Below, piece by piece: positions 1-62,310 of a DNA stretch of 62,310 nt. The notes under the pieces were generated by a model. That model worked only from the letters and a program-made list of their open reading frames with translations, ran no database searches and was not told the DNA's origin. This DNA is from Actinomadura sp. KC216 (GTDB taxonomy: Bacteria; Actinomycetota; Actinomycetes; Streptosporangiales; Streptosporangiaceae). The number at the start of each line of letters is the position of its first letter. Position 1 is the first letter of the stretch. The position numbers were made by a program, and so were the translations under genes. The stretch is taken from NCBI RefSeq assembly GCF_004348535.1, contig NZ_SMJX01000009.1, forward strand, positions 1 to 62,310, in the 5' to 3' direction.

Positions 1-295
1 CTGCGGACGGGCGGGGTGCCGAGTTGAGTATTGGAAGGTGGTCGACGCGGAGGCTGTCGACCCGCCAGGCCATGGGAAAGGGGTTCCGTCCTTCCAGGAT
101 CCCGGGTGCGGGGCGGATGTCGTCCCGCCGGGCGAGGCGCAGCATTTTCGCGGTGACGGAGAGCGCGGGTTCGAGCAGGCAGTCTGCAGGGGTGACGGCG
201 ACGCCGACCAAGGTGACGTGCTGGTAGCTCAGCAGGAGTTGCAGTGCGGCGAGATCGTCGAGGCCGCCGTCGTGGTCGAGGTAGACCAGGGTCAT
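1..295 (-). CDS. Inosine-uridine-type nucleoside hydrolase, 5' part only
   Basis: Nucleoside hydrolases cleave the N-glycosidic bond of ribonucleosides to give base and ribose. The reading frame starts at ATG 295-293 and stays open to the window edge (about 98 residues). Residues 4-15 read VYLDHDGGLDDL, matching the family's N-terminal Ca-binding DxDxGxDD signature, here with H and G in the variable places. The stretch that follows, with VTLVGVAVTPADCL, fits the usual second strand and loop. It lies 41 bp downstream of the dimethylformamidase-like gene on the same strand, at the end of a nucleoside ABC importer operon, so nucleoside catabolism is the natural role. The C-terminal catalytic His region is outside the window, so substrate class cannot be judged. 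Confidence 0.8.
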   Translation of the reverse strand, partial: MTLVYLDHDGGLDDLAALQLLLSYQHVTLVGVAVTPADCLLEPALSVTAKMLRLARRDDIRPAPGILEGRNPFPMAWRVDSLRVDHLPILNSAPRPSA

Positions 296-336
296 ATGTG
301 TCCTTCCGGTGATATGCGGAGGGGGACGGAGCGCGG

Positions 337-2607
337 TCAAGGTCCGTGGAGGAACCGCTCCAGCACGTTCCTCGTGATGGCGGCCACGTTGTTGCGGCCG
401 TGGTTCCACGTGACGCTGGCGTTCCAGGTGATGGATCCGACGGAGAACACCGCCCCGCCGCCGGGCAGGCTGCGCAGGGTCATGTCCGCTCGTACGGCGT
501 CCGAGGCATCGGCGTCCCCAGAGTCGATGGCGTCCCCAAGGTCGGCGGAGCCGGCTTCGAGGAAGAACGGGGGGTGACGGCCCGCCGACGTGGCGAGCCG
601 CACCGTGTCCGGGTGCCGCGGGTCGGGGCGGAAGCCGTCGATCTCGTCGCCCGCCGCGCCCTGCAGGGCGTGGCCGAACTCGCCGACGACCTCGTCGGGA
701 ACGCCGGCGAAGACGAAGGCGGCGGCCGTGCCGTAGGACGCGGGCAGCCGCCGGTAGCCGCTCGCGCGCGGCCAGCCCTGTGCGGCGAAGGCGACCCCGA
801 GAAGGTGGTGGGGTGGTCGGCCGCGCAGCGACCAGAGGCCACCCGGCCGTCCATTGGCGACCATGGTGGCCTCCCCCTCCGGGGCGCTCCACCAGCCGCC
901 GTCGCCGCGGCGCCGGACCTCGATCCGGTGCGGCGCGCCTGCCGCGCGCGCCGCGACCCAGTAGAAGCCGTTGCCGCCGAGGTACATCAGCCGGCCGCCG
1001 GTCCGGGTGAAGGCGGTGACCGCGTCGTGCATCTCCTCGCTGACGTATTCGGGATGGCCGCCGGTGATGAGGACGCGGTAACCGGACAGCAGTTCGGCGC
1101 CATGGTCGTGCAGGTCCTCGTCGGAGGTCACGTCGACCTGGTGGCCGGTGCGCCGCAGCCAGCGCAGGAACCGCAGATCGGCCGGGTAGTGGCGGTGGGC
1201 TCCGGTCAGCCACCAGCGGTAGTCAGGATCGATGCTGAGGATCGGCCGCAGCCGTGAACTGTAGACGGCGGCCGTGCCGTCGGCCCGTCTGTCGTAGAGA
1301 GAGGCGCCGAGCCGTTCGTTGGTGTTCAGGTAGGTGTTGTCGTCGTCCAGGACGACGGGGTGGTCGCTGACGGTCTGATAGTCGCCGAAGAATGACTCCT
1401 CGGAGCGTTGACGGTGGTTGGCGTAGGCCAGGTAGGTGAAGGTGGGGAGGAGCAGCAGCGCCCTGGCCGGTCGCCGGTCGCCGGCGGAGCCGGGTGCCGG
1501 TCGTTGTTCAGGTGACGGGCTGACGATGAGCGGCAGGTCGAGGCGGTCATGAGCGGTCGCGACGCGTACGCCGAGGACTCCGCTGCCCTGCAGCGCGCCG
1601 ACCCGTACCCGGGCGACGAGCGGCCAACCGGCGTCGTCGAGATCGTCGGAGCTCAGGTGGAGCGCGCCGCCGGCGCCGCCGCCGTGGCCGCGCAGGCCAT
1701 CGGCCGGATGGTTGAGGATGAAGAGGCGCGGCCGGGCGGCGGCCGCCCGCGCGTTCCCGTGCGTGACGCCGGGATGACCCGCACTCTCCGCGGCGGTCCC
1801 GGCGGCGATGTCGGCGAAGTTCCACCCGGCGATGGTCGCCGCGTCCCCGGCGAGGAGCGCGGCCGGGCCTGGTTCGGCGCGGGCGTACCGTTCGGCCTCC
1901 TCCCGCCGGAGTACTCGGCCGAGGATGACGAGGTCCTCGATCCGGCCGTTGAACGTGTCCGACGGCGCGGCGCCCGCCGTCGCACGCGCGCCTATGGTGA
2001 CCTCCCAACGGGAGACGGCTCCGGCGGGACGCTCCGGTCCGGTGGCCACTGCCCGTCGGGTGCCGCCCTGCTCGTCGGTAAGCAGCAGTTCCGCTCCGCG
2101 AGCGGTACGAACGAGGGTCAGCAGATACCAGGTGCCGGCGTCGAGCCGGATCCCGGTTTCGGTGGCGTGCCCGGCGACGTCGATGACGGCGCCGCCCCGG
2201 CCGTCCAGGCTCCAGCGGGTGTGACCGAGCGGCGCCGCGCCCGGCTGGTCGGGGTGTTCGACCAGCTCGGCCAAGGTCTGCCGGCGTCCGGGTACAGCAT
2301 TCTCCGTTCGCAGCCACATCAGCAGGCTGATGTCGTCGCCGGCGTGTCCCCAGACGCCGGTCCGCATGTACGAGCCCGTGGGCAGCACGGCATCGGTGAG
2401 CGTCCGCGTGCGGTGATCTACCTCGGCCCGCGCCGGCCGGTCGCCTCCGTCCAGCGTGATCGGTTCGACGGTGAACGGCGCCGCGACGGGGGCGGCGGCC
2501 CCGGCCCGCGGCCGATCAACGAGCAGCGCGGCGTGTACGCCGACGAGTTCTCCGGGCGCGGCCGTCCACGTCGACAGGTAGCCCGCCAGCCGGCCCCCGG
2601 CCGTCAT
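337..2607 (-). CDS. N,N-dimethylformamidase beta-subunit-like protein
   Basis: This 756-residue protein has the architecture of the large subunit of dimethylformamidase, an iron amidohydrolase. A LamG-like beta-sandwich covers roughly residues 85-235 and the large catalytic-type domain runs from about 290 to the end. His518 and Glu520 lie in GGHPEYVSEE, corresponding to the H-x-E pair that ligates Fe in the characterised enzyme, and LYDRR/DYRWW tyrosines lie nearby. No small (alpha) subunit gene is visible. The ATG at 2607 overlaps the permease stop by 4 bp, so it is translationally linked to the nucleoside transporter. Its substrate is therefore more likely an amide or formamide linked to nucleoside or purine breakdown than DMF itself. 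That last point is inference. Confidence 0.75.
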   Translation of the reverse strand: MTAGGRLAGYLSTWTAAPGELVGVHAALLVDRPRAGAAAPVAAPFTVEPITLDGGDRPARAEVDHRTRTLTDAVLPTGSYMRTGVWGHAGDDISLLMWLRTENAVPGRRQTLAELVEHPDQPGAAPLGHTRWSLDGRGGAVIDVAGHATETGIRLDAGTWYLLTLVRTARGAELLLTDEQGGTRRAVATGPERPAGAVSRWEVTIGARATAGAAPSDTFNGRIEDLVILGRVLRREEAERYARAEPGPAALLAGDAATIAGWNFADIAAGTAAESAGHPGVTHGNARAAAARPRLFILNHPADGLRGHGGGAGGALHLSSDDLDDAGWPLVARVRVGALQGSGVLGVRVATAHDRLDLPLIVSPSPEQRPAPGSAGDRRPARALLLLPTFTYLAYANHRQRSEESFFGDYQTVSDHPVVLDDDNTYLNTNERLGASLYDRRADGTAAVYSSRLRPILSIDPDYRWWLTGAHRHYPADLRFLRWLRRTGHQVDVTSDEDLHDHGAELLSGYRVLITGGHPEYVSEEMHDAVTAFTRTGGRLMYLGGNGFYWVAARAAGAPHRIEVRRRGDGGWWSAPEGEATMVANGRPGGLWSLRGRPPHHLLGVAFAAQGWPRASGYRRLPASYGTAAAFVFAGVPDEVVGEFGHALQGAAGDEIDGFRPDPRHPDTVRLATSAGRHPPFFLEAGSADLGDAIDSGDADASDAVRADMTLRSLPGGGAVFSVGSITWNASVTWNHGRNNVAAITRNVLERFLHGP

Positions 2608-3884
2608 CGGTCGACCTCCCTTCGGCGGTAGGGGATCCCGTTGGCCGCGGGCATCTTGAGCCGGCGCGCGGAGACCACCAGGACGACGAGAGTGACCGCG
2701 TACGGCGTCGCGTACACCAACTGCGGCGGAACCCGGTCGACGAGGCCGAACAACACGATCCCCGCCACCCCCACGCCGAGCGAGGACAGGGACGCTCGGT
2801 ACCGCCCGCGCAGCAGCAGACCTCCGGCCAGCACCAGGAGCGCCAGTCCGGTGAGGAGGATGAGGCCGCGCACCGCGCCGGACTCCCGAAGCTGAAGCGC
2901 GTCGGAGTACCCGAAGAGCAGGGAGCCGGTGGCCGTACCGCCCACCCGCCAGTTACCGAAGATCATGGCGGCCAGCCCGAGGTAGCCCCGGCCGGCGGTC
3001 TGCCCTTCCCGGTAGAGGCCGCTGGCCACCGTCACCAGGAAGGCGCCCCCGAGACCCGCGAGCGCGCCGGAGATGACGACCGCGACGTATTTGACGCGGT
3101 AGACGGCGACGCCCAAGCTGTCGGCCGCCGCCGGGTTCTCGCCGATGAACCGCAACCGGAGCCCGAACGGCGTGCGCCACAGCACCAGCCAGGTCCCGGC
3201 GAACAGGACGACTGCTAGCAGGGTGAACCAGGAGACGTCGGCCACGACACCGCGCAGCAGGCCGGCCATCTCGGACAGCATGAACAGATCGCCGCGTTCG
3301 ACCGCACCGAGCAGGTCGGGGCTGTCCCATTCGCCGACGCGGCCGCCCGCCAGCACGGGGACGGTGAAGGAGCCGATCGCGCCGCGCACCGGTGGAGACT
3401 GGGTCGACCCGGCCTGCGGCAGGTTCGACCAGTTGACCGTCGACAGGTAACGGACGAGGCCGGGTGCCAGGAGGTTGATCGCGACGCCGGATATCACCTG
3501 GTCGACACCGAAGGTGACCGTGGCGACGGCGTGCAGGAGACCACCGAGCGCGCCGCCGACGGCTCCGGCGACGACCCCCGGCCATACGCCGTGGGCCACG
3601 CCGACCCAGGCGGCGCTCCACGTGCCGAGGATCATCATGCCCTCCAGGCCGAGGTTGGCGACACCGGCGCGTTCGCTCCACAACGCGCCCAGGGCGGCGA
3701 GCCCGATCGGCACGGCCAGCCGCAGCGCGGCTCCGACCAGCCCCGAACCGGTCATGGACGGCACCCCGGCCATCTGGTGGGCCGTGGCGACGATGAGCAG
3801 GCCGATCGCCGCCAGGCTGAGCATGCGCGGCATCGGGACGACGCGGAACCACGCCGCTGCGCCGCGCCGGGCGACGGCCGTCAC
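2604..3884 (-). CDS. ABC transporter permease (nucleoside/BMP type), second subunit
   Basis: A 426-residue integral membrane protein of the branched-chain amino acid/ribose permease superfamily, in the subgroup paired with BMP-type nucleoside-binding lipoproteins. Hydrophobic segments repeat along its length. The motifs SERAGVANLGLEGMMI (about residues 60-75) and RFIGENPAAADSLG are characteristic of the YufQ/NupQ-like permease. The start is the GTG at 3884, which overlaps the stop of the upstream permease as GTGA. A longer open frame runs upstream to 5174 but lies antiparallel in sense to the real permease frame there and is not coding. It should form a heterodimeric channel with the product of 3881-5014. 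Confidence 0.88.
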   Translation of the reverse strand: MTAVARRGAAAWFRVVPMPRMLSLAAIGLLIVATAHQMAGVPSMTGSGLVGAALRLAVPIGLAALGALWSERAGVANLGLEGMMILGTWSAAWVGVAHGVWPGVVAGAVGGALGGLLHAVATVTFGVDQVISGVAINLLAPGLVRYLSTVNWSNLPQAGSTQSPPVRGAIGSFTVPVLAGGRVGEWDSPDLLGAVERGDLFMLSEMAGLLRGVVADVSWFTLLAVVLFAGTWLVLWRTPFGLRLRFIGENPAAADSLGVAVYRVKYVAVVISGALAGLGGAFLVTVASGLYREGQTAGRGYLGLAAMIFGNWRVGGTATGSLLFGYSDALQLRESGAVRGLILLTGLALLVLAGGLLLRGRYRASLSSLGVGVAGIVLFGLVDRVPPQLVYATPYAVTLVVLVVSARRLKMPAANGIPYRRREVDR

Positions 3885-5014
3885 AGCGCCACCGCCCGCT
3901 CGGCTGGGCGCGCGGAGTCCGCCGACCGGGCACGGACCAGCCGCGCGGCCTGCCGCGCGGTGCTCCGCTTGACGACCTCGTACGCGATCACCACTGACAG
4001 CACGATGACTCCCTGCATGATGGTCGCGATCTCCTTGGGGATGCCGTCCAGGTCGAGGATCTGCGCGCTGCGTTCCAGGAGGCCGAACAGCAGCGCCGCC
4101 GCCGCGATGCCCGCGGGCCGGTTGCGGCCGAGCAGGGCGACGGCGATGCCGGTGAAGCCGATGCCGGCCGGGAAGTCGAGCCCGTAGCTGTGGGACTGGC
4201 CGAGCAGATACGGCAGCCCGGCGAGCCCGGCGAGGCCGCCCGATAGCAGCATGGTGATGACGACCATGCGGCGCGGATCGATGCCGTTGGCCTCGGCGGC
4301 CGGTGCGTTGAGGCCGGTGGCGCGCAGCTGGTAGCCGTACCACGTTCTCGTCAGCAGGTAGTGCACCCCGGCGCCGATGACGAGCGCGATGCCCAGGAAG
4401 CCCCAGAGCGCGACGGTCGGCGGCAGCGACAGCCCGAGCGCCCCGGCGAGCGAGTTCAGGGACGGCATCCGCGCGCTCTCGGGCAGGGGCCGGGTCGCGG
4501 TGCCGGTGCTCGCGCCCGCCGTGGACGCGAGGTGGTTGGCCAGCAGGTACGCGGCGATGGCGACGGCGATGTAGTTGAGCATCAGGGTGGAGATGACCTC
4601 GTTGACGCCGCGGGCGACCTTGAGCCATCCGGCCAGGCCCGCCCAGGCCGCGCCGACCGCCGCGGCGATCACCACGATGAAGGCGATGTGCAGCGCGCCC
4701 GGCGGGTGGACGACGGCGCCTAGCGCCGCGCCGGACAGCGCCCCGAGTTGGTACTGCCCTTCGACACCGATGTTGAACAGCTTCATGCGGAACCCGACGG
4801 CGACGGCGAGCCCGGCGAGGAAGTACGGCACGGCGCGGTTGAGCGCGGAGACGATCGACTCGGGGGTCCGCGCGTAGTCGATCATCATGGCGAAGGTGGG
4901 CAACGGCGGATGCCCCGACAGGCCGAGCACCAACGCGGCGATGGCCGTCGCCAGCAGCGCCGCCGACACCGGGGCGGCGGCGCTCAGCGCGACGCGCCGG
5001 GTCACGCCGCTCAC
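3881..5014 (-). CDS. ABC transporter permease (nucleoside/BMP type), first subunit
   Basis: A 377-residue membrane permease, homologous in type to YufP/NupP. It contains several hydrophobic helices and the cytoplasmic motifs MKLFNIGVEGQYQLGA and ARGVNEVISTLMLNYIA typical of this permease subgroup, where the EAA-like loop contacts the ATPase. The GTG start at 5014 overlaps the ATPase stop (GTGA) and its own stop overlaps the next permease start, so the four transporter genes are one translationally coupled block. Expected role: half of the inner-membrane pore importing purine or pyrimidine nucleosides delivered by the BMP lipoprotein. Confidence 0.88.
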   Translation of the reverse strand: MSGVTRRVALSAAAPVSAALLATAIAALVLGLSGHPPLPTFAMMIDYARTPESIVSALNRAVPYFLAGLAVAVGFRMKLFNIGVEGQYQLGALSGAALGAVVHPPGALHIAFIVVIAAAVGAAWAGLAGWLKVARGVNEVISTLMLNYIAVAIAAYLLANHLASTAGASTGTATRPLPESARMPSLNSLAGALGLSLPPTVALWGFLGIALVIGAGVHYLLTRTWYGYQLRATGLNAPAAEANGIDPRRMVVITMLLSGGLAGLAGLPYLLGQSHSYGLDFPAGIGFTGIAVALLGRNRPAGIAAAALLFGLLERSAQILDLDGIPKEIATIMQGVIVLSVVIAYEVVKRSTARQAARLVRARSADSARPAERAVAL

Positions 5015-6714
5015 CGCCGGTCCCCGTCGCCGTTCCCGGGGACGTGACCGGGGCTCCCAGGGACGTGACCGGGGCCGGCGGCGCCGTCACCAGCGGCGCT
5101 TGCACCGGGTGGACCACTTCCGGCGTCAATGGTGTCAACGACGTCGACGGCTGTTCCACCACCGGAAGCGGCAACGGCGCCGGTGGGCTGGAGTTCGTCG
5201 TCGGGACGGCCCGTCATCAGCGAGCCCAGCCGCCGAGGTGTGAGCCGGTCCGCCGGGATCGGATCGCTGATGCGACCCGAGAACGCGACGTAGATCGTGT
5301 CGGAGAGGGCGATGAGCTCCTCCAGATCCGCGGACACCAGCAGAACGGCGAGCCCTTGGTCCCGGGCGTCCCGCAAGTGCTGCCACAGCTGAGCCTGGGC
5401 CCCGACGTCGACGCCACGGGTGGGGTGGGCGGCCAGCAGGGCCTTCGGACGCGTCGACATCTCGCGGCCGAAGACGAACTTCTGCTGGTTCCCTCCGGAC
5501 AGGGCGTAGGCGGGCGTGGCCGGGCCGGGCGCCTTCACCCCGTAGGTGCGCAGGACCGCCTCGGTGGCGTGCTGGACGGCCCGCCGATCGATCCGCCAGG
5601 GCTTGAACGCCGCCCGCAGCCGCTCGTTGCCGAGCAGCAGGTTCTCCCACAGCGCCGCGCCCAGCAGCATTCCGTGCCGCTGGCGGTCCGCGGCGATGGA
5701 CGCCAGCCCGAGCCGGCGCCGTTCGACGACGCCGAGCATCGTGATGTCCCGCTCGTCCAGCAAGATGGTGCCCGCCCGCACCGGCAGGAGGCCGAGTACG
5801 GCGTCCAGTACCTCGTTCTGTCCGTTGCCCTCGATACCGGCCAAGCCCACGATCTCCCCCGCGTGCACGGTCAGCGACGCCTTCTCGACCGGCGACCGGC
5901 CGTCCGCCGTGACGGTGAGGTCGTGCAGTCGTAGTCCGACCGTGTCCCGGGGCGCGGTGCCGCGTGCCGGAACGGCGGGCAGCCGCCCGCCGACCATCAT
6001 TTCGGCGAGGAGGGCCTTCGTCGCGTCCGCGCGATCGACGGTGCCGACCACCTGCCCGGCGCGCATGACGGTGATCCGGTCCGCGGCGGCCAGCACCTCG
6101 TCAAGCTTGTGAGAGATGAACAGCACGGATATCCCGCGCTCGCGGAGGCTCCGCAGGCTGTCAAGCAGCCGGTCCACCTCGTCCGGCACCAGGACGGCCG
6201 TCGGCTCGTCGAGAATGATCACCTTGGCGTCCCGGTACAGCACCTTGATGATCTCCACGCGCTGCCGCTCACCGACCCCGAGGTCGCCCACGGCGCGATC
6301 GGGGTCCACCGAGAGCCCGTGGGAATCGCCGATCCGGGTGATCCAGGCGCGCGCGGACGCCCGGTCCAGCAGCCCCCGGCGCCGGATCTCGGCGCCGAGG
6401 ACCACGTTCTCCCAGACCAGCAGATTGTCGGCGAGCATGAAGTGCTGATGGACCAGGCCGATGCCGGCGGCGATCGCGGCCCGGGGCGTGGCGAACCGCA
6501 CCTGTCGGCCGGCCATGCTCAGGGTCCCCCGGTCAGGCCGCTCCTCGCCGTAGAGGATCTTCATCAGCGTGGACTTCCCGGCGCCGTTCTCTCCGACGAT
6601 CGCGTGGATCTCGCGGGCTCGTACGGTCAGGGACACGTCGTCGTTGGCCAGCACGCCGGGATACCGCCTGCTGATGTTCGCGGCCTGCAACACCGCGGCT
6701 GCCGCGCTGTTCAT
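5011..6714 (-). CDS. ABC transporter ATP-binding protein, duplicated NBD (nucleoside import)
   Basis: This 567-residue cytoplasmic ATPase has two fused nucleotide-binding domains, as in RbsA/YufO-type sugar and nucleoside importers. The first domain has Walker A GENGAGKST near residue 41, a signature LGVGERQRVEI and Walker B VIILDEPTAVL. The second has a degenerate P-loop region (GIEGNGQNEV) and signature LSGGNQQKFVFGRE. The Q-loop LVHQHFML is intact. The second Walker B reads PKALLAAHPTRGVD, with A where LLA-EPTRG usually has E, a feature of the non-hydrolytic half. A Gly/Pro-rich tail of about 50 residues is unusual. ATG 6714 overlaps the BMP gene stop by 4 bp; the open frame further upstream is not coding. 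Confidence 0.9.
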   Translation of the reverse strand: MNSAAAAVLQAANISRRYPGVLANDDVSLTVRAREIHAIVGENGAGKSTLMKILYGEERPDRGTLSMAGRQVRFATPRAAIAAGIGLVHQHFMLADNLLVWENVVLGAEIRRRGLLDRASARAWITRIGDSHGLSVDPDRAVGDLGVGERQRVEIIKVLYRDAKVIILDEPTAVLVPDEVDRLLDSLRSLRERGISVLFISHKLDEVLAAADRITVMRAGQVVGTVDRADATKALLAEMMVGGRLPAVPARGTAPRDTVGLRLHDLTVTADGRSPVEKASLTVHAGEIVGLAGIEGNGQNEVLDAVLGLLPVRAGTILLDERDITMLGVVERRRLGLASIAADRQRHGMLLGAALWENLLLGNERLRAAFKPWRIDRRAVQHATEAVLRTYGVKAPGPATPAYALSGGNQQKFVFGREMSTRPKALLAAHPTRGVDVGAQAQLWQHLRDARDQGLAVLLVSADLEELIALSDTIYVAFSGRISDPIPADRLTPRRLGSLMTGRPDDELQPTGAVAASGGGTAVDVVDTIDAGSGPPGASAAGDGAAGPGHVPGSPGHVPGNGDGDRR

Positions 6715-7766
6715 GGCGTGGTCGGCACCGTGATCTGGCCGGCGATGATCTGTTTCTTGAGCGCTTCCAGCCGGGGTTCGACGTCGTCGATGAACCCGCC
6801 GGACGTCGAATAGCCGACGCCGTTCTCCGCCAGGCCGAACCGGACGCTGCCCGACTGCGGCCGTCCGTCCGCGTAGTCCTTCACGAACTTCGACACGGCC
6901 ACGTCCAGGCTCTTCACTGCGCTGCTGAGCACATGGGGCTTCTGTGCGGCCTCCACGGTGTGGTACTGATCGCTGTCGACGCCGATGGCCCATTTGCCCG
7001 CGGCGACCGCGGCCTGGAAGACCCCGCGTCCCGACGCGCCGCTGGCGTGGTACACGACGTCGGCGCCGCCGTCGTACATGCCCTTGGCGGCCTCCTTCGC
7101 CTTGTCCGGGGAGGAGAACCCGGAGAAGTCCGGGGGCTGCGTCAGGTACTTGACGTCGACCTTGATACGCGGGTCGATCTTGCGGGCACCGGCCTCGTAC
7201 CCCGCCTGGAACTTCTGCTGCGGCGGCGTCTGCACCCCGGCCACGAATCCGATGTGGCCGGTCTTGCTCTTCAGGGCGGCGGCGGCGCCGACGAGATAGG
7301 ACGCCTGCTCCTCGCTGAAGACCAGCCCGGTCACATTCGGTGCCTTCACGGAGTCGTCGTCGATGACGGCGAACCGGGTCTTCGGGTAGGCGGAGGCGAG
7401 CTTCTTGACCGGGTCCTGGAAGAGAAAGCCGACGCAGATGATCGGGTTGTGGCCGGATTCCGCGAGCAGCCGGAGCAGCTCTTGGCGGTCGGTTCCGCCG
7501 GCATTGGGGCTGAGTTCCTTCACCTGGATGCCGAGCTCTCGCTTCAGCGAGTCGATGCCCGCGCCGACGCCGTCGTTGTACGACTTGTCTCCGCGGCCAC
7601 CGATGTCGTACACCACCCCGACCTTGACCGTCGACTGCTTCTTGCCGGCCGAGGCGGGCCCGGTGCCGGATGTCGCGGCAGAGCCGCCGGAACCGCCGCA
7701 TCCGGCGAGCACCACGGCCATGAGCATGGCGACCGCCGCCGCCCCCGCCGTTCGAAGTCTGGGCAT
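6711..7766 (-). CDS. BMP-family nucleoside-binding lipoprotein
   Basis: This 351-residue extracytoplasmic solute-binding protein is anchored by lipidation. The N-terminus has a short charged segment, a hydrophobic core and the lipobox LAGC, with Cys at about residue 23, followed by a Gly/Ser-rich linker. The mature part starts TVKVGVVYDIGGRGDKSYND, the hallmark of BMP/PnrA purine nucleoside receptors, and contains FQAAVAAGKWAIGVDSDQ near the hinge. It is the first gene of the importer operon, with a good ribosome site (GAGGAGGG) just before ATG 7766. It faces the adenosine deaminase gene across a 140-bp promoter region, which supports adenosine or a related nucleoside as ligand. Confidence 0.92.
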   Translation of the reverse strand: MPRLRTAGAAAVAMLMAVVLAGCGGSGGSAATSGTGPASAGKKQSTVKVGVVYDIGGRGDKSYNDGVGAGIDSLKRELGIQVKELSPNAGGTDRQELLRLLAESGHNPIICVGFLFQDPVKKLASAYPKTRFAVIDDDSVKAPNVTGLVFSEEQASYLVGAAAALKSKTGHIGFVAGVQTPPQQKFQAGYEAGARKIDPRIKVDVKYLTQPPDFSGFSSPDKAKEAAKGMYDGGADVVYHASGASGRGVFQAAVAAGKWAIGVDSDQYHTVEAAQKPHVLSSAVKSLDVAVSKFVKDYADGRPQSGSVRFGLAENGVGYSTSGGFIDDVEPRLEALKKQIIAGQITVPTTP

Positions 7767-7837
7767 GAGCCCTCCTCAGATCTTGTACGGCGTCCGCATT
7801 CGTCTTTGCCGACCGGAACGCGGCGACCGGTGGCCGC

Positions 7838-7878
7838 ACGCTACACAGATAACTGGCAACTGGCAAGCACTTGTCTGT
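7838..7878 (-). promoter_or_regulatory. Promoter and possible operator of the nucleoside importer operon
   Basis: Read on the minus strand, TTGCCA (7866-7861) and TAGCGT (7843-7838) are separated by exactly 17 bp, a credible sigma-70-type promoter firing towards the BMP gene. Overlapping it is an imperfect inverted repeat, ACAGATAA (7845-7852) with TTGTCTGT (7871-7878), matching at 7 of 8 positions, plus two adjacent AACTGGC copies. A repressor bound here would block the importer promoter and could also affect the divergent deaminase. No regulator gene is next to it. Confidence 0.5.
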
Positions 7879-7906
7879 TAAGCGGAGATCCTGCGATGAT
7901 CCGGCG

Positions 7907-9004
7907 ATGCGATCTCAATCACCGGGCAGCCGGCCCGCACCGGCGCCCCTGCCGTCCGACAAGATCAAGGCCCTGCCGAAGGTGCTGCTCCATGATCATC
8001 TGGACGGTGGCCTCCGGCCGGAGACCGTTCTCGACCTCGCGGCCGAGGCGGGTGTACCGCTGCCGGTCAGCGGGCCCCGCCTCCTCGCCCAGTGGTTCGC
8101 CGACAACGCCAACTCCGGGAGCCTGGCGTCCTACCTCAACGGATTCCGCTACACCTACGGCTTCATGCAGAGTGTCGCCACCGTGGAACGCGTCGCCTAC
8201 GAAGCCGTGGAGGATCTCGCCGCCGACGGCGTGATCTACGCGGAGGTCCGCTTCGCACCGCAGATGCACGTGGCGGCCGGCCTCACGATGCTCGGCGCAC
8301 TCCGCGCCGCGGCGCACGGCCTGCGGGCCGGAGTCGCCGCCGTCCGGGCCGACGGCGGCGACATCGACGTCCGCCTCATCGCCTGCGTGGAGCGAGACCT
8401 GCCGATCGACGACGACACGATGGACGCCGCCATCGCCGCGTGGGAGCAGGGCCTGATCGTCGCCGTCGACCTGGTGGGCCCGGAACTGGGCCACCCGGCC
8501 GCGGCCCACGCCGAGCAGTTCGAACGCGCCTTCCAGGCCGGCGTGCCCGCGACGATCCACGCGGGCGAGGCGGACGGCACCGAATCGATCCGGCAGGCGA
8601 TCGAGCTCCTGCACGCTAAGCGCATCGGACACGGTGTCACGCTGGGACGGGAGCTGACCGAGGGCGCCGAACCAGTCGACGGAACCGTCGCGAAGCTGGT
8701 GGCCGACTTGGGCATCACGGTCGAGTGCTGCCCTTCGTCCAACGCGCACACCGGCGGCGTCGAGACGGTGCGCGACCATCCGATCGCCATGATGACCCGC
8801 TGCGGGATCAAGACGACGATCAACACCGACAACCGGCTCATGAGCCGGACGAGCCTGAGCCAGGAGACGACCCTGCTCAACACCGAACTGAACGTCGGCT
8901 TCCACGAGCTCCGCGATTACAACATCCGGGCCGCGGAGGCCGCGTTCCTCCCCGCTCGGGAGCGCGACCGGCTCATCACTCGCATCACCCGGTTCCAGCC
9001 CTAG
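7907..9004 (+). CDS. add: Adenosine deaminase
   Basis: Hydrolytic deamination of adenosine or deoxyadenosine to inosine. The 365-residue protein carries the Zn-site motifs in order: HDHLDGG (His29, His31), HAGE (zinc His and catalytic Glu region), the substrate-contact H in RIGHGVTL, SSNAHTGG, and NTDN with the catalytic-site Asp. The final motif is usually NTDDP, so DNR is a small departure. I prefer ATG 7907; an in-frame TTG at 7871 would add 12 residues that lie inside the putative operator. It is divergent from the BMP-type importer, and its product inosine could feed the nucleoside hydrolase at the left edge. Confidence 0.92.
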   Translation: MRSQSPGSRPAPAPLPSDKIKALPKVLLHDHLDGGLRPETVLDLAAEAGVPLPVSGPRLLAQWFADNANSGSLASYLNGFRYTYGFMQSVATVERVAYEAVEDLAADGVIYAEVRFAPQMHVAAGLTMLGALRAAAHGLRAGVAAVRADGGDIDVRLIACVERDLPIDDDTMDAAIAAWEQGLIVAVDLVGPELGHPAAAHAEQFERAFQAGVPATIHAGEADGTESIRQAIELLHAKRIGHGVTLGRELTEGAEPVDGTVAKLVADLGITVECCPSSNAHTGGVETVRDHPIAMMTRCGIKTTINTDNRLMSRTSLSQETTLLNTELNVGFHELRDYNIRAAEAAFLPARERDRLITRITRFQP

Positions 9005-9017
9005 CGCCGTCCGCCCG

Positions 9018-9348
9018 GGCTCGTCCGCCTGGCCGCGCTTGCCGACCAGATCGCCCTCACCACCCAGCGCCGCCGCGCGCGGTGACGCAGGAGGAGTTGG
9101 CGGCGCAGGCGCTCGCCGAGGCGGTGGCGGCCGCCGATGTGGCGCTCGGGCAGGTCACCGGGTGATGCGAGGGGATCGGCCGGGACGTCGCCGTGCGGGC
9201 CGGTCAGGGCGAAGCAGATGCGCGTTCGGACGCGGGGTATCTGCGGGCGGTCGCGGCACGGGGGCGGCTGGCCGATGCGGTCCGCAAGCTCCAGGGGGCG
9301 GCCGAGGAGTTCCGGCAGGCCCGAGGCCCCGCCCCGTCGGGCGGCTGA
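9018..9348 (+). pseudogene. Decayed coding remnant, unidentified
   Basis: Codon-biased, alanine-rich helical coding runs are visible but broken. One frame reads RLAALADQIALTTQRRR and stops; a shifted frame resumes VTQEELAAQALAEAVAAADV, hits TGA at about 9163-9165, and continues in frame as RLADAVRKLQGAAEEFRQA to a stop near 9348. The pieces look like one coiled-coil protein interrupted by a frameshift and a nonsense codon. I do not recognise the family. It fills the 420-bp gap between adenosine deaminase and the Sua5-like gene and marks the start of a decayed region. Confidence 0.35.
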
Positions 9349-9426
9349 ACGAGAGCTCCGCCCCGTTCACGGCCGGGCAAGCCGCCGCGGTGAGAAGGGG
9401 GAACGCAACGGTGGGAGGATCCCAGG

Positions 9427-10447
9427 GTGACGGCGAGCAGCAGTGACATCGAGAAGGCGGCCGGTGTGCTGCGCGCGGGCGGTTTGGTGGCCTTCCCGAC
9501 CGAGACCGTCTACGGTCTGGGCGCCGACGCCACCGACAGCGCCGCGGTCGCGCGTACCTTCACCGTCAAGGGGCGTCCGCCGTCCCACCCGTTGATCGTC
9601 CACATCGGCGGCGCCCAGCACCTGGACCAGTGGGTCGCCGAGGTGCCCGCGACCGCGCGCCTGCTGGCCGAACGCTTCTGGCCGGGACCACTCACGCTGG
9701 TGCTAAGGCGCGATCCCCGGGTGCCTCTGGAAGCGACCGGTGGTCTGGAGACGGTGGCCGTGCGGGTACCCGACCACCCCGTCGCACTCGCGCTGCTGTC
9801 GGCCTTCGGCGGCGGTCTCACGGCCCCCTCAGCCAACCGCTTCGGCTCGGTCAGCCCCACCACGGCCGGCCACGTCCGTGCCGAGCTTGGGGATGCCGTC
9901 GATTTCGTGCTGGACGGCGGCCCCTGCCAGGTCGGCGTCGAGTCCACCATCCTCGACCTCACCGGCCTCGACACCACAGGTGACACCACGGGCGGGGCCC
10001 CGAGCATCCTGCGGCCCGGCGGAGTGACGCGCGAAGACCTCGAAACGGTACTGGGGCGCCCGCTCGCGGTCCCGTCGACCAGCCGCGTCCGGGTGCCCGG
10101 CCAGTATCCCTCCCACTACGCGCCGCGGGCGCGGGTCGTCCTGGTCGAGCCCGAGAAGGTCATCGCCGAAGCCGAACTCGCGCAGGAGTTGGGGCACCGG
10201 GTGGGCGTGCTCGTTCCCCCCTCCTTCACCGGCACCCCCTCCTTCACAGAGCGTGCGGTCAGGGCGCACGCCGTGGTTTCCCTCCCCGGCTCGATGGCCG
10301 CCTACGCGCGCGGGCTGTACGCCTTCTTGCGCGAGCTCGACGAGCAGGGGTGCGACCTCATCGTCGCCTCCTTACCAGTGGAGGAGGGGCTGGGGCTGGA
10401 TCGCCAACCGGCTCCGCCGGGCCGCGGGGCCCCGCCCGTCCGCGTGA
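9427..10447 (+). CDS. L-threonylcarbamoyladenylate synthase (Sua5/YwlC type), C-terminus frameshifted
   Basis: Makes threonylcarbamoyl-AMP for the t6A37 modification of ANN-decoding tRNAs. The YrdC domain is intact from residue 1: GGLVAFPTETVYGLGADA, KGRPPSHPLIVH, FWPGPLTLVL and LTAPSANRFGSVSPTTA, followed by the Sua5 linker STILDLT, LRPGG, the PGQYPSHYAP motif and most of the C-terminal domain. Near 10395-10402 the frame slips: the uninterrupted frame runs on to 10707 as Arg/Pro/Ser-rich nonsense antisense to the STAS gene. The other frame gives the expected end IANRLRRAAGPRPSA with a stop at 10447. A 2-bp loss or sequencing error is likely. The catalytic core should be unaffected. Start is GTG 9427. 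Confidence 0.8.
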
Positions 10448-10600
10448 CCGGTCGGAGCGGCACCGACACCGTTCGCGGCCCGACCTTGGCTTCCTGCCGG
10501 AGCGCCCGCCGGATGAGATCGCCCATTTTGCCCGCCGCACCCAAACACGCGCTACTGCTCCACGCCGTATCGCGCTCGGTCCGGCAGCCGCCCCCTCTTC

Positions 10601-10987
10601 TCAGGTCAGGTAGAGGGCGGGGCCGTTGGTGCCGGTCTCCAGCCAGCGCACGGCGCTGTGCACGTCGGACATCAAGTAGACGCCGTGGACAATGCCGGTC
10701 GTGGTGAAGACGCGGTGGACACGGTCCTGCAATCCGGCAGCGATCAGGCTGATGCCGCGAGAGCCAGCGCGCATGTCGGCCCGGGCGAAGGCGTTCAGGC
10801 CACTGGAGTCGCAAAAATGCACGCCGGACATGTCCACGATGACCGCCAGCCGGGTCGCTTCGATCGCCCGGCCGAGATGCTCGGCCAGCACCGGATGGGT
10901 GAGAGTGTCGACCGATCCTGCGGCGGCGACCACGGCATAGCCGTCCAGGTCGGACATCTCGACGGTCAGGGCGGAATCAGCGCTCAC
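10601..10987 (-). CDS. STAS-domain anti-sigma factor antagonist
   Basis: A 128-residue single-domain STAS protein of the SpoIIAA/RsbV type. These bind anti-sigma kinases when unphosphorylated and are switched off by Ser phosphorylation. The key motif DMSGVHFCDSSGLNAFARA contains the phosphorylatable Ser (CDSSGL), with the preceding strand LAVIVDMS typical of the fold. It starts at GTG 10987. No partner kinase is adjacent, but a PP2C phosphatase (32803-33777) that could act on such a protein lies in the same window. It overlaps only the spurious extension of the frameshifted Sua5 gene. Confidence 0.82.
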   Translation of the reverse strand: MSADSALTVEMSDLDGYAVVAAAGSVDTLTHPVLAEHLGRAIEATRLAVIVDMSGVHFCDSSGLNAFARADMRAGSRGISLIAAGLQDRVHRVFTTTGIVHGVYLMSDVHSAVRWLETGTNGPALYLT

Positions 10988-11574
10988 CGCAGGCCACCGG
11001 ATGCCCTCGCCAGCGACCAGCGCGGACCAGCCGGGGAATCAGCGGCGGGGCCGGGACGGCCCGGGGCGGCCGGCCCCGCCTGGTCGTGTTCGATGAACAC
11101 GAGGATGAGCGCGTCGACGCGCTGGACAGCCTCAATGTAATAGCGGAACGGCCCGCAGCGAACTCCACGTGAACACCCCCTTGGGGGACCAGCGGCGCGT
11201 TCAACAACGATTTCAGGCAGTGAACCGCCCTGGCGTGCAAGGTGACACACCATGCCGACCTGGGCCGGGACAGCGCCACTTCCCGACCCCAGGGTTCAGG
11301 AATATCTCGACGCATACTCTGACCTGATCTCGGCCCACCCCACGTGACCGAAGGTCACCGTCAGGCGCGAAGAAGTCCCCGGATCACGCAACAGCCTCCA
11401 CGCGATCCTATGCTCCGACAACGAAAACCCTACGAAGAAAGTCGTTGACGGGTCAGCACAGAAGAGAACCCAACTTCGCCGCCCACTCAGCATAAGGAAT
11501 CACACACATCAACCAACTGACTCAGCCCGCATCACACCCACCGCGAAGATCACAGGTTAATGCCGCAACGGCGC
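10988..11574. other. Intergenic region without a supported gene
   Basis: About 590 bp. A plus-strand scrap around 11085-11170 reads VVFDEHEDERVDALDSLN before a stop, and a 31-codon ATG frame at 11252-11347 (MPTWAGTAPLPDPRVQEY...) is possible. Neither has a recognisable family or a clear ribosome site. The 11340-11530 part is noticeably less GC-rich than its surroundings. It looks like decayed or non-coding sequence. Confidence 0.4.
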
Positions 11575-11955
11575 TCAGGTGGCCTCCGCGTTGAGTGAAG
11601 TGGCCCGCCACTTTGGGTCGCGTCCCGATAGGGCCACCGCGCGGTCCAGGACCGAGGTGCTGGCCGTCGGCACCGGACGCTCGTACCAGTCATCAGCCCG
11701 CTTGGCGTCCTGTTCGTGTTCGAGCCACCGCAGCACCGTGGCCGCGACCTCATCGGGGAACCTCGGGACCTGCCGCGTCGCGGCGGCCAGATCCCAGCTG
11801 TGCAGAACGATCTCCTGCATAAGGTGCGCGGCCAGCGCGCGCAGGTCATATTCCGGACACGGCGTGCGGTCGGTGAGCTGTGTCGAGTTCACGCCGCGGG
11901 CAAGCCGTGCGGCCTCCTGCGCAGCTATAGCGAGTTGCTCGCAGATGTCTGCCAT
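11575..11955 (-). CDS. TIGR03086-type (DinB/maleylpyruvate isomerase-like) protein, internally shortened
   Basis: The 126-residue product has the N-terminal helix and motif of the TIGR03086 metal-binding family (LTDRTPCPEYDLRALAAHLM) joined directly to the second half (EIVLHSWDLAAATRQ) and the usual tail with LDRAVALSGRDP. Normal members are about 190 residues and have 60 or so residues between these parts. Here the joint falls at HLMQEIVLHSWDL, so an in-frame internal deletion is likely. The metal-site His residues of both halves (HLM and LHSWDL) remain, but the helix bundle would be incomplete. Activity is doubtful. No RBS is obvious before ATG 11955. Confidence 0.6.
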   Translation of the reverse strand: MADICEQLAIAAQEAARLARGVNSTQLTDRTPCPEYDLRALAAHLMQEIVLHSWDLAAATRQVPRFPDEVAATVLRWLEHEQDAKRADDWYERPVPTASTSVLDRAVALSGRDPKWRATSLNAEAT

Positions 11956-12036
11956 GCCGTCGGGTTACCGCGGCGGCGGATAATAAACGCAGGCACCCGA
12001 CGCGCGGCTAAGTGCCGTTGCGGTACTCACCGCCAA

Positions 12037-12114
12037 AGCTCACGGTGCCGGGCGTTCACGGTGCTGGGCGTTCACGGTGCTGGGCGTTCACGGTGCTGGG
12101 CGTTCACGATGCCG
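12037..12114. repeat. 16-bp tandem repeat, about 4.9 copies
   Basis: The unit CGTTCACGGTGCTGGG is perfect at 12053-12068, 12069-12084 and 12085-12100, with a diverged copy before (12037-12052) and a partial copy after (12101-12114). It lies in the 400-bp gap 11956-12352, which has no convincing gene. A minisatellite of this kind usually arises by slippage. Confidence 0.85.
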
Positions 12115-12352
12115 AAGCGATAGGCACGCCCAAGCCACGGGCAGCGACCAGACGCGCCGTGCCATCAGCGATGGCCGTAGCACAACCCCACCGACCACAA
12201 GCGGCATGTGCGGACGGCTGTCGCTTGAGCAGCTGTGGGGTGGACGGGACGGCCCTGTCAGTCGCGTCCAGCATGACGTTTTCGGCATGGGTTGTTGCAG
12301 TGGTGCCGGTTGGCGCCTTGGTCTGGAACGGGGTGCTCGTCGTTCCCGGTTG

Positions 12353-13234
12353 TCAGGCGCTGAGGTTGTGGTGGAGGAAGTCGGCGGTCGCCTGGGCGGC
12401 CTGGCTGACGTGTGGTTCTCTGTCATAGAGGTCGATGTGCTGGTCGACGTCCATCCAGAGGATCTCCTTGTCGCCCGGCTTGCGTCTGTAGAGCTCCCGA
12501 GCCAGCTCGGGCGAGCAGTAGGCGTCGGTCCTTCCATGGACGATCAGTAGCGGGGTGGCGGCCAGAAGGCTCGCCGCGCCGAGAGCGTCGAAGGTCATCA
12601 GGGAGTGGAGCGATCCTCTGGTGACTTCGTTGCGCCAGTACGGCGAGGCGGACCGGGCCGTGCCGTAATAGGCGTATGGCTCATCGCCCACCATCGCGGC
12701 CTCGCCGTCATCGGGCGCCACGGCGGGTATGTACTCGTCGTACCGGTCCAGGAAGCCGCCGAGTGCAGACCGGTAGGAGTCGACGCCCATGGCCTGGGCG
12801 ATCCGAGCCGGGCTGTTGTAGGCTCCCGCGATTCCTGCCACGGCCCTCACGCGGGAGTCCGTGGCGGCGGCAAGCACCGCATAGCCGCCGCCGAGGCAGA
12901 TACCGACCACGCCGATCTGGGCCGGACGCACCTCGGGCCGGCCGGCCAGCACGCCGACCGCGGCCCTGAGGTCGGCCAGCTTTCCCTGACCGTCCTCATG
13001 CTGGCGGCGTCCGCCGCTCTCCCCGAAGCCCCGGTGGTCGAAGGCGAGCGTGACGAGCCCGGCATGCGCGAGCAGCTCGGCGTAGGTGCGGAGGACTTGC
13101 TCTTTCACCCCGGTGAAGGGGCCGGTGAGCGCGACGGCGGGTCGCGGATCCTCGGTGTCCGGGAACCGGAGCTCGCCCACCAGCTCGATGCGTTCGCTGC
13201 TGAAGGTGATTCGTTCCGTTTTCACAGCGGCCAT
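12353..13234 (-). CDS. Alpha/beta hydrolase (dienelactone hydrolase-like)
   Basis: A 293-residue cytoplasmic alpha/beta hydrolase. The N-terminal part has LVGELRFPDTE and the oxyanion-region PFTGVKEQV. The nucleophile elbow is GICLGGGYA: G-x-C-x-G-G, with Cys in place of Ser, as in dienelactone hydrolases. The catalytic Asp is probably in VHGRTDAYCSP and the His in MDVDQHIDLYD. The start is ATG 13234 with GGGAGGG just upstream; the frame is open further upstream but not coding. It stops 26 bp short of nothing on its own strand and follows the MBL-fold gene (13261-14082), so the two are probably co-transcribed. Substrate unknown. Confidence 0.82.
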   Translation of the reverse strand: MAAVKTERITFSSERIELVGELRFPDTEDPRPAVALTGPFTGVKEQVLRTYAELLAHAGLVTLAFDHRGFGESGGRRQHEDGQGKLADLRAAVGVLAGRPEVRPAQIGVVGICLGGGYAVLAAATDSRVRAVAGIAGAYNSPARIAQAMGVDSYRSALGGFLDRYDEYIPAVAPDDGEAAMVGDEPYAYYGTARSASPYWRNEVTRGSLHSLMTFDALGAASLLAATPLLIVHGRTDAYCSPELARELYRRKPGDKEILWMDVDQHIDLYDREPHVSQAAQATADFLHHNLSA

Positions 13235-13260
13235 GAGCCCTCCCGGGCGTCGATTGAAGG

Positions 13261-14082
13261 TCAGGCGGCGAGTTCGGCGGCAACGGCGTCCGCACCCAGG
13301 CCGACGAGCCAGTTCAGGGGCGCCTCCGGCAGGAAACGGGTCATGGTCTGTGTCAGCTCCAGCTTCTGCGCCTCGCTCAGACTCGGTGCACCGGCAGCCA
13401 AGTGTCCCACCGCCTCCCGGTACATGAGCAGGTACTGCCGCTGACGGGTCAGCAGGCCCAGGTCGCCGGGCGCGCCGTGTCCCGGATACAGCGGCACCCC
13501 GGCCAGCTCGTCCACCAGCCGGTCGAGCGTCTCCAGCCACGCACCGGAATGACCGTCCGCCGTGTAGGAGTGCACGCCGTCGAAAGCCAGGTCGCCTATG
13601 AAGGCGTTCCGCTTCTCGCCGGCCTCGACGAGGAGATAGGAGTCGGCATGGCTCTCAGCGGCTCCGACGTCGTGCACCTGGACTCGCAGTCCGGCGACGT
13701 CGACGGTGCCGCCGCCGTCCAGCAGATGGTCCGGCACCCGGAACCGGTCCGGCCACTCGTCGCCGTAGGTGGGCTGCCACTGCTCCCGCTTGGCAGCTGC
13801 GGTCTGCTCGATCACCTTGGCGACCGATGTCGTCGCATAGACCGGTACTCCCTCGCCGACCGCATAGGGCAGCCCGTTGAAGTGATCCGGGTGGGGATGC
13901 GTCACGAACGCCGCGACCAGCGGCTTGCGCAACGCCACGACCCGCGCGGCCAGTGCCCGCGCGTCGGACACCAGCAACCCGGCATCGACAAGGACCACGC
14001 CGTCCGCCGTCTCCAGCAGATAGCTGTTGACGAAGATCCCGGGCTCTGCCGCCGTGTACGTGTGGACCCTAAGCTCTGTCAT
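13261..14082 (-). CDS. MBL-fold metallohydrolase
   Basis: A 273-residue metallo-beta-lactamase-fold protein. The metal motif is THPHPDHFNG (His62, His64, Asp66, His67), preceded by GVVLVDAGLL, with later ligands in AESHADSYLL, IGDLAFDGVHS and YPGHG. It resembles the glyoxalase II/quorum-quenching branch rather than true beta-lactamases. I choose ATG 14082 (MTELRVHTY) over the longer frame to 14163, because the longer form would read through the operator-like palindrome and the HxlR start region. It is divergent from an HxlR regulator and upstream of the alpha/beta hydrolase, a common arrangement for an inducible detoxification pair. Confidence 0.87.
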   Translation of the reverse strand: MTELRVHTYTAAEPGIFVNSYLLETADGVVLVDAGLLVSDARALAARVVALRKPLVAAFVTHPHPDHFNGLPYAVGEGVPVYATTSVAKVIEQTAAAKREQWQPTYGDEWPDRFRVPDHLLDGGGTVDVAGLRVQVHDVGAAESHADSYLLVEAGEKRNAFIGDLAFDGVHSYTADGHSGAWLETLDRLVDELAGVPLYPGHGAPGDLGLLTRQRQYLLMYREAVGHLAAGAPSLSEAQKLELTQTMTRFLPEAPLNWLVGLGADAVAAELAA

Positions 14083-14122
14083 GACTGGGACACTAGGCAC
14101 CCTGATCTTGAACCGGCCAGAA

Positions 14123-14138
14123 GGCACTTTGAAGTGCC
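14123..14138. promoter_or_regulatory. Inverted repeat between MBL and HxlR genes
   Basis: GGCACTT (14123-14129) and AAGTGCC (14132-14138) form a perfect 7-bp inverted repeat with a 2-bp centre, in the 74-bp gap between the divergent MBL-fold and HxlR genes. Spacing and location suit an HxlR-dimer operator controlling both. Confidence 0.5.
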
Positions 14139-14156
14139 CTCCACACGGGAGCCCCC

Positions 14157-14501
14157 TTGGCATTGGTGATACCCGACGTCCTGGAAGAAAGCTGCGCGAC
14201 CCGTCAGGCGCTGGAGCGACTGGCGGCCAAGTGGCGGATCCTGCTGATCTACGCGCTGCTCGCCGGACCGCAGCGGCACGCCGAACTGCGCCGCAGGCTA
14301 CCCGGCATCACGCAAAAGGTCCTGACCGAGACCCTGCGGAACATGGAACGTGACGAGCTGGTCGAACGACGGGTGCTCAAAGACACCGCCCCACAGCATG
14401 TCGAGTACGCCCTGACCGCACTCGGCAAAACCCTCCAGCAGCCGCTAGCCGCCATCTGCACCTGGGCGCTGGAGCACCCCAGCGCCACACTCAACGAATG
14501 A
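14157..14501 (+). CDS. HxlR-family winged-helix regulator
   Basis: A 114-residue single-domain winged-helix protein with the HxlR pattern: a Cys near the N-terminus (ESCATRQALERLAAKWRILLIYALL), then the recognition segment AELRRRLPGITQKVLTETLRNMERDELVERRV and the wing YALTALGKTL. Cys-containing members often sense electrophiles or oxidants. TTG 14157 sits 5 bp after a GGGAG ribosome site and is the best start, with GTG 14166 as the alternative. Divergent from the MBL-fold gene, so probably its regulator. Confidence 0.85.
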   Translation: MALVIPDVLEESCATRQALERLAAKWRILLIYALLAGPQRHAELRRRLPGITQKVLTETLRNMERDELVERRVLKDTAPQHVEYALTALGKTLQQPLAAICTWALEHPSATLNE

Positions 14502-15251
14502 CATCCGCACATCGGCATGAGCGGACGTTGTCACCCGTCCGCCATGCGCAGGTGTGCAGACAGTGAGCCGTGCTAATCGAGAGCCCGACCACGTGGCACG
14601 ACTACAAGATCCAACGCGCGGCGAGTGCGGCACGGGCACCATCTCCACTCTCAGGATGACCGAGTTCCTGCGCGACTGTCCCACTCGAGGGCAGGCCAGG
14701 CGTCGGGGTGCGGCCGACCCGTCATCAAGCAGCGGAGTGCGCTCAGCTCACCGGACACCCACCGCCCGCTCGAGGACCGAACCACACGTGCCTGAAGTGA
14801 GCCGTGCCTTCGCCCCTCCCCTGCGCCGAACCGATACTCCGCCAACCGTCGGCGGTGACGTCGGGGACGGCCTAGAGCAGCACGCCGCCGTCGCAGCGGA
14901 ATCGTGTCGACTGGCCGCGCTCCCACCGACTACACGGAACCCCTGGCAAGATCAAGACCCAAGTTGAGAGCACAGCAGCCGGACGCACGAAGCCCGGACC
15001 GGCGGGCCCTGCCACCACGTCCGGGGCCCGCCTGAAGCCGCGACCGCGACCTTTCACGCACAGGCTCCACACACGCGCCGAACCTTGTCGGCGGTCCGCG
15101 AGGAGCGTCCAGTGATGGCACCGTGATGGCACAAACGGCGCCCTTCTGCGCCCCACGAGACCCAACGAGCCCACACGAAGGACCCCCGCGCAGCCACGCT
15201 GACCTTGCCAAACCCACCATGGCCAACCTGGGCCCCACGACCGAGGTCACT
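14502..15251. other. Intergenic region with no supported gene
   Basis: About 750 bp follow the HxlR gene without a convincing reading frame; frames present lack family motifs and ribosome sites. The sequence is the flank of the tRNA-like scar that begins at 15252, so it may be left over from an integrated element. Confidence 0.4.
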
Positions 15252-15298
15252 CTCCTAAAGCGGGTGCCGCAGGTTCGAATCCTGCCGGAGGCGCCCCA
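15252..15298 (+). other. 3' half of a tRNA-Arg(CCU)-like gene, probable attachment-site scar
   Basis: The segment starts in an anticodon loop (CTCCTAA, anticodon CCT) and continues through the 3' anticodon strand, variable loop, a perfect T-arm (GCAGG / TTCGAAT / CCTGC, 15269-15285) and an acceptor 3' strand CGGAGGC, ending CCCCA. The sequence 5' of the loop (CCGAGGTCACT) cannot form the 5' anticodon strand, D-arm or acceptor strand, so this is not a working tRNA. Identity starting at the anticodon loop is the usual signature of site-specific integration into a tRNA 3' end. No integrase is visible nearby. Confidence 0.7.
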
Positions 15299-15487
15299 AA
15301 GTGCAGCACAACATGCACCTACTTACACGCACGGCAATGGTCCCCCCGTCGCGTGCTGACATAAGCGGCGCTAAGCCGCCTCCAACATGCCGCAGATACG
15401 GGTTCGACAGAGCGTGCGACCCCAGCCGCTCCCCGACCGACGAACACCACCGACATGGACGGGCCACCACCCCGCGAACCCGACCAG

Positions 15488-15583
15488 CGCGGCGTCATCG
15501 AGATCGGCGCCAGCCCCCGCGCCACCCTCGGCCTCGCCGCCACCGCCCGCGCCCTCGCCCTCATCTCCGGACGCGACTACCCC
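15488..15583 (+). pseudogene. MoxR-type AAA ATPase fragment
   Basis: About 31 codons read IGASPRATLGLAATARALALISGRDY within a short open frame starting ATG 15455. This matches the sensor-2/lid helix region of MoxR AAA ATPases, where GASPRA is a conserved motif. The P-loop and Walker B parts of a MoxR gene are absent on either side. It is a gene scrap next to the tRNA scar. Confidence 0.5.
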
Positions 15584-15684
15584 AAAAACGCCCCTACACC
15601 CTTGCAGAACGGCCCTGCCGTGGTGTGGGGTCACTCGGCGGCCACGTCTACGGCTCAACCGGTTGGAAGGGTTACGGTCCTTTG

Positions 15685-16332
15685 ATGAGCTGGTTGAGCG
15701 ATACCCGGAACGCCTACGACGCCCTCGCGGTCGGCTATGCCGACGAGACCCGCGACCTGCTCGACAGGCTGCTCCACGTTCGCGCGGGGGTGGTGCTGTT
15801 CGCCGACCTGGTTCGCGCGATCGGCGGCGGACCCGTCGCCGATGTGGGCTGCGGGCCGGGGCACACCACCGCCCTGCTGCGGGAGCTGGGCGCGGACGCG
15901 TTCGGCATCGACCTGTCCCCCGCGATGATCGAGATCGCCCGCCGCGAGCACCCCGGCGCGCGGTTCGAGGTCGGCTCCATGACCGCCCTGGACCTCGCCG
16001 ACGCCTCTCTGACCGGTGCGCTCGCCTGGTGGTCGCTGATCTACATCCCCGACGAGGCGGTTCCGGGCGTACTCGACCAGTTCCACCGAGTCCTACGACC
16101 CGGCGGAGTACTGGCCGTGGGTTTCCACGTCGGGGACGAATCAAAGCTCGAGACCAGTGGGGACGGCGACCAGCCCGTCCAGGCGTATGTGCACTACCGC
16201 CAACCGTCCCGCGTGGCCGACTGGCTCCGCGAGGCGGGCTTCACCCTAGAGGCACAGCACCTGCTGAACCCCGACGAGCCAAAGCCAGGCGCAATCCTGT
16301 TCGCCCGCCGCCCCACGGCCCCACCCCAGTAG
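15685..16332 (+). CDS. Class I SAM-dependent methyltransferase
   Basis: A 215-residue methyltransferase with the SAM-binding motif I VADVGCGPGHTTALL, the acidic loop GIDLSPAMIEIAR, motif II-like LAWWSLIYIPDEAV and the post-I strand VLRPGGVLAVGFHVG. Start ATG 15685 (MSWLSDTRNAYDALA) is supported by the conserved N-terminal helix; the frame is open further upstream but passes through the MoxR scrap. The acceptor substrate cannot be deduced; the fold resembles small-molecule/ubiquinone-type methyltransferases. It is isolated, with no operon partner. Confidence 0.85.
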   Translation: MSWLSDTRNAYDALAVGYADETRDLLDRLLHVRAGVVLFADLVRAIGGGPVADVGCGPGHTTALLRELGADAFGIDLSPAMIEIARREHPGARFEVGSMTALDLADASLTGALAWWSLIYIPDEAVPGVLDQFHRVLRPGGVLAVGFHVGDESKLETSGDGDQPVQAYVHYRQPSRVADWLREAGFTLEAQHLLNPDEPKPGAILFARRPTAPPQ

Positions 16333-16484
16333 CCTCCGGCGGCAGGCTTGCCCGCCACCTGCTGGTCAGCGCGCCCGACCAGAGGCAGAAGAGTGTGTTC
16401 TTTGTTGTCGGTTGTTGAGCAGTTCCAGGGCGGGGGCACGCGGTGGCGGTGGTTAGCCGGTGGTCTTGTGGGCTTGAGCATGGC

Positions 16485-16830
16485 CTAGCGCTGCATGACG
16501 ATGCTGGCGTCGGCCCGGGGAGGCCGATCAGTGCGGGGAGCCCCCGGGTTCGGTGAGGCCTTTGATGAGAGCGCCGTCGCCGGCGCGGTTGCGGCTACAG
16601 CCTGTCCCATGACTGTGCAGACCGGGTCGAGTGAAACGTTGAACTGGCTCTGGCCGCCGGGCCGTTTCAGGTAAATCACCGGCTGCCGTGCCACGCGCAG
16701 CGCGGCCTCCTGCCCGTGGTCGTCGGCGTCCAGCGTGAGCGCCGGGTCCGGGCACGCGCTCAGCCCGGCGCCCGTCCACGCGTCTCCGCCGCCGATGAAG
16801 ACCGGGGCGGCGTCGCCACGGTGCCGGGTA
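16485..16830 (-). other. Coding-like minus-strand segment, unidentified
   Basis: On the minus strand a frame with actinomycete codon bias reads VFIGGGDAWTGAGLSACPDPALTL, then RQPVIYLKRPGGQSQFNVSLDPVCTVM, before apparently slipping frame near 16560 (ALIKGLTEPGGSPH appears in another frame). No start codon with a ribosome site is evident and the upstream part is proline-rich. It may be a frameshifted remnant. I do not recognise the family. Confidence 0.25.
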
Positions 16831-16909
16831 CTCGGCGGCGGGCTGGTCGGCGGTGGATCAGTGCGTCGTAGCGGGCCCCCGAGCGGCCGGTTCGTGGCAG
16901 AGTGGCGGG

Positions 16910-17662
16910 ATGCCTGGCGCGCGATACGGGATGGATGCGCCCTACGGGTTCGGCTTCATGGGCCTGGTCGTGCTGGGGTTCTGGGTGACCGGGCTGGTGA
17001 TGACGGCCACCGCCGACCTAGCCGCCGCGCTGCCCGCGCTGGTCTCCGGCACCCTACTGGCGGGATGCCTGGCCCTGAGCCTGCACACCACACTGCGCGG
17101 CAAGTTCCTGGTCTGGCGGGACGTGCTGGACGAGCTGGACCTGCGTGGCGACGAACGGCTGCTCGACCTCGGCTGCGGACGCGGCGCCGTCCTGCTGGCC
17201 GCCGCCCGGCGCCTCCCCCAGGGCCGGGCGGTCGGCGTGGACCTGTGGCGCGGGCTGCAGCAGTCCGGCAACACCCCGGCGGCGACCCTGCGCAACGCCC
17301 GCGCCGAAGGCGTCGCCGACCGCGTTCACGTGCACGGGGGCGACCTGCGCAGACTCCCCTACGCGGAGGCAAGCTTCGACCTGGTGGTGTCCAGCATGAC
17401 GGTGCACACCATCTTCGGCCCGGACGCCCGCGCCCAAGCGATCACCGAGGCCTACCGGGTGCTGCGGCCGGGCGGCCGCCTGCTGATCGCCGACCTGGCG
17501 CGGACCCCCCGCCAGTACGCTGCGGTGCTGGCCCGGCTGAACGCCCAGGACATCGGCGTGCGCGACCTCGGCTGGCGCGCGTGGTGGGGCAGTCCATGGG
17601 TCCCGACCCGCCTGCTCACCGCCCGCAAACCAGCGTCCGACGAGCACCATCGATTACAGTGA
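16910..17662 (+). CDS. Membrane-anchored SAM-dependent methyltransferase
   Basis: A 250-residue protein with two N-terminal hydrophobic segments (about residues 11-30 and 36-58: FMGLVVLGFWVTGLVM, ALPALVSGTLLAGCLAL), then a cytoplasmic class I methyltransferase domain: RLLDLGCGRGAVLLAAA (motif I), VGVDLWRGLQQ, FDLVVSSMTVHTIFG and VLRPGGRLLIADLA. This two-helix arrangement is known in small actinobacterial methyltransferases of unknown substrate, plausibly lipid or membrane related. Start ATG 16910; an earlier in-frame codon at 16853 would add 19 residues without support. Confidence 0.82.
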   Translation: MPGARYGMDAPYGFGFMGLVVLGFWVTGLVMTATADLAAALPALVSGTLLAGCLALSLHTTLRGKFLVWRDVLDELDLRGDERLLDLGCGRGAVLLAAARRLPQGRAVGVDLWRGLQQSGNTPAATLRNARAEGVADRVHVHGGDLRRLPYAEASFDLVVSSMTVHTIFGPDARAQAITEAYRVLRPGGRLLIADLARTPRQYAAVLARLNAQDIGVRDLGWRAWWGSPWVPTRLLTARKPASDEHHRLQ

Positions 17663-18770
17663 GTAGCCAGACGCGCCGCCGCGGACGGTGTGTTCCACGG
17701 GGTTCCGGCAGGTCATCCTCCGTCTCATCGGCAGGAGCACCATCACCGTCATCGCGGTGTCGGCCAAGCCGCGGGCCACCGCCCCCGGTTGGCCGCCGAC
17801 ACCATCACCCATCTCACCCCTGTGATTCACGATCCTGGTCGGCGGACATGTCGTCATCCGTTCCCTGGTCAGGACCGGGCTCCGGGCGATTCCGGTCTCC
17901 GGATCCTCCACCAGATGACCGGGCAGCCCCACAACGACCCGTTCGGCCCAGGTCGCGGCAGCCAGACGTGCCTTCAGCGGCGGCGGCGCGAGCCTCCCAC
18001 CAGCAAACCCGGCCCTAACCAAGACGGCCACCAGTGGCACGGCCAGAAACCGGCGCGGCGCATGATCCATACCGGGCTTCACGCACGCGGCACCTCTCCG
18101 TCAAGGAAATCTCTAACGGCAGCACCCGAGATCACGCTCTTCCGCGCCGACCGGCTCGGCCACGTGGGCCGATCGAGAACTGGTGGAGCTTCGCGGCAGG
18201 CATCTCGGGTTCCTGTCCCAGCACGCCGATTTCGCGCGGCGGTCGACCGAGGCTCTGGCTTCGCCCTCGATGCAGAGGAGGACGAACGCGAGCATGGTCG
18301 AACTGAGGCGCGGTCGAAGCGAGACCACTCCCGGCGACGCCGGGACCCCGGCCGCGCAGGGGCCGGTGAGCGTGTTCTTGCCGGGAGCGGACGCAGGTCC
18401 CGACCTCAGATATGACCAGGTCGAACGCGGCGACAGCCTCGTGAACAGCTCACCGGCCACATCGGGCCGGTGTACGCGGTGGCCGTAAGCCAGGTAGAGG
18501 GCCAGACGGTCACCGTCACCGGCAGCGACGAACGGACGGTGCGGGTATGGGACGCGGATAGCCTCACACTGAGTGATTCCGTCCACAGGGGAAGGCTTTC
18601 TGGCGGCCGGATTCAAACCTCCTGCGTTGTATCCGCCTCTGTCCGATACTCGGCGAGGCTTTCGGCGGCACGCCCCGCGAGAGCGGACGGGCCCGGCGTC
18701 TCTGCGACCTTGACAGGTCGCCGTGCGGCCCGCACCAATCCCGCTGCGGGCCCGCCGGCGATCACATGTG
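17663..18770. other. About 1.1 kb without an intact gene
   Basis: Open frames on both strands here have mixed third-base composition and no family motifs. The only recognisable content is a WD40-repeat scrap at 18440-18577. A minus-strand frame at 17654-18082 is possible but carries no ribosome site or domain. It fits the decayed character of 9-20 kb. Confidence 0.4.
18440..18577 (+). pseudogene. WD40-repeat gene fragment
   Basis: One clear WD40 repeat is visible: LTGHIGPVYAVAVSQVEGQ followed by TVTVTGSDERTVRVWDADS, giving the GH...WD frame of about 40 residues. The frame upstream and downstream degenerates without further repeats or a start codon. It resembles the actinomycete kinase-WD40 proteins such as the intact one at 51746-53551, so it is probably the remnant of a similar gene. 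Confidence 0.6.
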
Positions 18771-19238
18771 TCAGTCGGGCGTGTCGCTTTCCGTTGTCAC
18801 CCGGCGCTGCTGGAGCTGGGCGTTGATGCGTTGTGCTTCGGCGAGTTGGTCTTCGAGGATGATGATGCGGCAGGCCGCGTCCAGGGCGGTTCCCTCGTTG
18901 ACCAGGTCTCGGACGCGCTGGGCGAGGCGGAGCTGGTAGCGGGAATAGCGGCGGTGTCCGCCTGCCGAGCGTTGCGGGACGAACAGTCTGGGGGCGTCCA
19001 GGCTGCGCAGGAACGCGGGTGTGACGCCGAGCATGTCGGCGGCGCGGCCCATGCTGTAGGCGGGGTAGTCCTCGTCGTCCAGCTTGTCGTCCAGCTCGAC
19101 GGCCGGGGCGGCGCCGGGCAGGTCGTCGGCGGTATCGCCGGTGTCGCCCAGGCCGTTCTGCACCGCGCGGGACGGGGCGGCCTGCGGGTCCTGGTGTTCG
19201 GTGTGGCTGCCGGTCCGAGCCGGCCGGGTTGGGTTCAC
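18771..19238 (-). CDS. MerR-family HspR-like transcriptional regulator
   Basis: A 155-residue regulator. After a disordered Gln/Pro/Asp-rich N-terminus of about 55 residues comes an acidic stretch (DDKLDDEDYPAYSMGRAADMLG) and the MerR winged helix-turn-helix (GVTPAFLRSLDAPRLFVPQ, GGHRRYSRYQLRLAQRVRDLV), then a coiled-coil (ILEDQLAEAQRINAQLQ) for dimerisation. The first helix is shifted compared with classical MerR, as in HspR-like and BldC-like actinomycete proteins that often sit near cold-shock or hemerythrin genes; neither is present here. GTG 19238 is the start. Confidence 0.8.
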   Translation of the reverse strand: MNPTRPARTGSHTEHQDPQAAPSRAVQNGLGDTGDTADDLPGAAPAVELDDKLDDEDYPAYSMGRAADMLGVTPAFLRSLDAPRLFVPQRSAGGHRRYSRYQLRLAQRVRDLVNEGTALDAACRIIILEDQLAEAQRINAQLQQRRVTTESDTPD

Positions 19239-19297
19239 AAAACCTTCCGTACTGCGTGCTTCTCAGAGTTCGGGTCCGCGGGTGGGAACATGACGGA

Positions 19298-19327
19298 GCC
19301 CCGGCGCCAAACCGCGGGCGCCGGGGC
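19298..19327. terminator. GC-rich hairpin upstream of the MerR-type gene
   Basis: GCCCCGGCGCC (19298-19308) pairs perfectly with GGCGCCGGGGC (19317-19327) around an 8-base loop: an 11-bp stem. It lies 60 bp upstream of the MerR-type start. There is no U-run, so this is either a factor-dependent terminator or a structured leader. Confidence 0.4.
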
Positions 19328-20473
19328 CTTGAGGTACAACACCATGTGTCCGGCGCCAGGGCCGGTCGTCGTGCACGCCGCCCGCCTGTGGCGGGGGCGC
19401 CGGGATCGCGGATGCGTGACCGCTAACCGTTTCGGATTCTTGGCTGCGGTACCCGCGCGGCGTGACTGGAGCCTGCGACGGGCGATCCCGATGGTGCCGA
19501 GTCCTCCTTCCGTGTTCTCCTACCTGCGTTCTTTCCTTCACTTGCATTCGTGCTACCGGCGGCCCGTTGGCCGCCGGGGCGCAGCCGTCTGCCGGAGTCC
19601 CTTGCACTGCGTTGACTCCGGCACGCCCGGCTTGCGCCATCCACCTCACCGGGCAGTTCGTCATCTGCCACGTTTCATGGACTTGTTCTTCGTCGATGAC
19701 AGGAACACTACCTCATCTCGCCGCGAATATCTACCTCGATCACTAGAGGTTTTCGAGACTGGAGAGGTGACTTCTTCCGCCAGGCCGGTGCGGGCGTGTG
19801 GACGTGCTGGTCCAGGCCGCTGCAATGCAAGATCCGGCGGCACGTTCCCGGGCGCCAGGCGATGACCGGGGTCGCCGTGGCGGGCACGGACCGCGTATCA
19901 GATCGCCACCAGGGCGCTCAGGGCGACGGCGTCGCAAAGCCCACCCGGTCTAGGTCCAGCACCAGCCGAGGCGAACCGGCCTCCAACGGTCAGTGGCTCT
20001 GCGGAGATGGACGGCGGGCGCGCTCCCGCTGAGTGGTGGCGGTCCAGGGCCGGGCGGAGCAGGTGTGTCAGGACGGTCCACAGCACGGTGACCAGCAGGT
20101 CGGCCGGATTGCAGGGCAGCGGGTGGTGACTGTCGAAGGTGACTTCCGCCGTTCCCCCGCTCAGCCGGGCCGCGAACCGCGATCGCGTCGAGGCCGTGGA
20201 CGGCCGGTTCCGCCCGGCCGTTCGAGGAGCGGACCGGTTCCGGTACGGCCGTGCCGCGGTTCCGTCTGCCGTCAGGCCAGTTGGAGGGCTGCCCGACCGG
20301 AGTCAGGGCGTGAAAGTCGTTCGTGTGGCTAGGCGCTTCAACTTCACGCCTTGGGCTCGTGCTGGTAGCGCGGAGCACCGGGGCGACGGCTAACGGTCGG
20401 TTAGCGCGTTGGGTGGCGAACTCGATTGTGCGTGTCATCGGCTTGCCGCCGACGTTGGCAGGGGTTGCCGGGG
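19328..20473. other. About 1.1 kb without a recognised gene
   Basis: The 19640-19780 part is comparatively AT-rich. On the minus strand between about 20190 and 19900 a frame with strong codon bias reads SRFAARLSGGTAEVTFDSHHP and NPADLLVTVLWTVLTHLLRPALDRHH before a stop near 19898. It looks like the C-terminal end of a real protein but has no start codon, so a truncated gene is likely. The family is not recognised. The rest shows nothing I can support. Confidence 0.35.
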
Positions 20474-21403
20474 TCACTTGCGGCGGGTTCCCTTTGGTGG
20501 GCTTTCCGGCTTTGGGGCGATCTTGGGTCGCGCCAGGCGGAAGTGGAGGGTGTCGCCGGGGACGAGTTGGGCTGCAGCCGGGAGGCTCGCTGTCGTGACG
20601 ACGGCGATGACGGGGTAGCCGCCTGTTGTGGGGTGGTCGTTGAGGAAAAGGATCGGCAGGCCGGTGGGCGGCACCTGAAGCGCGCCGGTCATCATGGGTT
20701 CTGAGGGCAGCTCGGTGGTTATGCGCCGGGGCAGGGCGGGGCCGCGGAGTCTGATGCCGATTCGGTTGGCTTCGCTGGTGACCGCGTAGTCGGCGCTGGT
20801 CAGCATGGTCATGGCCCCTGGCGTGAACCAGTCGTCGCGGGGGCCTGGGACGATATCCAGCGTCGGTGCCGGTGCGGGCCCGGGGACGGGTGCGATATCC
20901 ACGTTGAGCGTGGCCGCGGTCGATGGTCCGAGCGGCAGTTTCGTGCCGCTTCGCAGGGGCGGTGGGCCGAGTCCGGACATCAGGTCTGTTGACCGGCTGC
21001 CCAGTACGGGAGGAATGTCGATGCCGCCGGAGATCGCCAGGTACGTGCGCAGGCCGCGGCCCAGTGGGCGCTCGAGTCGCAGCATCTGGCCTGGCCGAGC
21101 GTAGTGGGGGGCGTTCGCCGCCAGGGGCGTGTCGTCCAGTCGCGCGTGCAGTTCGGCCCCGGTGAGCGCCAGCCAGTGTCCGGCGGTGAACTCGGCGATG
21201 AGGCCGCCGAGGGTGATCTCCAGGCCGGCGGTGTTCTCGGGGTTACCGACCAGGCGGTTGGCCAGCTTCAGTGCGGGGGGATCGGCTGCTCCGGAGGGTG
21301 GCACGCCGAGCGACGCGTGGCCGGTTCGGCCGAGGTCCTGCACCAGTGTCAGTGTGCCGGGTTGGTGTATGAGCAGTTCTCGGCGTGCCGTTCTCGGGTT
21401 CAT
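20474..21403 (-). CDS. pxpC: 5-oxoprolinase subunit C (PxpC; biotin-dependent carboxylase-like fold)
   Basis: PxpABC together hydrolyse 5-oxoproline (pyroglutamate) to glutamate with ATP. This 309-residue subunit has the PxpC/KipA hallmarks: LTLVQDLGRTGHASLGVPPSGAADPPALKLAN at the start, LEITLGG, LGSRSTDLMSGLGPPPL and the C-terminal GLPILFLNDHPTTGGYPVIA. The ATG 21403 overlaps the PxpB stop (ATGA). A longer upstream open frame is the PxpB gene read in a wrong frame. Last gene of the nine-gene catabolic operon. Confidence 0.9.
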   Translation of the reverse strand: MNPRTARRELLIHQPGTLTLVQDLGRTGHASLGVPPSGAADPPALKLANRLVGNPENTAGLEITLGGLIAEFTAGHWLALTGAELHARLDDTPLAANAPHYARPGQMLRLERPLGRGLRTYLAISGGIDIPPVLGSRSTDLMSGLGPPPLRSGTKLPLGPSTAATLNVDIAPVPGPAPAPTLDIVPGPRDDWFTPGAMTMLTSADYAVTSEANRIGIRLRGPALPRRITTELPSEPMMTGALQVPPTGLPILFLNDHPTTGGYPVIAVVTTASLPAAAQLVPGDTLHFRLARPKIAPKPESPPKGTRRK

Positions 21404-22035
21404 CGGATCGGGTCGAATTGGACGGTGGTGCCGGGGGTGAGTAGTGCAGGGGGGCGTCGTTCCACATCCCACAGTGCCGAGTCGGTGGTGCCGAGCAGGT
21501 GCCAGCCGCCCGGTGATGAGCTCGGATAGACGCCCGTGTATTCGCTCGCCATGGCCAGGGAGCCCGCCGGGACGCGGGTGCGCGGGCTGTCTCGTCGGGG
21601 AAGGTGGAGCGCGGGGTCGAGGCCGGTGAGGTAGGCGAATCCTGGTACGAGGCCGAGGAACGCGGTCGTGTAGGTGCGGCGGCTGTGCCTGGCGATCACC
21701 TCTTCGATGGACATGCCGCACCGTGCTGCGACTTCTGCCAGATCGGCGCCGTCGTAGCGCACCGGCAACCTGACGGTTCTCTCCGTCAGCTGTGTCGCGA
21801 CCGTGCTCATCGGCTTCCGGGCGCGCTGCACGGCGGTGGTCAGGGCTCGGCTTCGGCCCTGTTCGGCGATCAGCAGCAGGGTCCGGGCTCCGGGCACCAC
21901 GTCGGCGATGCCTTCCACGGGGTGACGCGTCAGGTCGGCGTGGATGCGCCGGACGGACTCTGGACCGTCCAGATCGAGGAGTACGGCGCGGTCTCCGACC
22001 GGGCGGGCGGCGCAGATCACGGGGTCGTGGTTCAT
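21400..22035 (-). CDS. pxpB: 5-oxoprolinase subunit B (PxpB)
   Basis: A 211-residue cyclophilin-like subunit of the ATP-dependent 5-oxoprolinase complex. Family motifs are present: VGDRAVLLDLDG near the N-terminus, LPVRYDGADLAEVAARCGMSIEEVIARHS in the middle, and the highly conserved TAFLGLVPGFAYLTGLDP and RTRVPAGSLAMASEYTGVYP...GGWHLLG segments. The start ATG 22035 overlaps the RraA gene stop by 4 bp. It partners PxpC (20474-21403) and PxpA (26506-27297); in most genomes pxpA is next to pxpB, whereas here it is five genes away in the same operon. Confidence 0.92.
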   Translation of the reverse strand: MNHDPVICAARPVGDRAVLLDLDGPESVRRIHADLTRHPVEGIADVVPGARTLLLIAEQGRSRALTTAVQRARKPMSTVATQLTERTVRLPVRYDGADLAEVAARCGMSIEEVIARHSRRTYTTAFLGLVPGFAYLTGLDPALHLPRRDSPRTRVPAGSLAMASEYTGVYPSSSPGGWHLLGTTDSALWDVERRPPALLTPGTTVQFDPIR

Positions 22036-22679
22036 CTCCGTGTCTGCAGGCGGTGGTAGCCGACGGCGGCGCGGGCGTCCCGCAGGGTCGCGCCTTTCAC
22101 GACCTGTTCCCGGATGGCCTGCTCCGCTCGGGTGATGTCCAGGGCGTGCCGCAGCACCTCTTCGGCCCTGGAGGCGGGGACGGCGAGTACTCCGTCGGCG
22201 TCCCCGACGAGCAGGTCGCCCGGCTCTACGCGGACTCCGCCGCAGTTGACGGGCTGCTGGACCGCCTCGACCTGGACGCGGTCCTTGCCCGTGCGCATCC
22301 ACCGGTGCCGAGTGAAGATCGGATAGTCCGTCTCCAGGGCGATGTCGGTGTCGCGGCAGGTTCCGTTGACGACCGTGCCGCCGAGCCGTCTGCGGTGCGC
22401 GGTCAGCGTGAGCAGATCGCCCCAGACGGTGACGTCCGCGCGTCCCTGGTTGTCGAGTACGACGACGGAGCCCGGCGGTACCTCGTCGATGTAATCGCCG
22501 ACCGTGCCCGCGTCCTGGCCGACCGGCCCGTACCGGACCGTGAAGGCCGGGCCGAGGAGCCGGAAGGACGGCCGGAGCGGCGCGATCGCGGGGATCTGCC
22601 CGGCGATCCCGGCACGATCGAGCGCGTCGGAGACCGTGCTGGTGCCGAGATCGCGCCATTCGCGCTCGTCGATGGTCAT
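22032..22679 (-). CDS. RraA-family aldolase homologue (copy 3)
   Basis: A 215-residue RraA-fold protein. Enzymatic members are metal-dependent 4-hydroxy-4-methyl-2-oxoglutarate/oxaloacetate-type aldolases; others are RNase E inhibitors, which is irrelevant here. The active-site motif GTVVNGTCRDTDIA preserves the Arg-Asp pair of the G-x-R-D signature, though the usual DG before it is NG. The substrate-binding GDLLVGDADGVLAVP is canonical, as is PGSVVVLDNQGRADVTVWGDLLT. It is one of three divergent paralogues in the operon. It starts 1 bp before the M20 stop and overlaps pxpB. Confidence 0.82.
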   Translation of the reverse strand: MTIDEREWRDLGTSTVSDALDRAGIAGQIPAIAPLRPSFRLLGPAFTVRYGPVGQDAGTVGDYIDEVPPGSVVVLDNQGRADVTVWGDLLTLTAHRRRLGGTVVNGTCRDTDIALETDYPIFTRHRWMRTGKDRVQVEAVQQPVNCGGVRVEPGDLLVGDADGVLAVPASRAEEVLRHALDITRAEQAIREQVVKGATLRDARAAVGYHRLQTRR

Positions 22680-24068
22680 CTAGTTCTCGCTTCCCAGTTC
22701 CGACCACAGATAGGCGGCCGCCTCGGCGCCCTTGAGGAGCAGCGGCATCTCGGTCTTCTCGTTCGGCCCGTGGTAGTTGTCATCGGGAAGGGTGACCACC
22801 AGGAAGACGACGGCGGCGTCCAGCACCTCGGCCAGGGTGGCGGAAGGGCCGGATCCGCCCTCGCGCGTGTAGAGCACCTGGCGGTCGAAGGCCCGCCCGA
22901 GAGACCGGGTCACCGCTCCCACGGCCGGGTGGTCGAGCGGAGTGAGACAGGGCTTGGTCCCCTCCCCGAAGAACTCCACCTTGGCGGCGATGCCCGGCGG
23001 GGCCTGTTCTCCCAGCCAGCGGCGGAAGGACTCCCGCACCTCGGCCGGTTCCTGGTTCGCGACCAGGCGGAAGGAGACCTTGGCGTGGGCTTCCCGCGGG
23101 ATGATCGTCTTTATGCCGGGGCCGGTGTGGCCGCCCCACATGCCGTTGATCTCGGCGGTCGGCCGGGCCCACACGCGTTCGAGAGTGGTGAAGCCTTCTT
23201 CGCCGTGTCCCGCGCGGGACCGGGCGGTGGACAGCCATTCCCGTTCGTCGAAGGGAAGCTTGGCGAACAGGTCGCGTTCGGTGTCGGTGAGTTCGACGAC
23301 GCGGTCGTAGAAGCCGGGGAGGGTCACCCGGGATCGGTGGTCGTGCAGCCCGCCCAGTGCCCGGCACAGTTCGGTGAGCGGGTTGGGGATCGCGCCGCCG
23401 AAGGAACCGGAATGCACGTCGTCGGCGGGCCCGCGGAAGGTGACCTGGGCGGCGAGCATGCCGCGCATACCGGTGCAGGTGGTCGGGACGTCGGCCGACC
23501 ACATGGCGGAGTCGGCGTTGACCACCACGTCGCACGCCAGCCGGTCGGCGTGCCGCCGTACCAGTGCTTCGAAGTGCGGCGACCCGGCCTCCTCTTCGCC
23601 CTCGATGAGCAGCTTCAGGGTGACGGCGGGCGCCGTCAGGCCGGTCGCCGCCAGGTGCGCGCGGACCCCGAGCGCGTGGAAGAGCACCTGGCCCTTGTCG
23701 TCGGAGGCGCCCCGCGCGTACATGCGGTCTCCGACGACCGTCGGTGTGAAGGGCGGCGTGTCCCACGCTTCCACCGGCTCGACCGGTTGGACGTCATGGT
23801 GCCCATAGATCAGAACCGTCTGGGCCGACGGAAAGGCGGAGGGCCACTCGGCGTACACGGCCGGATGGCCGCCGGTGGGCCATATCTCCACGATCGGGAA
23901 GCCCGCCCGCCGCAGGGCGGAGGCGAGCCACTCCGCCGACCGCCGGACGTCGCCGGCGTGGTCCGGGTCGCTGGAAATGGAGGGAATCGCAAGCCATTCC
24001 GCGAGCTCGGCGAAGAACACTTCGCTGCCCGCCGCTATATAGGAACGCACGGCCTCAGGTGCTGTCAC
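22680..24068 (-). CDS. M20-family dipeptidase
   Basis: A 462-residue di-zinc peptidase of the M20 CNDP2/PepV-like group. Metal-site motifs: YGHHDVQP (His90, Asp92), ARGASDDKGQ (Asp123/124), LLIEGEEEAGSP (catalytic Glu and metal Glu), VVVNADSAMW and the C-terminal HGPNEKTEMP with the last His ligand. The dimerisation insert lies between. The long form matches dipeptidases and N-acyl amino acid hydrolases rather than ArgE. GTG 24068 overlaps the preceding RraA gene by 14 bp. Within this operon it may release the amino acid that 5-oxoprolinase or the aminotransferase then processes. Confidence 0.87.
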   Translation of the reverse strand: MTAPEAVRSYIAAGSEVFFAELAEWLAIPSISSDPDHAGDVRRSAEWLASALRRAGFPIVEIWPTGGHPAVYAEWPSAFPSAQTVLIYGHHDVQPVEPVEAWDTPPFTPTVVGDRMYARGASDDKGQVLFHALGVRAHLAATGLTAPAVTLKLLIEGEEEAGSPHFEALVRRHADRLACDVVVNADSAMWSADVPTTCTGMRGMLAAQVTFRGPADDVHSGSFGGAIPNPLTELCRALGGLHDHRSRVTLPGFYDRVVELTDTERDLFAKLPFDEREWLSTARSRAGHGEEGFTTLERVWARPTAEINGMWGGHTGPGIKTIIPREAHAKVSFRLVANQEPAEVRESFRRWLGEQAPPGIAAKVEFFGEGTKPCLTPLDHPAVGAVTRSLGRAFDRQVLYTREGGSGPSATLAEVLDAAVVFLVVTLPDDNYHGPNEKTEMPLLLKGAEAAAYLWSELGSEN

Positions 24069-24756
24069 GGTCGTCGGGTCCTTTCGTGGCGGTGTGGGAT
24101 CGCGCCTGGATGGCGCCCTCGTAGGCGGCGCCCATGACCTGGCTCATCGCGACGCCGTCCTGAACGGCCGCCGCCATGGCGGCCTCCTTCTCGGCGAGCC
24201 TCTCGGCGGTGCCGAGGACCCTCCCGGCCATCGACGCGGGGACGATCACAACGCCGGAGCCGTCTGCGCGGACCAGGTCGCCGGGGGTCACCGTGACGCC
24301 CTGGACGTCGATCCGGCAGTTCCAGGCGCGTTCCACGACCGTTCCGCGAGCCGACCGCGGCGTGGCGGCGGCGGCGTGCACGGCGAGGCCCAGTTCGCGG
24401 ATCTCGTCGACATCGCGTACCGCGCCGTCGACCACGATTCCGGCGACCCCGGCCCGCACCGCGCCCCGGCTGAGGATTCCGCCCCAGCCCGCCACGGTGG
24501 TCACCCCGTGGTGGGCCACGACGATGACGGTGCCGGGGACGGCGGCGTCCAGGGCGGCGGTGCCGAGATGGCGGGCGGACGCCGTCGCGGGACCTGCGGG
24601 GCCCAGATCGACGGTGATGGCGCGGCCGGCGAAGGAGCGGCCCGCGGTGACGGGGGCGAGGCCGGACAGCGCGCCCGGGATCGCCTCGGCGGCGAGCGCA
24701 TCGCTGAGCAGGCAGGTGTCCAGCCGGGACAGCCTGCCGACCTGGTGGTCGGTCAT
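24055..24756 (-). CDS. RraA-family aldolase homologue (copy 2)
   Basis: A 233-residue RraA-fold protein with VAHHGVTTVAGWGGILS (substrate loop), GIVVDGAVRDVDEI (D-G-x-x-R-D active-site signature intact) and PGDLVRADGSGVVIVPASMA. A 30-residue C-terminal extension after the core is longer than in copies 1 and 3. Start ATG 24756 overlaps the copy 1 stop (ATGA). Full conservation of Arg-Asp argues for an active aldolase or decarboxylase rather than a regulatory protein. Confidence 0.83.
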   Translation of the reverse strand: MTDHQVGRLSRLDTCLLSDALAAEAIPGALSGLAPVTAGRSFAGRAITVDLGPAGPATASARHLGTAALDAAVPGTVIVVAHHGVTTVAGWGGILSRGAVRAGVAGIVVDGAVRDVDEIRELGLAVHAAAATPRSARGTVVERAWNCRIDVQGVTVTPGDLVRADGSGVVIVPASMAGRVLGTAERLAEKEAAMAAAVQDGVAMSQVMGAAYEGAIQARSHTATKGPDDRDST

Positions 24757-25355
24757 GCCGGGAGCCCGTAGATGTCGAGGGTGGTCTCGCCGGCTTCGAG
24801 CCGCTCGATGATCGCGGCCTCGTCGAGGTCCCGGCGCCGTGCGGCCTCGACGGCCTCGACGGCGGCGTCCGCCGGGACGATCACGACGCCGTCGGCGTCG
24901 CCCACCACCAGGTCGCCTGGACGGACCAGGACGTCGCCGAGCACGACGGGCACGGCGAGCGCCCCGCCGCGTGCCGGGTCCTTGCCCGTCCCGCGGATGC
25001 GGGCGCCGCTGCTGAAGACGGGGAAGTCCAGCGAGGCCAGTACGGCGGTGTCCCGGACGCCGCCGTCGATGACGAGGCCGGCCAGGCCCTTCGCCCGTGC
25101 GGCGCGGGTCATGATCTCGCCCCAGTAGCCGAACTCGGTCAGGCCGCCGGTCTCGGCGACCATGACCGAGCCGGGTGGAGCGGCCGCGATCGCCCGGTGG
25201 AGCCACAGGTTGTCGCCTCCGGGGCAGCGCACCGGATAGGCGGGACCGTGGACCCGCATCCGGGGCGTCACGGGACGGAGCCTGCCGGGCAGCGCCCCGA
25301 TGCCTCCTCCCGCCTCGTGTATCGAGGCGGCTCCGGGAACCTTGGACGTGGTCAT
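24753..25355 (-). CDS. RraA-family aldolase homologue (copy 1)
   Basis: A 200-residue RraA-fold protein: SVMVAETGGLTEFGYWGEIMTRAARAKG, GLVIDGGVRDTAVLASL with the complete active-site Asp-Gly-x-x-Arg-Asp, and PGDLVVGDADGVVIVPADA. ATG 25355, preceded by GGAAGG, is a better start than the TTG at 25367. It overlaps both neighbours by 4 bp. Its position directly after the aminotransferase suggests that it acts on the 2-oxo acid made by that enzyme; this is inference from gene order. Confidence 0.83.
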   Translation of the reverse strand: MTTSKVPGAASIHEAGGGIGALPGRLRPVTPRMRVHGPAYPVRCPGGDNLWLHRAIAAAPPGSVMVAETGGLTEFGYWGEIMTRAARAKGLAGLVIDGGVRDTAVLASLDFPVFSSGARIRGTGKDPARGGALAVPVVLGDVLVRPGDLVVGDADGVVIVPADAAVEAVEAARRRDLDEAAIIERLEAGETTLDIYGLPA

Positions 25356-26509
25356 GTTGCCTTCCAAACGGTATGGCGCCAGCCGCGGGGGTCGTCGGCA
25401 CGGCCGAACTGGAGGTCGAGCAGGCGCTGTCTGATGGCGAGGGTCACGGGACCGGGCCTGCCGTCGCCGATGACGGTGTCTCCGGTCGCGTCGCGGATGC
25501 TTCCGATGGGCGCGACCGCGACCGCAGTCCCGCAGGCGAACGCCTCGCGGATGTCGCCGTCACGCGCCCCGTCCCGCCACCGTTCGATCGCGATCGGTGC
25601 CTCCCGGACGGTCATGCCGGCGTCACGGGCGAGGTCGATGACCGAGCCGCGGGTCACCCCGGCCAGCAGGCTGTCGCTCAGCGGAGGCGTGAGCAGGACG
25701 TCCCGGCCCTCCTCCCGGGCGACGAGGAAGAGGTTCATCGCCCCGAGCTCCTCGACGAACCGGCGCCGCTCGGGGTCGAGCCAGACCACCTGGTCGCAGC
25801 CGCGCTCGCGGGCGAGTTTCTGGGCGAGCAGGCCGGCGCCGTAGTTGCCGGCGAACTTGGCCGCGCCGGTGCCTCCGCGCGCCGCCCGCACCTGGTCGCG
25901 TTCGACCCAGACGCGCAGCGCCCGGATCCCGCCGTCGAAGTACGCGCCCGCGGGGCTCGCGAAGAGAACGAAGAGGTAGGTGCCGGAGGCGGCGGCGACG
26001 ACCGCCCGGTCGGTGGCGATCATGAGCGGCCGCAGGTAGAGGGTTCTGTCCGCACCGTCCGGCACCCATGCGTGGTCGGCCTCCAGCAGGGCGCCGAGGC
26101 TTGCCAGGAACGCGGCCCGCGGCAGCGGTGGCATGGCGATGCGCGCGGCGGAGGCCGCGAACCGGGCGGCGTTCAGTTCCGGCCGGAACAGGGCCACCGA
26201 TCCGTCGGGCTGCCGGTAGGCCTTCAGTCCCTCGAAAACGGCCTGCCCGTAATGCAGCGCCGATGTCGCCGGAGAGAGCGGCAGGTCCTGGAAGGGGCCG
26301 ACGGTGAAGCCATGCCAGCCCGCCTCCTCGGTGTAACGGGCCGTCACCATGTGGTCGGTGAACGTCCGCCCGAAAACGGGAGCGGCCAGGACGGCGTCCC
26401 GTTGTGACGGCGGACGCGGTGTCACGGGCAGACGCTGGAATTCGAGGGCATCGCCAGGCGGGGTCTCGCCAGGCGGGGCATCGCCAAGCGAGGCAGGCGG
26501 CACGCTCAT
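25352..26509 (-). CDS. Branched-chain-type aminotransferase (fold IV PLP)
   Basis: A 385-residue class IV aminotransferase of the IlvE type. The PLP lysine is Lys218 in GGTGAAKFAGNYG. HYGQAVFEGLKAYR (residues 86-99), LYLRPLMIATD, VEELGAMNLFLV and LLAGVTRGSVIDLARD are the usual active-site elements. IlvE has EGxGxNLF where this protein has EELGAMNLF. It is embedded in a catabolic operon rather than with ilv genes, so the substrate is probably a specific amino acid such as a substituted glutamate. ATG 26509 overlaps pxpA. Confidence 0.85.
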   Translation of the reverse strand: MSVPPASLGDAPPGETPPGDALEFQRLPVTPRPPSQRDAVLAAPVFGRTFTDHMVTARYTEEAGWHGFTVGPFQDLPLSPATSALHYGQAVFEGLKAYRQPDGSVALFRPELNAARFAASAARIAMPPLPRAAFLASLGALLEADHAWVPDGADRTLYLRPLMIATDRAVVAAASGTYLFVLFASPAGAYFDGGIRALRVWVERDQVRAARGGTGAAKFAGNYGAGLLAQKLARERGCDQVVWLDPERRRFVEELGAMNLFLVAREEGRDVLLTPPLSDSLLAGVTRGSVIDLARDAGMTVREAPIAIERWRDGARDGDIREAFACGTAVAVAPIGSIRDATGDTVIGDGRPGPVTLAIRQRLLDLQFGRADDPRGWRHTVWKAT

Positions 26510-27297
26510 GGGTGCTCCCCTGTTTCGTGAAACGTTCGCAGGGTCACGCCTTCTGCCTGTAGAGCGGCGCCGACCTTGGCGAGCAGGTCGACCGCCCCGG
26601 CCGTGTCACCGTGCAGGCAAAGGGAGTCGGGGTCGACGTCCAGTACCGTCCCGTCGATGGCCTGGACGGTTCCGTCGCGCGCCAACCGCCGGACACGGCG
26701 CAGGATCGCCTCCTCGCCGCGCAGCACCGCTCCCGGCCGGGACCGGGGGACGAGGGTCCCGTCGGGAGCGTAGGCGCGGTCCAGGAACGCCTCCCTGGCC
26801 ACCGTGAGCCCCCGGCGACGAGCCTGCCTTTCGAGCGCGGAACCGTGCCACGCCATGACGATCAGCCGTGGATCCACGGACTCCACCGCGGCCGCCACGG
26901 CCTCGGCCGCCCGATCGTCCTTCCAGGCCAGGTTGCCCAGTGCCCCGTGCGGTTTGACGTGCCGCAGCCGGGTTCCATGGCGATGGCAGAACGCCTGCAC
27001 CGCCCCGATCTGGTACACGACGTCGGTGATGATCTCTTCGGGGCCCAGGGCCATCATGCGCCGCCCGAATCCCACCCGGTCGGGGAAGCCGGGATGCGCG
27101 CCGACCCCCACCCGGTGCTCGGCGGCCATGGCCACCGCCGCGTCCAGGGTGCGCGGGTCACCGGCGTGGAATCCGCAGGCGATGTTCGCGGAGGTGATGT
27201 GGGGGATGACGTCGACGTCCCCTTCGAGGGTGTAGCGGCCGTACCCCTCCCCCAGATCGGCGTTCAGATCGATGGACCGTGGTGTCGTACCCGGCAT
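26506..27297 (-). CDS. pxpA: 5-oxoprolinase subunit A (PxpA, LamB/YcsF family)
   Basis: A 263-residue TIM-barrel subunit. It begins with the signature IDLNADLGEGYGRYTLEGD (usually DLNCDLGEGFG), followed by ITSANIACGFHAGDP, VGVGAHPGFPDRVGFGRR and LRHVKPHGALGN. The C-terminal DSLCLHGDTAGAVDLL carries the conserved CxHGDT motif. It is separated from pxpB and pxpC by five genes but belongs to the same strand and overlap chain, so a complete PxpABC enzyme can be made from the operon. Confidence 0.92.
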   Translation of the reverse strand: MPGTTPRSIDLNADLGEGYGRYTLEGDVDVIPHITSANIACGFHAGDPRTLDAAVAMAAEHRVGVGAHPGFPDRVGFGRRMMALGPEEIITDVVYQIGAVQAFCHRHGTRLRHVKPHGALGNLAWKDDRAAEAVAAAVESVDPRLIVMAWHGSALERQARRRGLTVAREAFLDRAYAPDGTLVPRSRPGAVLRGEEAILRRVRRLARDGTVQAIDGTVLDVDPDSLCLHGDTAGAVDLLAKVGAALQAEGVTLRTFHETGEHP

Positions 27298-27300
27298 CGG

Positions 27301-28155
27301 CTACTCCGCGCCCTCGGTCGGCCAGGCGGGCAGGTCGATGCCGTGCAACCCGGCGTAGGACGCGACCGGCGGCGGGCTCCATCCTTCGAGCAGCCCGGCG
27401 TCCGGCCGGTACACCTCGACCGCGAGCGGCCTGCAGACCTCCAGCGGATCGCGGGCGTCCGGGCCCCACAGCGGGATCGACAGGTCGCCCGCCGGGCAGG
27501 TGGACAGCGCGCACAGCAGGTCCTGCTCGGCGAAGAACTCGAAGAAGTCCCCGGGCTTCGCGGGCGAGGCCTTCATGAAGTACCGGTCCTCATCGTTGAG
27601 GCCGGTGCACTGGAAGATGTTGAGCACGTCGTGGACGTCGAACTCGGTCAGCCCGTAGGGGAGCACGGCACGGACGAGGTTCGAATGGCAGTGGAAGTCG
27701 AAGTCCTCGTCGCTGAGGATGCGGTTCACATACGGGTCGCAGCGTGAGCCGAGCAGGTCGTGCACCCGCCCGCCGTCGTCGTCGACTCCGTAGGACTCCA
27801 GCGTGTCGTTAGTGATCGTCAGCAGCGGGCGCAGGTAGGGAAGCGTGGACCACAGCCGGTCGTACCTCGTCACGTGGGCGCTCTGCAGCTGGCGGGTTCG
27901 CGCCGCCCACAGCCGCTCCCGCGGGTTGTGGCGGTTCCACACGTTGAAGTCGCCGACCTGCGGGCCCTCGGGAGTGATCACACGGCACAGGTGACCGGCC
28001 GGGACCTCCCACGCGCGTCCGGAACGGATCGGGATGACGAACTCTTCCACCGGCTTGCGCTCGTCCGTCCGTTCGGCCAGGCGGTCGTAGAAGGCCGTGT
28101 CGACGTCCAGGATGCTGCCGGCCTTCGGCTGGTAGGCGGCGGGAGGGTGGCTCAT
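27301..28155 (-). CDS. DUF1989 / urea amidolyase-associated-type protein
   Basis: A 284-residue protein of the DUF1989 family, which occurs beside urea carboxylase, allophanate and aminomethyltransferase genes. Typical motifs are present: WEVPAGHLCRVITPEGPQVGDFNVWN near residue 50-75, LLGSRCDPYVNR, HCHSNLVRAV and FFEFFAEQDLLCALSTCPAGD, whose Cys and His residues suggest a metal site. The biochemical function of the family is not settled. ATG 28155 with GAGAGG upstream is chosen over a longer frame to 28236. It is the first structural gene of the catabolic operon, 64 bp after the GntR regulator. Confidence 0.8.
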   Translation of the reverse strand: MSHPPAAYQPKAGSILDVDTAFYDRLAERTDERKPVEEFVIPIRSGRAWEVPAGHLCRVITPEGPQVGDFNVWNRHNPRERLWAARTRQLQSAHVTRYDRLWSTLPYLRPLLTITNDTLESYGVDDDGGRVHDLLGSRCDPYVNRILSDEDFDFHCHSNLVRAVLPYGLTEFDVHDVLNIFQCTGLNDEDRYFMKASPAKPGDFFEFFAEQDLLCALSTCPAGDLSIPLWGPDARDPLEVCRPLAVEVYRPDAGLLEGWSPPPVASYAGLHGIDLPAWPTEGAE

Positions 28156-28219
28156 CGGATACCTCTCGATCGTGGAGTGCGGGACGGCCGGGGACGGGCC
28201 GTCTCGAGGTCGGGGACGG

Positions 28220-28891
28220 TCAGGCCGTGCGCGCACGCCGGAGCGTGTCGAGCGTCTGGCTTTCGGAGTCGTCGAGGTAGACCAGCAACGCGCCGACTCC
28301 CTGCGTCCGGTGGCCCGTGCGCAGCAGGTCGAGGAGCTCGCGATCGCGGACGGCCCACGAGCGCTGGAAGAGTTCCTCGTCCTGCGTCTCGCCCCAGGCC
28401 AGGCGGAGCTGGGCGAGGAGGGAGTGAAAGAAGTCGTCGAGCCGGCGGCTGCCCAGCAGGGCGATCAGCGCCTGGTGAAAGCGCAGGCTCGCGGTGCTCG
28501 CGGCCGCCCAGGCGCGCTCCCGTTCGGCCCGCTCCCCGGCGATGACCGCCGCCTCCATGTCGGCGAACTGCTCGTCCTCCACCAGAGCGCTGGCTGTGGC
28601 CGCCTGGACCTCCAGGGCCCTTCGCGCCCGGTAGATGTCACGCACGTCCGCCGCCGTGAGCCGCCTGACCGCCGCCCCCCGGTTCGGGACCAGCGCCACG
28701 AGCCCCTCCAACGACAGCTGGCGCAGGCCCTCCCGCAGGGTGTTGCGGGAGACCTGCAGGTCGGTCGCGAGTGATACCTCCCGCAGGGGCGAGCCGGGCG
28801 GCAGCTCGCCTTCCAGGATCCTGTCGCGCAGCAGGCCGGCGATCCGTTCGGCGGCGCTGGGCGCCTCCGTCTCGGCGGTATCGAGTGACAT
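28220..28891 (-). CDS. GntR-family regulator (FadR/FCD subgroup)
   Basis: A 223-residue repressor. The N-terminal winged helix has LRDRILEGELPPGSPLREVSLA and VSRNTLREGLRQLSLEGLV; the C-terminal FCD all-helical ligand domain has DIYRARRALEV, FHQALIALLGSRRL and the late helix with DRELLDLLRTG. FCD regulators bind small carboxylates near a metal. ATG 28891 (MSLDTAETE) is preferred. A pair of inverted copies of one 15-bp sequence in the upstream region (28912-29023) makes autoregulation and control of the divergent MFS gene likely. Confidence 0.88.
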   Translation of the reverse strand: MSLDTAETEAPSAAERIAGLLRDRILEGELPPGSPLREVSLATDLQVSRNTLREGLRQLSLEGLVALVPNRGAAVRRLTAADVRDIYRARRALEVQAATASALVEDEQFADMEAAVIAGERAERERAWAAASTASLRFHQALIALLGSRRLDDFFHSLLAQLRLAWGETQDEELFQRSWAVRDRELLDLLRTGHRTQGVGALLVYLDDSESQTLDTLRRARTA

Positions 28892-28911
28892 GCCGGGAAG
28901 ACTAGTCCACA

Positions 28912-28926
28912 GATTGCTCAACAATC
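28912..28926. promoter_or_regulatory. GntR-type operator, site 1
   Basis: GATTGCTCAACAATC is a near-palindrome (ATTG...CAAT arms) 21 bp upstream of the GntR start. Its exact reverse complement recurs at 29009-29023. Position and arm sequence fit a FadR-subgroup dimer site controlling the GntR gene and the operon behind it. Confidence 0.72.
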
Positions 28927-29008
28927 AAGCGGAGGGCGTTAGGCCCAAGCTCGTACTATCTCGAAGTTCCCGAGCTAGATGCTGTTTCGACCCCGACTAT
29001 TGACGTCA

Positions 29009-29023
29009 GATTGTTGAGCAATC
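29009..29023. promoter_or_regulatory. GntR-type operator, site 2
   Basis: GATTGTTGAGCAATC is the exact reverse complement of site 1 and lies 57 bp upstream of the MFS start. The two centres are 97 bp apart, close to nine helical turns, so one dimer at each site could block both promoters or loop the intervening DNA. Confidence 0.72.
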
Positions 29024-29080
29024 TAAGGTCCTCCTGACTTCGGCGGCGCTCGCCTGCCGGAACCACCGATGGGAGGAACC

Positions 29081-30460
29081 ATGACCACTCCCGACCCCCT
29101 CACCTCGCCGGCCACCGCGGCGGGGCCGGCTTCGAACGTCATCGACGACGCCCCGCTGACCGCGTTCCACCGCAAGCTCACGATGTTCTGCTCGGGTGGA
29201 CCGTTCCTGGACGGCTTCGCACTCGGCGTCATCGGCTTCGCGCTTCCGCAGATCGCCGACCAGTGGCAGCTCAGCGGAACATGGCAGGGGATCCTGGCCG
29301 TGGCCCCCCTGCTCGGCGTCCCGGCCGTCATCGGGGTGGGCTACCTGACCGACCTGCTCGGACGACGCATCATGTACGTGGCCGACATCGCCGCGATCAC
29401 ACTGCTGTGCGTCGCGCAGTTCTTCGTCACCGGTCCCGTGCAACTGCTGGTCCTGCGCGTGCTGCTCGGCATCGCGATCGGCGCCGACTACCCCATCGCC
29501 TCGTCGCTGCTGGCCGAGTTCGCCCCCCGCAAGGCCAGAGCGAAGCTGATCGGCCTGCAAACGATCATGTGGACGGCCGGCAACGCCGCCGCCTATCTCG
29601 TCGGCGCGGCGCTGCTGCAACTCGGAACGGAGGCGTGGCGATGGATCCTGCTGTCCCCCGCCGTGATCGGCGCCCTGCTGGCCATACTGCGCATCGGCAC
29701 ACCCGAATCACCACGCTGGCTCATCAGCAAGGGCAGGACGGACGAGGCGCTCAGCGTCGTACAGAAGGTCTACGGACCGCACGCAACCCTTGACGGCATC
29801 GGCGAGGAGTCCACCCCGACCAGCCTCAAGCTGATCTTCCGGTCGCCCTACTTCAAGAGAACGATCTTCGTCGGAACCTTCTGGGCGTGCTCGATAACCC
29901 CCGTCTACGCGATCTACGCGTTCGCCCCCAAGCTGCTGGAGGCATTCGACCTCAGCGGGCAGGGCGCGGTGGACGTCGGTTCCGTGCTGGTCGGGGTGTT
30001 CTTCCTCGTCGGAACCATCTTCGCCACCGTGGTCTCCGACCGGCTGCCCAGAAGAACACTGCTGATCTGGCCCTTCATGATCGCGAGTGCCGCCCTGCTC
30101 GCACTCGGCGCCTTCGCCGATGCCACGGCGATCGTCGTGGTGGTGCTGTTCGCGGTGTACGCCATGGCGATCGGCGGCCCGACGATCCTGCAATGGATCT
30201 ACCCGAACGAGATCTTCCCCACCGAGATCCGCGCCACGGCCTTCAGCATCGGCCTGTCGATCAGCCGGGTCGGCACCATCCTCGGAACCTTCGCCGTCCC
30301 CCTCCTCCTGGACCACACCGGAATCTCCGGCACGATGATCATCGTGGGTGTCATCAGCGCCGTGGGCGCGGTGTGCTCCCTGGTCATGGCCCCGGAAACG
30401 CACGGGCGGCCACTCACCGAATCCGCGGCACCCCGCCCTCGGGACAACCCGGCCGCCTGA
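29081..30460 (+). CDS. MFS transporter, sugar/organic-acid porter type
   Basis: A 459-residue 12-helix transporter. It has the loop 2-3 motif GYLTDLLGRRIMYVAD, the helix 4 motif RVLLGIAIGADYPIASSLLAEFAPRKARAK, GTPESPRWLISKGRTDEAL in the central loop and IYPNEIFPTEIRATAFSIGLSISRVG in the second half, as in the SP and aromatic-acid porter branches. ATG 29081 follows GGAGG; an earlier ATG (29069) overlaps that ribosome site. Being divergent from the GntR gene and sharing its operators, it most likely imports the compound broken down by the operon. Confidence 0.88.
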   Translation: MTTPDPLTSPATAAGPASNVIDDAPLTAFHRKLTMFCSGGPFLDGFALGVIGFALPQIADQWQLSGTWQGILAVAPLLGVPAVIGVGYLTDLLGRRIMYVADIAAITLLCVAQFFVTGPVQLLVLRVLLGIAIGADYPIASSLLAEFAPRKARAKLIGLQTIMWTAGNAAAYLVGAALLQLGTEAWRWILLSPAVIGALLAILRIGTPESPRWLISKGRTDEALSVVQKVYGPHATLDGIGEESTPTSLKLIFRSPYFKRTIFVGTFWACSITPVYAIYAFAPKLLEAFDLSGQGAVDVGSVLVGVFFLVGTIFATVVSDRLPRRTLLIWPFMIASAALLALGAFADATAIVVVVLFAVYAMAIGGPTILQWIYPNEIFPTEIRATAFSIGLSISRVGTILGTFAVPLLLDHTGISGTMIIVGVISAVGAVCSLVMAPETHGRPLTESAAPRPRDNPAA

Positions 30461-30517
30461 CCGGTCGAGAGGCGACCACACGGCCACCGACGTATCCCGG
30501 GTGACACCGGACGATTC

Positions 30518-30550
30518 GGCCCGGCCCCGACACTCAGCCGGGGCCGGGCC
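30518..30550 (+). terminator. Hairpin terminator after the MFS gene
   Basis: A 12-bp perfect stem, GGCCCGGCCCCG (30518-30529) with CGGGGCCGGGCC (30539-30550), and a 9-base loop, 58 bp after the MFS stop. There is no U-run, as is common in high-GC actinomycetes. It lies between convergent genes and could serve both. Confidence 0.6.
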
Positions 30551-30644
30551 TCGACGGTGTCCCGGCCCCGGGGCTCCCCCGTCTCAGCCGATCAGCAGGC
30601 CGAGTGCCGCGGTGTACCGGAAGCGTCGATCGAGTGGGTTGTGC

Positions 30645-32666
30645 TCAGGTGACTCCGGTGGTGAGGCCCGCGTGGAAGGCGGTGTCGGTCGCGGTGTCTC
30701 CCAGGGCGGTGCGGATCTGCTGCTCGCAGGCGCTGCGGGCGTTCATGAGCTGGGGTGAGCCCAGTTGGGAGCGGCCGTAGGTGAGTTGCCACAGGCACTC
30801 TCCGGCGCCGAGGAGGTGCGCGGCCGCTTCGAGCCGGCCCAGGGCGGCGGTGGCCATGGCCAAGGCGTCCAGGGCGAGGGCCATGCCCCAGCTGTCGCCG
30901 AGCCGGCGGACGTTCTCGAAGGCGGCGCGGGCGTGGAGCTCGGCGGAGTCGAGCCGGCCGGTGTTGAGGTCGGCGAGGGCCTGGACGTAGTGGCCCCAGG
31001 AGAGGAACTTGGCCTCATCGCGGCGGCCGCCTTCGTCGCGGATCTCCTGGGCCATGGCGGCGGCCTCGGCGAACGAGCCCGTGATGACCAGGGTGAGCGA
31101 GAGGACGGCCTGTACCTGGATCCACGTGACCTCGTGGATGCCGCCCCGTTCGGGCCGGGCGTCGATGGCCGAGAGCATGCCGATGCCCCGCTCGTGGTCG
31201 CCCTGGAGGGCGTGGCGGGCGCCGTCGAGGTAGTCGGCGGCGACGGCGGCCTCCGTGGTGAGGTGGCGGGACGCGCGGCAGATGTCGATGCAGAGCTGGA
31301 GGCTGGGGAAGTCGCCTTGGGCGAGCAGGACGCAGCCGTACGCCCAGGCGGCCCGGACGCGCAGCGGGCCCGGTTCCGTGTCGTGGGCGAGAGCCCGCTC
31401 CAGGTACTCGCGGCCTTCGCGCAGATGGCCGCAGGAGAACCAGAGGAACCACAGGGCGCCGGCCATCTCCGTCGCGGCGGAGCCGGGCTCGGCCAGGCAG
31501 GTTTCGAGGGCGAGCCGGACCTCGGCGATGTCGTCGGTGATCCGCCGGCACCAGGTGACCTGCTCGGCCCATGTCCAGTGGGGGTACGCCTGCCGGGCCT
31601 GGGAGAGGTAGCGGTCACGATGCCGGCGGCGGATGGCGTGGTCTTCGCCGAGGTGCGCGAGCCAGGTGGTCCCGTACTCGCGGATGGTGTCGAGGAAGCG
31701 GTAGCGGGAGCCGTCCTTGAGGAGGATGGATTTGTCGACCAGCGCGTCCAGGACGCTCGGCAGGTCGATGGAGCTGAGGGGTCCTCCGACGCAGACGGCC
31801 CGGGCGGCGTCCGCGGTGAACGAGCCGGCGAAGACCGAGGCGCGTGCCCACAGCAGCCGTTCGGCGGGCGCGCACAGTTCGTGGCTCCAGCCGATGGCGG
31901 CCTTGAGGGTGTCATGGCGGGTGGGGGCATCGGACGTCGTCCGGGCGAGGGCGTCGAACCGGGCCTCAAGACGGGCCGCGATATCGTCGATGGTGTGCTC
32001 GCGGACGAGCGCGGCGGCCAGTTCCAGTGCCAGGGGAAGGCCGTCGAGCCGGTGGCAGATCCGGGCGATCGTGCGGCGGCCCGCGGCGGTCACCGCGAAT
32101 CCGGGTACGGCCGCGGAGGCCCGCTGGGTGAACAGGTCGGCGGCGTCCCGGCACGGCTCGTCCGCCGCTGTCGGGAACGGCGCGATCGTGATCAGCGACT
32201 CTCCCCTGACCCGCAGGCTCTGCCGGCTGACGGCGACGATGCGCAGGTGCTCGGTGCCCTGCAGCAGGGCCGTCACCAGCAGGGCGCAGGAGTCGACCAG
32301 ATGCTCGCAGGTGTCGAGGATCAGCAGGCAGCGCCGGTCGGCCAGATGGTCGGCGAGCACGTCGATCATCGGCCGGGTGGTCTGGTCCTGCAGTCGCAGT
32401 TCCATGCCCACGGCGTGGGGCAGCAGCGCGCCGTCCCGTACCGGGGACAGCCGGACCAGCCAGACGCCGTCGGGAAAGCGTGCGCGCAGCGCGTCACCGG
32501 CCTGAAGGACCGTGCGGGTCTTGCCGACACCGCCCACTCCGGTCACGGTCACCAGGCGGTTCGTGCGCAGCCGGTCACCGATCTCGGCGAGTTCCGTGGC
32601 TCGGCCGACGAAACCGGGCGGCACCGGCGGGAGGTTTCCCGGGCACCCACCAATGTCACTCTTCAT
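30645..32666 (-). CDS. AfsR/LuxR-like STAND ATPase lacking a DNA-binding domain
   Basis: A 673-residue cytoplasmic NB-ARC-type signalling ATPase. It opens with PPGFVGRATELAEIGDRL, a P-loop TVTGVGGVGKTRTVL, Walker B RCLLILDTCEHLVD, sensor VAVSRQSLRVRGE and the winged-helix region ending EYGTTWLAHLGED, then TPR-like helices. Homologues with this architecture normally carry a C-terminal LuxR helix-turn-helix after the TPR region or an N-terminal OmpR/BTAD part. Here the protein ends at FHAGLTTGVT with neither. ATG 32666 with GGAGAG upstream is chosen; the frame is open to 32912. Confidence 0.8.
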   Translation of the reverse strand: MKSDIGGCPGNLPPVPPGFVGRATELAEIGDRLRTNRLVTVTGVGGVGKTRTVLQAGDALRARFPDGVWLVRLSPVRDGALLPHAVGMELRLQDQTTRPMIDVLADHLADRRCLLILDTCEHLVDSCALLVTALLQGTEHLRIVAVSRQSLRVRGESLITIAPFPTAADEPCRDAADLFTQRASAAVPGFAVTAAGRRTIARICHRLDGLPLALELAAALVREHTIDDIAARLEARFDALARTTSDAPTRHDTLKAAIGWSHELCAPAERLLWARASVFAGSFTADAARAVCVGGPLSSIDLPSVLDALVDKSILLKDGSRYRFLDTIREYGTTWLAHLGEDHAIRRRHRDRYLSQARQAYPHWTWAEQVTWCRRITDDIAEVRLALETCLAEPGSAATEMAGALWFLWFSCGHLREGREYLERALAHDTEPGPLRVRAAWAYGCVLLAQGDFPSLQLCIDICRASRHLTTEAAVAADYLDGARHALQGDHERGIGMLSAIDARPERGGIHEVTWIQVQAVLSLTLVITGSFAEAAAMAQEIRDEGGRRDEAKFLSWGHYVQALADLNTGRLDSAELHARAAFENVRRLGDSWGMALALDALAMATAALGRLEAAAHLLGAGECLWQLTYGRSQLGSPQLMNARSACEQQIRTALGDTATDTAFHAGLTTGVT

Positions 32667-32802
32667 GATCTCTCCGTGACTCTCGGTGCAGGACGGGGAT
32701 CCTACATCGGCGGACGCGCCCGATAGTTCACTTTTCGCATATGCATCGCTACTAGCGGCTATCGTCGAGGGTCCGTCCGTTTCCGCGAAGACGAGGCCGC
32801 AC

Positions 32803-33777
32803 ATGCCACGCTTCAGCTGCAGGGCCAGATCGGTCGCGGCTGCCGCAGTGGTCATGGCCGGTTCGGCGGCCATACCGCTCACCCCGCTGCGGGGCCTGCT
32901 CGCGGGCGTCACGGCCGTCGCGGTCGTCCTCCTAGCCGTGGGCGTGCTGGCCGTCCGCCACTACGTCCGGATGCGGAGCGAGCTGTCCGGCCTGCGCCAG
33001 ATCAGCGACGTCGTCCAGGACGCGCTGCTGCGCCCGGTGCCCGAGCGCTGCGGTCCGTTACGGGTGCACGCGCGGTACAGCGCGGCGGAGTCCGGGGCCC
33101 GGGTCGGCGGCGACCTCTACGAGGTGGTGTCGACGCCGTTCGGTGTGCGCGCCATCATCGGCGACGTGTCCGGGCACGGGCTCGCGGCGGTGCAGATGGC
33201 CTCCGACGTGCTCGGCGCGTTCCGCGCGCTGGCCCCGCATGAGCCCCGGCTCGAAGGAATCGGGCGACGGCTCGACTCCTTCGTCGCCACCCGGGTGGGA
33301 GAGTTCTCCGAGAAGTTCGTGACCGCGGTCCTCGTCGAGATCCACGCCGACACCGAGACGGCCGAGCTGTTCAGCTACGGCCATCCATGCCCCCTGCTCC
33401 TGGGCGCCGGGAAGCCGCAGCCGCTCGACGACTCCAACACGGTGCTGCCGCTCGGCCTGCTCGGGCTCGCGGACGACTGGTGCCCACCGGCGACGGTCCC
33501 GTTCCGCCCGGGCGACAGGCTCGTCCTCTACACCGACGGCGCGATCGAGACGTGCGACGAGCACGGGCTCGCCTACCCCTTCGAGCAGCGGGTCGCGGAC
33601 CTGCTGGCCGCCGATTCCGGCGAGCTCCTCGATCGGTTGCTCGAGGAATTGAGAACGCACCCCGGCGGTCAGGACCACGACGACATAGCCCTGCTGGTCC
33701 TCGAACATGAGAAGGCGCCGTCCAGCGGCACACCGGACACCGAACAGGTGAATGCCGAGCCGGGCGGCTCGCGCTGA
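32803..33777 (+). CDS. Membrane-anchored PP2C/SpoIIE-type serine phosphatase
   Basis: A 324-residue phosphatase. One or two hydrophobic segments lie at about residues 13-50 (AAVVMAGSAAIPL, LLAGVTAVAVVLLAVGVLAV), followed by a short signalling helix and the SpoIIE-like catalytic domain: SGARVGGDLYEVV and IIGDVSGHGLAAVQMA (metal Asp residues), FSYGHPCPLLLG, LVLYTDGAIETCDEHG and DHDDIALLVLEHE. The domain normally dephosphorylates STAS anti-anti-sigma factors; such a protein is at 10601-10987, but linkage is only speculative. ATG 32803 chosen for its GAGG site; longer frame starts at 32686. Confidence 0.87.
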   Translation: MPRFSCRARSVAAAAVVMAGSAAIPLTPLRGLLAGVTAVAVVLLAVGVLAVRHYVRMRSELSGLRQISDVVQDALLRPVPERCGPLRVHARYSAAESGARVGGDLYEVVSTPFGVRAIIGDVSGHGLAAVQMASDVLGAFRALAPHEPRLEGIGRRLDSFVATRVGEFSEKFVTAVLVEIHADTETAELFSYGHPCPLLLGAGKPQPLDDSNTVLPLGLLGLADDWCPPATVPFRPGDRLVLYTDGAIETCDEHGLAYPFEQRVADLLAADSGELLDRLLEELRTHPGGQDHDDIALLVLEHEKAPSSGTPDTEQVNAEPGGSR

Positions 33778-33985
33778 CGGAGCGCACCCACATGAATGGC
33801 GTCGCCGCAACAACAACCTCACCATGCCGGGGTATCGATCGGAGAGGTCATCAACGCGCGCAGGAATCAGCCCTTCATTGCAAAGAATGCGCGCCGCCCT
33901 TGCCGTGCGCGCAAAAAAGCGTTCGCTTCGGCCGGACGGTCTGAGGCAGCATAGGAGCGCGGCGGCATGGAGGGTGGGTGGCCGG

Positions 33986-35851
33986 GTGCCTGTGCTCGGA
34001 GTACGAGGTGGCTCCAAGAAAGGCCGGTCACCCCGGCAGCGAGCGGTTCTGCTGGCCCTGCGCTATTACTGCACCGTGCTGCGCCGCGAGTGGCGGTTCT
34101 CGCTTCCCGGGTTGACGCTGCCGGCGTTCGGGAACATCTGCCTCTTCTACCTGACACCGCTGGCCGTCGCCGCGCTGGTGGGGCATCTGGCCGACGGCGG
34201 TGAAAGCGACTTCGACGCGCTCTTACCCTATGTTCTCGGCTTCGCCGGGCTGGGGCTGGCGGGTGAGGCCCTGTGGCGCGTGGGGTTGCATTTCCTCAAC
34301 CGGGTGAACGGGCGAGGCATCGAATCGCTCGGCATCGACGGCATGGACGCGTTGCTCGCCAAGGACGCCGCGTTCTTCCACAACAATTTCGCCGGTGCGC
34401 TGACCAAACGGGTACTGAGCTTCTCCGGCGGCTTCGAGAACTTCGGCGACACGCTCACCTTCTCGGTCGTGGCCAACCTGATCCCGCTGTCCTTCGCCTC
34501 GGTGATCCTGTGGCGGTACCACCCGCTCCTGGTCGTCGTCCTCGTGGGGCTGATCGTCCTCACCGGCTTCATCGTGGCGCCGCTCATCCGCCGCCGGCAG
34601 CATCTGGTGGACGAGCGCGAGGCAGCCAAGGTGCGGGTGTCGGGCCACGTCGCCGACGTGATGACCAACATGGAGTCGGTCCGCGCGTTCGCCGCCGAGA
34701 GGCGGGAGGCCGCCGAGTTCCGGGACCGGATCGCCGAGCAGCACCGCCTGGCGCTGCGCTCCTGGGATTACGCCAACATGCGGGTCGACACGATCGTCGC
34801 TCCGATGTCGATCCTCACCAGCGCCCTGGGGCTGCTCGTCGCGGTGGCGCTTCGCGGCGGGCTCGGCGTGGAGGCCATCGTGGTGACGTTCTCCTACTAC
34901 ACCCACGCGACCCGGATCATGTTCGAGTTCAACCAGATCTACCGGCGGTTGGAGAGCACGCTCACCGAGAGCGCGCAGTTCACCGAGCTGCTCCTGGAGC
35001 CGCCGACGGTCGTGGACCCGCCCGACCCGCAGCCGCTGCGCCCGGCAGACGCCGCGGTCCGCTTCGAGCGGGTGCGTTTCGCGCACGGCGGCGGCCCGCC
35101 CCTGTTCGAGGGGCTGGACTTGGAGATCCCGAGCGGCGCCAAGATCGGCCTGGTGGGCCGGTCCGGCGGCGGCAAGACCACCCTCACCCGGTTGCTGCTG
35201 CGTCTCATGGACGTCGACGGCGGCCGGATCCTCATCGGCGGCCAGGACATCGCGCGGCTGCGGCAGAGCGACCTGCGCGGCCTGGTCGCCTACGTCCCGC
35301 AGGAACCCGCGATGTTCCACCGGTCGGTGCGCGACAACATCGGCTTCGCCCGGCCGGGCGCCACCGAGGCCGAGATCCTCCAGGCCGCGCGGGCGGCGCA
35401 TGTCACCGAGTTCGTCGAGGGCCTTCCGGACGGGTTCGACACGCTGGTCGGCGAGCGCGGCGTCAAGCTGTCGGGCGGTCAGCGGCAGCGCGTCGCCCTC
35501 GCCCGCGCGATCCTCCGGGACGCCCCGATCCTGCTCCTGGACGAGGCGACCAGCGCCTTGGACTCCGAAAGCGAGCTTCTCGTCCAGGAGGCGCTGTGGC
35601 ACCTCATGCGCGACCGCACCGCGCTGGTCGTCGCGCACCGCCTGAGCACGGTCGTCCGCATGGACCGTCTCATCGTCCTCGACCGTGGCCGCATCCTCGA
35701 AGACGGCTCCCACCGGGAACTCCTCCAGGCCGAGGGGCCCTATGCCCGTCTCTGGCGCCACCAGTCCGGCGGGTTCCTGACCGACGACGCCGCTCTGGAC
35801 ACCCGGCACGCGGCGATGCGTGAGCACAGGCCGCAGTCGGCGACCGGCTGA
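33986..35851 (+). CDS. ABC exporter, fused membrane and ATPase domains
   Basis: A 621-residue half-transporter of the MsbA/LmrA exporter type. The transmembrane domain (about residues 30-330) has hydrophobic helices such as LTLPAFGNICLFYLTPLAVAA and the loop SMESVRAF-like NMESVRAFAAERRE. The ATPase domain has Walker A GRSGGGKTT (Lys397), Q-loop YVPQEPAMFHRSVRDNIGFARPG, signature LSGGQRQRVALARAI, Walker B ILLLDEATSALD and H-loop VAHRLST. GTG 33986 is the most likely start, though the frame is open from 33752. It functions as a homodimer. A role in exporting the nearby cyclophane peptide is possible but it is 9 kb away. Confidence 0.85.
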   Translation: MPVLGVRGGSKKGRSPRQRAVLLALRYYCTVLRREWRFSLPGLTLPAFGNICLFYLTPLAVAALVGHLADGGESDFDALLPYVLGFAGLGLAGEALWRVGLHFLNRVNGRGIESLGIDGMDALLAKDAAFFHNNFAGALTKRVLSFSGGFENFGDTLTFSVVANLIPLSFASVILWRYHPLLVVVLVGLIVLTGFIVAPLIRRRQHLVDEREAAKVRVSGHVADVMTNMESVRAFAAERREAAEFRDRIAEQHRLALRSWDYANMRVDTIVAPMSILTSALGLLVAVALRGGLGVEAIVVTFSYYTHATRIMFEFNQIYRRLESTLTESAQFTELLLEPPTVVDPPDPQPLRPADAAVRFERVRFAHGGGPPLFEGLDLEIPSGAKIGLVGRSGGGKTTLTRLLLRLMDVDGGRILIGGQDIARLRQSDLRGLVAYVPQEPAMFHRSVRDNIGFARPGATEAEILQAARAAHVTEFVEGLPDGFDTLVGERGVKLSGGQRQRVALARAILRDAPILLLDEATSALDSESELLVQEALWHLMRDRTALVVAHRLSTVVRMDRLIVLDRGRILEDGSHRELLQAEGPYARLWRHQSGGFLTDDAALDTRHAAMREHRPQSATG

Positions 35852-35854
35852 CGA

Positions 35855-36562
35855 TCAGTCGGCGTCCGTGGCGGCCAGTACGGCCACGGTCCGGCGGTCT
35901 GGGCGGAGGGCGGCAATGCCCACGTCCAGCGCCGGGATGATCCGCATATGCCAGTCCGAGGTGTAGAAGAGCCAGACGCACCGGTCGGCGGCCTCTTCGA
36001 TGGCCGCGACGTCGAGCTCCTGGACTTCGGACAGCGCGGCGAGCGACTCCCAGGACGCGCGGCGCGCGTACGCGCCGTGCATGCCCGGCCCGTACGCGCC
36101 GCCGCCGGCCGCCGCGCCGAAGAGCCTGCGCAGGACGGCCGCGGTGGTCACCCTGCGCACGCCGGTCACGGTCGGGCCGATGCTCGCCGCCGGGAGGGCG
36201 CCGAGCAGCGACGAGCCGAACTCGCCGGCGGTGATGGGGCGTCCGAGCCGGAACAGGCGGGCCTCGATGTCCTCCGCGTCGGCCGTCCAGTCGCGGAAGG
36301 CGGTGCACGCCCGCGGCGCCTCGGGCCAGCCGCCCGCCTCCGCCGCGATGTCGAGGCCGGGAGGTCCGGGCGCCTCCGGGGCGCCGTCGCCGGGCAGGCG
36401 CCATGCGGGCTTCGGGGGCTAGGGGTACGCGGTCAGGGCGTGCTCGCGCTCCGCGGGGGCCGGGCGCAGCGGCAGGTCCGCGAGCGGATGCCCGGCCGCC
36501 CGCAGCCGCTCGGCGAACCCCGCCGCGGACGTCGCGTCATGACGCAGCGCCGTCTCCTGCAT
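35855..36562 (-). pseudogene. DUF6183-like gene interrupted by an in-frame TAG
   Basis: One frame runs from ATG 36562 through 47 codons (MQETALRHDATSAAGFAERL...) to TAG at 36421-36419, then continues in the same frame with strong codon bias for 188 codons to a stop at 35855. The second part contains GDGAPEAPGPPGLDIAAEAG, GGGAYGPGMHGAYARRASW and the end RRTVAVLAATDAD, which I recall from DUF6183 proteins of streptomycetes; this family call is tentative. No start codon lies between the TAG and a GTG at 36169, so the second part cannot be expressed alone without losing 85 coding residues. A nonsense mutation or a sequencing error is the simplest reading. Confidence 0.6.
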
Positions 36563-36654
36563 CGAGCCGGGCGATGACCGCCCCTTCTGCTGATCATCTG
36601 TCCAGGATGCCCGGGACGCCGGTCACGGCAAAGGGATATCCCCGGTTGCCGCGG

Positions 36655-37896
36655 CTACTCCAGGCCGATCACCGGGGGCGCCGCCGGGCCGGGCTCGGGC
36701 AGCCACCGGTTGATCGAGACCTCGGCCCGGCCGTCGTACGGCCCGCCGCCGATCACCGGGGGCGCGACCTCGGACGTCTCCTCGGCGCGGGGCGCGGCGG
36801 GCTGCGGTACCGGCGGCACCGGCGGCACCGGCGGCACCGGCGGGACCTGGACGCCCGGACGGGGCGGCCCCTCCGGCGGGTCGATCCCGCCGAAGGGCAG
36901 GTCGACGGCGAGGTGGGCGGGATATCCGTCGGCGACGTCGCGGTACCAGGCCGTCAGGTCGTCGAAGGCACGGGCGAGGCGGTCGTCGCGGTCGCGGTTG
37001 GGGACGAGCGCCCGCCCGGAGGGCAGGTCGCCGAGCACCTGCTCCAGCGCCTCGGCCGTGTGCCGCTCGACGACCTCCAGGGCGCCGGTGAACACCGCGA
37101 GGCCGGTGGTGGTCGCGTGGATGCGGCGCAGCTTGCCCTGGGCGTGCAGGGAGGCCCGGTCGCTCCAGGCGTCCGCGAGCCGGTGGGCCTGGGCGAACAG
37201 CGTGTCGCCCAGGGTGTGCAAGGTCCTGGTGGCGGTGTAGAGCTCCCGGGAGGTGGCGTGATGGGCCTCCCAGGCCCGGACCTCCTTGAGCGGGCGCAAC
37301 CACATCGCGATCAGCTGGGGCATGTACCGGTCGGCGGATTCGGGCATGGGACGGTCGCGGGGCAGCGTCAGCTGCGTCAGGACAGGTCGTCCCGCCGGAG
37401 GAACGTCCACGCGCGGGCCCGGCACCGGCCGGTACGGCGCCGGGCCGGGCGGCGGGGAGGCGCCGAGCCGCGGCCACACCGAGCCGGTGGACGACAGCTC
37501 GCGCCGCCATACCTCGGTGTCGGAGAACGAAGCGAGGATTCTGCGGACCGTCTCCAGCGTCTCCGCCTCGGCCAGGCGGTAGTTCTCCGAGACCCGGGCC
37601 AGCCGGGCGACGGCGTGCCACAGGTTGCGGTCGATCGCGGCCAGCACCGCGCCAGCGCTCCCGCGCGCCGACAGGTAGCGCCCGTTCAGGCTCACCGCGG
37701 TGTGCCACGTGCCGAAGTAGGCGGGCGACTGCGCGCTCACCGGCACCCTGGTGGCCTGGGCCGCGCGCCCGAGGGCGGCCAGCGTGCCGCGCTCGTCGGA
37801 CAGGCTCCGGATCACCTCGGCCATCTGCGCGGGCAGATGCACGAAGTGGCCGGGCCGCGCGGCGGGTTCCGGCCAATCATGGCGGTATTCGAGCAT
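36655..37896 (-). CDS. Hypothetical helical protein with proline-rich C-terminal linker
   Basis: A 413-residue protein I do not recognise. Residues 1-140 and 190-320 are predicted helical and charged (AQMAEVIRSLSDERGTLAALG, AVVER-like VVERHTAEALEQVLGDL). A Pro-rich hinge lies at about 145-185. The C-terminal 90 residues are disordered and include a VPP repeat encoded by a 9-bp tandem repeat. No signal peptide or membrane segment is seen. ATG 37896 follows directly after an alternative GTG at 37899. It is divergent from the beta-helix membrane protein gene, and both resemble the accessory proteins found around STAND and effector-associated systems in actinomycetes, which is weak inference. Confidence 0.75.
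   Translation of the reverse strand: MLEYRHDWPEPAARPGHFVHLPAQMAEVIRSLSDERGTLAALGRAAQATRVPVSAQSPAYFGTWHTAVSLNGRYLSARGSAGAVLAAIDRNLWHAVARLARVSENYRLAEAETLETVRRILASFSDTEVWRRELSSTGSVWPRLGASPPPGPAPYRPVPGPRVDVPPAGRPVLTQLTLPRDRPMPESADRYMPQLIAMWLRPLKEVRAWEAHHATSRELYTATRTLHTLGDTLFAQAHRLADAWSDRASLHAQGKLRRIHATTTGLAVFTGALEVVERHTAEALEQVLGDLPSGRALVPNRDRDDRLARAFDDLTAWYRDVADGYPAHLAVDLPFGGIDPPEGPPRPGVQVPPVPPVPPVPPVPQPAAPRAEETSEVAPPVIGGGPYDGRAEVSINRWLPEPGPAAPPVIGLE
36811..36846. repeat. 9-bp tandem repeat inside a coding region
   Basis: Four consecutive copies of CGGCGGCAC, the last with changes. On the coding (minus) strand it gives a VPP tripeptide repeat in the C-terminal linker of the hypothetical protein. 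Length variation by slippage would stay in frame. Confidence 0.8.
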
Positions 37897-37988
37897 CACG
37901 GTTGATCATTTCCGGGGGCCGATCATTGGTTCAGAGTACCTTAGCCATGCTGGGACGAATATGGCATCCGGCACTCTAAGATACGTCC

Positions 37989-39671
37989 ATGCCAATGCCT
38001 TTACTTCCGGCCGAACTCGCCCTTCTCCAGCACATTGAGTCCGGACACCCAACTGTTTTCCGACCTAATGGGGCATTTCGGAATGAGAGCGGCGGCGCGG
38101 GCGATGTCGTGAAGGCGGACTTCCTGCGCGATCTGCTGCTGGGGCGCAACTACCTGGAGCCTCCTCCGCAGCCGGGAGTGATCCTCAGCGGCGTCCGGCT
38201 GGCAGGCACCCTGGACCTCCGAGGGGCGGAACTGCCGGTCGGCCTCTTCCTGGAGTCCTGCACGGCCGAGCAGCCGATCAAGATCAGTCATGCGCGGCTC
38301 CCCAGGCTCGTATTGACGCGCTCCAAGCTCGCCGGATTAGAGGCCAACGACGCGCGCATCGACAATGGCCTGGACGCCCGCCTGATCTCCTGCGCCGGGC
38401 CGGTGGAATTGCACGGAACCCGCATCGGCGGGCAGACCAATTTCACCGGCGCCGTGATCGATGCCGGCACGCGGGTCGCGCTGCTGGCCGATGACCTGCG
38501 CTCCGACGGGGACGTGCTGCTGCGCGCGGGCTTCCGCGCGGCGGGCGGCGCCGGGGCGGTGCGGCTGGTCGGCGCGACCGTCGAGGGCAACCTCGACCTC
38601 GTCGGCGCCGAGATCACCGGCGCCGGCGGCGCGGCGCTGCTGGCCGAGCGCGCCGACGTCGGCGGGAACCTGCTGCTGCGCGAGCTGCGGGCGCGGGGCC
38701 GCGGGGACGGCCGCCGCGCGGGCACCGCCGAGGCCGCCGTGGTCGTGCTGCGGGGCGCCACCGTCCGCGGCCAGCTCAGCCTGGAGGACGCCGACCTGGC
38801 CGGGGAGGGGATGTGCGCGCTCGCCGCCGAGGGCGTCCGGGCCGAGACGGACGTCTTCCTCGTCCGCATGACGGCCACCGGCGCCCATCCCGACGGTGTC
38901 GTGTGGCTCACCGGCGCCGAGATCGGCGGGAGCCTGGTCTGCGACGGCGCCACCGTGACCGGCGGGGCGGGGGCGCCCGCCGTCGACCTCCGCATGGTGA
39001 CGCTCGGCCGCACGCTCAGCATGCGGCCCGACCTGGCCGGGACGTCCGGACGCGACCTCGTCGCCCTCGACGGGCTCACCTACCGGATGGTCCCGCACGG
39101 CATGACGTGCGCCGAATGGATCGCCTTCCTGCGCGAACGGGCCATCTACGCGGCGCAGCCCTACCGGCAGCTCGCCGACGTCTACACCGCCGCCGGGTGG
39201 GACGAGGACGCCCGCCGTGTGCTCATCGCCCAGCAGGACGACCTGCTGGCCGGCGGGCGCAGGCTGTCGCGCGCCGAACGGCTGCGCCTGCACGTCCTGC
39301 GCATCGTGCTCGGCTACGGCTACCAGACCTGGCGCGCCCTGGCCGGCCTGGCCCTGACCGTCGCCGCGACCGTGGTCCTGACCGTGGTGGCGGCGCAGAC
39401 GACCGGCGCCGTCCAGGTGCCCGCACGGCCCGGCACCGCCCCGGCCGCCAGGTCGGAGGTGCAGCACTGCCAGTTCGTCGACCAGGTGGGGCTGGGGATC
39501 GAGCTGGCCATCCCGGTCCTCAGCACGACGCGGCGGACACGGTGCAACCTCGTCGCGTCCTCCGACCGGGAACAGTGGATCGTGGCGGCCGGATGGGTGC
39601 CGCAGTTCCTGGGATGGGCGTTCGCCACGCTGTTCGTGGCGGGCTACACGAAGCTGATCCGCCGCACCTGA
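37989..39671 (+). CDS. Beta-helix (pentapeptide-like) protein with two C-terminal membrane helices
   Basis: A 560-residue protein. After an N-terminal segment (LLPAELALLQHIESG, VVKADFLRDLLLGR), residues 60-350 are built of about 20-residue turns with the pattern GVRLAGTLDLRGAELP, GATVEGNLDLVGAEI, GATVRGQLSLEDADL and GAEIGGSLVCDGATV, typical of right-handed beta-helices related to pentapeptide repeats. A helical region with SRAERLRLHVLRIVLGYGYQTWR leads to two membrane helices (about 440-465 and 535-555) with a Cys-containing extracellular loop between. Homologues in streptomycetes are often mislabelled as membrane oxidoreductases. ATG 37989; function unknown. Confidence 0.8.
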   Translation: MPMPLLPAELALLQHIESGHPTVFRPNGAFRNESGGAGDVVKADFLRDLLLGRNYLEPPPQPGVILSGVRLAGTLDLRGAELPVGLFLESCTAEQPIKISHARLPRLVLTRSKLAGLEANDARIDNGLDARLISCAGPVELHGTRIGGQTNFTGAVIDAGTRVALLADDLRSDGDVLLRAGFRAAGGAGAVRLVGATVEGNLDLVGAEITGAGGAALLAERADVGGNLLLRELRARGRGDGRRAGTAEAAVVVLRGATVRGQLSLEDADLAGEGMCALAAEGVRAETDVFLVRMTATGAHPDGVVWLTGAEIGGSLVCDGATVTGGAGAPAVDLRMVTLGRTLSMRPDLAGTSGRDLVALDGLTYRMVPHGMTCAEWIAFLRERAIYAAQPYRQLADVYTAAGWDEDARRVLIAQQDDLLAGGRRLSRAERLRLHVLRIVLGYGYQTWRALAGLALTVAATVVLTVVAAQTTGAVQVPARPGTAPAARSEVQHCQFVDQVGLGIELAIPVLSTTRRTRCNLVASSDREQWIVAAGWVPQFLGWAFATLFVAGYTKLIRRT

Positions 39672-39841
39672 CCCGGCACCCGACGACCGCGGCGGCTCGT
39701 CAGCCGGAGAGGCGCGAGCGCAAAGGATGCGCAAGCCGGTGGGCGCGCCGGTTCTGAGCGAGAGAACATGCCTGGGCTCGGCCACCGTCGCGTGCAGCGC
39801 CGGGGCCGGGTCGCGTGTCCTTGGGTGTGAGGAGGTGCATC

Positions 39842-40342
39842 GTGCCGGACGACGAGCTGGCCCGGTTCGACGATTTCGTGTCGAGCCGGCTGCCCGCGCT
39901 CTACCGATACGCCTGCGCGCTCACGGGTAACCGGCACGACGCCGAGGACCTCGTCCAGGAGGCCCTGGCCAGGACGGGCGCCGGGTGGCGGCGGGTGCGG
40001 CGCAAGGACGACCCGGAGGGCTACGTCCGCATGGCCATGGTGCGGCTCATGCTCAACAAGCGGCGGCGCGACCGGGAGCGGTTGATGGCCGACCCGCCCG
40101 ACCGGGCCGCCGATGACCAGCGTCTCGACGGTGTGACCGCGCTGGCCGCGACGCAGGCGGCGCTGGCGGGGCTGCCGAGGGGGATGCGGGCCGTGCTCAT
40201 GCTGCGCTACGTCGACGGGTTCAGCGACGAGCAGATCGCCGACGTGCTCGGATGCAGCGCGAGCACGGTGCGGAGCCAGGCGTGCCGCGCGCTCGCCAAA
40301 CTGCGGGCCGCGGCCGACACGCAGGAGGAACCACATGGATGA
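39842..40342 (+). CDS. SigE-family ECF-type RNA polymerase sigma factor
   Basis: A 166-residue group IV sigma factor. Region 2 is FDDFVSSRLPALYRYACALTGNRHDAEDLVQEALA; region 4 is TQAALAGLPRGMRAVLMLRYVDGFSDEQIADVLGCSASTVRSQACRALAKLR. The short linker and SRLPALYR opening fit the actinobacterial SigE-like subgroup. GTG 39842 lies 6 bp after GAGGAGG, better than the upstream TTG. It overlaps the next gene by 8 bp; that gene encodes a single-pass membrane protein that is a candidate anti-sigma factor. Confidence 0.9.
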   Translation: MPDDELARFDDFVSSRLPALYRYACALTGNRHDAEDLVQEALARTGAGWRRVRRKDDPEGYVRMAMVRLMLNKRRRDRERLMADPPDRAADDQRLDGVTALAATQAALAGLPRGMRAVLMLRYVDGFSDEQIADVLGCSASTVRSQACRALAKLRAAADTQEEPHG

Positions 40343-41465
40343 GTTCGAGCGGAGGCTCGGGGATCTGCTGACCGCGCCGTTCAAGGACGAGGAGCCGCCG
40401 GCGTCGCTGCAGGGCCGGATCATGCGGAGCGCGGCGGCGGCCCGCCACCGGAGGGTGGCGGCCGGAGGCGTGGTGGTCGCCGCGGTCGCGGGGCTCGGTC
40501 CGGTTGCGGTCATGCAGGCCGCCCCGGAGCGGTCCCCCGCCGATGACCCGGCGACCGTGACGGCGACCGATCTGGGCGCCGTGGTCGAGCGCGGCACGAT
40601 CGTGCGGATTCCGCGAGACCTGCCGGGCCGATCGCCGTTCGAGGCGATGGCCGTGAACAAGGACGGCACCGTTCTCGGCGCTCCCCAGGCGGGCGCGGAC
40701 GGGAATGACGCACGGTCCACCGGAATCTGGCGCGCGGGCCCCGCTGGCGGCCGTCCCGCACTCGTCACCGAGACCGCGCCCGGTACACGCGCCTATCTGT
40801 GGGCGATGGCGGCCGGAGACGCCGGTTACCTGTGGCCCGACGGTGAGCGGCTCGCCTGCCGGGGACCCGCCGGTGCGGGGCCGTCCCGGACCCTCGACGC
40901 GGCCTGGGGCGGACGAGACCGGTTCTTCGCCGACGGCCCGGCATTCGTCTGGGGCCGCAACGCCGACGCTCTGCGGGTGGCGACCGCCTGTGGTGGCGAG
41001 ACAAGGACCTATCCGGTCGGCGGAACGTTGGAGGGCTTCTCCTTCCCTTACGCGATCGTCCGGACGGGAGCCGGCCTCCGACAGGTCGATGTGCGGGACG
41101 GCGCCGCCCGTGACCTCGTCCGGCTGGCGGCATCGGCGGACCCGGTCCTCGCTGCGAGTCCGCGCCTGATCGCCTGGGCGGACGGCGGCGCCCTCAGGGT
41201 GCTCGACAGGGGCACCGGCACCTCGCGCCAGGCCGTCCGGGCGCTGCCGCACGCGGCGGACCCCGCCTATGCGGGCCGCCTCACCGCCGGTGACCGGGTC
41301 GTCGCCTACACGGCCGCGCATCAGGACGAGGACGTGGCGGAGTCGGTGGTCCTCGACGTCCGGACCGGCCGTGAGGTCAGGCTCCACGGGGAGGTGCGGG
41401 CGGCGGGCGGCTGGTTGCTGTGGCGGGAGGGCGCCGACTACCGGCTCGCCCGAGTCCGGTCGTGA
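40335..41465 (+). CDS. Putative membrane anti-sigma factor / sensor
   Basis: A 376-residue protein. The N-terminus (DEFERRLGDLLTAPFKDEEPPASLQGRIM) is a cytoplasmic segment like those of membrane anti-sigma factors paired with SigE-type sigmas. One membrane helix follows at about residues 41-62 (RVAAGGVVVAAVAGLGPVAVM). The large extracytoplasmic part has a repeating strand pattern (RSTGIWRAGPAGGRP, YLWPDGERLACRG, LIAWADGGALRVLDRG) suggesting a beta-propeller. The 8-bp overlap with the sigma gene implies coupled translation. No zinc-binding HxxxCxxC motif is present. Confidence 0.75.
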   Translation: MDEFERRLGDLLTAPFKDEEPPASLQGRIMRSAAAARHRRVAAGGVVVAAVAGLGPVAVMQAAPERSPADDPATVTATDLGAVVERGTIVRIPRDLPGRSPFEAMAVNKDGTVLGAPQAGADGNDARSTGIWRAGPAGGRPALVTETAPGTRAYLWAMAAGDAGYLWPDGERLACRGPAGAGPSRTLDAAWGGRDRFFADGPAFVWGRNADALRVATACGGETRTYPVGGTLEGFSFPYAIVRTGAGLRQVDVRDGAARDLVRLAASADPVLAASPRLIAWADGGALRVLDRGTGTSRQAVRALPHAADPAYAGRLTAGDRVVAYTAAHQDEDVAESVVLDVRTGREVRLHGEVRAAGGWLLWREGADYRLARVRS

Positions 41466-41508
41466 CCGCCGCCGGCCGGTTCGGTGACGGCCCCCGAATC
41501 GAGGGGCC

Positions 41509-42582
41509 TCATCCCGTGGTCAGTGCGACGGTCGGGGAAAGGCGGGCGGCGCGCAGGGCCGGGTAGAGGCCGGCGAGCGCGCCGATGAGGAGGGTGGCGG
41601 CGAGACCGCCGGCCAGTGCCCAGGGCGGGATCACCGGCGGCAGGTCCCGGGCGGTCGCGTACGCGGTCGTCACCACGGCGCCCGCGGCGGCTCCGGCCAG
41701 CCCTCCCAGGCCGGACAGCAGGAGCGACTCGGTCAGGAACTGCAGCCGGATCTGCCCCCGGGTGACGCCCAGCGAGCGCCGCAGACCGATCTCGCCGCGC
41801 CGCTCCAGCACCGAGATCACCATCGTGTTGGCGACGCCGACACCGCCCACCAGCAGCGCGATCGCGCCGACCCCAAGCAGCAGGTCGGTGAAGGCCCTGG
41901 CCGCCAGCCCGTCGGACGGCCGGCTCACCGTGACCTGCTCGGGGTTGCGCGGGTCGGCGGTCCGGGCCAGCACCGCGCGGACGTCCTCGACGGTGTCGCC
42001 CGCGGACCGCTCGTAGATCGTGGTCGGGTGCCCGTCGAAGCCGAGGAGCCGCTGCGCCACCGGCCAGCCGACGAGCGCGGCGCGGTCCACGCCGGGGGGC
42101 TTGAACTCGGCCGGCGACAGCGGGATGGGTTCCCCGGCACGCCACACCTCGTGCGCGTCCTCGTCGAGCTCGATGTCGGCGAACACCAGCCGGGCGGGCC
42201 GCTCGGCGCGGCCGTCCCGGAAGCGGCGCAGTACCGCCTCGATGCGGGCCACGACCTCCTCCAGGCTGAACGGCTTGGTGACGTAGTCGTCCCCGCCCAG
42301 GCGCAGGCCGCGGACCCGGTCCTGCACCGCGTCCCGGGCGGTGAGGTACAGCACCGGCGTCCGGTCGCCGCCCGACCGGAGCCGCCGGACGACGTCGAAG
42401 CCGTCCAGGTCGGGGAGCATCACGTCGAGCACGATGAGGTCCGGGCGGTGGCGCTGCGCGGCCTGGACGGCGGCGGTCCCGGACGTGGCCGTCAGCACGG
42501 CGAACCCGCTGTGGCCCAGGCTCACCGACAGCAGTTCGAGGATGTCGGGCTCGTCCTCGACCACGAGGAGGCGTGCGGTCAT
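41509..42582 (-). CDS. Chimeric response regulator - FtsX/MacB permease fusion
   Basis: A 357-residue in-frame hybrid. Residues 1-125 are an intact OmpR-type receiver (Glu9-Asp10, phospho-acceptor Asp53 in LIVLDVMLPDLDGFDVV, Lys103 in YVTKPFSLEEV). Residues 130-161 are the first part of the winged-helix output domain (LVFADIELDEDAHEVW...LSPAEFK). At about residue 162 the sequence changes to the end of a MacB/FtsX permease: GWPVAQRLLGFDG, VRAVLARTADPRNPEQVTVSRPSDGLAARAF-type periplasmic part, then three membrane helices with GGVGVANTMVISVLERRGEIGLRRSLG and LIGALAGLYPALRAARLSP. The recognition helix, kinase, ABC ATPase and permease front half are all missing. An in-frame deletion is the likely origin. 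Confidence 0.8.
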   Translation of the reverse strand: MTARLLVVEDEPDILELLSVSLGHSGFAVLTATSGTAAVQAAQRHRPDLIVLDVMLPDLDGFDVVRRLRSGGDRTPVLYLTARDAVQDRVRGLRLGGDDYVTKPFSLEEVVARIEAVLRRFRDGRAERPARLVFADIELDEDAHEVWRAGEPIPLSPAEFKPPGVDRAALVGWPVAQRLLGFDGHPTTIYERSAGDTVEDVRAVLARTADPRNPEQVTVSRPSDGLAARAFTDLLLGVGAIALLVGGVGVANTMVISVLERRGEIGLRRSLGVTRGQIRLQFLTESLLLSGLGGLAGAAAGAVVTTAYATARDLPPVIPPWALAGGLAATLLIGALAGLYPALRAARLSPTVALTTG

Positions 42583-42662
42583 GGGCCCACGGTGCCCGCC
42601 CTAACTGAAGACTTGCCGAAAGCCGCCATGCTTCCGTGCGGGACGTTTAGCGATCTTGGGGG

Positions 42663-44015
42663 GTGTACATATCAGGGCAAAGTGCACCAGTGGCATCAGA
42701 ACCGGTGCGGTTCTCGGCCCGGGGAGCGACCAGCGTGGCTGACGCACGGCGAGACGGCCCGCACGAATGGCCGGAGACGCTCGACGTCGCGTCCCTGCTG
42801 GGACGGGGATGGCGGCCGACGCCCTTCCGCGAGTTCGTCCTCAAGGTGCACAGCCGCTGCAACCTGTCGTGCGACTACTGCTACATGTACGAGATGGCCG
42901 ACCAGGGCTGGCGGCGCCAGCCGCGCAGGATGGCCAGGCCGACCGTGGACCGGGTGGCGGAACGCATCGCCGAGCACGCACGCGCCAAGCTCCTGGACCA
43001 GGTGGACGTGACCCTGCACGGGGGCGAACCCCTGCTCGCCGGCCTCGACCACCTGCGCTACACGATCGAGAAGGTGCGGGACGCGTGCGCGCCGGATGTC
43101 GAGGTCCGCTTCCACGTCCAGACCAACGGCGTCCTGCTCGACCGGCCGTTCCTCGACCTCTTTCTTGAGCACGGCGTGCGGGTGGGCGTCAGCCTGGACG
43201 GCGACGAAGAGGGCCACGACCGGCATCGCCGGGCGAGCAACGGGCACGGCAGCTTCCAGTCCGTGCAGGCGGGCCTTGAGCGGCTCTGCGACGAGCGCTA
43301 CCGGCGGCTGTTCAGCGGCCTGCTGTGCACGGTCGAGCTGCGGAACGACCCGGTGCGGACGTACGAGGCGATGCTCGGTTTCGAGCCGCCCGCCATCGAC
43401 TTCCTCTTGCCGCACGGAAACTGGGACGCGCCTCCACCCGGACGGCCGCCGGATACCTCCACGCCTTACGGCGACTGGCTCGTCGCCGCGTTCGACCGCT
43501 GGTACAGGTCGCGGGAGAAGCACACGAGGGTGCGGCTGTTCGACGACATCATGATGCTGCTGCTCGGGCGGCCCGCCGGGAGCGAGGCGGTGGGGCTCTC
43601 CGCCATCGCCGTCGCGGTGGTGGAGACGAACGGGCGGATCGAGCAGGTCGACTCGCTCAAGTCCGCGTACGAGGGCGCGTCCGCGACCGTGCTGCACGTG
43701 TCCCGCGACCCGTTCGAGGCCGCGCTGCTGCTGCCGCCGATCGCCGCCCGGCAGATCAGGGGCCTGGCGCTGGCCGAGCAGTGCCGGGCGTGCCGGCTGC
43801 GGCTCGTCTGCGGTGCCGGGCACTACGTGCACCGGTACCGGAGCGGAAGCGGCTTCCGCAATCCGTCGGTGTACTGCCATGACCTCCAGCGCCTGATCAC
43901 CCACGTGCACGCCGAGGTCTCCCGGGAGGTCGCCACGATCCGCGCCCGCCGCGACGCCTCGACCACGGCGACCGCCGAGGCCGCCGCGAAAGCCGCGACC
44001 GCGGCGACCGCCTGA
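42663..44015 (+). CDS. fxsB: FxsB-family radical SAM/SPASM cyclophane-forming peptide maturase
   Basis: A 450-residue radical SAM enzyme of the FxsB family, which installs three-residue cyclophane crosslinks in ribosomal peptides. The 4Fe-4S cluster cysteines are Cys66, Cys70 and Cys73 in HSRCNLSCDYCYMYEMADQG; the spacing and YMYE continuation are family typical. LHGGEPLL is the GGE motif; HVQTNGVLLD and GVSLDGDEEGHDRHR are later SAM-domain elements. The SPASM-type C-terminal cysteines lie in EQCRACRLRLVCGAGHYVHRY and VYCHDLQ. A Thr/Ala-rich tail ends the protein. There is no fused HExxH hydroxylase domain, unlike longer members. Start GTG 42663. Its predicted substrate is the 49-residue peptide at 46817-46966. 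Confidence 0.9.
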   Translation: MYISGQSAPVASEPVRFSARGATSVADARRDGPHEWPETLDVASLLGRGWRPTPFREFVLKVHSRCNLSCDYCYMYEMADQGWRRQPRRMARPTVDRVAERIAEHARAKLLDQVDVTLHGGEPLLAGLDHLRYTIEKVRDACAPDVEVRFHVQTNGVLLDRPFLDLFLEHGVRVGVSLDGDEEGHDRHRRASNGHGSFQSVQAGLERLCDERYRRLFSGLLCTVELRNDPVRTYEAMLGFEPPAIDFLLPHGNWDAPPPGRPPDTSTPYGDWLVAAFDRWYRSREKHTRVRLFDDIMMLLLGRPAGSEAVGLSAIAVAVVETNGRIEQVDSLKSAYEGASATVLHVSRDPFEAALLLPPIAARQIRGLALAEQCRACRLRLVCGAGHYVHRYRSGSGFRNPSVYCHDLQRLITHVHAEVSREVATIRARRDASTTATAEAAAKAATAATA

Positions 44016-44039
44016 ACGCCCATCCGGCACGCGTCGGGA

Positions 44040-46574
44040 TCAGATCGGCGGCGGGTCGAAGTCGGCGTCCAGGTGGCGGCCCTCCATGAAGACGACGGCG
44101 TCCGGGTGATTCAGGGTGAGCGTTCGCCGGTAGGTCTCCAGGGTAGCGTCCTTCAGTTCGGTCGCCTCCTCCGTCCGTCCGGCGGCCATGAGGTCGGCCG
44201 AGAGGTTGGCGGCGCCGGTCAGGGTGAGCGGGTAGTGGTCCTCGAACAGCGCGCGCAGCCGCCGCAGGGTGTCCTCGCCGAGGCTGCAGGCCGCGTCGAA
44301 CTCGCCGAGCGCGGCCAGGTCGCTGGCCAGGTTGAGCGCCGTGGTCAGCGTGTAGTCGTGGTCGCGGCCGAGCCGCGCGTCCAGCGCGGCGAGCGCCCGC
44401 TCGTTCAGCTTCCGCGCCGCCTCCGCGTCGCCCTGGACGCGCCGCAGGATGGCCAGGTTGGTCAGGCACGCCGCGGTGAAGGGGTGCGTCTCCGGGAAGA
44501 TCTCCGCGTACCGGGCGGCCGAGTCGGCCGCCAGCTCCGTCGCCTCCTCCAGCCGGCCCGACGTGCGCCAGAGGTTGGACAGGCACACGGCGGCGGCGAG
44601 CGTGTCGGGGGACTTCAGCCCGTACAGCCGGACGCACCGCTCCTGCACCTGCGCCGCCAGCTCCTCGGCCCGCTCGAAGTCGCCGTACCTGCGCAGCGCG
44701 ACGGACAGGTCCTTCCCGATGCGGAGCGTCCAGTTGTGCTCGGGGCCGATCGCCTCCTGCGCGATGGCGTAGGCGTCCTCGCCGAGGTCGCACGCCTCCG
44801 AGAAGTCCCCGCACAGCCGGACGGCCCTGCCGAGCCCGTTCAGCGCGCTGAGCATGCTGGCCTTGACGATCGCGGGCCCCTGCCGCCGCCACCCGGAGTA
44901 CGCCCGGTTGTGCAGCTCCCGCGCCTTCCTGTAGTTGCTCACGAGGCCGTAGTCGAGAGCGAGGTTGTTCATGGCGCGGATGGTTCCGACATGGTCCGGG
45001 CCGTATTTGTCCTCGAAGCGGCGTACCGCGTCCTCGTCGCGCCGCAGCGCCTCGCGGAAGTCGCCGAGCGCCCTCAGGTCGGCGGCCGAGCCGCGCAGCG
45101 CGAACAGGGTGATGTCCTCGCTGGGGCCGAGCGTCTTCTCGGCGGTGCTGAGGACCTCGGCGTTGAGCTCGGTGACCTCGTCGTATCTGCCCAGTTCCCG
45201 CAGGGTGTTGGTGTGTTCGAACTTCGCGCGGATGACGTCGGGATGCTCGGGCCCGGACGCGGCGCTCCAGGTGTCGATGAGGCCCTTCGCGACGCTGGTC
45301 GCGGACGTGTAGTTGGCCGAGTTCCACAGGTAGCGCAGCATCCGGATGGCGAAGGCGCGGACTTCGGATACGCGGCAGTCGGCGACCGCCGCGGGACCCA
45401 GATGCCCCACGAGACCGGCGTACTTCGGCCAGTTCGACTCGTCGTTGGGGTCGCCCAGCTCGTAGGCGGCCAGGAGGAGATGCACCTCGTGCTGGTTGCG
45501 CTTGCGCTCTTCCGGGGACAGCTCGTCCTGCACCAGCTTCTGGACCAGGCGGTGGATCTGAATCGTCCGCCCCGGTATGTCCAGGCGGGCCAGCGCGTAC
45601 CTCCCCAGCTCACCGAACGCGCGCCCCAGCCGGATGGTGTCGTCGAGCAGTCCGGCCATCTCGGGACGCAGCCCCGCCGGCGCCGCGCTGAGGACCTCCC
45701 TGGGAATGGGTTCGGAGCCGAAGAACGCGCAGACCCGCAGCAGGTCCACCGCCTCCGGGAGGCTGTCGCTGAGGTTCGCGACCGAGACGCTCCACGCGGC
45801 CGTCATCGGCACCGGGTACTCGACGGGCCGCCCCTGGGAGAGCAGCTGGCTGGTGCGGTCGGCCAGCTGCTCCAGGTACTCCGGCACGGTCATGCCGCGC
45901 TCGAACAGCAGCGCGCCGGCCTGTTCCAGGGCCAACGGCAGGTCGCCCAGCTGCTCGGCGAGGCGGTCGGCGTCCTCGGGGCTGATGGAGTCGCGCACCC
46001 GCTTGGTGAGGAACTCGATGCTCTCGTCGCGGCGGAACACCTCCACGGGGACCGCGTCGACCAGGCTGGCCCAGCGGTGGTTGCGGGACGTGATCAGCAC
46101 GTGCCCGGGGTCCTGCGGGAGGATGTCGTACAGGTCTTCCGGCTGGTCGGCGTTGTCGAAGACGAGGAGCCACTTGTCGTAGGGGGTGCCGCGGCGCAGC
46201 GCGTCCAGGACGTTCTTCGCCGCCTCCTCGACCCCGGTCACGCTCGCCGGCGACAGCCCGAGGTGGGGCGCGAGGTCGGCGAGCACGGCCTTCACCAGGT
46301 ACTGCTGGTCGGCCGGAATCCACCAGACGACGTCGTAGGTGTGCCGGTAGCGGTAGACGTACTCCACGGCCGTCAGCGTCTTCCCGACGCCGCCCAGGCC
46401 GTGCAGCGCGTGCGGCTGCGGGACCACGGCGGTCATCCGCCCGGTGATCCCCTCGCGCAGGGTCGCCAGGAGCTCTTCCCTGCCGGTGAAATTCCTGTTG
46501 CGTGGCGGAACGTGTCCCCAGACCGGCGGGACGCGCGACTCCGGCGTTCCGGCGACTCCCTTTTCTCCGGCCAC
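44040..46574 (-). CDS. fxsT: FxSxx-COOH-system NB-ARC/TPR protein
   Basis: An 844-residue STAND ATPase typical of FxSxx-COOH loci. It starts PPVWGHVPPRNRNFTGREELLATLR, the hallmark opening of this family. The P-loop is HGLGGVGKT (Lys65), Walker B KWLLVFDNADQPEDL and sensor HVLITSRNHRW, with PLALEQAGALL in the ARC region. From about residue 420 onward, 42-residue TPR units repeat (NTLRELGRYDEVTELNAEVL, NLAILRRVQGDAEAARKLNERALA, NLASDLAALGEFDAACSLGEDTL). Kinesin-light-chain-like TPRs usually bind peptides or proteins. It is convergent with fxsB and divergent from the precursor gene, sharing the palindrome at 46683-46702. Start GTG 46574. Confidence 0.88.
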   Translation of the reverse strand: MAGEKGVAGTPESRVPPVWGHVPPRNRNFTGREELLATLREGITGRMTAVVPQPHALHGLGGVGKTLTAVEYVYRYRHTYDVVWWIPADQQYLVKAVLADLAPHLGLSPASVTGVEEAAKNVLDALRRGTPYDKWLLVFDNADQPEDLYDILPQDPGHVLITSRNHRWASLVDAVPVEVFRRDESIEFLTKRVRDSISPEDADRLAEQLGDLPLALEQAGALLFERGMTVPEYLEQLADRTSQLLSQGRPVEYPVPMTAAWSVSVANLSDSLPEAVDLLRVCAFFGSEPIPREVLSAAPAGLRPEMAGLLDDTIRLGRAFGELGRYALARLDIPGRTIQIHRLVQKLVQDELSPEERKRNQHEVHLLLAAYELGDPNDESNWPKYAGLVGHLGPAAVADCRVSEVRAFAIRMLRYLWNSANYTSATSVAKGLIDTWSAASGPEHPDVIRAKFEHTNTLRELGRYDEVTELNAEVLSTAEKTLGPSEDITLFALRGSAADLRALGDFREALRRDEDAVRRFEDKYGPDHVGTIRAMNNLALDYGLVSNYRKARELHNRAYSGWRRQGPAIVKASMLSALNGLGRAVRLCGDFSEACDLGEDAYAIAQEAIGPEHNWTLRIGKDLSVALRRYGDFERAEELAAQVQERCVRLYGLKSPDTLAAAVCLSNLWRTSGRLEEATELAADSAARYAEIFPETHPFTAACLTNLAILRRVQGDAEAARKLNERALAALDARLGRDHDYTLTTALNLASDLAALGEFDAACSLGEDTLRRLRALFEDHYPLTLTGAANLSADLMAAGRTEEATELKDATLETYRRTLTLNHPDAVVFMEGRHLDADFDPPPI

Positions 46575-46682
46575 TAGATCCGCCTCCGACTCACGTGCGG
46601 GCGCTGCCTTTCGGCAAGTCTAGATCCGGCACGACATGGCAGGCTACGGTGAATGGAAAACGCCACACCGGAATGTCCTGGA

Positions 46683-46702
46683 AACGTGTCACGTGACACG
46701 TT
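46683..46702. promoter_or_regulatory. 20-bp perfect palindrome, probable operator of the peptide locus
   Basis: AACGTGTCACGTGACACGTT is a perfect 20-bp palindrome centred on CACGTG. It lies in the 242-bp gap between the divergent fxsT and precursor genes, 109 bp before the fxsT start and 114 bp before the precursor start. TetR- and LuxR-type dimers favour such sites. No dedicated regulator gene is adjacent. Confidence 0.75.
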
Positions 46703-46766
46703 CCTAATTCGGCGGACCGGAAACAATGTTTCGTTCTGGACGTAGGAGAAGGCGGCCGGACGGGGC

Positions 46767-46772
46767 TATATT
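46767..46772 (+). promoter_or_regulatory. Possible -10 element of the precursor gene
   Basis: TATATT stands out in a GC-rich stretch 45 bp before the precursor start. No good -35 hexamer is found 16-18 bp upstream (AGGAGA), so an activator or an alternative sigma factor may be needed. The palindrome ends 64 bp upstream. Confidence 0.35.
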
Positions 46773-46816
46773 GGGACGACGGCCCGAGCCGGGCAGCCGA
46801 TCCACAAGGAGGGATC

Positions 46817-46966
46817 ATGCCGCCACTCACCATCGATACCCAAGGAATCACGCCTGACCTCCTCCAGTCGGATGACAATCCGATTCTCACGGACGCGATC
46901 CAGGAAGTGATCAATCCGACCCGTACGGCGGCGGCCGACGCCACGGGTTGGAACAACGGCTTCTAG
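46817..46966 (+). CDS. Cyclophane RiPP precursor peptide ending WNNGF (FxsA-like variant)
   Basis: A 49-residue peptide with a strong ribosome site (AAGGAGGG, 46806-46813) before ATG 46817. The N-terminal 43 residues form an acidic leader with little Cys or aromatic content (MPPLTIDTQGITPDLL, then DDNPILTDAIQEVINP and an Ala-rich stretch). The C-terminus is GWNNGF. Trp45 is at -5 and Asn47 at -3 from the carboxyl end, the same positions as Phe and Ser in classical FxSxx-COOH precursors. A Trp-x-Asn core is a known three-residue cyclophane substrate pattern in other radical SAM families. With fxsB and fxsT flanking it, I infer a Trp45-Asn47 crosslink. The nSTAND1 gene follows 76 bp downstream on the same strand. 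Confidence 0.8.
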   Translation: MPPLTIDTQGITPDLLQSDDNPILTDAIQEVINPTRTAAADATGWNNGF

Positions 46967-47042
46967 TGCACGGGCGGCCGGCCGGCGGGAGACCGCATCC
47001 GGACGATTTCCCGCCGCCGGCCTCTCACCATGTGACCAGGAA

Positions 47043-49013
47043 ATGAGCGCCAACGCCCCATTCGTCGGCCCGCGCCCGTTCGACACGGCGGACGCGGCGA
47101 TCTTCCTGGGCCGCGCCGATGAGGCCGCCGCCCTGGCGGACGCCTGGCGCGGCAACCGGCTCACGGTGCTGCACGGCCCGGCGGGTGTCGGCAAGACCTC
47201 GCTGCTGAGCGCCGGCGTCCTGCCGAGGCTCGGTCCCGGCCCGGACGGCGGCGCCGAGGTGCTCCCGATCGGGCGCCCGGCGTTCACCGGCGACTTCCCG
47301 CTGGCCGCGCTCCCGGACCTCAACCGCTTCACGTTCGCGGTCCTGGCGTCCTGGTTCCCCGGCGAGCCGCCGACCCGGATCTCGGGCTCGTCGATCGCCG
47401 GGCTGCTCCGCCGGAGATCCCCCGGCGACCGCCCCGGCCGGGCCGGTGGCGAAGGGCCGTCCGGGCGGCCGCTGCTCGCCGCGGTCGACCACGCGGACCT
47501 GCTCTTCCCAGTGGACGGTGAACGGGCGCGGCATGCCGCGCGGTTCGCCGAGGAGCTGGTCGCGGCGCTCGCCGACTGCCCGCGCCTGCGCCTGCTCATC
47601 GCGGTCCGCACCGAGAACGTCGAGGAGCTGCTGGAGCTGCTGGCCCGGGCCGGGCTGCCTCCCTCCGCCGCGTCCCGGTTCCCGCTCCGCCCATTCGACC
47701 CGGACGCCGCCGTCCGCACGGTCAGCGGGCCCCTGGCCGGCACCGGCCACCCGCTCGCGGCGAGCGCCCGGCGGCTGGTCGACGACCTCGGCGGGGCCGA
47801 GCCCGGAGCCGAGCCCGGGAGCGATCACGGTATCGATCCCGCGCTCCTGCAGATCGTCTGCCGCCGCCTCTGGGACGAGTCCGCGTCCGGAACCGGGCCG
47901 CCGATCGCGCACCTGCCCGAACTCGTCGACCGGATCCTCCGCGACCACTGCCTCGGTGCCCTGGCGGCGACGGCGACCGACCATGGGAAGTACCCCGGCA
48001 CGCTCACGGAATGGTTCAGGAACGAGTTCGGCCACCGCCCCGGCGCGGCCCGCGAAGGCGGCGGGCGGGGAGCGGATGAGCCGTCCGGTTCGGTGATGGC
48101 CGCTCTGCTGGACGCGCGGCTGCTGTACGCGGAAGGACGTCCGGGCAGGCGCCGTTACCGCCTGCGGCAGGGCAGGCTCCGACCGGTGGTCCGGCGGCTC
48201 GACCCCGACGCCGCGGCGGCCGCGCGCGAGCGTCCCCGGCGGCTGGACGAGGCGGAGGCGGCGTTCACCGTCCGCGACCTCGGATCCGCCCGGAACCGCG
48301 CCCGCGCCGTGACCGAGGCGGCCACCGACGACCGGGAACGCGCGGCCGCCGAATGCCTGCTGGGCACCATCGCCTACGAGCACGGCGAGCAGCGTCTCGC
48401 CATCGAGCACTACGAGACCGCGGCCCGGGCGTACGGCGCGTTCGGGGACGCCGCGCACGTGGGCATGCTGCTCGCCGCGGTCGGCCGGTTGAAGATCGGC
48501 GACGGGCCGTCCGAGGCGGTGAACCGGCTGCGCGCCGCGCTGACCCGGCTGCCGGGCGACCTGTTCGTGAAGACGGCGCTCGCCCATGCGCTCTGGTACG
48601 CGGGACGCACCCAGGCGGCGCTCGCGATCCTCGACGACGCGCTCAGCCAGGACGGCGGCACGCCGGAGGCGCTCCGGCTGCGCGGTGAGCTGCTGGCCGA
48701 TCTCGGCCGCGGCGGGCCCGCGCTGCGGGACCTGGACCGCGTGAACTACGGGGACCGTCCGTCCAGCCGTGCCGCGTGGGCGCTGGCCACGCTGACCCAC
48801 ACCGGGATCGGCCCGGCCGGGACGGACGAGGTCGACCTGATCGACAGCGCCGACGACAGCGGGCCCGCCCTGCTGCGGGTGGCGAGGGTCCTGCGCCTCG
48901 GCGGCGAGGCCGACACGGCCGCCGGGCTGGCCGAACGGGCGGTCAGGGCGCGGCGCCCGCCGCTCCCCCGGCACCTGCATCCGGAGGCCGAGAAACTCAT
49001 GACCTCGGGATAG
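47043..49013 (+). CDS. nSTAND1-type ATPase with TPR region
   Basis: A 656-residue protein. The start FVGPRPFDTADAAIFLGRADEAAALADAW is the nSTAND1 (novel STAND) signature, followed by P-loop HGPAGVGKTSLLSAGVLPRL (Lys51), an acidic Walker B-like PLLAAVDHADLLF, and RLRLLIAVRTENVEELLELL with the sensor Arg. The ATPase ends near residue 390. Residues 395-650 are TPR-like helices (GTIAYEHGEQRLAIEHYETAARAYG, ALAHALWYAGRTQAALAILDDAL). It begins 76 bp after the precursor stop with no clear terminator between, so the two are probably co-transcribed. STAND proteins act as NTP-driven switches in signalling or defence. The partner effector is not obvious. Confidence 0.82.
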   Translation: MSANAPFVGPRPFDTADAAIFLGRADEAAALADAWRGNRLTVLHGPAGVGKTSLLSAGVLPRLGPGPDGGAEVLPIGRPAFTGDFPLAALPDLNRFTFAVLASWFPGEPPTRISGSSIAGLLRRRSPGDRPGRAGGEGPSGRPLLAAVDHADLLFPVDGERARHAARFAEELVAALADCPRLRLLIAVRTENVEELLELLARAGLPPSAASRFPLRPFDPDAAVRTVSGPLAGTGHPLAASARRLVDDLGGAEPGAEPGSDHGIDPALLQIVCRRLWDESASGTGPPIAHLPELVDRILRDHCLGALAATATDHGKYPGTLTEWFRNEFGHRPGAAREGGGRGADEPSGSVMAALLDARLLYAEGRPGRRRYRLRQGRLRPVVRRLDPDAAAAARERPRRLDEAEAAFTVRDLGSARNRARAVTEAATDDRERAAAECLLGTIAYEHGEQRLAIEHYETAARAYGAFGDAAHVGMLLAAVGRLKIGDGPSEAVNRLRAALTRLPGDLFVKTALAHALWYAGRTQAALAILDDALSQDGGTPEALRLRGELLADLGRGGPALRDLDRVNYGDRPSSRAAWALATLTHTGIGPAGTDEVDLIDSADDSGPALLRVARVLRLGGEADTAAGLAERAVRARRPPLPRHLHPEAEKLMTSG

Positions 49014-49244
49014 GCGACTGATGGGGCACCTTTCCATTCGTTGTCCCGCTGGGTGGGTCGCTCGCTGGGTAATCTCCCCGGATGAATCCGAGTCTCGTGA
49101 CCCGCTCTTCGGCGCCGGTAGGCGGTGGATCCTTAACATTTAGCGGCGGATCCTTACCATCGATGACCGCCCCGCCGGATGCGTGCGACCCGGCAGGTCG
49201 CACGCATTCGCGGAGGGCGACGGTCGTCAGAGGCCCGGCAGCCG

Positions 49245-50525
49245 ATGAGAGGGCGTGACTTCACGCTGCTGTGGAGCGCCTCGGCGGCCTCCCAGTTGGG
49301 TCACATGTGCGCCCTCACGGCCAATCCCCTGCTGGCGCTCCTGCTGACGGGCTCGCCGGTCGTGGCGGGCTGGGTGAGCGCGGCCAGCACGCTGCCCGCC
49401 CTGCTCATGCACCTGTCCGCGGGCTGGCTCGTCGACCGTTTCGACCGGCGCAAGCTGATGCTCGCCGGGCAGGCGGGACGGCTGGCGGCCGGGGTGCTCC
49501 CGGTCGGCGCGATCACCTTCCAGGAGTGGGCCGCCTCGCTGCTCATCCTCTTCGCCTTCTTCGAGGGCGTCTTCCTGGTGCTCTACCACGCCGCGGAGGT
49601 GACCGCGGTCCGGCACGTCGTGTCGTCCGCGAAGCTGCGGACGGCGCTGGCCACCAACGAGGCGCGCGGCCATCTCGCCCAGCTGCTCGGCAGGCCTCTC
49701 GGCGGCTTCCTCCTGGGCTGCGGAAAGTACCTTCCGCATTTGGTGGGCGTGCTGGCCTCGGTGTGGGCGATATTCGCGCTTTCCCTCATGCGCACAAAGA
49801 ATTTCCGGCCGCGCGACGTCCGTGATCCAGCAATGGCGGAACCGGATGACGCCGCCGCTTCCGTCTCCTTCCAGGCCGCCCTGCGGATCGTGCTCGGGAG
49901 CCCCTTTCTCCGCACCGTGCTCACCGTCGCCGCCGCCTGCAATTTCCTGTTCCAGGCGGTCGTGCTCTCGCTTCTGGTCCTGGCCAGGGAGCACGCGATG
50001 TCCGGCGGCCAGATCGGGCTGCTGCTGGCCACGTCCGGCATCTGCGGGCTCGCCGGGTCGATCGCCGCGCCGAAGATCGAGGAGCGGCTCGGGGACGGGC
50101 GGACGATCGGCGTCTGCATGGTGACCTGGACCGGGCTGACCCTCGTCGTCGCGGTGTTCGCCGACCCCGTCATCGGCCTGGTCGCCTGGGGCGGCCTGAG
50201 CCTGACGGGCGGACTCCTCAACTTCGCCCTCATCAACCACCAGACCGGGCGGGTGCCCGAGCACATGCTCGGCCGGGTCATGGGCGTCGGCCGCTTCGTC
50301 ACCGGCGGCGCCCTCCCCCTCGGCGCGCTGACCGCCGGATACCTCGTCGCGACGCTCGGGCCGCGGCACACCACCTGGCTGGCCTGCGCGGGCGTGTTCC
50401 TGGTGACCTGCGCGACCCCCTTCCTGATGCGTCCACCCATGCGCCCGCGTCCTCGTCCTCGTCCGCGTCCGCGCCTGCGTCTGTGTATGCGTGTGCGTCC
50501 GTGCGGGGTGCGGCGCTCGACGTAG
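49245..50525 (+). CDS. MFS transporter (enterobactin-exporter-like branch)
   Basis: A 426-residue 12-helix transporter. It begins MRGRDFTLLWSASAASQLG, as in macrolide and siderophore exporters, with the loop motif GWLVDRFDRRKLMLAGQAGRLAAG between helices 2 and 3, and NEARGHLAQLLGRPLGGFLLG in the first half. The last 30 residues are a run of RP/RL repeats from a simple-sequence DNA tract (about 50437-50520), unusual for the family and perhaps due to slippage. ATG 49245 fits homologues; ATG 49179 is in frame and cannot be excluded. It lies 230 bp after the nSTAND1 gene on the same strand and could export the modified peptide. Confidence 0.82.
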   Translation: MRGRDFTLLWSASAASQLGHMCALTANPLLALLLTGSPVVAGWVSAASTLPALLMHLSAGWLVDRFDRRKLMLAGQAGRLAAGVLPVGAITFQEWAASLLILFAFFEGVFLVLYHAAEVTAVRHVVSSAKLRTALATNEARGHLAQLLGRPLGGFLLGCGKYLPHLVGVLASVWAIFALSLMRTKNFRPRDVRDPAMAEPDDAAASVSFQAALRIVLGSPFLRTVLTVAAACNFLFQAVVLSLLVLAREHAMSGGQIGLLLATSGICGLAGSIAAPKIEERLGDGRTIGVCMVTWTGLTLVVAVFADPVIGLVAWGGLSLTGGLLNFALINHQTGRVPEHMLGRVMGVGRFVTGGALPLGALTAGYLVATLGPRHTTWLACAGVFLVTCATPFLMRPPMRPRPRPRPRPRLRLCMRVRPCGVRRST

Positions 50526-50657
50526 CCGCGGCGTCCGGAGCCGCAGGAGGCCGCCCACCGCCGGCCGCTTGTGTGTCATGTGACCTTGACGGGCTGGTGA
50601 AACCCCGTGGTACACCTCGGTCGGAGGCAGTGACCGGCCGACGAACCGAGGCAGCGC

Positions 50658-51743
50658 ATGTCCCACTCCAGCGCCCCCTGGACACCCAACGGGCTGTGCT
50701 CGCTCTTCGTCTGCGACATCGAGTCGTTCTCGACCGGCGCGCGGAGCGACGTCGTCCGGCACCGGCTCAGGCAGGCGCTCTACGACGGGCTGCACGCCGC
50801 GTTCGACGGCGCCGGGATCCCCTTCGCGTCCTGCTACCGCGAGGACCGCGGCGACGGCGTGCTGATCGTCCCGCCGCCGGACACCGACCCGGCCGCGCTG
50901 CTGGCACCCGTGGTCGAGCGGCTGCGGGCCGAGGTGCGGCGGCACAACGACGTCTCCAACGGCGCCGCGCGGATGCGGCTGCGGGTGGCGGTGCACACCG
51001 GGCAGGTCACCTCGGACCGGCACGGCCTGGTCGGGACGGCCGTCAACCACGCGTTCCGGATCCTGTCGGCCGGGCAGCTCCGGGAGGGCATGCGGCGGAC
51101 CGGGGCGGACCTGGCGGCGGTCGCGTCGGACCGCGTCCACGAGGACCTGATCCGGCACGGCCTGGGCCTGGTGGACCCTGGCGAGTACGAGCGGATCGTG
51201 GCGCGGGTGAAGGAGACCGAGGCGCCCGCCTGGATGCGGATTCCGGGCTTCCGCCCGCCGTTCCTCCCGGCCCCCGCCGCGCCGCCGACGATCGTCGACG
51301 CGCGCGTCCTGCCACCGGCGGAGCCCGCGCGGCGGCCGCCCGCGGCCCTCCCGCCGAAAGCTCCCGCTCGGCCGTCGCTGCCACCGCCGTCGGTGCCGCC
51401 GCCGCTGCCGCCGTCGGTGCCGCCGCCGCTGCCGCCGCCCGTCACGGTCGCCGACCCGCCCCCGGCGCTCGACGTCGCCGTGGAGCGCGCGATGTCCCTC
51501 CGGGAGCTCCGCGCGCGCCGCCTGCGCGACCAGATCGTCGCGGAGCTGCCGCTGCCGCTGGCCACCCGGCTCGGGACCCGGCCGGGCGGGGACGACCGCG
51601 CCGACCTGTACGCCATCGTCAGCGCCTGCCGCGACCACCCGCGCGGGCTGGCCGAGCTGCTGCGCGCCGTCAGGAGGTTCGCGGGGGACTCGCCGCAGGT
51701 GGCGGAGTTCGGAGAGTCGATCGACGCGCTGGAGCACGCGTAA
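50658..51743 (+). CDS. Cyclase-homology protein with effector-associated-like C-terminal domain
   Basis: A 361-residue three-part protein. Residues 1-170 resemble a class III nucleotide cyclase fold: LCSLFVCDIESFSTGAR, YREDRGDGVLIVPPP, MRLRVAVHTGQVTSDRHGLVGTAVNHAFRIL. The second catalytic Asp region and transition-state residues are not all present, so activity is uncertain. Residues 205-285 are a Pro/Ala linker with PPPSVPPPLPP repeats. The last 80 residues (SLRELRARRLRDQIV, ADLYAIVSACRDHPRGLAELLRAVRRFAGDS) look like the small helical effector-associated domains that couple effectors to STAND or kinase partners. It sits directly before the kinase-WD40 gene (2-bp gap), so the two are likely partners. 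Confidence 0.72.
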   Translation: MSHSSAPWTPNGLCSLFVCDIESFSTGARSDVVRHRLRQALYDGLHAAFDGAGIPFASCYREDRGDGVLIVPPPDTDPAALLAPVVERLRAEVRRHNDVSNGAARMRLRVAVHTGQVTSDRHGLVGTAVNHAFRILSAGQLREGMRRTGADLAAVASDRVHEDLIRHGLGLVDPGEYERIVARVKETEAPAWMRIPGFRPPFLPAPAAPPTIVDARVLPPAEPARRPPAALPPKAPARPSLPPPSVPPPLPPSVPPPLPPPVTVADPPPALDVAVERAMSLRELRARRLRDQIVAELPLPLATRLGTRPGGDDRADLYAIVSACRDHPRGLAELLRAVRRFAGDSPQVAEFGESIDALEHA

Positions 51744-51745
51744 AG

Positions 51746-53551
51746 GTGCCCCTCCAACCCCTGCTGGAAGGCGACGCCAGGCACATCGGCGAGTACCGGG
51801 TGCTCGCCCGGCTGGGCGCGGGCGGGCAGGGCGTCGTCTACCTGGGCGAGGCACCGGACGGCCGGCGCGTCGCGATCAAGCTGCTGCACCCCTGGTTCGG
51901 CGGCAGCCCGCAGGGCAGGCGGCTGTTCGAGCGGGAGATCAGGCTCGCCGGGCGGGCCACCGGCTACACGGCCCGCGTCCTCGGCTCCGGCGAGCAGGCA
52001 GGGCGCCCGTACGTCGTCAGCGAGTACATCGAGGGCGAGTCGGTGGAGGACCGGGTCCGGCGGGCCGGGCCGTACGGCCGCGCGGAGGTCGTGGCGCTCG
52101 CCGCGGCCATCGCCTCGGCGCTCGCCGCCGTCCACGCCGCCGGGCTCGTGCACTGCGACTTCAAACCGGGCAACGTCCTCACCGGCCCCTACGGCGCACG
52201 CATCGTCGACTTCGGCATCGCGCGCGCCCTGGAGACCATCGCGCACCGCGACCACGAGCGCCGGGGCACCCCCGCCTACATGGCGCCGGAGCAGGTCACG
52301 GGCGGACGGCTGGGCCCGCCCACCGACGTGTTCGCCTGGGGGTCGACGATGGCGTTCGCCGCGACCGGCACGCCGCCGTTCGGCCACGGCGACGCCGAGA
52401 ACGGCCACGGCACCATGTATCGGATCGTCAATCAGGAGCCGGACCTCGGCGGCGTGCCCGAGCCGCTGCGCGCCGTCGTCTCCGCCTGCCTGCGCAAGGA
52501 CCCGGCCGACCGTCCCACCGCCTCCGGGGTGATGTCGATGCTCGGCCAGGGCGGGCCGGCGCCGTCCTCCGGCGGGCCGCCGGTGCCGTCGCCGTTCGGC
52601 GTCCCGATCGGCGATCCTCTGACGGGCCACACCGGGACGATCCGGTGCGTCGCGTACGGGTCGTGCGGTGACCTGCCCCTCGCGGTCACCGGCGCGCACG
52701 ACCGGACGGCCCGCGTCTGGGACCTCGCCGCGCGGCGGCGGCACGGGCCGCCGCTCCGGCACGACGCGCCCGTGCTCGCGGTCGCCTGCCGCGAGGAGGC
52801 CGGGCTGCCGATCGCCGTCACGGGCTGCCAGGACGGCACCCTGACCGTGTGGGACCTCGCCGCCGGAGAGCGGGTCGGCGAGCCGCTGCGCGGTCACGGC
52901 GGCGCGGTGACGTCGGTCGCGACCGCCGTCGTCGGCGGCAGGACGCTGGCGGTCAGCGCGAGCGACGACCGCACCGCGCGCCTGTGGGACCTCGCCGCTG
53001 GCCGCCAGATCGGCTCGCCCCTCACCGACGACGCCAGCCCCATGCCGGTGGCCTGCGGCGAGCTCGACGGGTCCGCGGTGGCGATCATCGGCGGGATGTG
53101 GGACCAGTCCGTCCGCGTCCTCGACCTCGGCGACCGCCGGTGGACCGACCTGCGGCTGACCAGCCACACCGACTCGGTCGTCGCGGTGGCCTACGGGCGG
53201 CTCGCGGGCCGGCCCGTCGCGGTGACCGGCGGCTACGACCGGACGGTCCGCGTCTGGGACCTCGGGACGCGGCGCGAGCTCGGCAGCCCGCTCGTCCACG
53301 AGAGCGCGGTCCTGTCCGTGACGTTCGGCATGCGCGGCGGCGAGCCGATCCTGCTGGTCGGCGGCGCCGACGGCGCGGTCCAGGGGTGGAGCCTGCCGTC
53401 GCGCCGATCGCTCGGCGACCCGCTCGCCGCCGGGCCGTCCGCGCGCGGCGGCGCCGTCCCGGTCGCGTTCGGGCGGATCGACGGCCGGCCGATCGCCATC
53501 ACCTGCCCCGAGGACCTCGGCGTCCGCCTCTGGAGCCTCGGCACCCCCTGA
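51746..53551 (+). CDS. Hanks-type Ser/Thr kinase with C-terminal WD40 propeller
   Basis: A 601-residue cytoplasmic protein. The kinase domain (about 16-270) has the glycine loop LGAGGQGVVYLG, VAIK Lys45, catalytic loop HCDFKPGN (His136, Asp138, Lys140, Asn143; Cys replaces Arg of HRD), DFG 155-157 and the APE-type MAPEQVTGG. With no Arg before the catalytic Asp it belongs to the class not dependent on activation-loop phosphorylation. Six to seven WD40 blades follow (LTGHTGTIRCVAYG, AHDRTARVWDLAARR, LRGHGGAVTSVATA, GYDRTVRVWDLGTRR). No transmembrane helix separates them. GTG 51746 starts 2 bp after the cyclase-like stop, so the genes are coupled. Confidence 0.88.
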   Translation: MPLQPLLEGDARHIGEYRVLARLGAGGQGVVYLGEAPDGRRVAIKLLHPWFGGSPQGRRLFEREIRLAGRATGYTARVLGSGEQAGRPYVVSEYIEGESVEDRVRRAGPYGRAEVVALAAAIASALAAVHAAGLVHCDFKPGNVLTGPYGARIVDFGIARALETIAHRDHERRGTPAYMAPEQVTGGRLGPPTDVFAWGSTMAFAATGTPPFGHGDAENGHGTMYRIVNQEPDLGGVPEPLRAVVSACLRKDPADRPTASGVMSMLGQGGPAPSSGGPPVPSPFGVPIGDPLTGHTGTIRCVAYGSCGDLPLAVTGAHDRTARVWDLAARRRHGPPLRHDAPVLAVACREEAGLPIAVTGCQDGTLTVWDLAAGERVGEPLRGHGGAVTSVATAVVGGRTLAVSASDDRTARLWDLAAGRQIGSPLTDDASPMPVACGELDGSAVAIIGGMWDQSVRVLDLGDRRWTDLRLTSHTDSVVAVAYGRLAGRPVAVTGGYDRTVRVWDLGTRRELGSPLVHESAVLSVTFGMRGGEPILLVGGADGAVQGWSLPSRRSLGDPLAAGPSARGGAVPVAFGRIDGRPIAITCPEDLGVRLWSLGTP

Positions 53552-53591
53552 GCCCGTGCCGTCCCGGCGCGCCGGGAAGTAGCCTTGGCCG

Positions 53592-54317
53592 GTGTTCTCC
53601 GCTCAAGGTCCATCCCTGCGCGAACTGGCGATCCAGGCCCTGTCCTCGGTGGAGGACGCCTATGACCTGCTCGCGCCCAAGTTCGACCGCACACCGTTCC
53701 GCACCCCCGACAGCGTGCTCGGCGCGACCGCCGACGCGCTGCGCCCGCTCGGGCCGTTCGATGCGGGCCTGGACGTGTGCTGCGGTACCGGCGCGGGAAT
53801 GCGGGTCCTCCGGCCCCTCTGCGAGAAGCGCATCTCCGGTGTCGATTTCAGCGCCGGAATGCTCGCGCAGGCGCGCGACGCGCATCCGGACGCCGAATGG
53901 GTGCGCGCCGACGCCCGTGCCCTGCCCTTCGACGAGGGCTTCGACCTCGCGGTCAGTTTCGGGGCGCTCGGACATTTCCTGCCCGCCGAACGTCCCGCGG
54001 TGTTCTCCGGGGTGTACCGCGCGTTGCGGCCCGGCGGGCTTTTCGCGTTCCCGATCGGTGCGCCGCCGCCCGTCGCCTCGGGCTTGTACTGGATGCTCCT
54101 CGGATTCGACGTGGTGATGCGGATTCGCAACGCGGTGTGGCGCCCGCGGTTCGTCATGTACTACCGGACCTGGCCGCTGCACGCCCTCCGCGACGAGCTG
54201 ACCGCGGCCGGGTTCACCGTGACGACCGTGCCCCTGCCCCCCATGGGGCAGCGGGCGGACGGAAGCGCACGGTACCGGCTCGTCCTCGCCCGCAAGCCCG
54301 CGAGCACGAGCCGGTAG
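53592..54317 (+). CDS. Class I SAM-dependent methyltransferase
   Basis: A 241-residue methyltransferase. After an N-terminal helix (SSVEDAYDLLAPKFDRTPF) come motif I GLDVCCGTGAGMRVL, the acidic loop ISGVDFSAGMLAQARDAHP, FDLAVSFGALGHFLP and LRPGGLFAFPIGAPPPV. The C-terminal region has a hydrophobic helix (LYWMLLGFDVVMRIRNAVW). GTG 53592 is the start. It stands alone, converging with the FAD monooxygenase 12 bp away. Substrate unknown. Confidence 0.85.
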   Translation: MFSAQGPSLRELAIQALSSVEDAYDLLAPKFDRTPFRTPDSVLGATADALRPLGPFDAGLDVCCGTGAGMRVLRPLCEKRISGVDFSAGMLAQARDAHPDAEWVRADARALPFDEGFDLAVSFGALGHFLPAERPAVFSGVYRALRPGGLFAFPIGAPPPVASGLYWMLLGFDVVMRIRNAVWRPRFVMYYRTWPLHALRDELTAAGFTVTTVPLPPMGQRADGSARYRLVLARKPASTSR

Positions 54318-54329
54318 GGGCCGGGGTCC

Positions 54330-55948
<1,619 letters not shown>

Positions 55949-55957
<9 letters not shown>

Positions 55958-56551
55958 GAGGGCGTCGAGGAACGGGCCCACGACCGCCATCACGTCGCGG
56001 CGCGCGGCGGCCGGGTCGTCGGCGGCGCTGATCAGGAGCGCGGTCTCGTCCGCGACCGCGAGCAGCGCGTGCGCGAGCGCCTTGACCGGCAGCTCCCGGA
56101 CCGTCCCGCCGGCCATTCCCTGGGCGAGGACGCCCTCCATCATGCCGAGGACGTGGCGCTGGCATATCTCGCGCCAGCGGGCCCAGCCGACCACGGACGG
56201 CCCGTCCACCAGGAGGATGCGCTGCAGTTCGGGGTCCTCGCAGGCGTCGAGCCAGGCCAGCATGGCGCGGGTCATCGTCTCGCGGAAGTCGCCCTCGGGA
56301 GCCGTGGCCGCCGCGTCCGCCACCCGCCGCGCGGCCTCGCCCTCCAGCTCGTCGAGGACGGCGACGAACAGGCCGGTCTTGTCGGCGAAGTGGTGGTAGA
56401 GCGCGCCGCGGCTGACGTCCGCCGCGCGGACGATCGCATCGGTACCGACACCGGCGAAGCCGTGTTCGGCGAACAGCTTCCGGCCGGCGCGCACGAGCGC
56501 CGCCCGGGTGGTGGCCGAGCGGTCTGCTTGCGTTCGACGAGCTTGTTTCAT
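55949..56551 (-). CDS. TetR-family repressor
   Basis: A 200-residue TetR regulator. The N-terminal helix-turn-helix is ALVRAGRKLFAEHGFAGVGTDAIVRAADVSRGALYHHFADKTGLF; the rest is the all-helical ligand domain with FRETMTRAMLAWLDACEDPELQRILLVDGPSVVGW, typical of a common actinomycete subgroup (TetR_C_33-like). ATG 56551 is the start. It is divergent from the alpha/beta hydrolase/erythromycin esterase operon, with a nested inverted repeat between them, so it most likely represses that operon and itself. Confidence 0.9.
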
Positions 56552-56563
56552 ACAGTCTGTCCG

Positions 56564-56597
56564 TAAGATACATGCAGGTTGTATGTTACTTATCTTA
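56564..56597. promoter_or_regulatory. TetR operator candidate (nested inverted repeats)
   Basis: Outer arms TAAGATA (56564-56570) and TATCTTA (56591-56597) enclose inner arms ATACA (56568-56572) and TGTAT (56580-56584). The inner pair has the A-ACA/TGT-T layout common to TetR sites. It lies 12 bp upstream of the TetR start and ends at the hydrolase ribosome site. Confidence 0.65.
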
Positions 56598-56610
56598 GGA
56601 GGTGGGCCGG

Positions 56611-57462
56611 ATGGAGATGATCGATCTGCCCCACGGCACCGTAAGCTACCGGGCCGCCGGTCCGGAGGATTCCGCGTCCCCGCCGGTCGTCTTCGTCCAT
56701 GGCTTCCTGGTCGACGGCTCGCTCTGGTCCGGCGTCGCGGACCTGCTGGCCGCCAAGGGCGTCCGGTCCTACGCCCCGCAGTGGCCGCTCGGCTCGCACC
56801 GCGTGCCGGTGCCCGGCGCCGACCAGTCGCCACGGGGCGTCGCCCGGCAGATCCTGGCGTTCCTCGAAGCCCTCGACCTCACCGACGTCACCCTGGTCGG
56901 GAACGACACCGGCGGCGCGCTGTGCCAGTACGCCGTCGACACCGACGCGAGCCGGATCGGCCGCCTCGTGCTCACCAACTGCGACGCCTTCGACACCTTC
57001 CCGCCGTTCCCCTTCAACGTGATCTTCCAGCTTCTCAAGGAACCGCGCCGCCTCCGGTTCAACCTGCAGCCGATGCGGCTGCGCGCGTTCCGGCACTCGC
57101 CGCTCGGGTTCGGCCTCCTCGCGCGCGGGTTCGACCCGGCGCAGTCGCGCGCCTGGATCGAACCGGCGCTCACCGACGCGGCCGTCCGGACGGACGCGGC
57201 CCGCTTCCTCCAGGCCGTCGACCCGCGCGAGCTGAACGACGTCTCGACGCGGCTCGGCGCCTTCCGCGGCCCCGTCCGGCTGGTCTGGGGCACCGCCGAC
57301 CGGGCGTTCAAGCCGGCGCTCGGCAGGCGGCTGGCGGCGGCGTTCGGCGGCGCCGAGTTCGTCGAGATCCCCGGCGCCCGGACGTTCGTCCCGCTCGACG
57401 CGCCGCAAGCGCTCGCCGACCAGATCGCCGGCATCGCCGCATCCTCGAAGGAGCAAGCATGA
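56611..57462 (+). CDS. Alpha/beta hydrolase with Asp nucleophile (haloalkane dehalogenase/epoxide hydrolase-like)
   Basis: A 283-residue alpha/beta hydrolase. The oxyanion motif is VFVHGFLVDGSLW; the nucleophile elbow is GNDTGGALCQ with Asp where esterases have Ser, as in haloalkane dehalogenases and epoxide hydrolases. LVWGTADRAFKP carries the second acid. The usual catalytic His near the C-terminus (often followed by hydrophobics, as in ARHFVPLD) appears replaced: the sequence is IPGARTFVPLDAPQ with Thr. The His loss would impair the second half-reaction. ATG 56611 follows AGGAGG by 8 bp. Its stop overlaps the next ATG. Confidence 0.82.
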   Translation: MEMIDLPHGTVSYRAAGPEDSASPPVVFVHGFLVDGSLWSGVADLLAAKGVRSYAPQWPLGSHRVPVPGADQSPRGVARQILAFLEALDLTDVTLVGNDTGGALCQYAVDTDASRIGRLVLTNCDAFDTFPPFPFNVIFQLLKEPRRLRFNLQPMRLRAFRHSPLGFGLLARGFDPAQSRAWIEPALTDAAVRTDAARFLQAVDPRELNDVSTRLGAFRGPVRLVWGTADRAFKPALGRRLAAAFGGAEFVEIPGARTFVPLDAPQALADQIAGIAASSKEQA

Positions 57463-58931
57463 CTCGCGAGACAGCAGGGCGGAGCAACGCCCACGGGCTC
57501 TCCCGCCGCGCCCTGATCACCGGCGGCACCGCCGCAGCCCTGTCCTTAGGGTTGCCGAGAGCCGCCGACGCCACGGCCCCGGCGGGTACGGCCCCGGCGG
57601 GCACGGACGCGCTGCGCGCCTGGCTGGACCGGCACGCGCTGCCGCTCCCCCGCCTCGACGCCGCAGGCCCGCTGGACGACCTGCGTGCGCTGCGCCCCCT
57701 GATCGGCGACGCGCGCATCGCCGGGATCGGCGAGCCGGTGCACGGCAGCCACACGGTGACGACCCTCAAGCACCGCGTGGCGCGCTTCCTGGTCGAGCGG
57801 CTCGGGTTCCGGACGATCGCCTGGGAGGAGAGCTGGGCCGCCGGAGTCGCCATCGACCGCTACGTCACCACCGGCTCGGGTGACGCCGCCTCCGTGGTCG
57901 GCGACGCGATGTTCATGCTCCGCAGCCACGGCATCCTCGACCTGGTGGCATGGATGCGGGAGTTCAACGAGGGCCGTCCGGCGCACGACCGGGTGCGCTT
58001 CCTCGGCGCCGACATCCTGGAGCTGCGGCAGCGGCTGTACGACGAGATCCGCGCGTACGTCAGGGACGTCGCGCCGGACCGGTACGCCGAGCTCGACGGC
58101 CACCTGTCGGAGATCGACATGCACGGCGACCATCGGGACCATCTGATCTGGTACAACGACCCCGATTTCACCGACGAGCTCAAACGCCCGTACATCGGGC
58201 ACGCGCGCGCCGTCCTCGACCTGGTGCGCCGCGCAGGCCCCGGCCGGCCGGCGGTCTCGGGCGCCGGACGAGCGGCGGTCTCGGGCGCCGGAGGGTCGGG
58301 CGTCTCGCGGGACGACGCCGTCCAGCACGCGCTGGCTCTCCTCGGCTGGTACGAGTCCTACACGACCGCCGGCGACCGGCAGGACACGCGGGAGCGCTAC
58401 ATCGCCCGGTTCGTCGAGAACTGGCGCCGCCGGACCGGTCACCGCATCGTCTACAGCGCCGCCAACGCTCACACCGCGGGCGTCGAGGAGCAGGTGGTCT
58501 CGTTCCCCGACGAGTACCCCGGGCCGGACGTCACCCGGCGGCGGATGGCGGGCGGCATCCTGCGGCGCGTCCACGGGAGGCGGTACCGCTCGATCGCCAC
58601 CGTCTTCGATCACGGGGACGTCCTCACCGGCTGGGAGCGGGGCGGCCCCACGGTCTACGCGATGCCGTCCCCGCACGAGTCGTTCGTCGACCGCGACCTC
58701 GGCTCGGCGCGCCTTCCCGACTACCTGGTCGACCTGCGGCACGGCGCCCCGCCGCCGGTCCGGCGCCGCCTCGACGGGCCCGCCAAGCTGCGGACCGTCA
58801 GCGCCGCCTATTTCCCCGAGAACGACGCCGAGTATTACCACTCGGTCGGCTCGCTCTCGGGCGCGTTCGACGCGATCCTGCACATCGACCGGATCGCCCC
58901 GACCCGCCTCCTGGCCGCCCCGAATTCTTGA
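57459..58931 (+). CDS. Erythromycin esterase-family protein with Tat signal
   Basis: A 490-residue secreted-type enzyme of the erythromycin esterase superfamily. The N-terminus has a twin-arginine motif (LSRRALITGGTAAALSLG) and a signal cleavage region near AADATA. Catalytic-domain motifs include IAGIGEPVHGSHTV (Glu and His), TIAWEESWAAG, MLRSHGILDLVAWMREFN, VRFLGADI, RIVYSAANAHTAGVEE and YHSVGSLSGAFDAIL. The family includes EreA/EreB, which open macrolide rings, but many members have other or unknown substrates. A VSGAG repeat at about 265-285 is an insert. ATG 57459 overlaps the hydrolase stop. Confidence 0.87.
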   Translation: MTRETAGRSNAHGLSRRALITGGTAAALSLGLPRAADATAPAGTAPAGTDALRAWLDRHALPLPRLDAAGPLDDLRALRPLIGDARIAGIGEPVHGSHTVTTLKHRVARFLVERLGFRTIAWEESWAAGVAIDRYVTTGSGDAASVVGDAMFMLRSHGILDLVAWMREFNEGRPAHDRVRFLGADILELRQRLYDEIRAYVRDVAPDRYAELDGHLSEIDMHGDHRDHLIWYNDPDFTDELKRPYIGHARAVLDLVRRAGPGRPAVSGAGRAAVSGAGGSGVSRDDAVQHALALLGWYESYTTAGDRQDTRERYIARFVENWRRRTGHRIVYSAANAHTAGVEEQVVSFPDEYPGPDVTRRRMAGGILRRVHGRRYRSIATVFDHGDVLTGWERGGPTVYAMPSPHESFVDRDLGSARLPDYLVDLRHGAPPPVRRRLDGPAKLRTVSAAYFPENDAEYYHSVGSLSGAFDAILHIDRIAPTRLLAAPNS

Positions 58932-58977
58932 TAAAGGCGGCCCTGCTGGCCCGTCTGCGCGGACCCGCAGAACAGCA

Positions 58978-59020
58978 GGGACCGGGCCGTCATCGAAAGC
59001 ACCGATGACGGCCCGGTCCC
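58978..59020 (+). terminator. 18-bp perfect hairpin after the esterase gene
   Basis: The arms 58978-58995 and 59003-59020 are perfectly complementary over 18 bp with a 7-base loop (AAAGCAC), 46 bp after the esterase stop and 80 bp before the convergent EF-hand gene end. It has no U-run but is by far the strongest stem here and probably terminates both transcripts. Confidence 0.75.
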
Positions 59021-59100
59021 GTCAGATCATGCGCGCCCGGACCGGCTCCGGGCGCCAGGTCGCGCCGCCGCGGGGCTTCGCGTTTCCGGCCGCTGTCCGG

Positions 59101-59640
59101 TCAGTAGGGGCCGCCGAGGAACGACTTCGTTTCGGGGTCGATTTCGAGGTAGAACTTGAGCCACGCCCTCCGGTACTCCTCCGTGGAGATGGAGCCGTTT
59201 CCGTCGGCGTCCATATCGGCTGCGGCCTGGCGTGCCTCGTCCGGGACGAGGCCGGCGTTCTCGAGGAACGTCTGGAGTTCGGCCAGGTCGATCCGTCCGT
59301 CGTCGTCGGTGTCGATGACCGCGAACTCTGCGCCGGCAGCGTCCGCGATGCTCTCGGTGAAGAGCGATCCGTCGCTCATCCCGCTGGACATCGCGTTGAT
59401 GAACTCCTCGCGCGTGACGCGTCCGTCGTAGTCGGCGTCGGCGTAGTGGGCGACGACCTCCCAGAAGCGCTGGTAGGCGGCGTGGAGCGCCTGGCTCTTG
59501 GCGGAGTCGACGGGAACGTTCCCGGCCCGCACGACGCCGCCGGCCAGCGCCGCCAGATCGCTCGACTCGATCGACCCGCTGTGGTCGACGTCGAACAGAT
59601 CGAAGGTCCGGCCGTACCGGAATGCCGCGTTGTCGCTCAT
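59101..59640 (-). CDS. EF-hand calcium-binding protein (calerythrin-like)
   Basis: A 179-residue cytosolic protein with four EF-hand loops: DVDHSGSIESSD (17-28, with Asp rather than Glu at position 12), DADYDGRVTREE (69-80), DTDDDGRIDLAE (111-122) and DADGNGSISTEE (145-156). Spacing and flanking helices match actinomycete calerythrin/CabC-type proteins, which buffer Ca and affect aerial growth. ATG 59640. Loops 2-4 are canonical Ca sites. It is monocistronic, convergent with the esterase and divergent from the TerB gene. Confidence 0.9.
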   Translation of the reverse strand: MSDNAAFRYGRTFDLFDVDHSGSIESSDLAALAGGVVRAGNVPVDSAKSQALHAAYQRFWEVVAHYADADYDGRVTREEFINAMSSGMSDGSLFTESIADAAGAEFAVIDTDDDGRIDLAELQTFLENAGLVPDEARQAAADMDADGNGSISTEEYRRAWLKFYLEIDPETKSFLGGPY

Positions 59641-59854
59641 GTGAGCCCTCCCGAGGTCACCGTGCTGGGCGCAGGACGTCACCGTAGCCTTACGCATGGT
59701 GTCCGCTGAATAGCGGAGAGTGGCCCAGGCCATAGCCGCGGATGGACATTGGCCATACCTCCGCGCCCACGGCCCTCGGATGGCGCGCCGCGGCTACTAC
59801 GGGTGTAGCAGGTCCGTTAGGGTCGGACGGGACGGACCACGAGCGGAGGAATCG

Positions 59855-60310
59855 ATGCCTTTCTGGGACAAGCTGCGCGAGTCGACCCAGACCCTGCAGA
59901 CGCAGCTGCTCAGCAAGAAGAACGATCTGAAGAGCGGCGCGTTCCGGGACGCGAGCATGGCGATGTGCGCGCTGGTCGCCGCCGCCGACGGCAGCGTCGA
60001 CCCGTCCGAGCGGCAGCGGACCGCGTCCCTGATCTCCAGCAACGAGGTGCTGAAGAACTTCCCCGCCGACGACCTGCAGCGCCGCTTCAACGACTACGTG
60101 TCGAAGCTGACCGCGGACTTCGACTTCGGGAAGGTCTCCGTCCTGCAGGACATCGGCAAGGCCAAGAAGAAGCCCGACGAGGCGCGCGCCGTGATCCAGA
60201 TCGGCATCATCATCGGCGGCGCGGACGGGAACTTCGACAACGCCGAGAAGGGCGTCGTCCGCGAGGCGTGCCTCGCGCTCGGCCTCGACCCGTCCGAGTT
60301 CGAGCTCTGA
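59855..60310 (+). CDS. TerB-family tellurite resistance protein
   Basis: A 151-residue helical protein of the TerB family. The diagnostic motifs are MAMCALVAAADGSVDPSERQR and its second-half counterpart IQIGIIIGGADGNFDNAEKGVVREACLALGL, whose Asp/Glu residues form the metal-binding cluster. FWDKLRESTQTLQTQL opens the protein. ATG 59855 is preceded by GGAGGA. No other ter genes (TerD, TerC) are next to it. TerB proteins are thought to work in membrane-associated stress or defence complexes. Confidence 0.9.
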   Translation: MPFWDKLRESTQTLQTQLLSKKNDLKSGAFRDASMAMCALVAAADGSVDPSERQRTASLISSNEVLKNFPADDLQRRFNDYVSKLTADFDFGKVSVLQDIGKAKKKPDEARAVIQIGIIIGGADGNFDNAEKGVVREACLALGLDPSEFEL

Positions 60311-60330
60311 CCTCCGCCCGCCGTCACGGC

Positions 60331-60390
60331 GGACGGCGGATCAGCGGACGGCGGATCAGCGGACGGCGGATCAGCGGACGGCGGGTCAGC
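60331..60390. repeat. 15-bp tandem repeat, four copies, carrying in-frame stops
   Basis: GGACGGCGGATCAGC is repeated at 60331, 60346, 60361 and (one change) 60376. The last copy contains the stop of the minus-strand M56 gene. Because the unit is 15 bp, each further copy puts another TGA in the same frame beyond the real stop. Confidence 0.9.
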
Positions 60391-61312
60391 GGAGGGCGAG
60401 GAGGGCCAGCAGGCACGAGAGGGCGGCCTGGTCGAGCTGGAGGGTCGCGGCGGTCAGCGAGCTGGTGACGAAGCCGTTGCCCATGAACAGCAGCGGGCCG
60501 GTGACCGCGTTCCTGTCCGGTGGCGTGCCGAGCAGCGCCTGGACGCGCTCGACGACACCGGACTCGGCGAACGCGATCGCCGGTCCGGCGGGCCCCCCGG
60601 CAGCCGGTCCCGCGGGCGGTCCGGCGGGCGGCGGGTGCGCGAGGGCGGCCTTGGCGATCGTGCGGGCGACGAGGGCGCGATCGCCGGTCGCCTCCGCCGC
60701 GTCCTCGTCGGCCCACCGCTCCACGGCGAGCCGCAGCCGCTCGTTCAGCGGCCGGAGCGGCCGCAGCACCGCCGCGCCCAGCGCACCGGCCGCCGCGTAG
60801 CGGTGGTGCCGGTGCCGCAGGTGGGACGACTCGTGCTGGAAGACGACATGGAGCTCGGTGGCGGTGAACGTCCGGAGCATGCCCTTGGACAGCAGCACCC
60901 CGCCGTGCCGGCCCGGGACGGCGACGGCGATCGGGACCTCGGTCTCCAGCGGCTCCCGCGCCTGCGACCGCGCGGTGCGCAGCTCGTCCAGCCAGCTCGC
61001 GGCGGCGCGGGTCGTGGCGAGCAGCCCGGCGGCGGACAGGACGGTCGCCGGGATCCCCACCACGCCCGGGACCGGCGCGTCGTCGCCGAACAGCGCCCAC
61101 TCGGGGACGTGCGCGACGGCGGACGGCGCGAGCGTCGCCGCGTAGTTGATCGCCACGAAGATGCCCGTACCGAGCGCCGCGACCGCCGTCATCGCGCCGG
61201 TCGTGGCCAGGAGCCGCGCCGACCAGGACGGATGCAGGGGCAGCCGCGTCCGGCCGAGCGCCGAGCTCAGCGCCAGCATGACGACGAGGGGCATGAAGGT
61301 GAACCAGGTCAC
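60386..61312 (-). CDS. M56-family membrane metallopeptidase (BlaR1-like)
   Basis: A 308-residue membrane peptidase of the BlaR1/MecR1 class. Several hydrophobic helices (VVMLALSSALG, LLATTGAMTAVAALGTGIFVAINYA, ATVLSAAGLLATT) surround the zinc motif FQHESSHLRHRHHRY (His160, Glu161, His164), with the third ligand Glu probably in ERWADEDAAE. LLSKGMLRTFTATEL precedes it as in the family. It lacks the extracellular penicillin-binding sensor domain. GTG 61312 overlaps the BlaI-type stop, so the two form a repressor-protease pair in which this enzyme is expected to inactivate the repressor. Confidence 0.88.
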   Translation of the reverse strand: MTWFTFMPLVVMLALSSALGRTRLPLHPSWSARLLATTGAMTAVAALGTGIFVAINYAATLAPSAVAHVPEWALFGDDAPVPGVVGIPATVLSAAGLLATTRAAASWLDELRTARSQAREPLETEVPIAVAVPGRHGGVLLSKGMLRTFTATELHVVFQHESSHLRHRHHRYAAAGALGAAVLRPLRPLNERLRLAVERWADEDAAEATGDRALVARTIAKAALAHPPPAGPPAGPAAGGPAGPAIAFAESGVVERVQALLGTPPDRNAVTGPLLFMGNGFVTSSLTAATLQLDQAALSCLLALLALR

Positions 61313-61671
61313 CTGCCCTCCTCCGGCCGGTCGAGGAAGTCGCGCAGCTGGCGCGCCTCCTCGTCCGTGAGCGTCTGGACGAACCGGTTCAGCACGCCGC
61401 CGGGGTCGTTGGCGTGGCGGAGGTGCTCGCGCATGCGGTCCGCCACGAGTTCCGACTCGTCGACGGCGAGCCGGTAGCGGTAGTGCCGGCCCGCCCGCGT
61501 CCGCGACACCAGCCTCTTCTCGTACAGCCGGTGCAGGATCGTGTTCACCGTCGTGTACGCCGGGTCTCCGTCGAGCCGCTCGACGATCTCGGCGGTCCGG
61601 GCCGAGCCGCCGAGCCCGGCCAGCGCCGCCAGCACCTCCGCCTCCAGCTGTCCCAGCGGCCTACGCGACAA
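61309..61671 (-). CDS. BlaI/MecI/CopY-family repressor
   Basis: A 120-residue winged-helix repressor. It has LGQLEAEVLAALAGLGGSARTAEIVERL, the recognition segment AYTTVNTILHRLYEKRLVSRTRAGRHYRYRL and the dimerisation tail LNRFVQTLTDEEARQLRDFL. TTG 61671 is chosen because GGAGGGAG precedes it; frames further upstream (to 61770) are not family-like. It overlaps the M56 gene by 4 bp. The likely operator is the inverted repeat at 61733-61748. Confidence 0.87.
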   Translation of the reverse strand: MSRRPLGQLEAEVLAALAGLGGSARTAEIVERLDGDPAYTTVNTILHRLYEKRLVSRTRAGRHYRYRLAVDESELVADRMREHLRHANDPGGVLNRFVQTLTDEEARQLRDFLDRPEEGR

Positions 61672-61732
61672 CGGCTTCTCCCTCCACGGTCGCCTTCTCC
61701 ACGAGCCGCGGGCAGAACGGCAGGCAGTTGAT

Positions 61733-61748
61733 TCTGCTTTGTAGCAGA
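61733..61748. promoter_or_regulatory. Operator candidate of the BlaI-type repressor
   Basis: TCTGCT (61733-61738) and AGCAGA (61743-61748) form an inverted repeat around TTGT, 62 bp upstream of the repressor start. Its layout is like BlaI-type boxes (TACANNTGTA class), so autoregulation is likely. Confidence 0.45.
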
Positions 61749-61823
61749 CAGGGCGACCGGAATGGAGCATGGCGGCCGGTGGCCACCGCGGGCGCCCCGG
61801 TCACGGGCACCCGCGGTGTGCGC

Positions 61824-62310
61824 TCACGGCGCGTCGACCACGAGGCTCCCGGCGAAGGGGGAGCTTGAGGCGGCGGCGCGGGCGCGGGCGCGGTAGTTCG
61901 CCTCGACCCGCGCCTTCTCCGTGGCGTTCGGAATGGCGTTCTTGCAGCCCACCCCGGCGGTGGACCCGGACATCAGCGACGAGCACGGACCGGGCTTCAT
62001 GTCGGGCAGGCCGAGGCTGTGGCCCAGCTCGTGGGAGGCGATCCGGGTGAGGTCGTACCCCTGGGTGACCGCCTGCCGGCCGAACCAGACCTGGACGCGT
62101 CCACCGGGCCGGACGGGACCGACGATGGCGCGCGGCCAGCCGTTGTCGGCGATGATCTGGATCTCCGCCCGGCCGCCGGGCTGCGCCTTCACCAGCTCGA
62201 CGTTCTGAAGGTTGTCGTTCCACACCTTGGCGCCGGCGGCCATCGCTTCCTTGAACTCGGCGGCCTGGCTGTCGTCGTAGTACAGCGTCGTCTGCAGGAC
62301 GGGGCGGGGA
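61824..62310 (-). CDS. Snapalysin-family (M7) secreted metalloprotease, 3' part
   Basis: The frame is open from the window's right edge to a stop at 61824 (161 codons present). It begins in LYYDDSQAAEFKEAMAAGAKVWNDNLQNVEL, the start of the mature snapalysin domain. The metzincin-like zinc motif SHELGHSLGLPD and the downstream PCSSLMSGSTAGVGCKNAIPN disulfide segment follow, as in Streptomyces snapalysin. The C-terminus after IPNATEKARVEANYRAR is about 25 residues longer than in typical snapalysin. The signal peptide and any propeptide lie outside the window. An internal ATG at 62243 is not the start. Confidence 0.87.
   Translation of the reverse strand, partial: PRPVLQTTLYYDDSQAAEFKEAMAAGAKVWNDNLQNVELVKAQPGGRAEIQIIADNGWPRAIVGPVRPGGRVQVWFGRQAVTQGYDLTRIASHELGHSLGLPDMKPGPCSSLMSGSTAGVGCKNAIPNATEKARVEANYRARARAAASSSPFAGSLVVDAP

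Follow-up and report, generated by a model that had tools for sequence, protein, structure and literature searches.

An FxsA-type precursor peptide with a putative Trp-Asn cyclophane core in an Fxs locus of Actinomadura sp. KC216

The window analysed here, a stretch of 62,310 nucleotides from Actinomadura sp. KC216, contains a conserved short gene that lies in an Fxs locus together with an intact FxsB gene, and whose product carries Trp and Asn in the register of the two ring residues of its relatives. This peptide probably comes from a branch of the Fxs systems with Asn cores, as an FxsA-type substrate whose usual Phe has been replaced by Trp, and it is most likely closed to a predicted Trp45-Asn47 link by an ordinary FxsB. 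It would then be the precursor of a triceptide, a ribosomally synthesized peptide with a three-residue cyclophane.

The precursor gene and its conservation

The frame at 46817-46966 encodes the peptide MPPLTIDTQGITPDLLQSDDNPILTDAIQEVINPTRTAAADATGWNNGF, which ends G-W-N-N-G-F-stop, with Trp45 encoded by TGG (46949-46951) and Asn47 by AAC (46955-46957). The initial annotation had described a 49-residue frame with a strong ribosome site and a WNNGF end, an FxsT-type neighbour and an FxsB-family gene in the same locus, and all of these were recovered at the places it gave (Table 1). Frames of 30 to 100 amino acids are permitted at 495 places in the window, 23 of them with an upstream AAGGAGG, AGGAGG, GGAGG or AGGAG, and a single one of these 23, the present frame, has an [FWYH]-x-[SN]-x-x end. 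A looser scan of related loci (aromatic-x-[SNTDRK]-x-x with a weaker ribosome word) returned many junk frames. The C-terminal motif by itself is unconvincing; it is conservation that establishes the frame as a real gene. A sigma-70 consensus scan gave no site at the upstream TATATT, a promoter and terminator scan of the window found none, and a search of Rfam gave no match.

Table 1. Features of the Fxs locus in the window, and short frames at the corresponding place in related loci
Feature	Position	Strand	Remarks
FxsB radical SAM/SPASM maturase	42663..44015	+	TIGR04269; start uncertain, 42735 is another GTG
FxsT, NB-ARC with tetratricopeptide repeats	44040..46574	-	NF040586 962.5 bits, cut-off 300; NB-ARC and TPR in Pfam
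TATATT, possible -10 element	46767..46772	+	Identical across four aligned loci
Ribosome-binding site AAGGAGG	46806..46812	+	4 nt 5' of ATG; GGAGG conserved in four aligned orthologous loci
FxsA-type precursor gene	46817..46966	+	49 aa, ATG start; core G-W45-N46-N47-G-F-COOH; orthologues, profile matches
Codons Trp45/Asn46/Asn47	46949..46957	+	Residues 45 and 47 are the predicted cyclophane residues; putative crosslink
nSTAND1 NTPase with TPR	47043..49013	+	Relative in 26/27 clade loci
MFS transporter, candidate exporter	49179..50525	+	Relative in 26/27 clade loci; putative export role
Protein with effector-associated domain EAD2	50658..51743	+	In 4/27 clade loci
Protein kinase fused to WD40 repeats	51743..53551	+	Start approximate; match in 5/27 clade loci, same place in 3 (window, L071, L014)
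F-D-N frames, FxsT-nSTAND gap	L015, L017-L019, L021-L026, L028, L030, L033, L037, L039, L041, L073, L075		

With the peptide as query, a database of 5.77 billion proteins yielded the window's own entry and one hypothetical protein of Actinomadura soli, 81% identical. Among 59 genomes the single peptide found the A. soli orthologue at an E of 9.5e-19 and that of A. bangladeshensis at 5.4e-9, and two further matches at E about 0.06 lie inside frames of at least 500 residues. A profile of four orthologues, run against 341 genomes of the family, found five genomes at E <= 5.2e-20, namely the window, A. soli, Actinoallomurus iriomotensis, A. bangladeshensis and a fifth genome (G134), of which the first four are rows of the searching profile and only the fifth is new. 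The next six matches, at E values from 9e-5 to 0.004, comprise one short frame ending F-D-N-F-I (L136) and five places within longer frames. The E of 4.8e-13 that the A2 profile gives to the window frame is circular, the frame being a row of that profile, as is most of the 341-genome scan; the non-circular tests are the single-peptide search, the clade-free canonical profiles and the hhalign comparison of clade with canonical precursors. The precursors of L077, L131 and L136 were placed in the set by hand, the stop-to-stop frame of L077 being above the 250-residue limit of the scan.

The five clade precursors end WNNGF (window), FENRV, FENRF, FDNKL and FDNKL; Asn47 is conserved in all five, and Gly44 in four, with Ser at this position in L131. 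By the initial annotation, a conserved precursor of another kind in this position, ending in a true F-x-S motif, would have counted against the proposal; the orthologues have no such end. The order FxsB-FxsT-precursor-nSTAND-MFS is common to A. soli, A. bangladeshensis and Actinoallomurus iriomotensis, and in the short stretch from G134 the precursor lies between FxsT and nSTAND. Over codons 1 to 36 the window and A. soli genes show 8 synonymous and 3 non-synonymous differences (P = 0.0019 for at least 8 of 11 synonymous when a simple neutral expectation sets the synonymous share at 0.27), and judged from these codon differences the leader is under purifying selection. The placing of its orthologues between FxsT and nSTAND, the selection on its leader and the intact FxsB in its locus show the frame to be a real gene. 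The peptide matches no NCBIfam model at E <= 10, TIGR04268 (cut-off 28 bits) included, and no Pfam family at 0.01, as would suit a chance open frame, but against orthologues, purifying selection and synteny the probability of this is negligible.

Order FxsB, FxsT on the opposite strand, nSTAND and MFS is found in 25 of 27 loci of the FxsB clade described below, the exceptions being L032, a contig of 4.2 kb, and L081, which is arranged differently. An EAD2 gene followed by a kinase-WD40 gene after the MFS gene is also seen in L071 and L014, and L077 has the EAD2 gene, where its contig ends. Elsewhere in the window, the frame at 41509-42582 on the reverse strand carries a response-regulator receiver domain (residues 1-141 scanned) in one frame with a different tail, which reads, by eye, like the end of an FtsX/MacB-type permease; it looks like a deletion fusion.

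Relation to the FxSxx-COOH precursors

The precursor and FxsB genes are 2.8 kb apart in the same locus, and the same cassette occurs in the three orthologous loci. A literal F-x-S-x-x C-terminus is absent from the window precursor, and F-x-N is common among its relatives. TIGR04268 matches 32 of 39 aligned precursors at E <= 10, the window precursor not among them. By hhalign, the profile of the five clade members aligned with that of 33 canonical precursors from which the clade was omitted, at a probability of 92.4 (P 5.2e-7, 44 columns) and in a register that sets W45 on the Phe column. The window peptide alone matched the clade-free canonical profile weakly (E 0.12, best of 909 segments), and with three bridging rows also left out it came fourth at E 1. 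Against the 33-row canonical profile it scored 6.9 bits (E 0.26), the best of 2000 shuffles reaching 6.5 bits; the same profile gave E values of 1.3e-5 for A. soli, 7.7e-4 for Actinoallomurus iriomotensis, 0.13 for L131 and 63 for L077, a clear match for the first two of these four orthologues and not for the others. Homology of the leader to canonical FxsA holds at the level of the clade profile, the window peptide alone matching weakly, and the window precursor is of the FxsA kind, by sequence only just. The proposal that the frame is a precursor belonging with FxsB is borne out by orthologues, synteny and the match of clade to family profile, and the placing of Trp and Asn at the Phe and Ser columns of FxSxx precursors by both the column placement and the hhalign register.

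The ring positions

Cores were compared in a pool of 209 rows, 153 of them distinct and 152 placed (L091 was not placeable), drawn from 49 profile-found precursors (48 of 80 related-FxsB loci plus the window), three placed by hand, 26 proteins, and 130 profile-found places in the family that were read among the matches listed. All 152 placed precursors have an aromatic residue at the first ring position (i), 149 Phe, 2 His and 1 Trp, the last being the window, so that Trp lies within the observed constraint. At i+2 there are 79 Ser, 50 Asn (window included), 16 Ala and 7 Gln, and two proteins with F-x-N cores, P0003 and P0004, already bear the name FxSxx-COOH in public records. On these column counts and names, Asn at i+2 is a frequent variant within the family, and Trp belongs to the window precursor alone. 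The W-x-N core had been put forward as a departure from the family, and this is right for Trp, which is unusual and found in one genome; the Asn is not new, being present in 50 of the 152 and in all 24 clade relatives with a readable core.

We also considered W-x-N as a precursor class, and found no second Trp at the ring column in the 152 placed precursors. There was likewise none in the 18 loci of a class search (L308-L325, some of which repeat counted places, and L324 of which has an unreadable core), in 25 loci found with a profile of the F-D-N frames described below (L297 lacking a core), or in 24 proteins of that type. The initial annotation had proposed a product class outside the strict FxSxx-COOH definition and suggested a search for short frames ending W-x-N-x-x beside FxsB homologues; among the relatives read no such frame was present, and the data support a single W-x-N member and not a new W-x-N product class. 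Precursors of the FxsA type with His replacing the ring Phe were seen in L167, L168 and L257 (GHQSSV, RHDSMI), and a Nocardiopsis flavescens locus (L070) has two FxsA-type precursors with F-A-N cores, at 6628-6813 and 9557-9808.

A change of Phe to Trp (TTC to TGG) requires two base changes, and the intermediates, Leu and Cys, are non-aromatic. Four of the last six residues of the window precursor differ from A. soli, its linker is one residue longer, and the alignment of the core region is ambiguous at the DNA level. A double frameshift was weighed as the origin of the Trp codon; one in-frame 3-base insertion together with substitutions is the simpler candidate. As the window comes from a single draft genome of 667 contigs with a contamination estimate of 5.23, and given the ambiguous alignment, the Trp codon might be an artefact of sequencing, assembly or contamination, but the frame, stop codon and flanks are intact and several further differences from A. 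soli surround the codon, and we consider an artefact highly improbable.

The FxsB maturase

The window FxsB scores 462.5 bits against TIGR04269 (cut-off 370), and it is the only FxsB above cut-off in its own genome. In the alignment of 81 FxsB rows Cys66, Cys70 and Cys73 are present in all 81, Cys374, Cys377 and Cys383 in 80 and Cys405 in 78, and the window enzyme keeps both the radical SAM CxxxCxxC and the cysteines of the SPASM region. Its closest solved structure is ChlB (9gm3; 269 bits, E 6.2e-79). In a tree of the 81 proteins, made by a quick method, the window FxsB is sister to the A. soli enzyme (91%) within a clade of 27 members. It departs from the 80% consensus at ten positions, eight of them common to A. 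soli. The remaining departures are Ser69, inside the CxxxCxxC loop and seen in 4 further rows, and Ala314, seen in 2. Three of its residues are absent from all 80 relatives, all in variable columns, and at no conserved position of the 81 aligned rows does it have a unique change.

A second precursor for this enzyme, with an F-x-S end, was also sought in the genome. TIGR04268 gave no match in the window contig and none above cut-off anywhere, the FxsA profile found the window precursor only (next E 0.079), and the F-D-N profile had no match. A 77-residue frame on another contig of the same genome (L002:1465-1698, contig C193) matches FxsB model positions 3-70 only, at 94 bits, and is probably the remnant of a second FxsB gene.

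The Trp could mark a core in decay, the leader being intact and Trp45 no longer supporting ring closure, in which case the peptide would be unmodified or poorly modified. This would fit with Trp being a singleton among the 152 placed precursors, with the altered last residues and longer linker relative to A. soli, and with there being no matching change in FxsB. However, a core decaying at random should not retain an aromatic residue, Asn47 and precisely two residues beyond it, the differences in the leader are mostly synonymous and the FxsB cysteines are conserved, and we hold decay to be unlikely. We return to the reading in which FxsB does close the ring: because its cysteines are kept and it has no unique change at a conserved position, an ordinary FxsB is expected, from the chemistry of the family, to make the Trp45-Asn47 link.

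The HExxH gene and a second precursor family

In other Fxs loci FxsB and FxsT are separated by a further gene, which in the three cases scanned matches TIGR04267, an aKG-HExxH-type peptide beta-hydroxylase. No relative of three HExxH proteins was found in the window at E <= 1e-3; with the window counted, 26 of the 27 clade loci show no HExxH gene, only L086 having one. Among the 26 clade relatives all 24 with a readable core have F-x-N, L032 and L081 being unread. Over the 81 loci, those without an HExxH gene have Asn at i+2 in 33 (window included; 18 of these labels are frames picked by eye with the F-D-N core in view, 17 of which later aligned well) and Ser in one (L079), with 4 unread. Those with an HExxH gene have Ser in 18, Asn in 13 (the labels of L085, L087 and L088 come from a regular expression), Ala in 5 and Gln in 1, with 6 unread. 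One Asn label, that of L091, is doubtful, and L070 with its F-A-N cores is counted as unread. Asn is thus present in 33 of 34 read HExxH-free loci, and the residue is mixed where HExxH occurs. On the FxsB tree the HExxH state changes only 4 times and Asn 5 times, and a pair test is without power. Because some of the labels were set by hand and the state changed only four times, the association is a correlation by descent and not a demonstrated rule; that Asn is functionally tied to the lack of HExxH is unproven. In the Acrocarpospora locus L079, which has no HExxH gene and an F-S-S core, the gene at 14360-15256 between the precursor and nSTAND reads SIR2-like by eye.

The FxsA profile had no match in 20 of the HExxH-free loci. 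In eighteen of these, which belong to the clade of 27, a short frame that has a ribosome site and encodes an F-D-N core lies between FxsT and nSTAND (Table 1); it was picked by eye out of frames scored for their ribosome sites. The F-S-S frame of L079 is at the same place, and L080 has nothing there. Seventeen of the 18 align well, with a PG-x-x-R...E leader, and L026 only loosely; a second F-x-N motif is present in L015, L028 and L075. The set does not match the canonical FxsA profile (hhalign probability 1.2) and matches that of the window clade faintly (probability 27), and none of its members has an NCBIfam match at E <= 10. Run across the family, a profile of the F-D-N set gave 25 places, 24 with F-D-N. 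The 24 database proteins of this kind (23 F-D-N, one F-D-S) have no Pfam domain and are named only hypothetical or uncharacterized protein. With no NCBIfam match and no informative names, frames that stand at the expected place in 18 loci would be overlooked by genome mining based on families.

We lean, by a little over even chances, towards a broader reading of the clade. Its Fxs loci, nearly all free of HExxH, may form a separate, transporter-linked branch of Asn-core triceptides that has two families of precursor, of which NCBIfam lacks one, and the window FxsB may have moved naturally to a Trp substrate, and so to an indole-Asn cyclophane, while close relatives act on Phe. The wider F-D-N branch would matter more than the Trp variant.

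The predicted product

We take IPR026335 to be the FxsB family. In the sections of a review drawn on here, MscB, placed under IPR026335, joins Phe C4 to Ser C-beta, and the family chemistry links an aromatic ring at i through a C-C bond to C-beta of i+2; Trp is joined to Asn C-beta through C6 by XncB and through C7 by OscB, and XncB or OscB also join Phe C4 to Asn (PMC11002830). The passages on cyclophane enzymes in the literature consulted mention no FxsB-family enzyme acting on a native Trp.

By this chemistry FxsB would recognize the conserved leader, which extends from residue 1 to around 36, and form a bond between the aromatic ring at -5 and the beta carbon at -3. The usual core in the clade is F-[E/D]-N-x-x-COOH, with Phe changed to Trp in the window precursor, and the product would most likely be a Trp45-Asn47 cyclophane, with a mass change of -2 Da. 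Both FxsT and the nSTAND NTPase are ATPases of the STAND type with tetratricopeptide repeats and probably sense or guard the product, which the MFS protein may export.

FxsB might also act on the window peptide and make another Trp product, for example a link to Asn46, an unusual middle residue; the known three-residue enzymes do vary in the indole carbon that they use, as XncB and OscB show, but the triceptide enzymes described in those review sections join i to i+2 (PMC11002830) and Asn47 is the conserved Asn of the clade, and we think another product very unlikely. Enzymes that form three-residue cyclophanes attract interest as tools for stapling peptides, and a natural pair of FxsB enzymes, about 90% identical, that face Phe-Glu-Asn and Trp-Asn-Asn offers a clean test of aromatic tolerance.

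Comparison with known systems

The nearest precursors, the F-x-N-x-x-COOH peptides of A. soli, A. bangladeshensis, Actinoallomurus iriomotensis and G134, share the orthologous leader, the place in the locus and the Asn; they differ in having Phe in place of the window's Trp and a linker shorter by one residue. With the FxSxx-COOH systems (FxsA, TIGR04268, matured by FxsB, TIGR04269) the window shares FxsB and FxsT, an aromatic residue at i, a short residue at i+2 and, at clade level, a related leader, whereas it has Trp for Phe, Asn for Ser, no TIGR04268 match and no HExxH gene.

Trp-Asn cyclophanes are known among the triceptides of XncB and OscB, according to the review sections cited (PMC11002830), but the window FxsB is of another family, scoring 123 bits against XyeB and 89.1 bits against GrrM/OscB, with cut-offs of 450 and 310. 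The radical SAM domain of ChlB, the nearest solved structure by sequence, is described as fused to an aKG-HExxH hydroxylase (PMC12636437), whereas the window locus is without an HExxH gene.

The FxSxx peptide-processing systems of Kaur et al. 2020, in the parts of that paper used here, resemble this locus in having a peptide, a radical SAM/SPASM enzyme, an AP-ATPase with tetratricopeptide repeats and an EAD-domain protein nearby, the AP-ATPase coupled to the peptide genes of the window being FxsT (NB-ARC and TPR). They differ in that a zincin-like metallopeptidase is named as their core (PMC7159879), and the matching gene, which we assume to be the TIGR04267 HExxH gene, is absent here; a protein with the motif of that metallopeptidase is described as acting as a hydroxylase (PMC12636437). 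Kaur et al. suggest that the peptide is a toxin or a signal, and describe standalone peptide systems besides those with a VMAP/vWA ternary core (PMC7159879). We suggest that FxsT, the nSTAND ATPases and, in four clade loci, EAD2 fit the conflict-system reading set out in that paper (PMC7159879).
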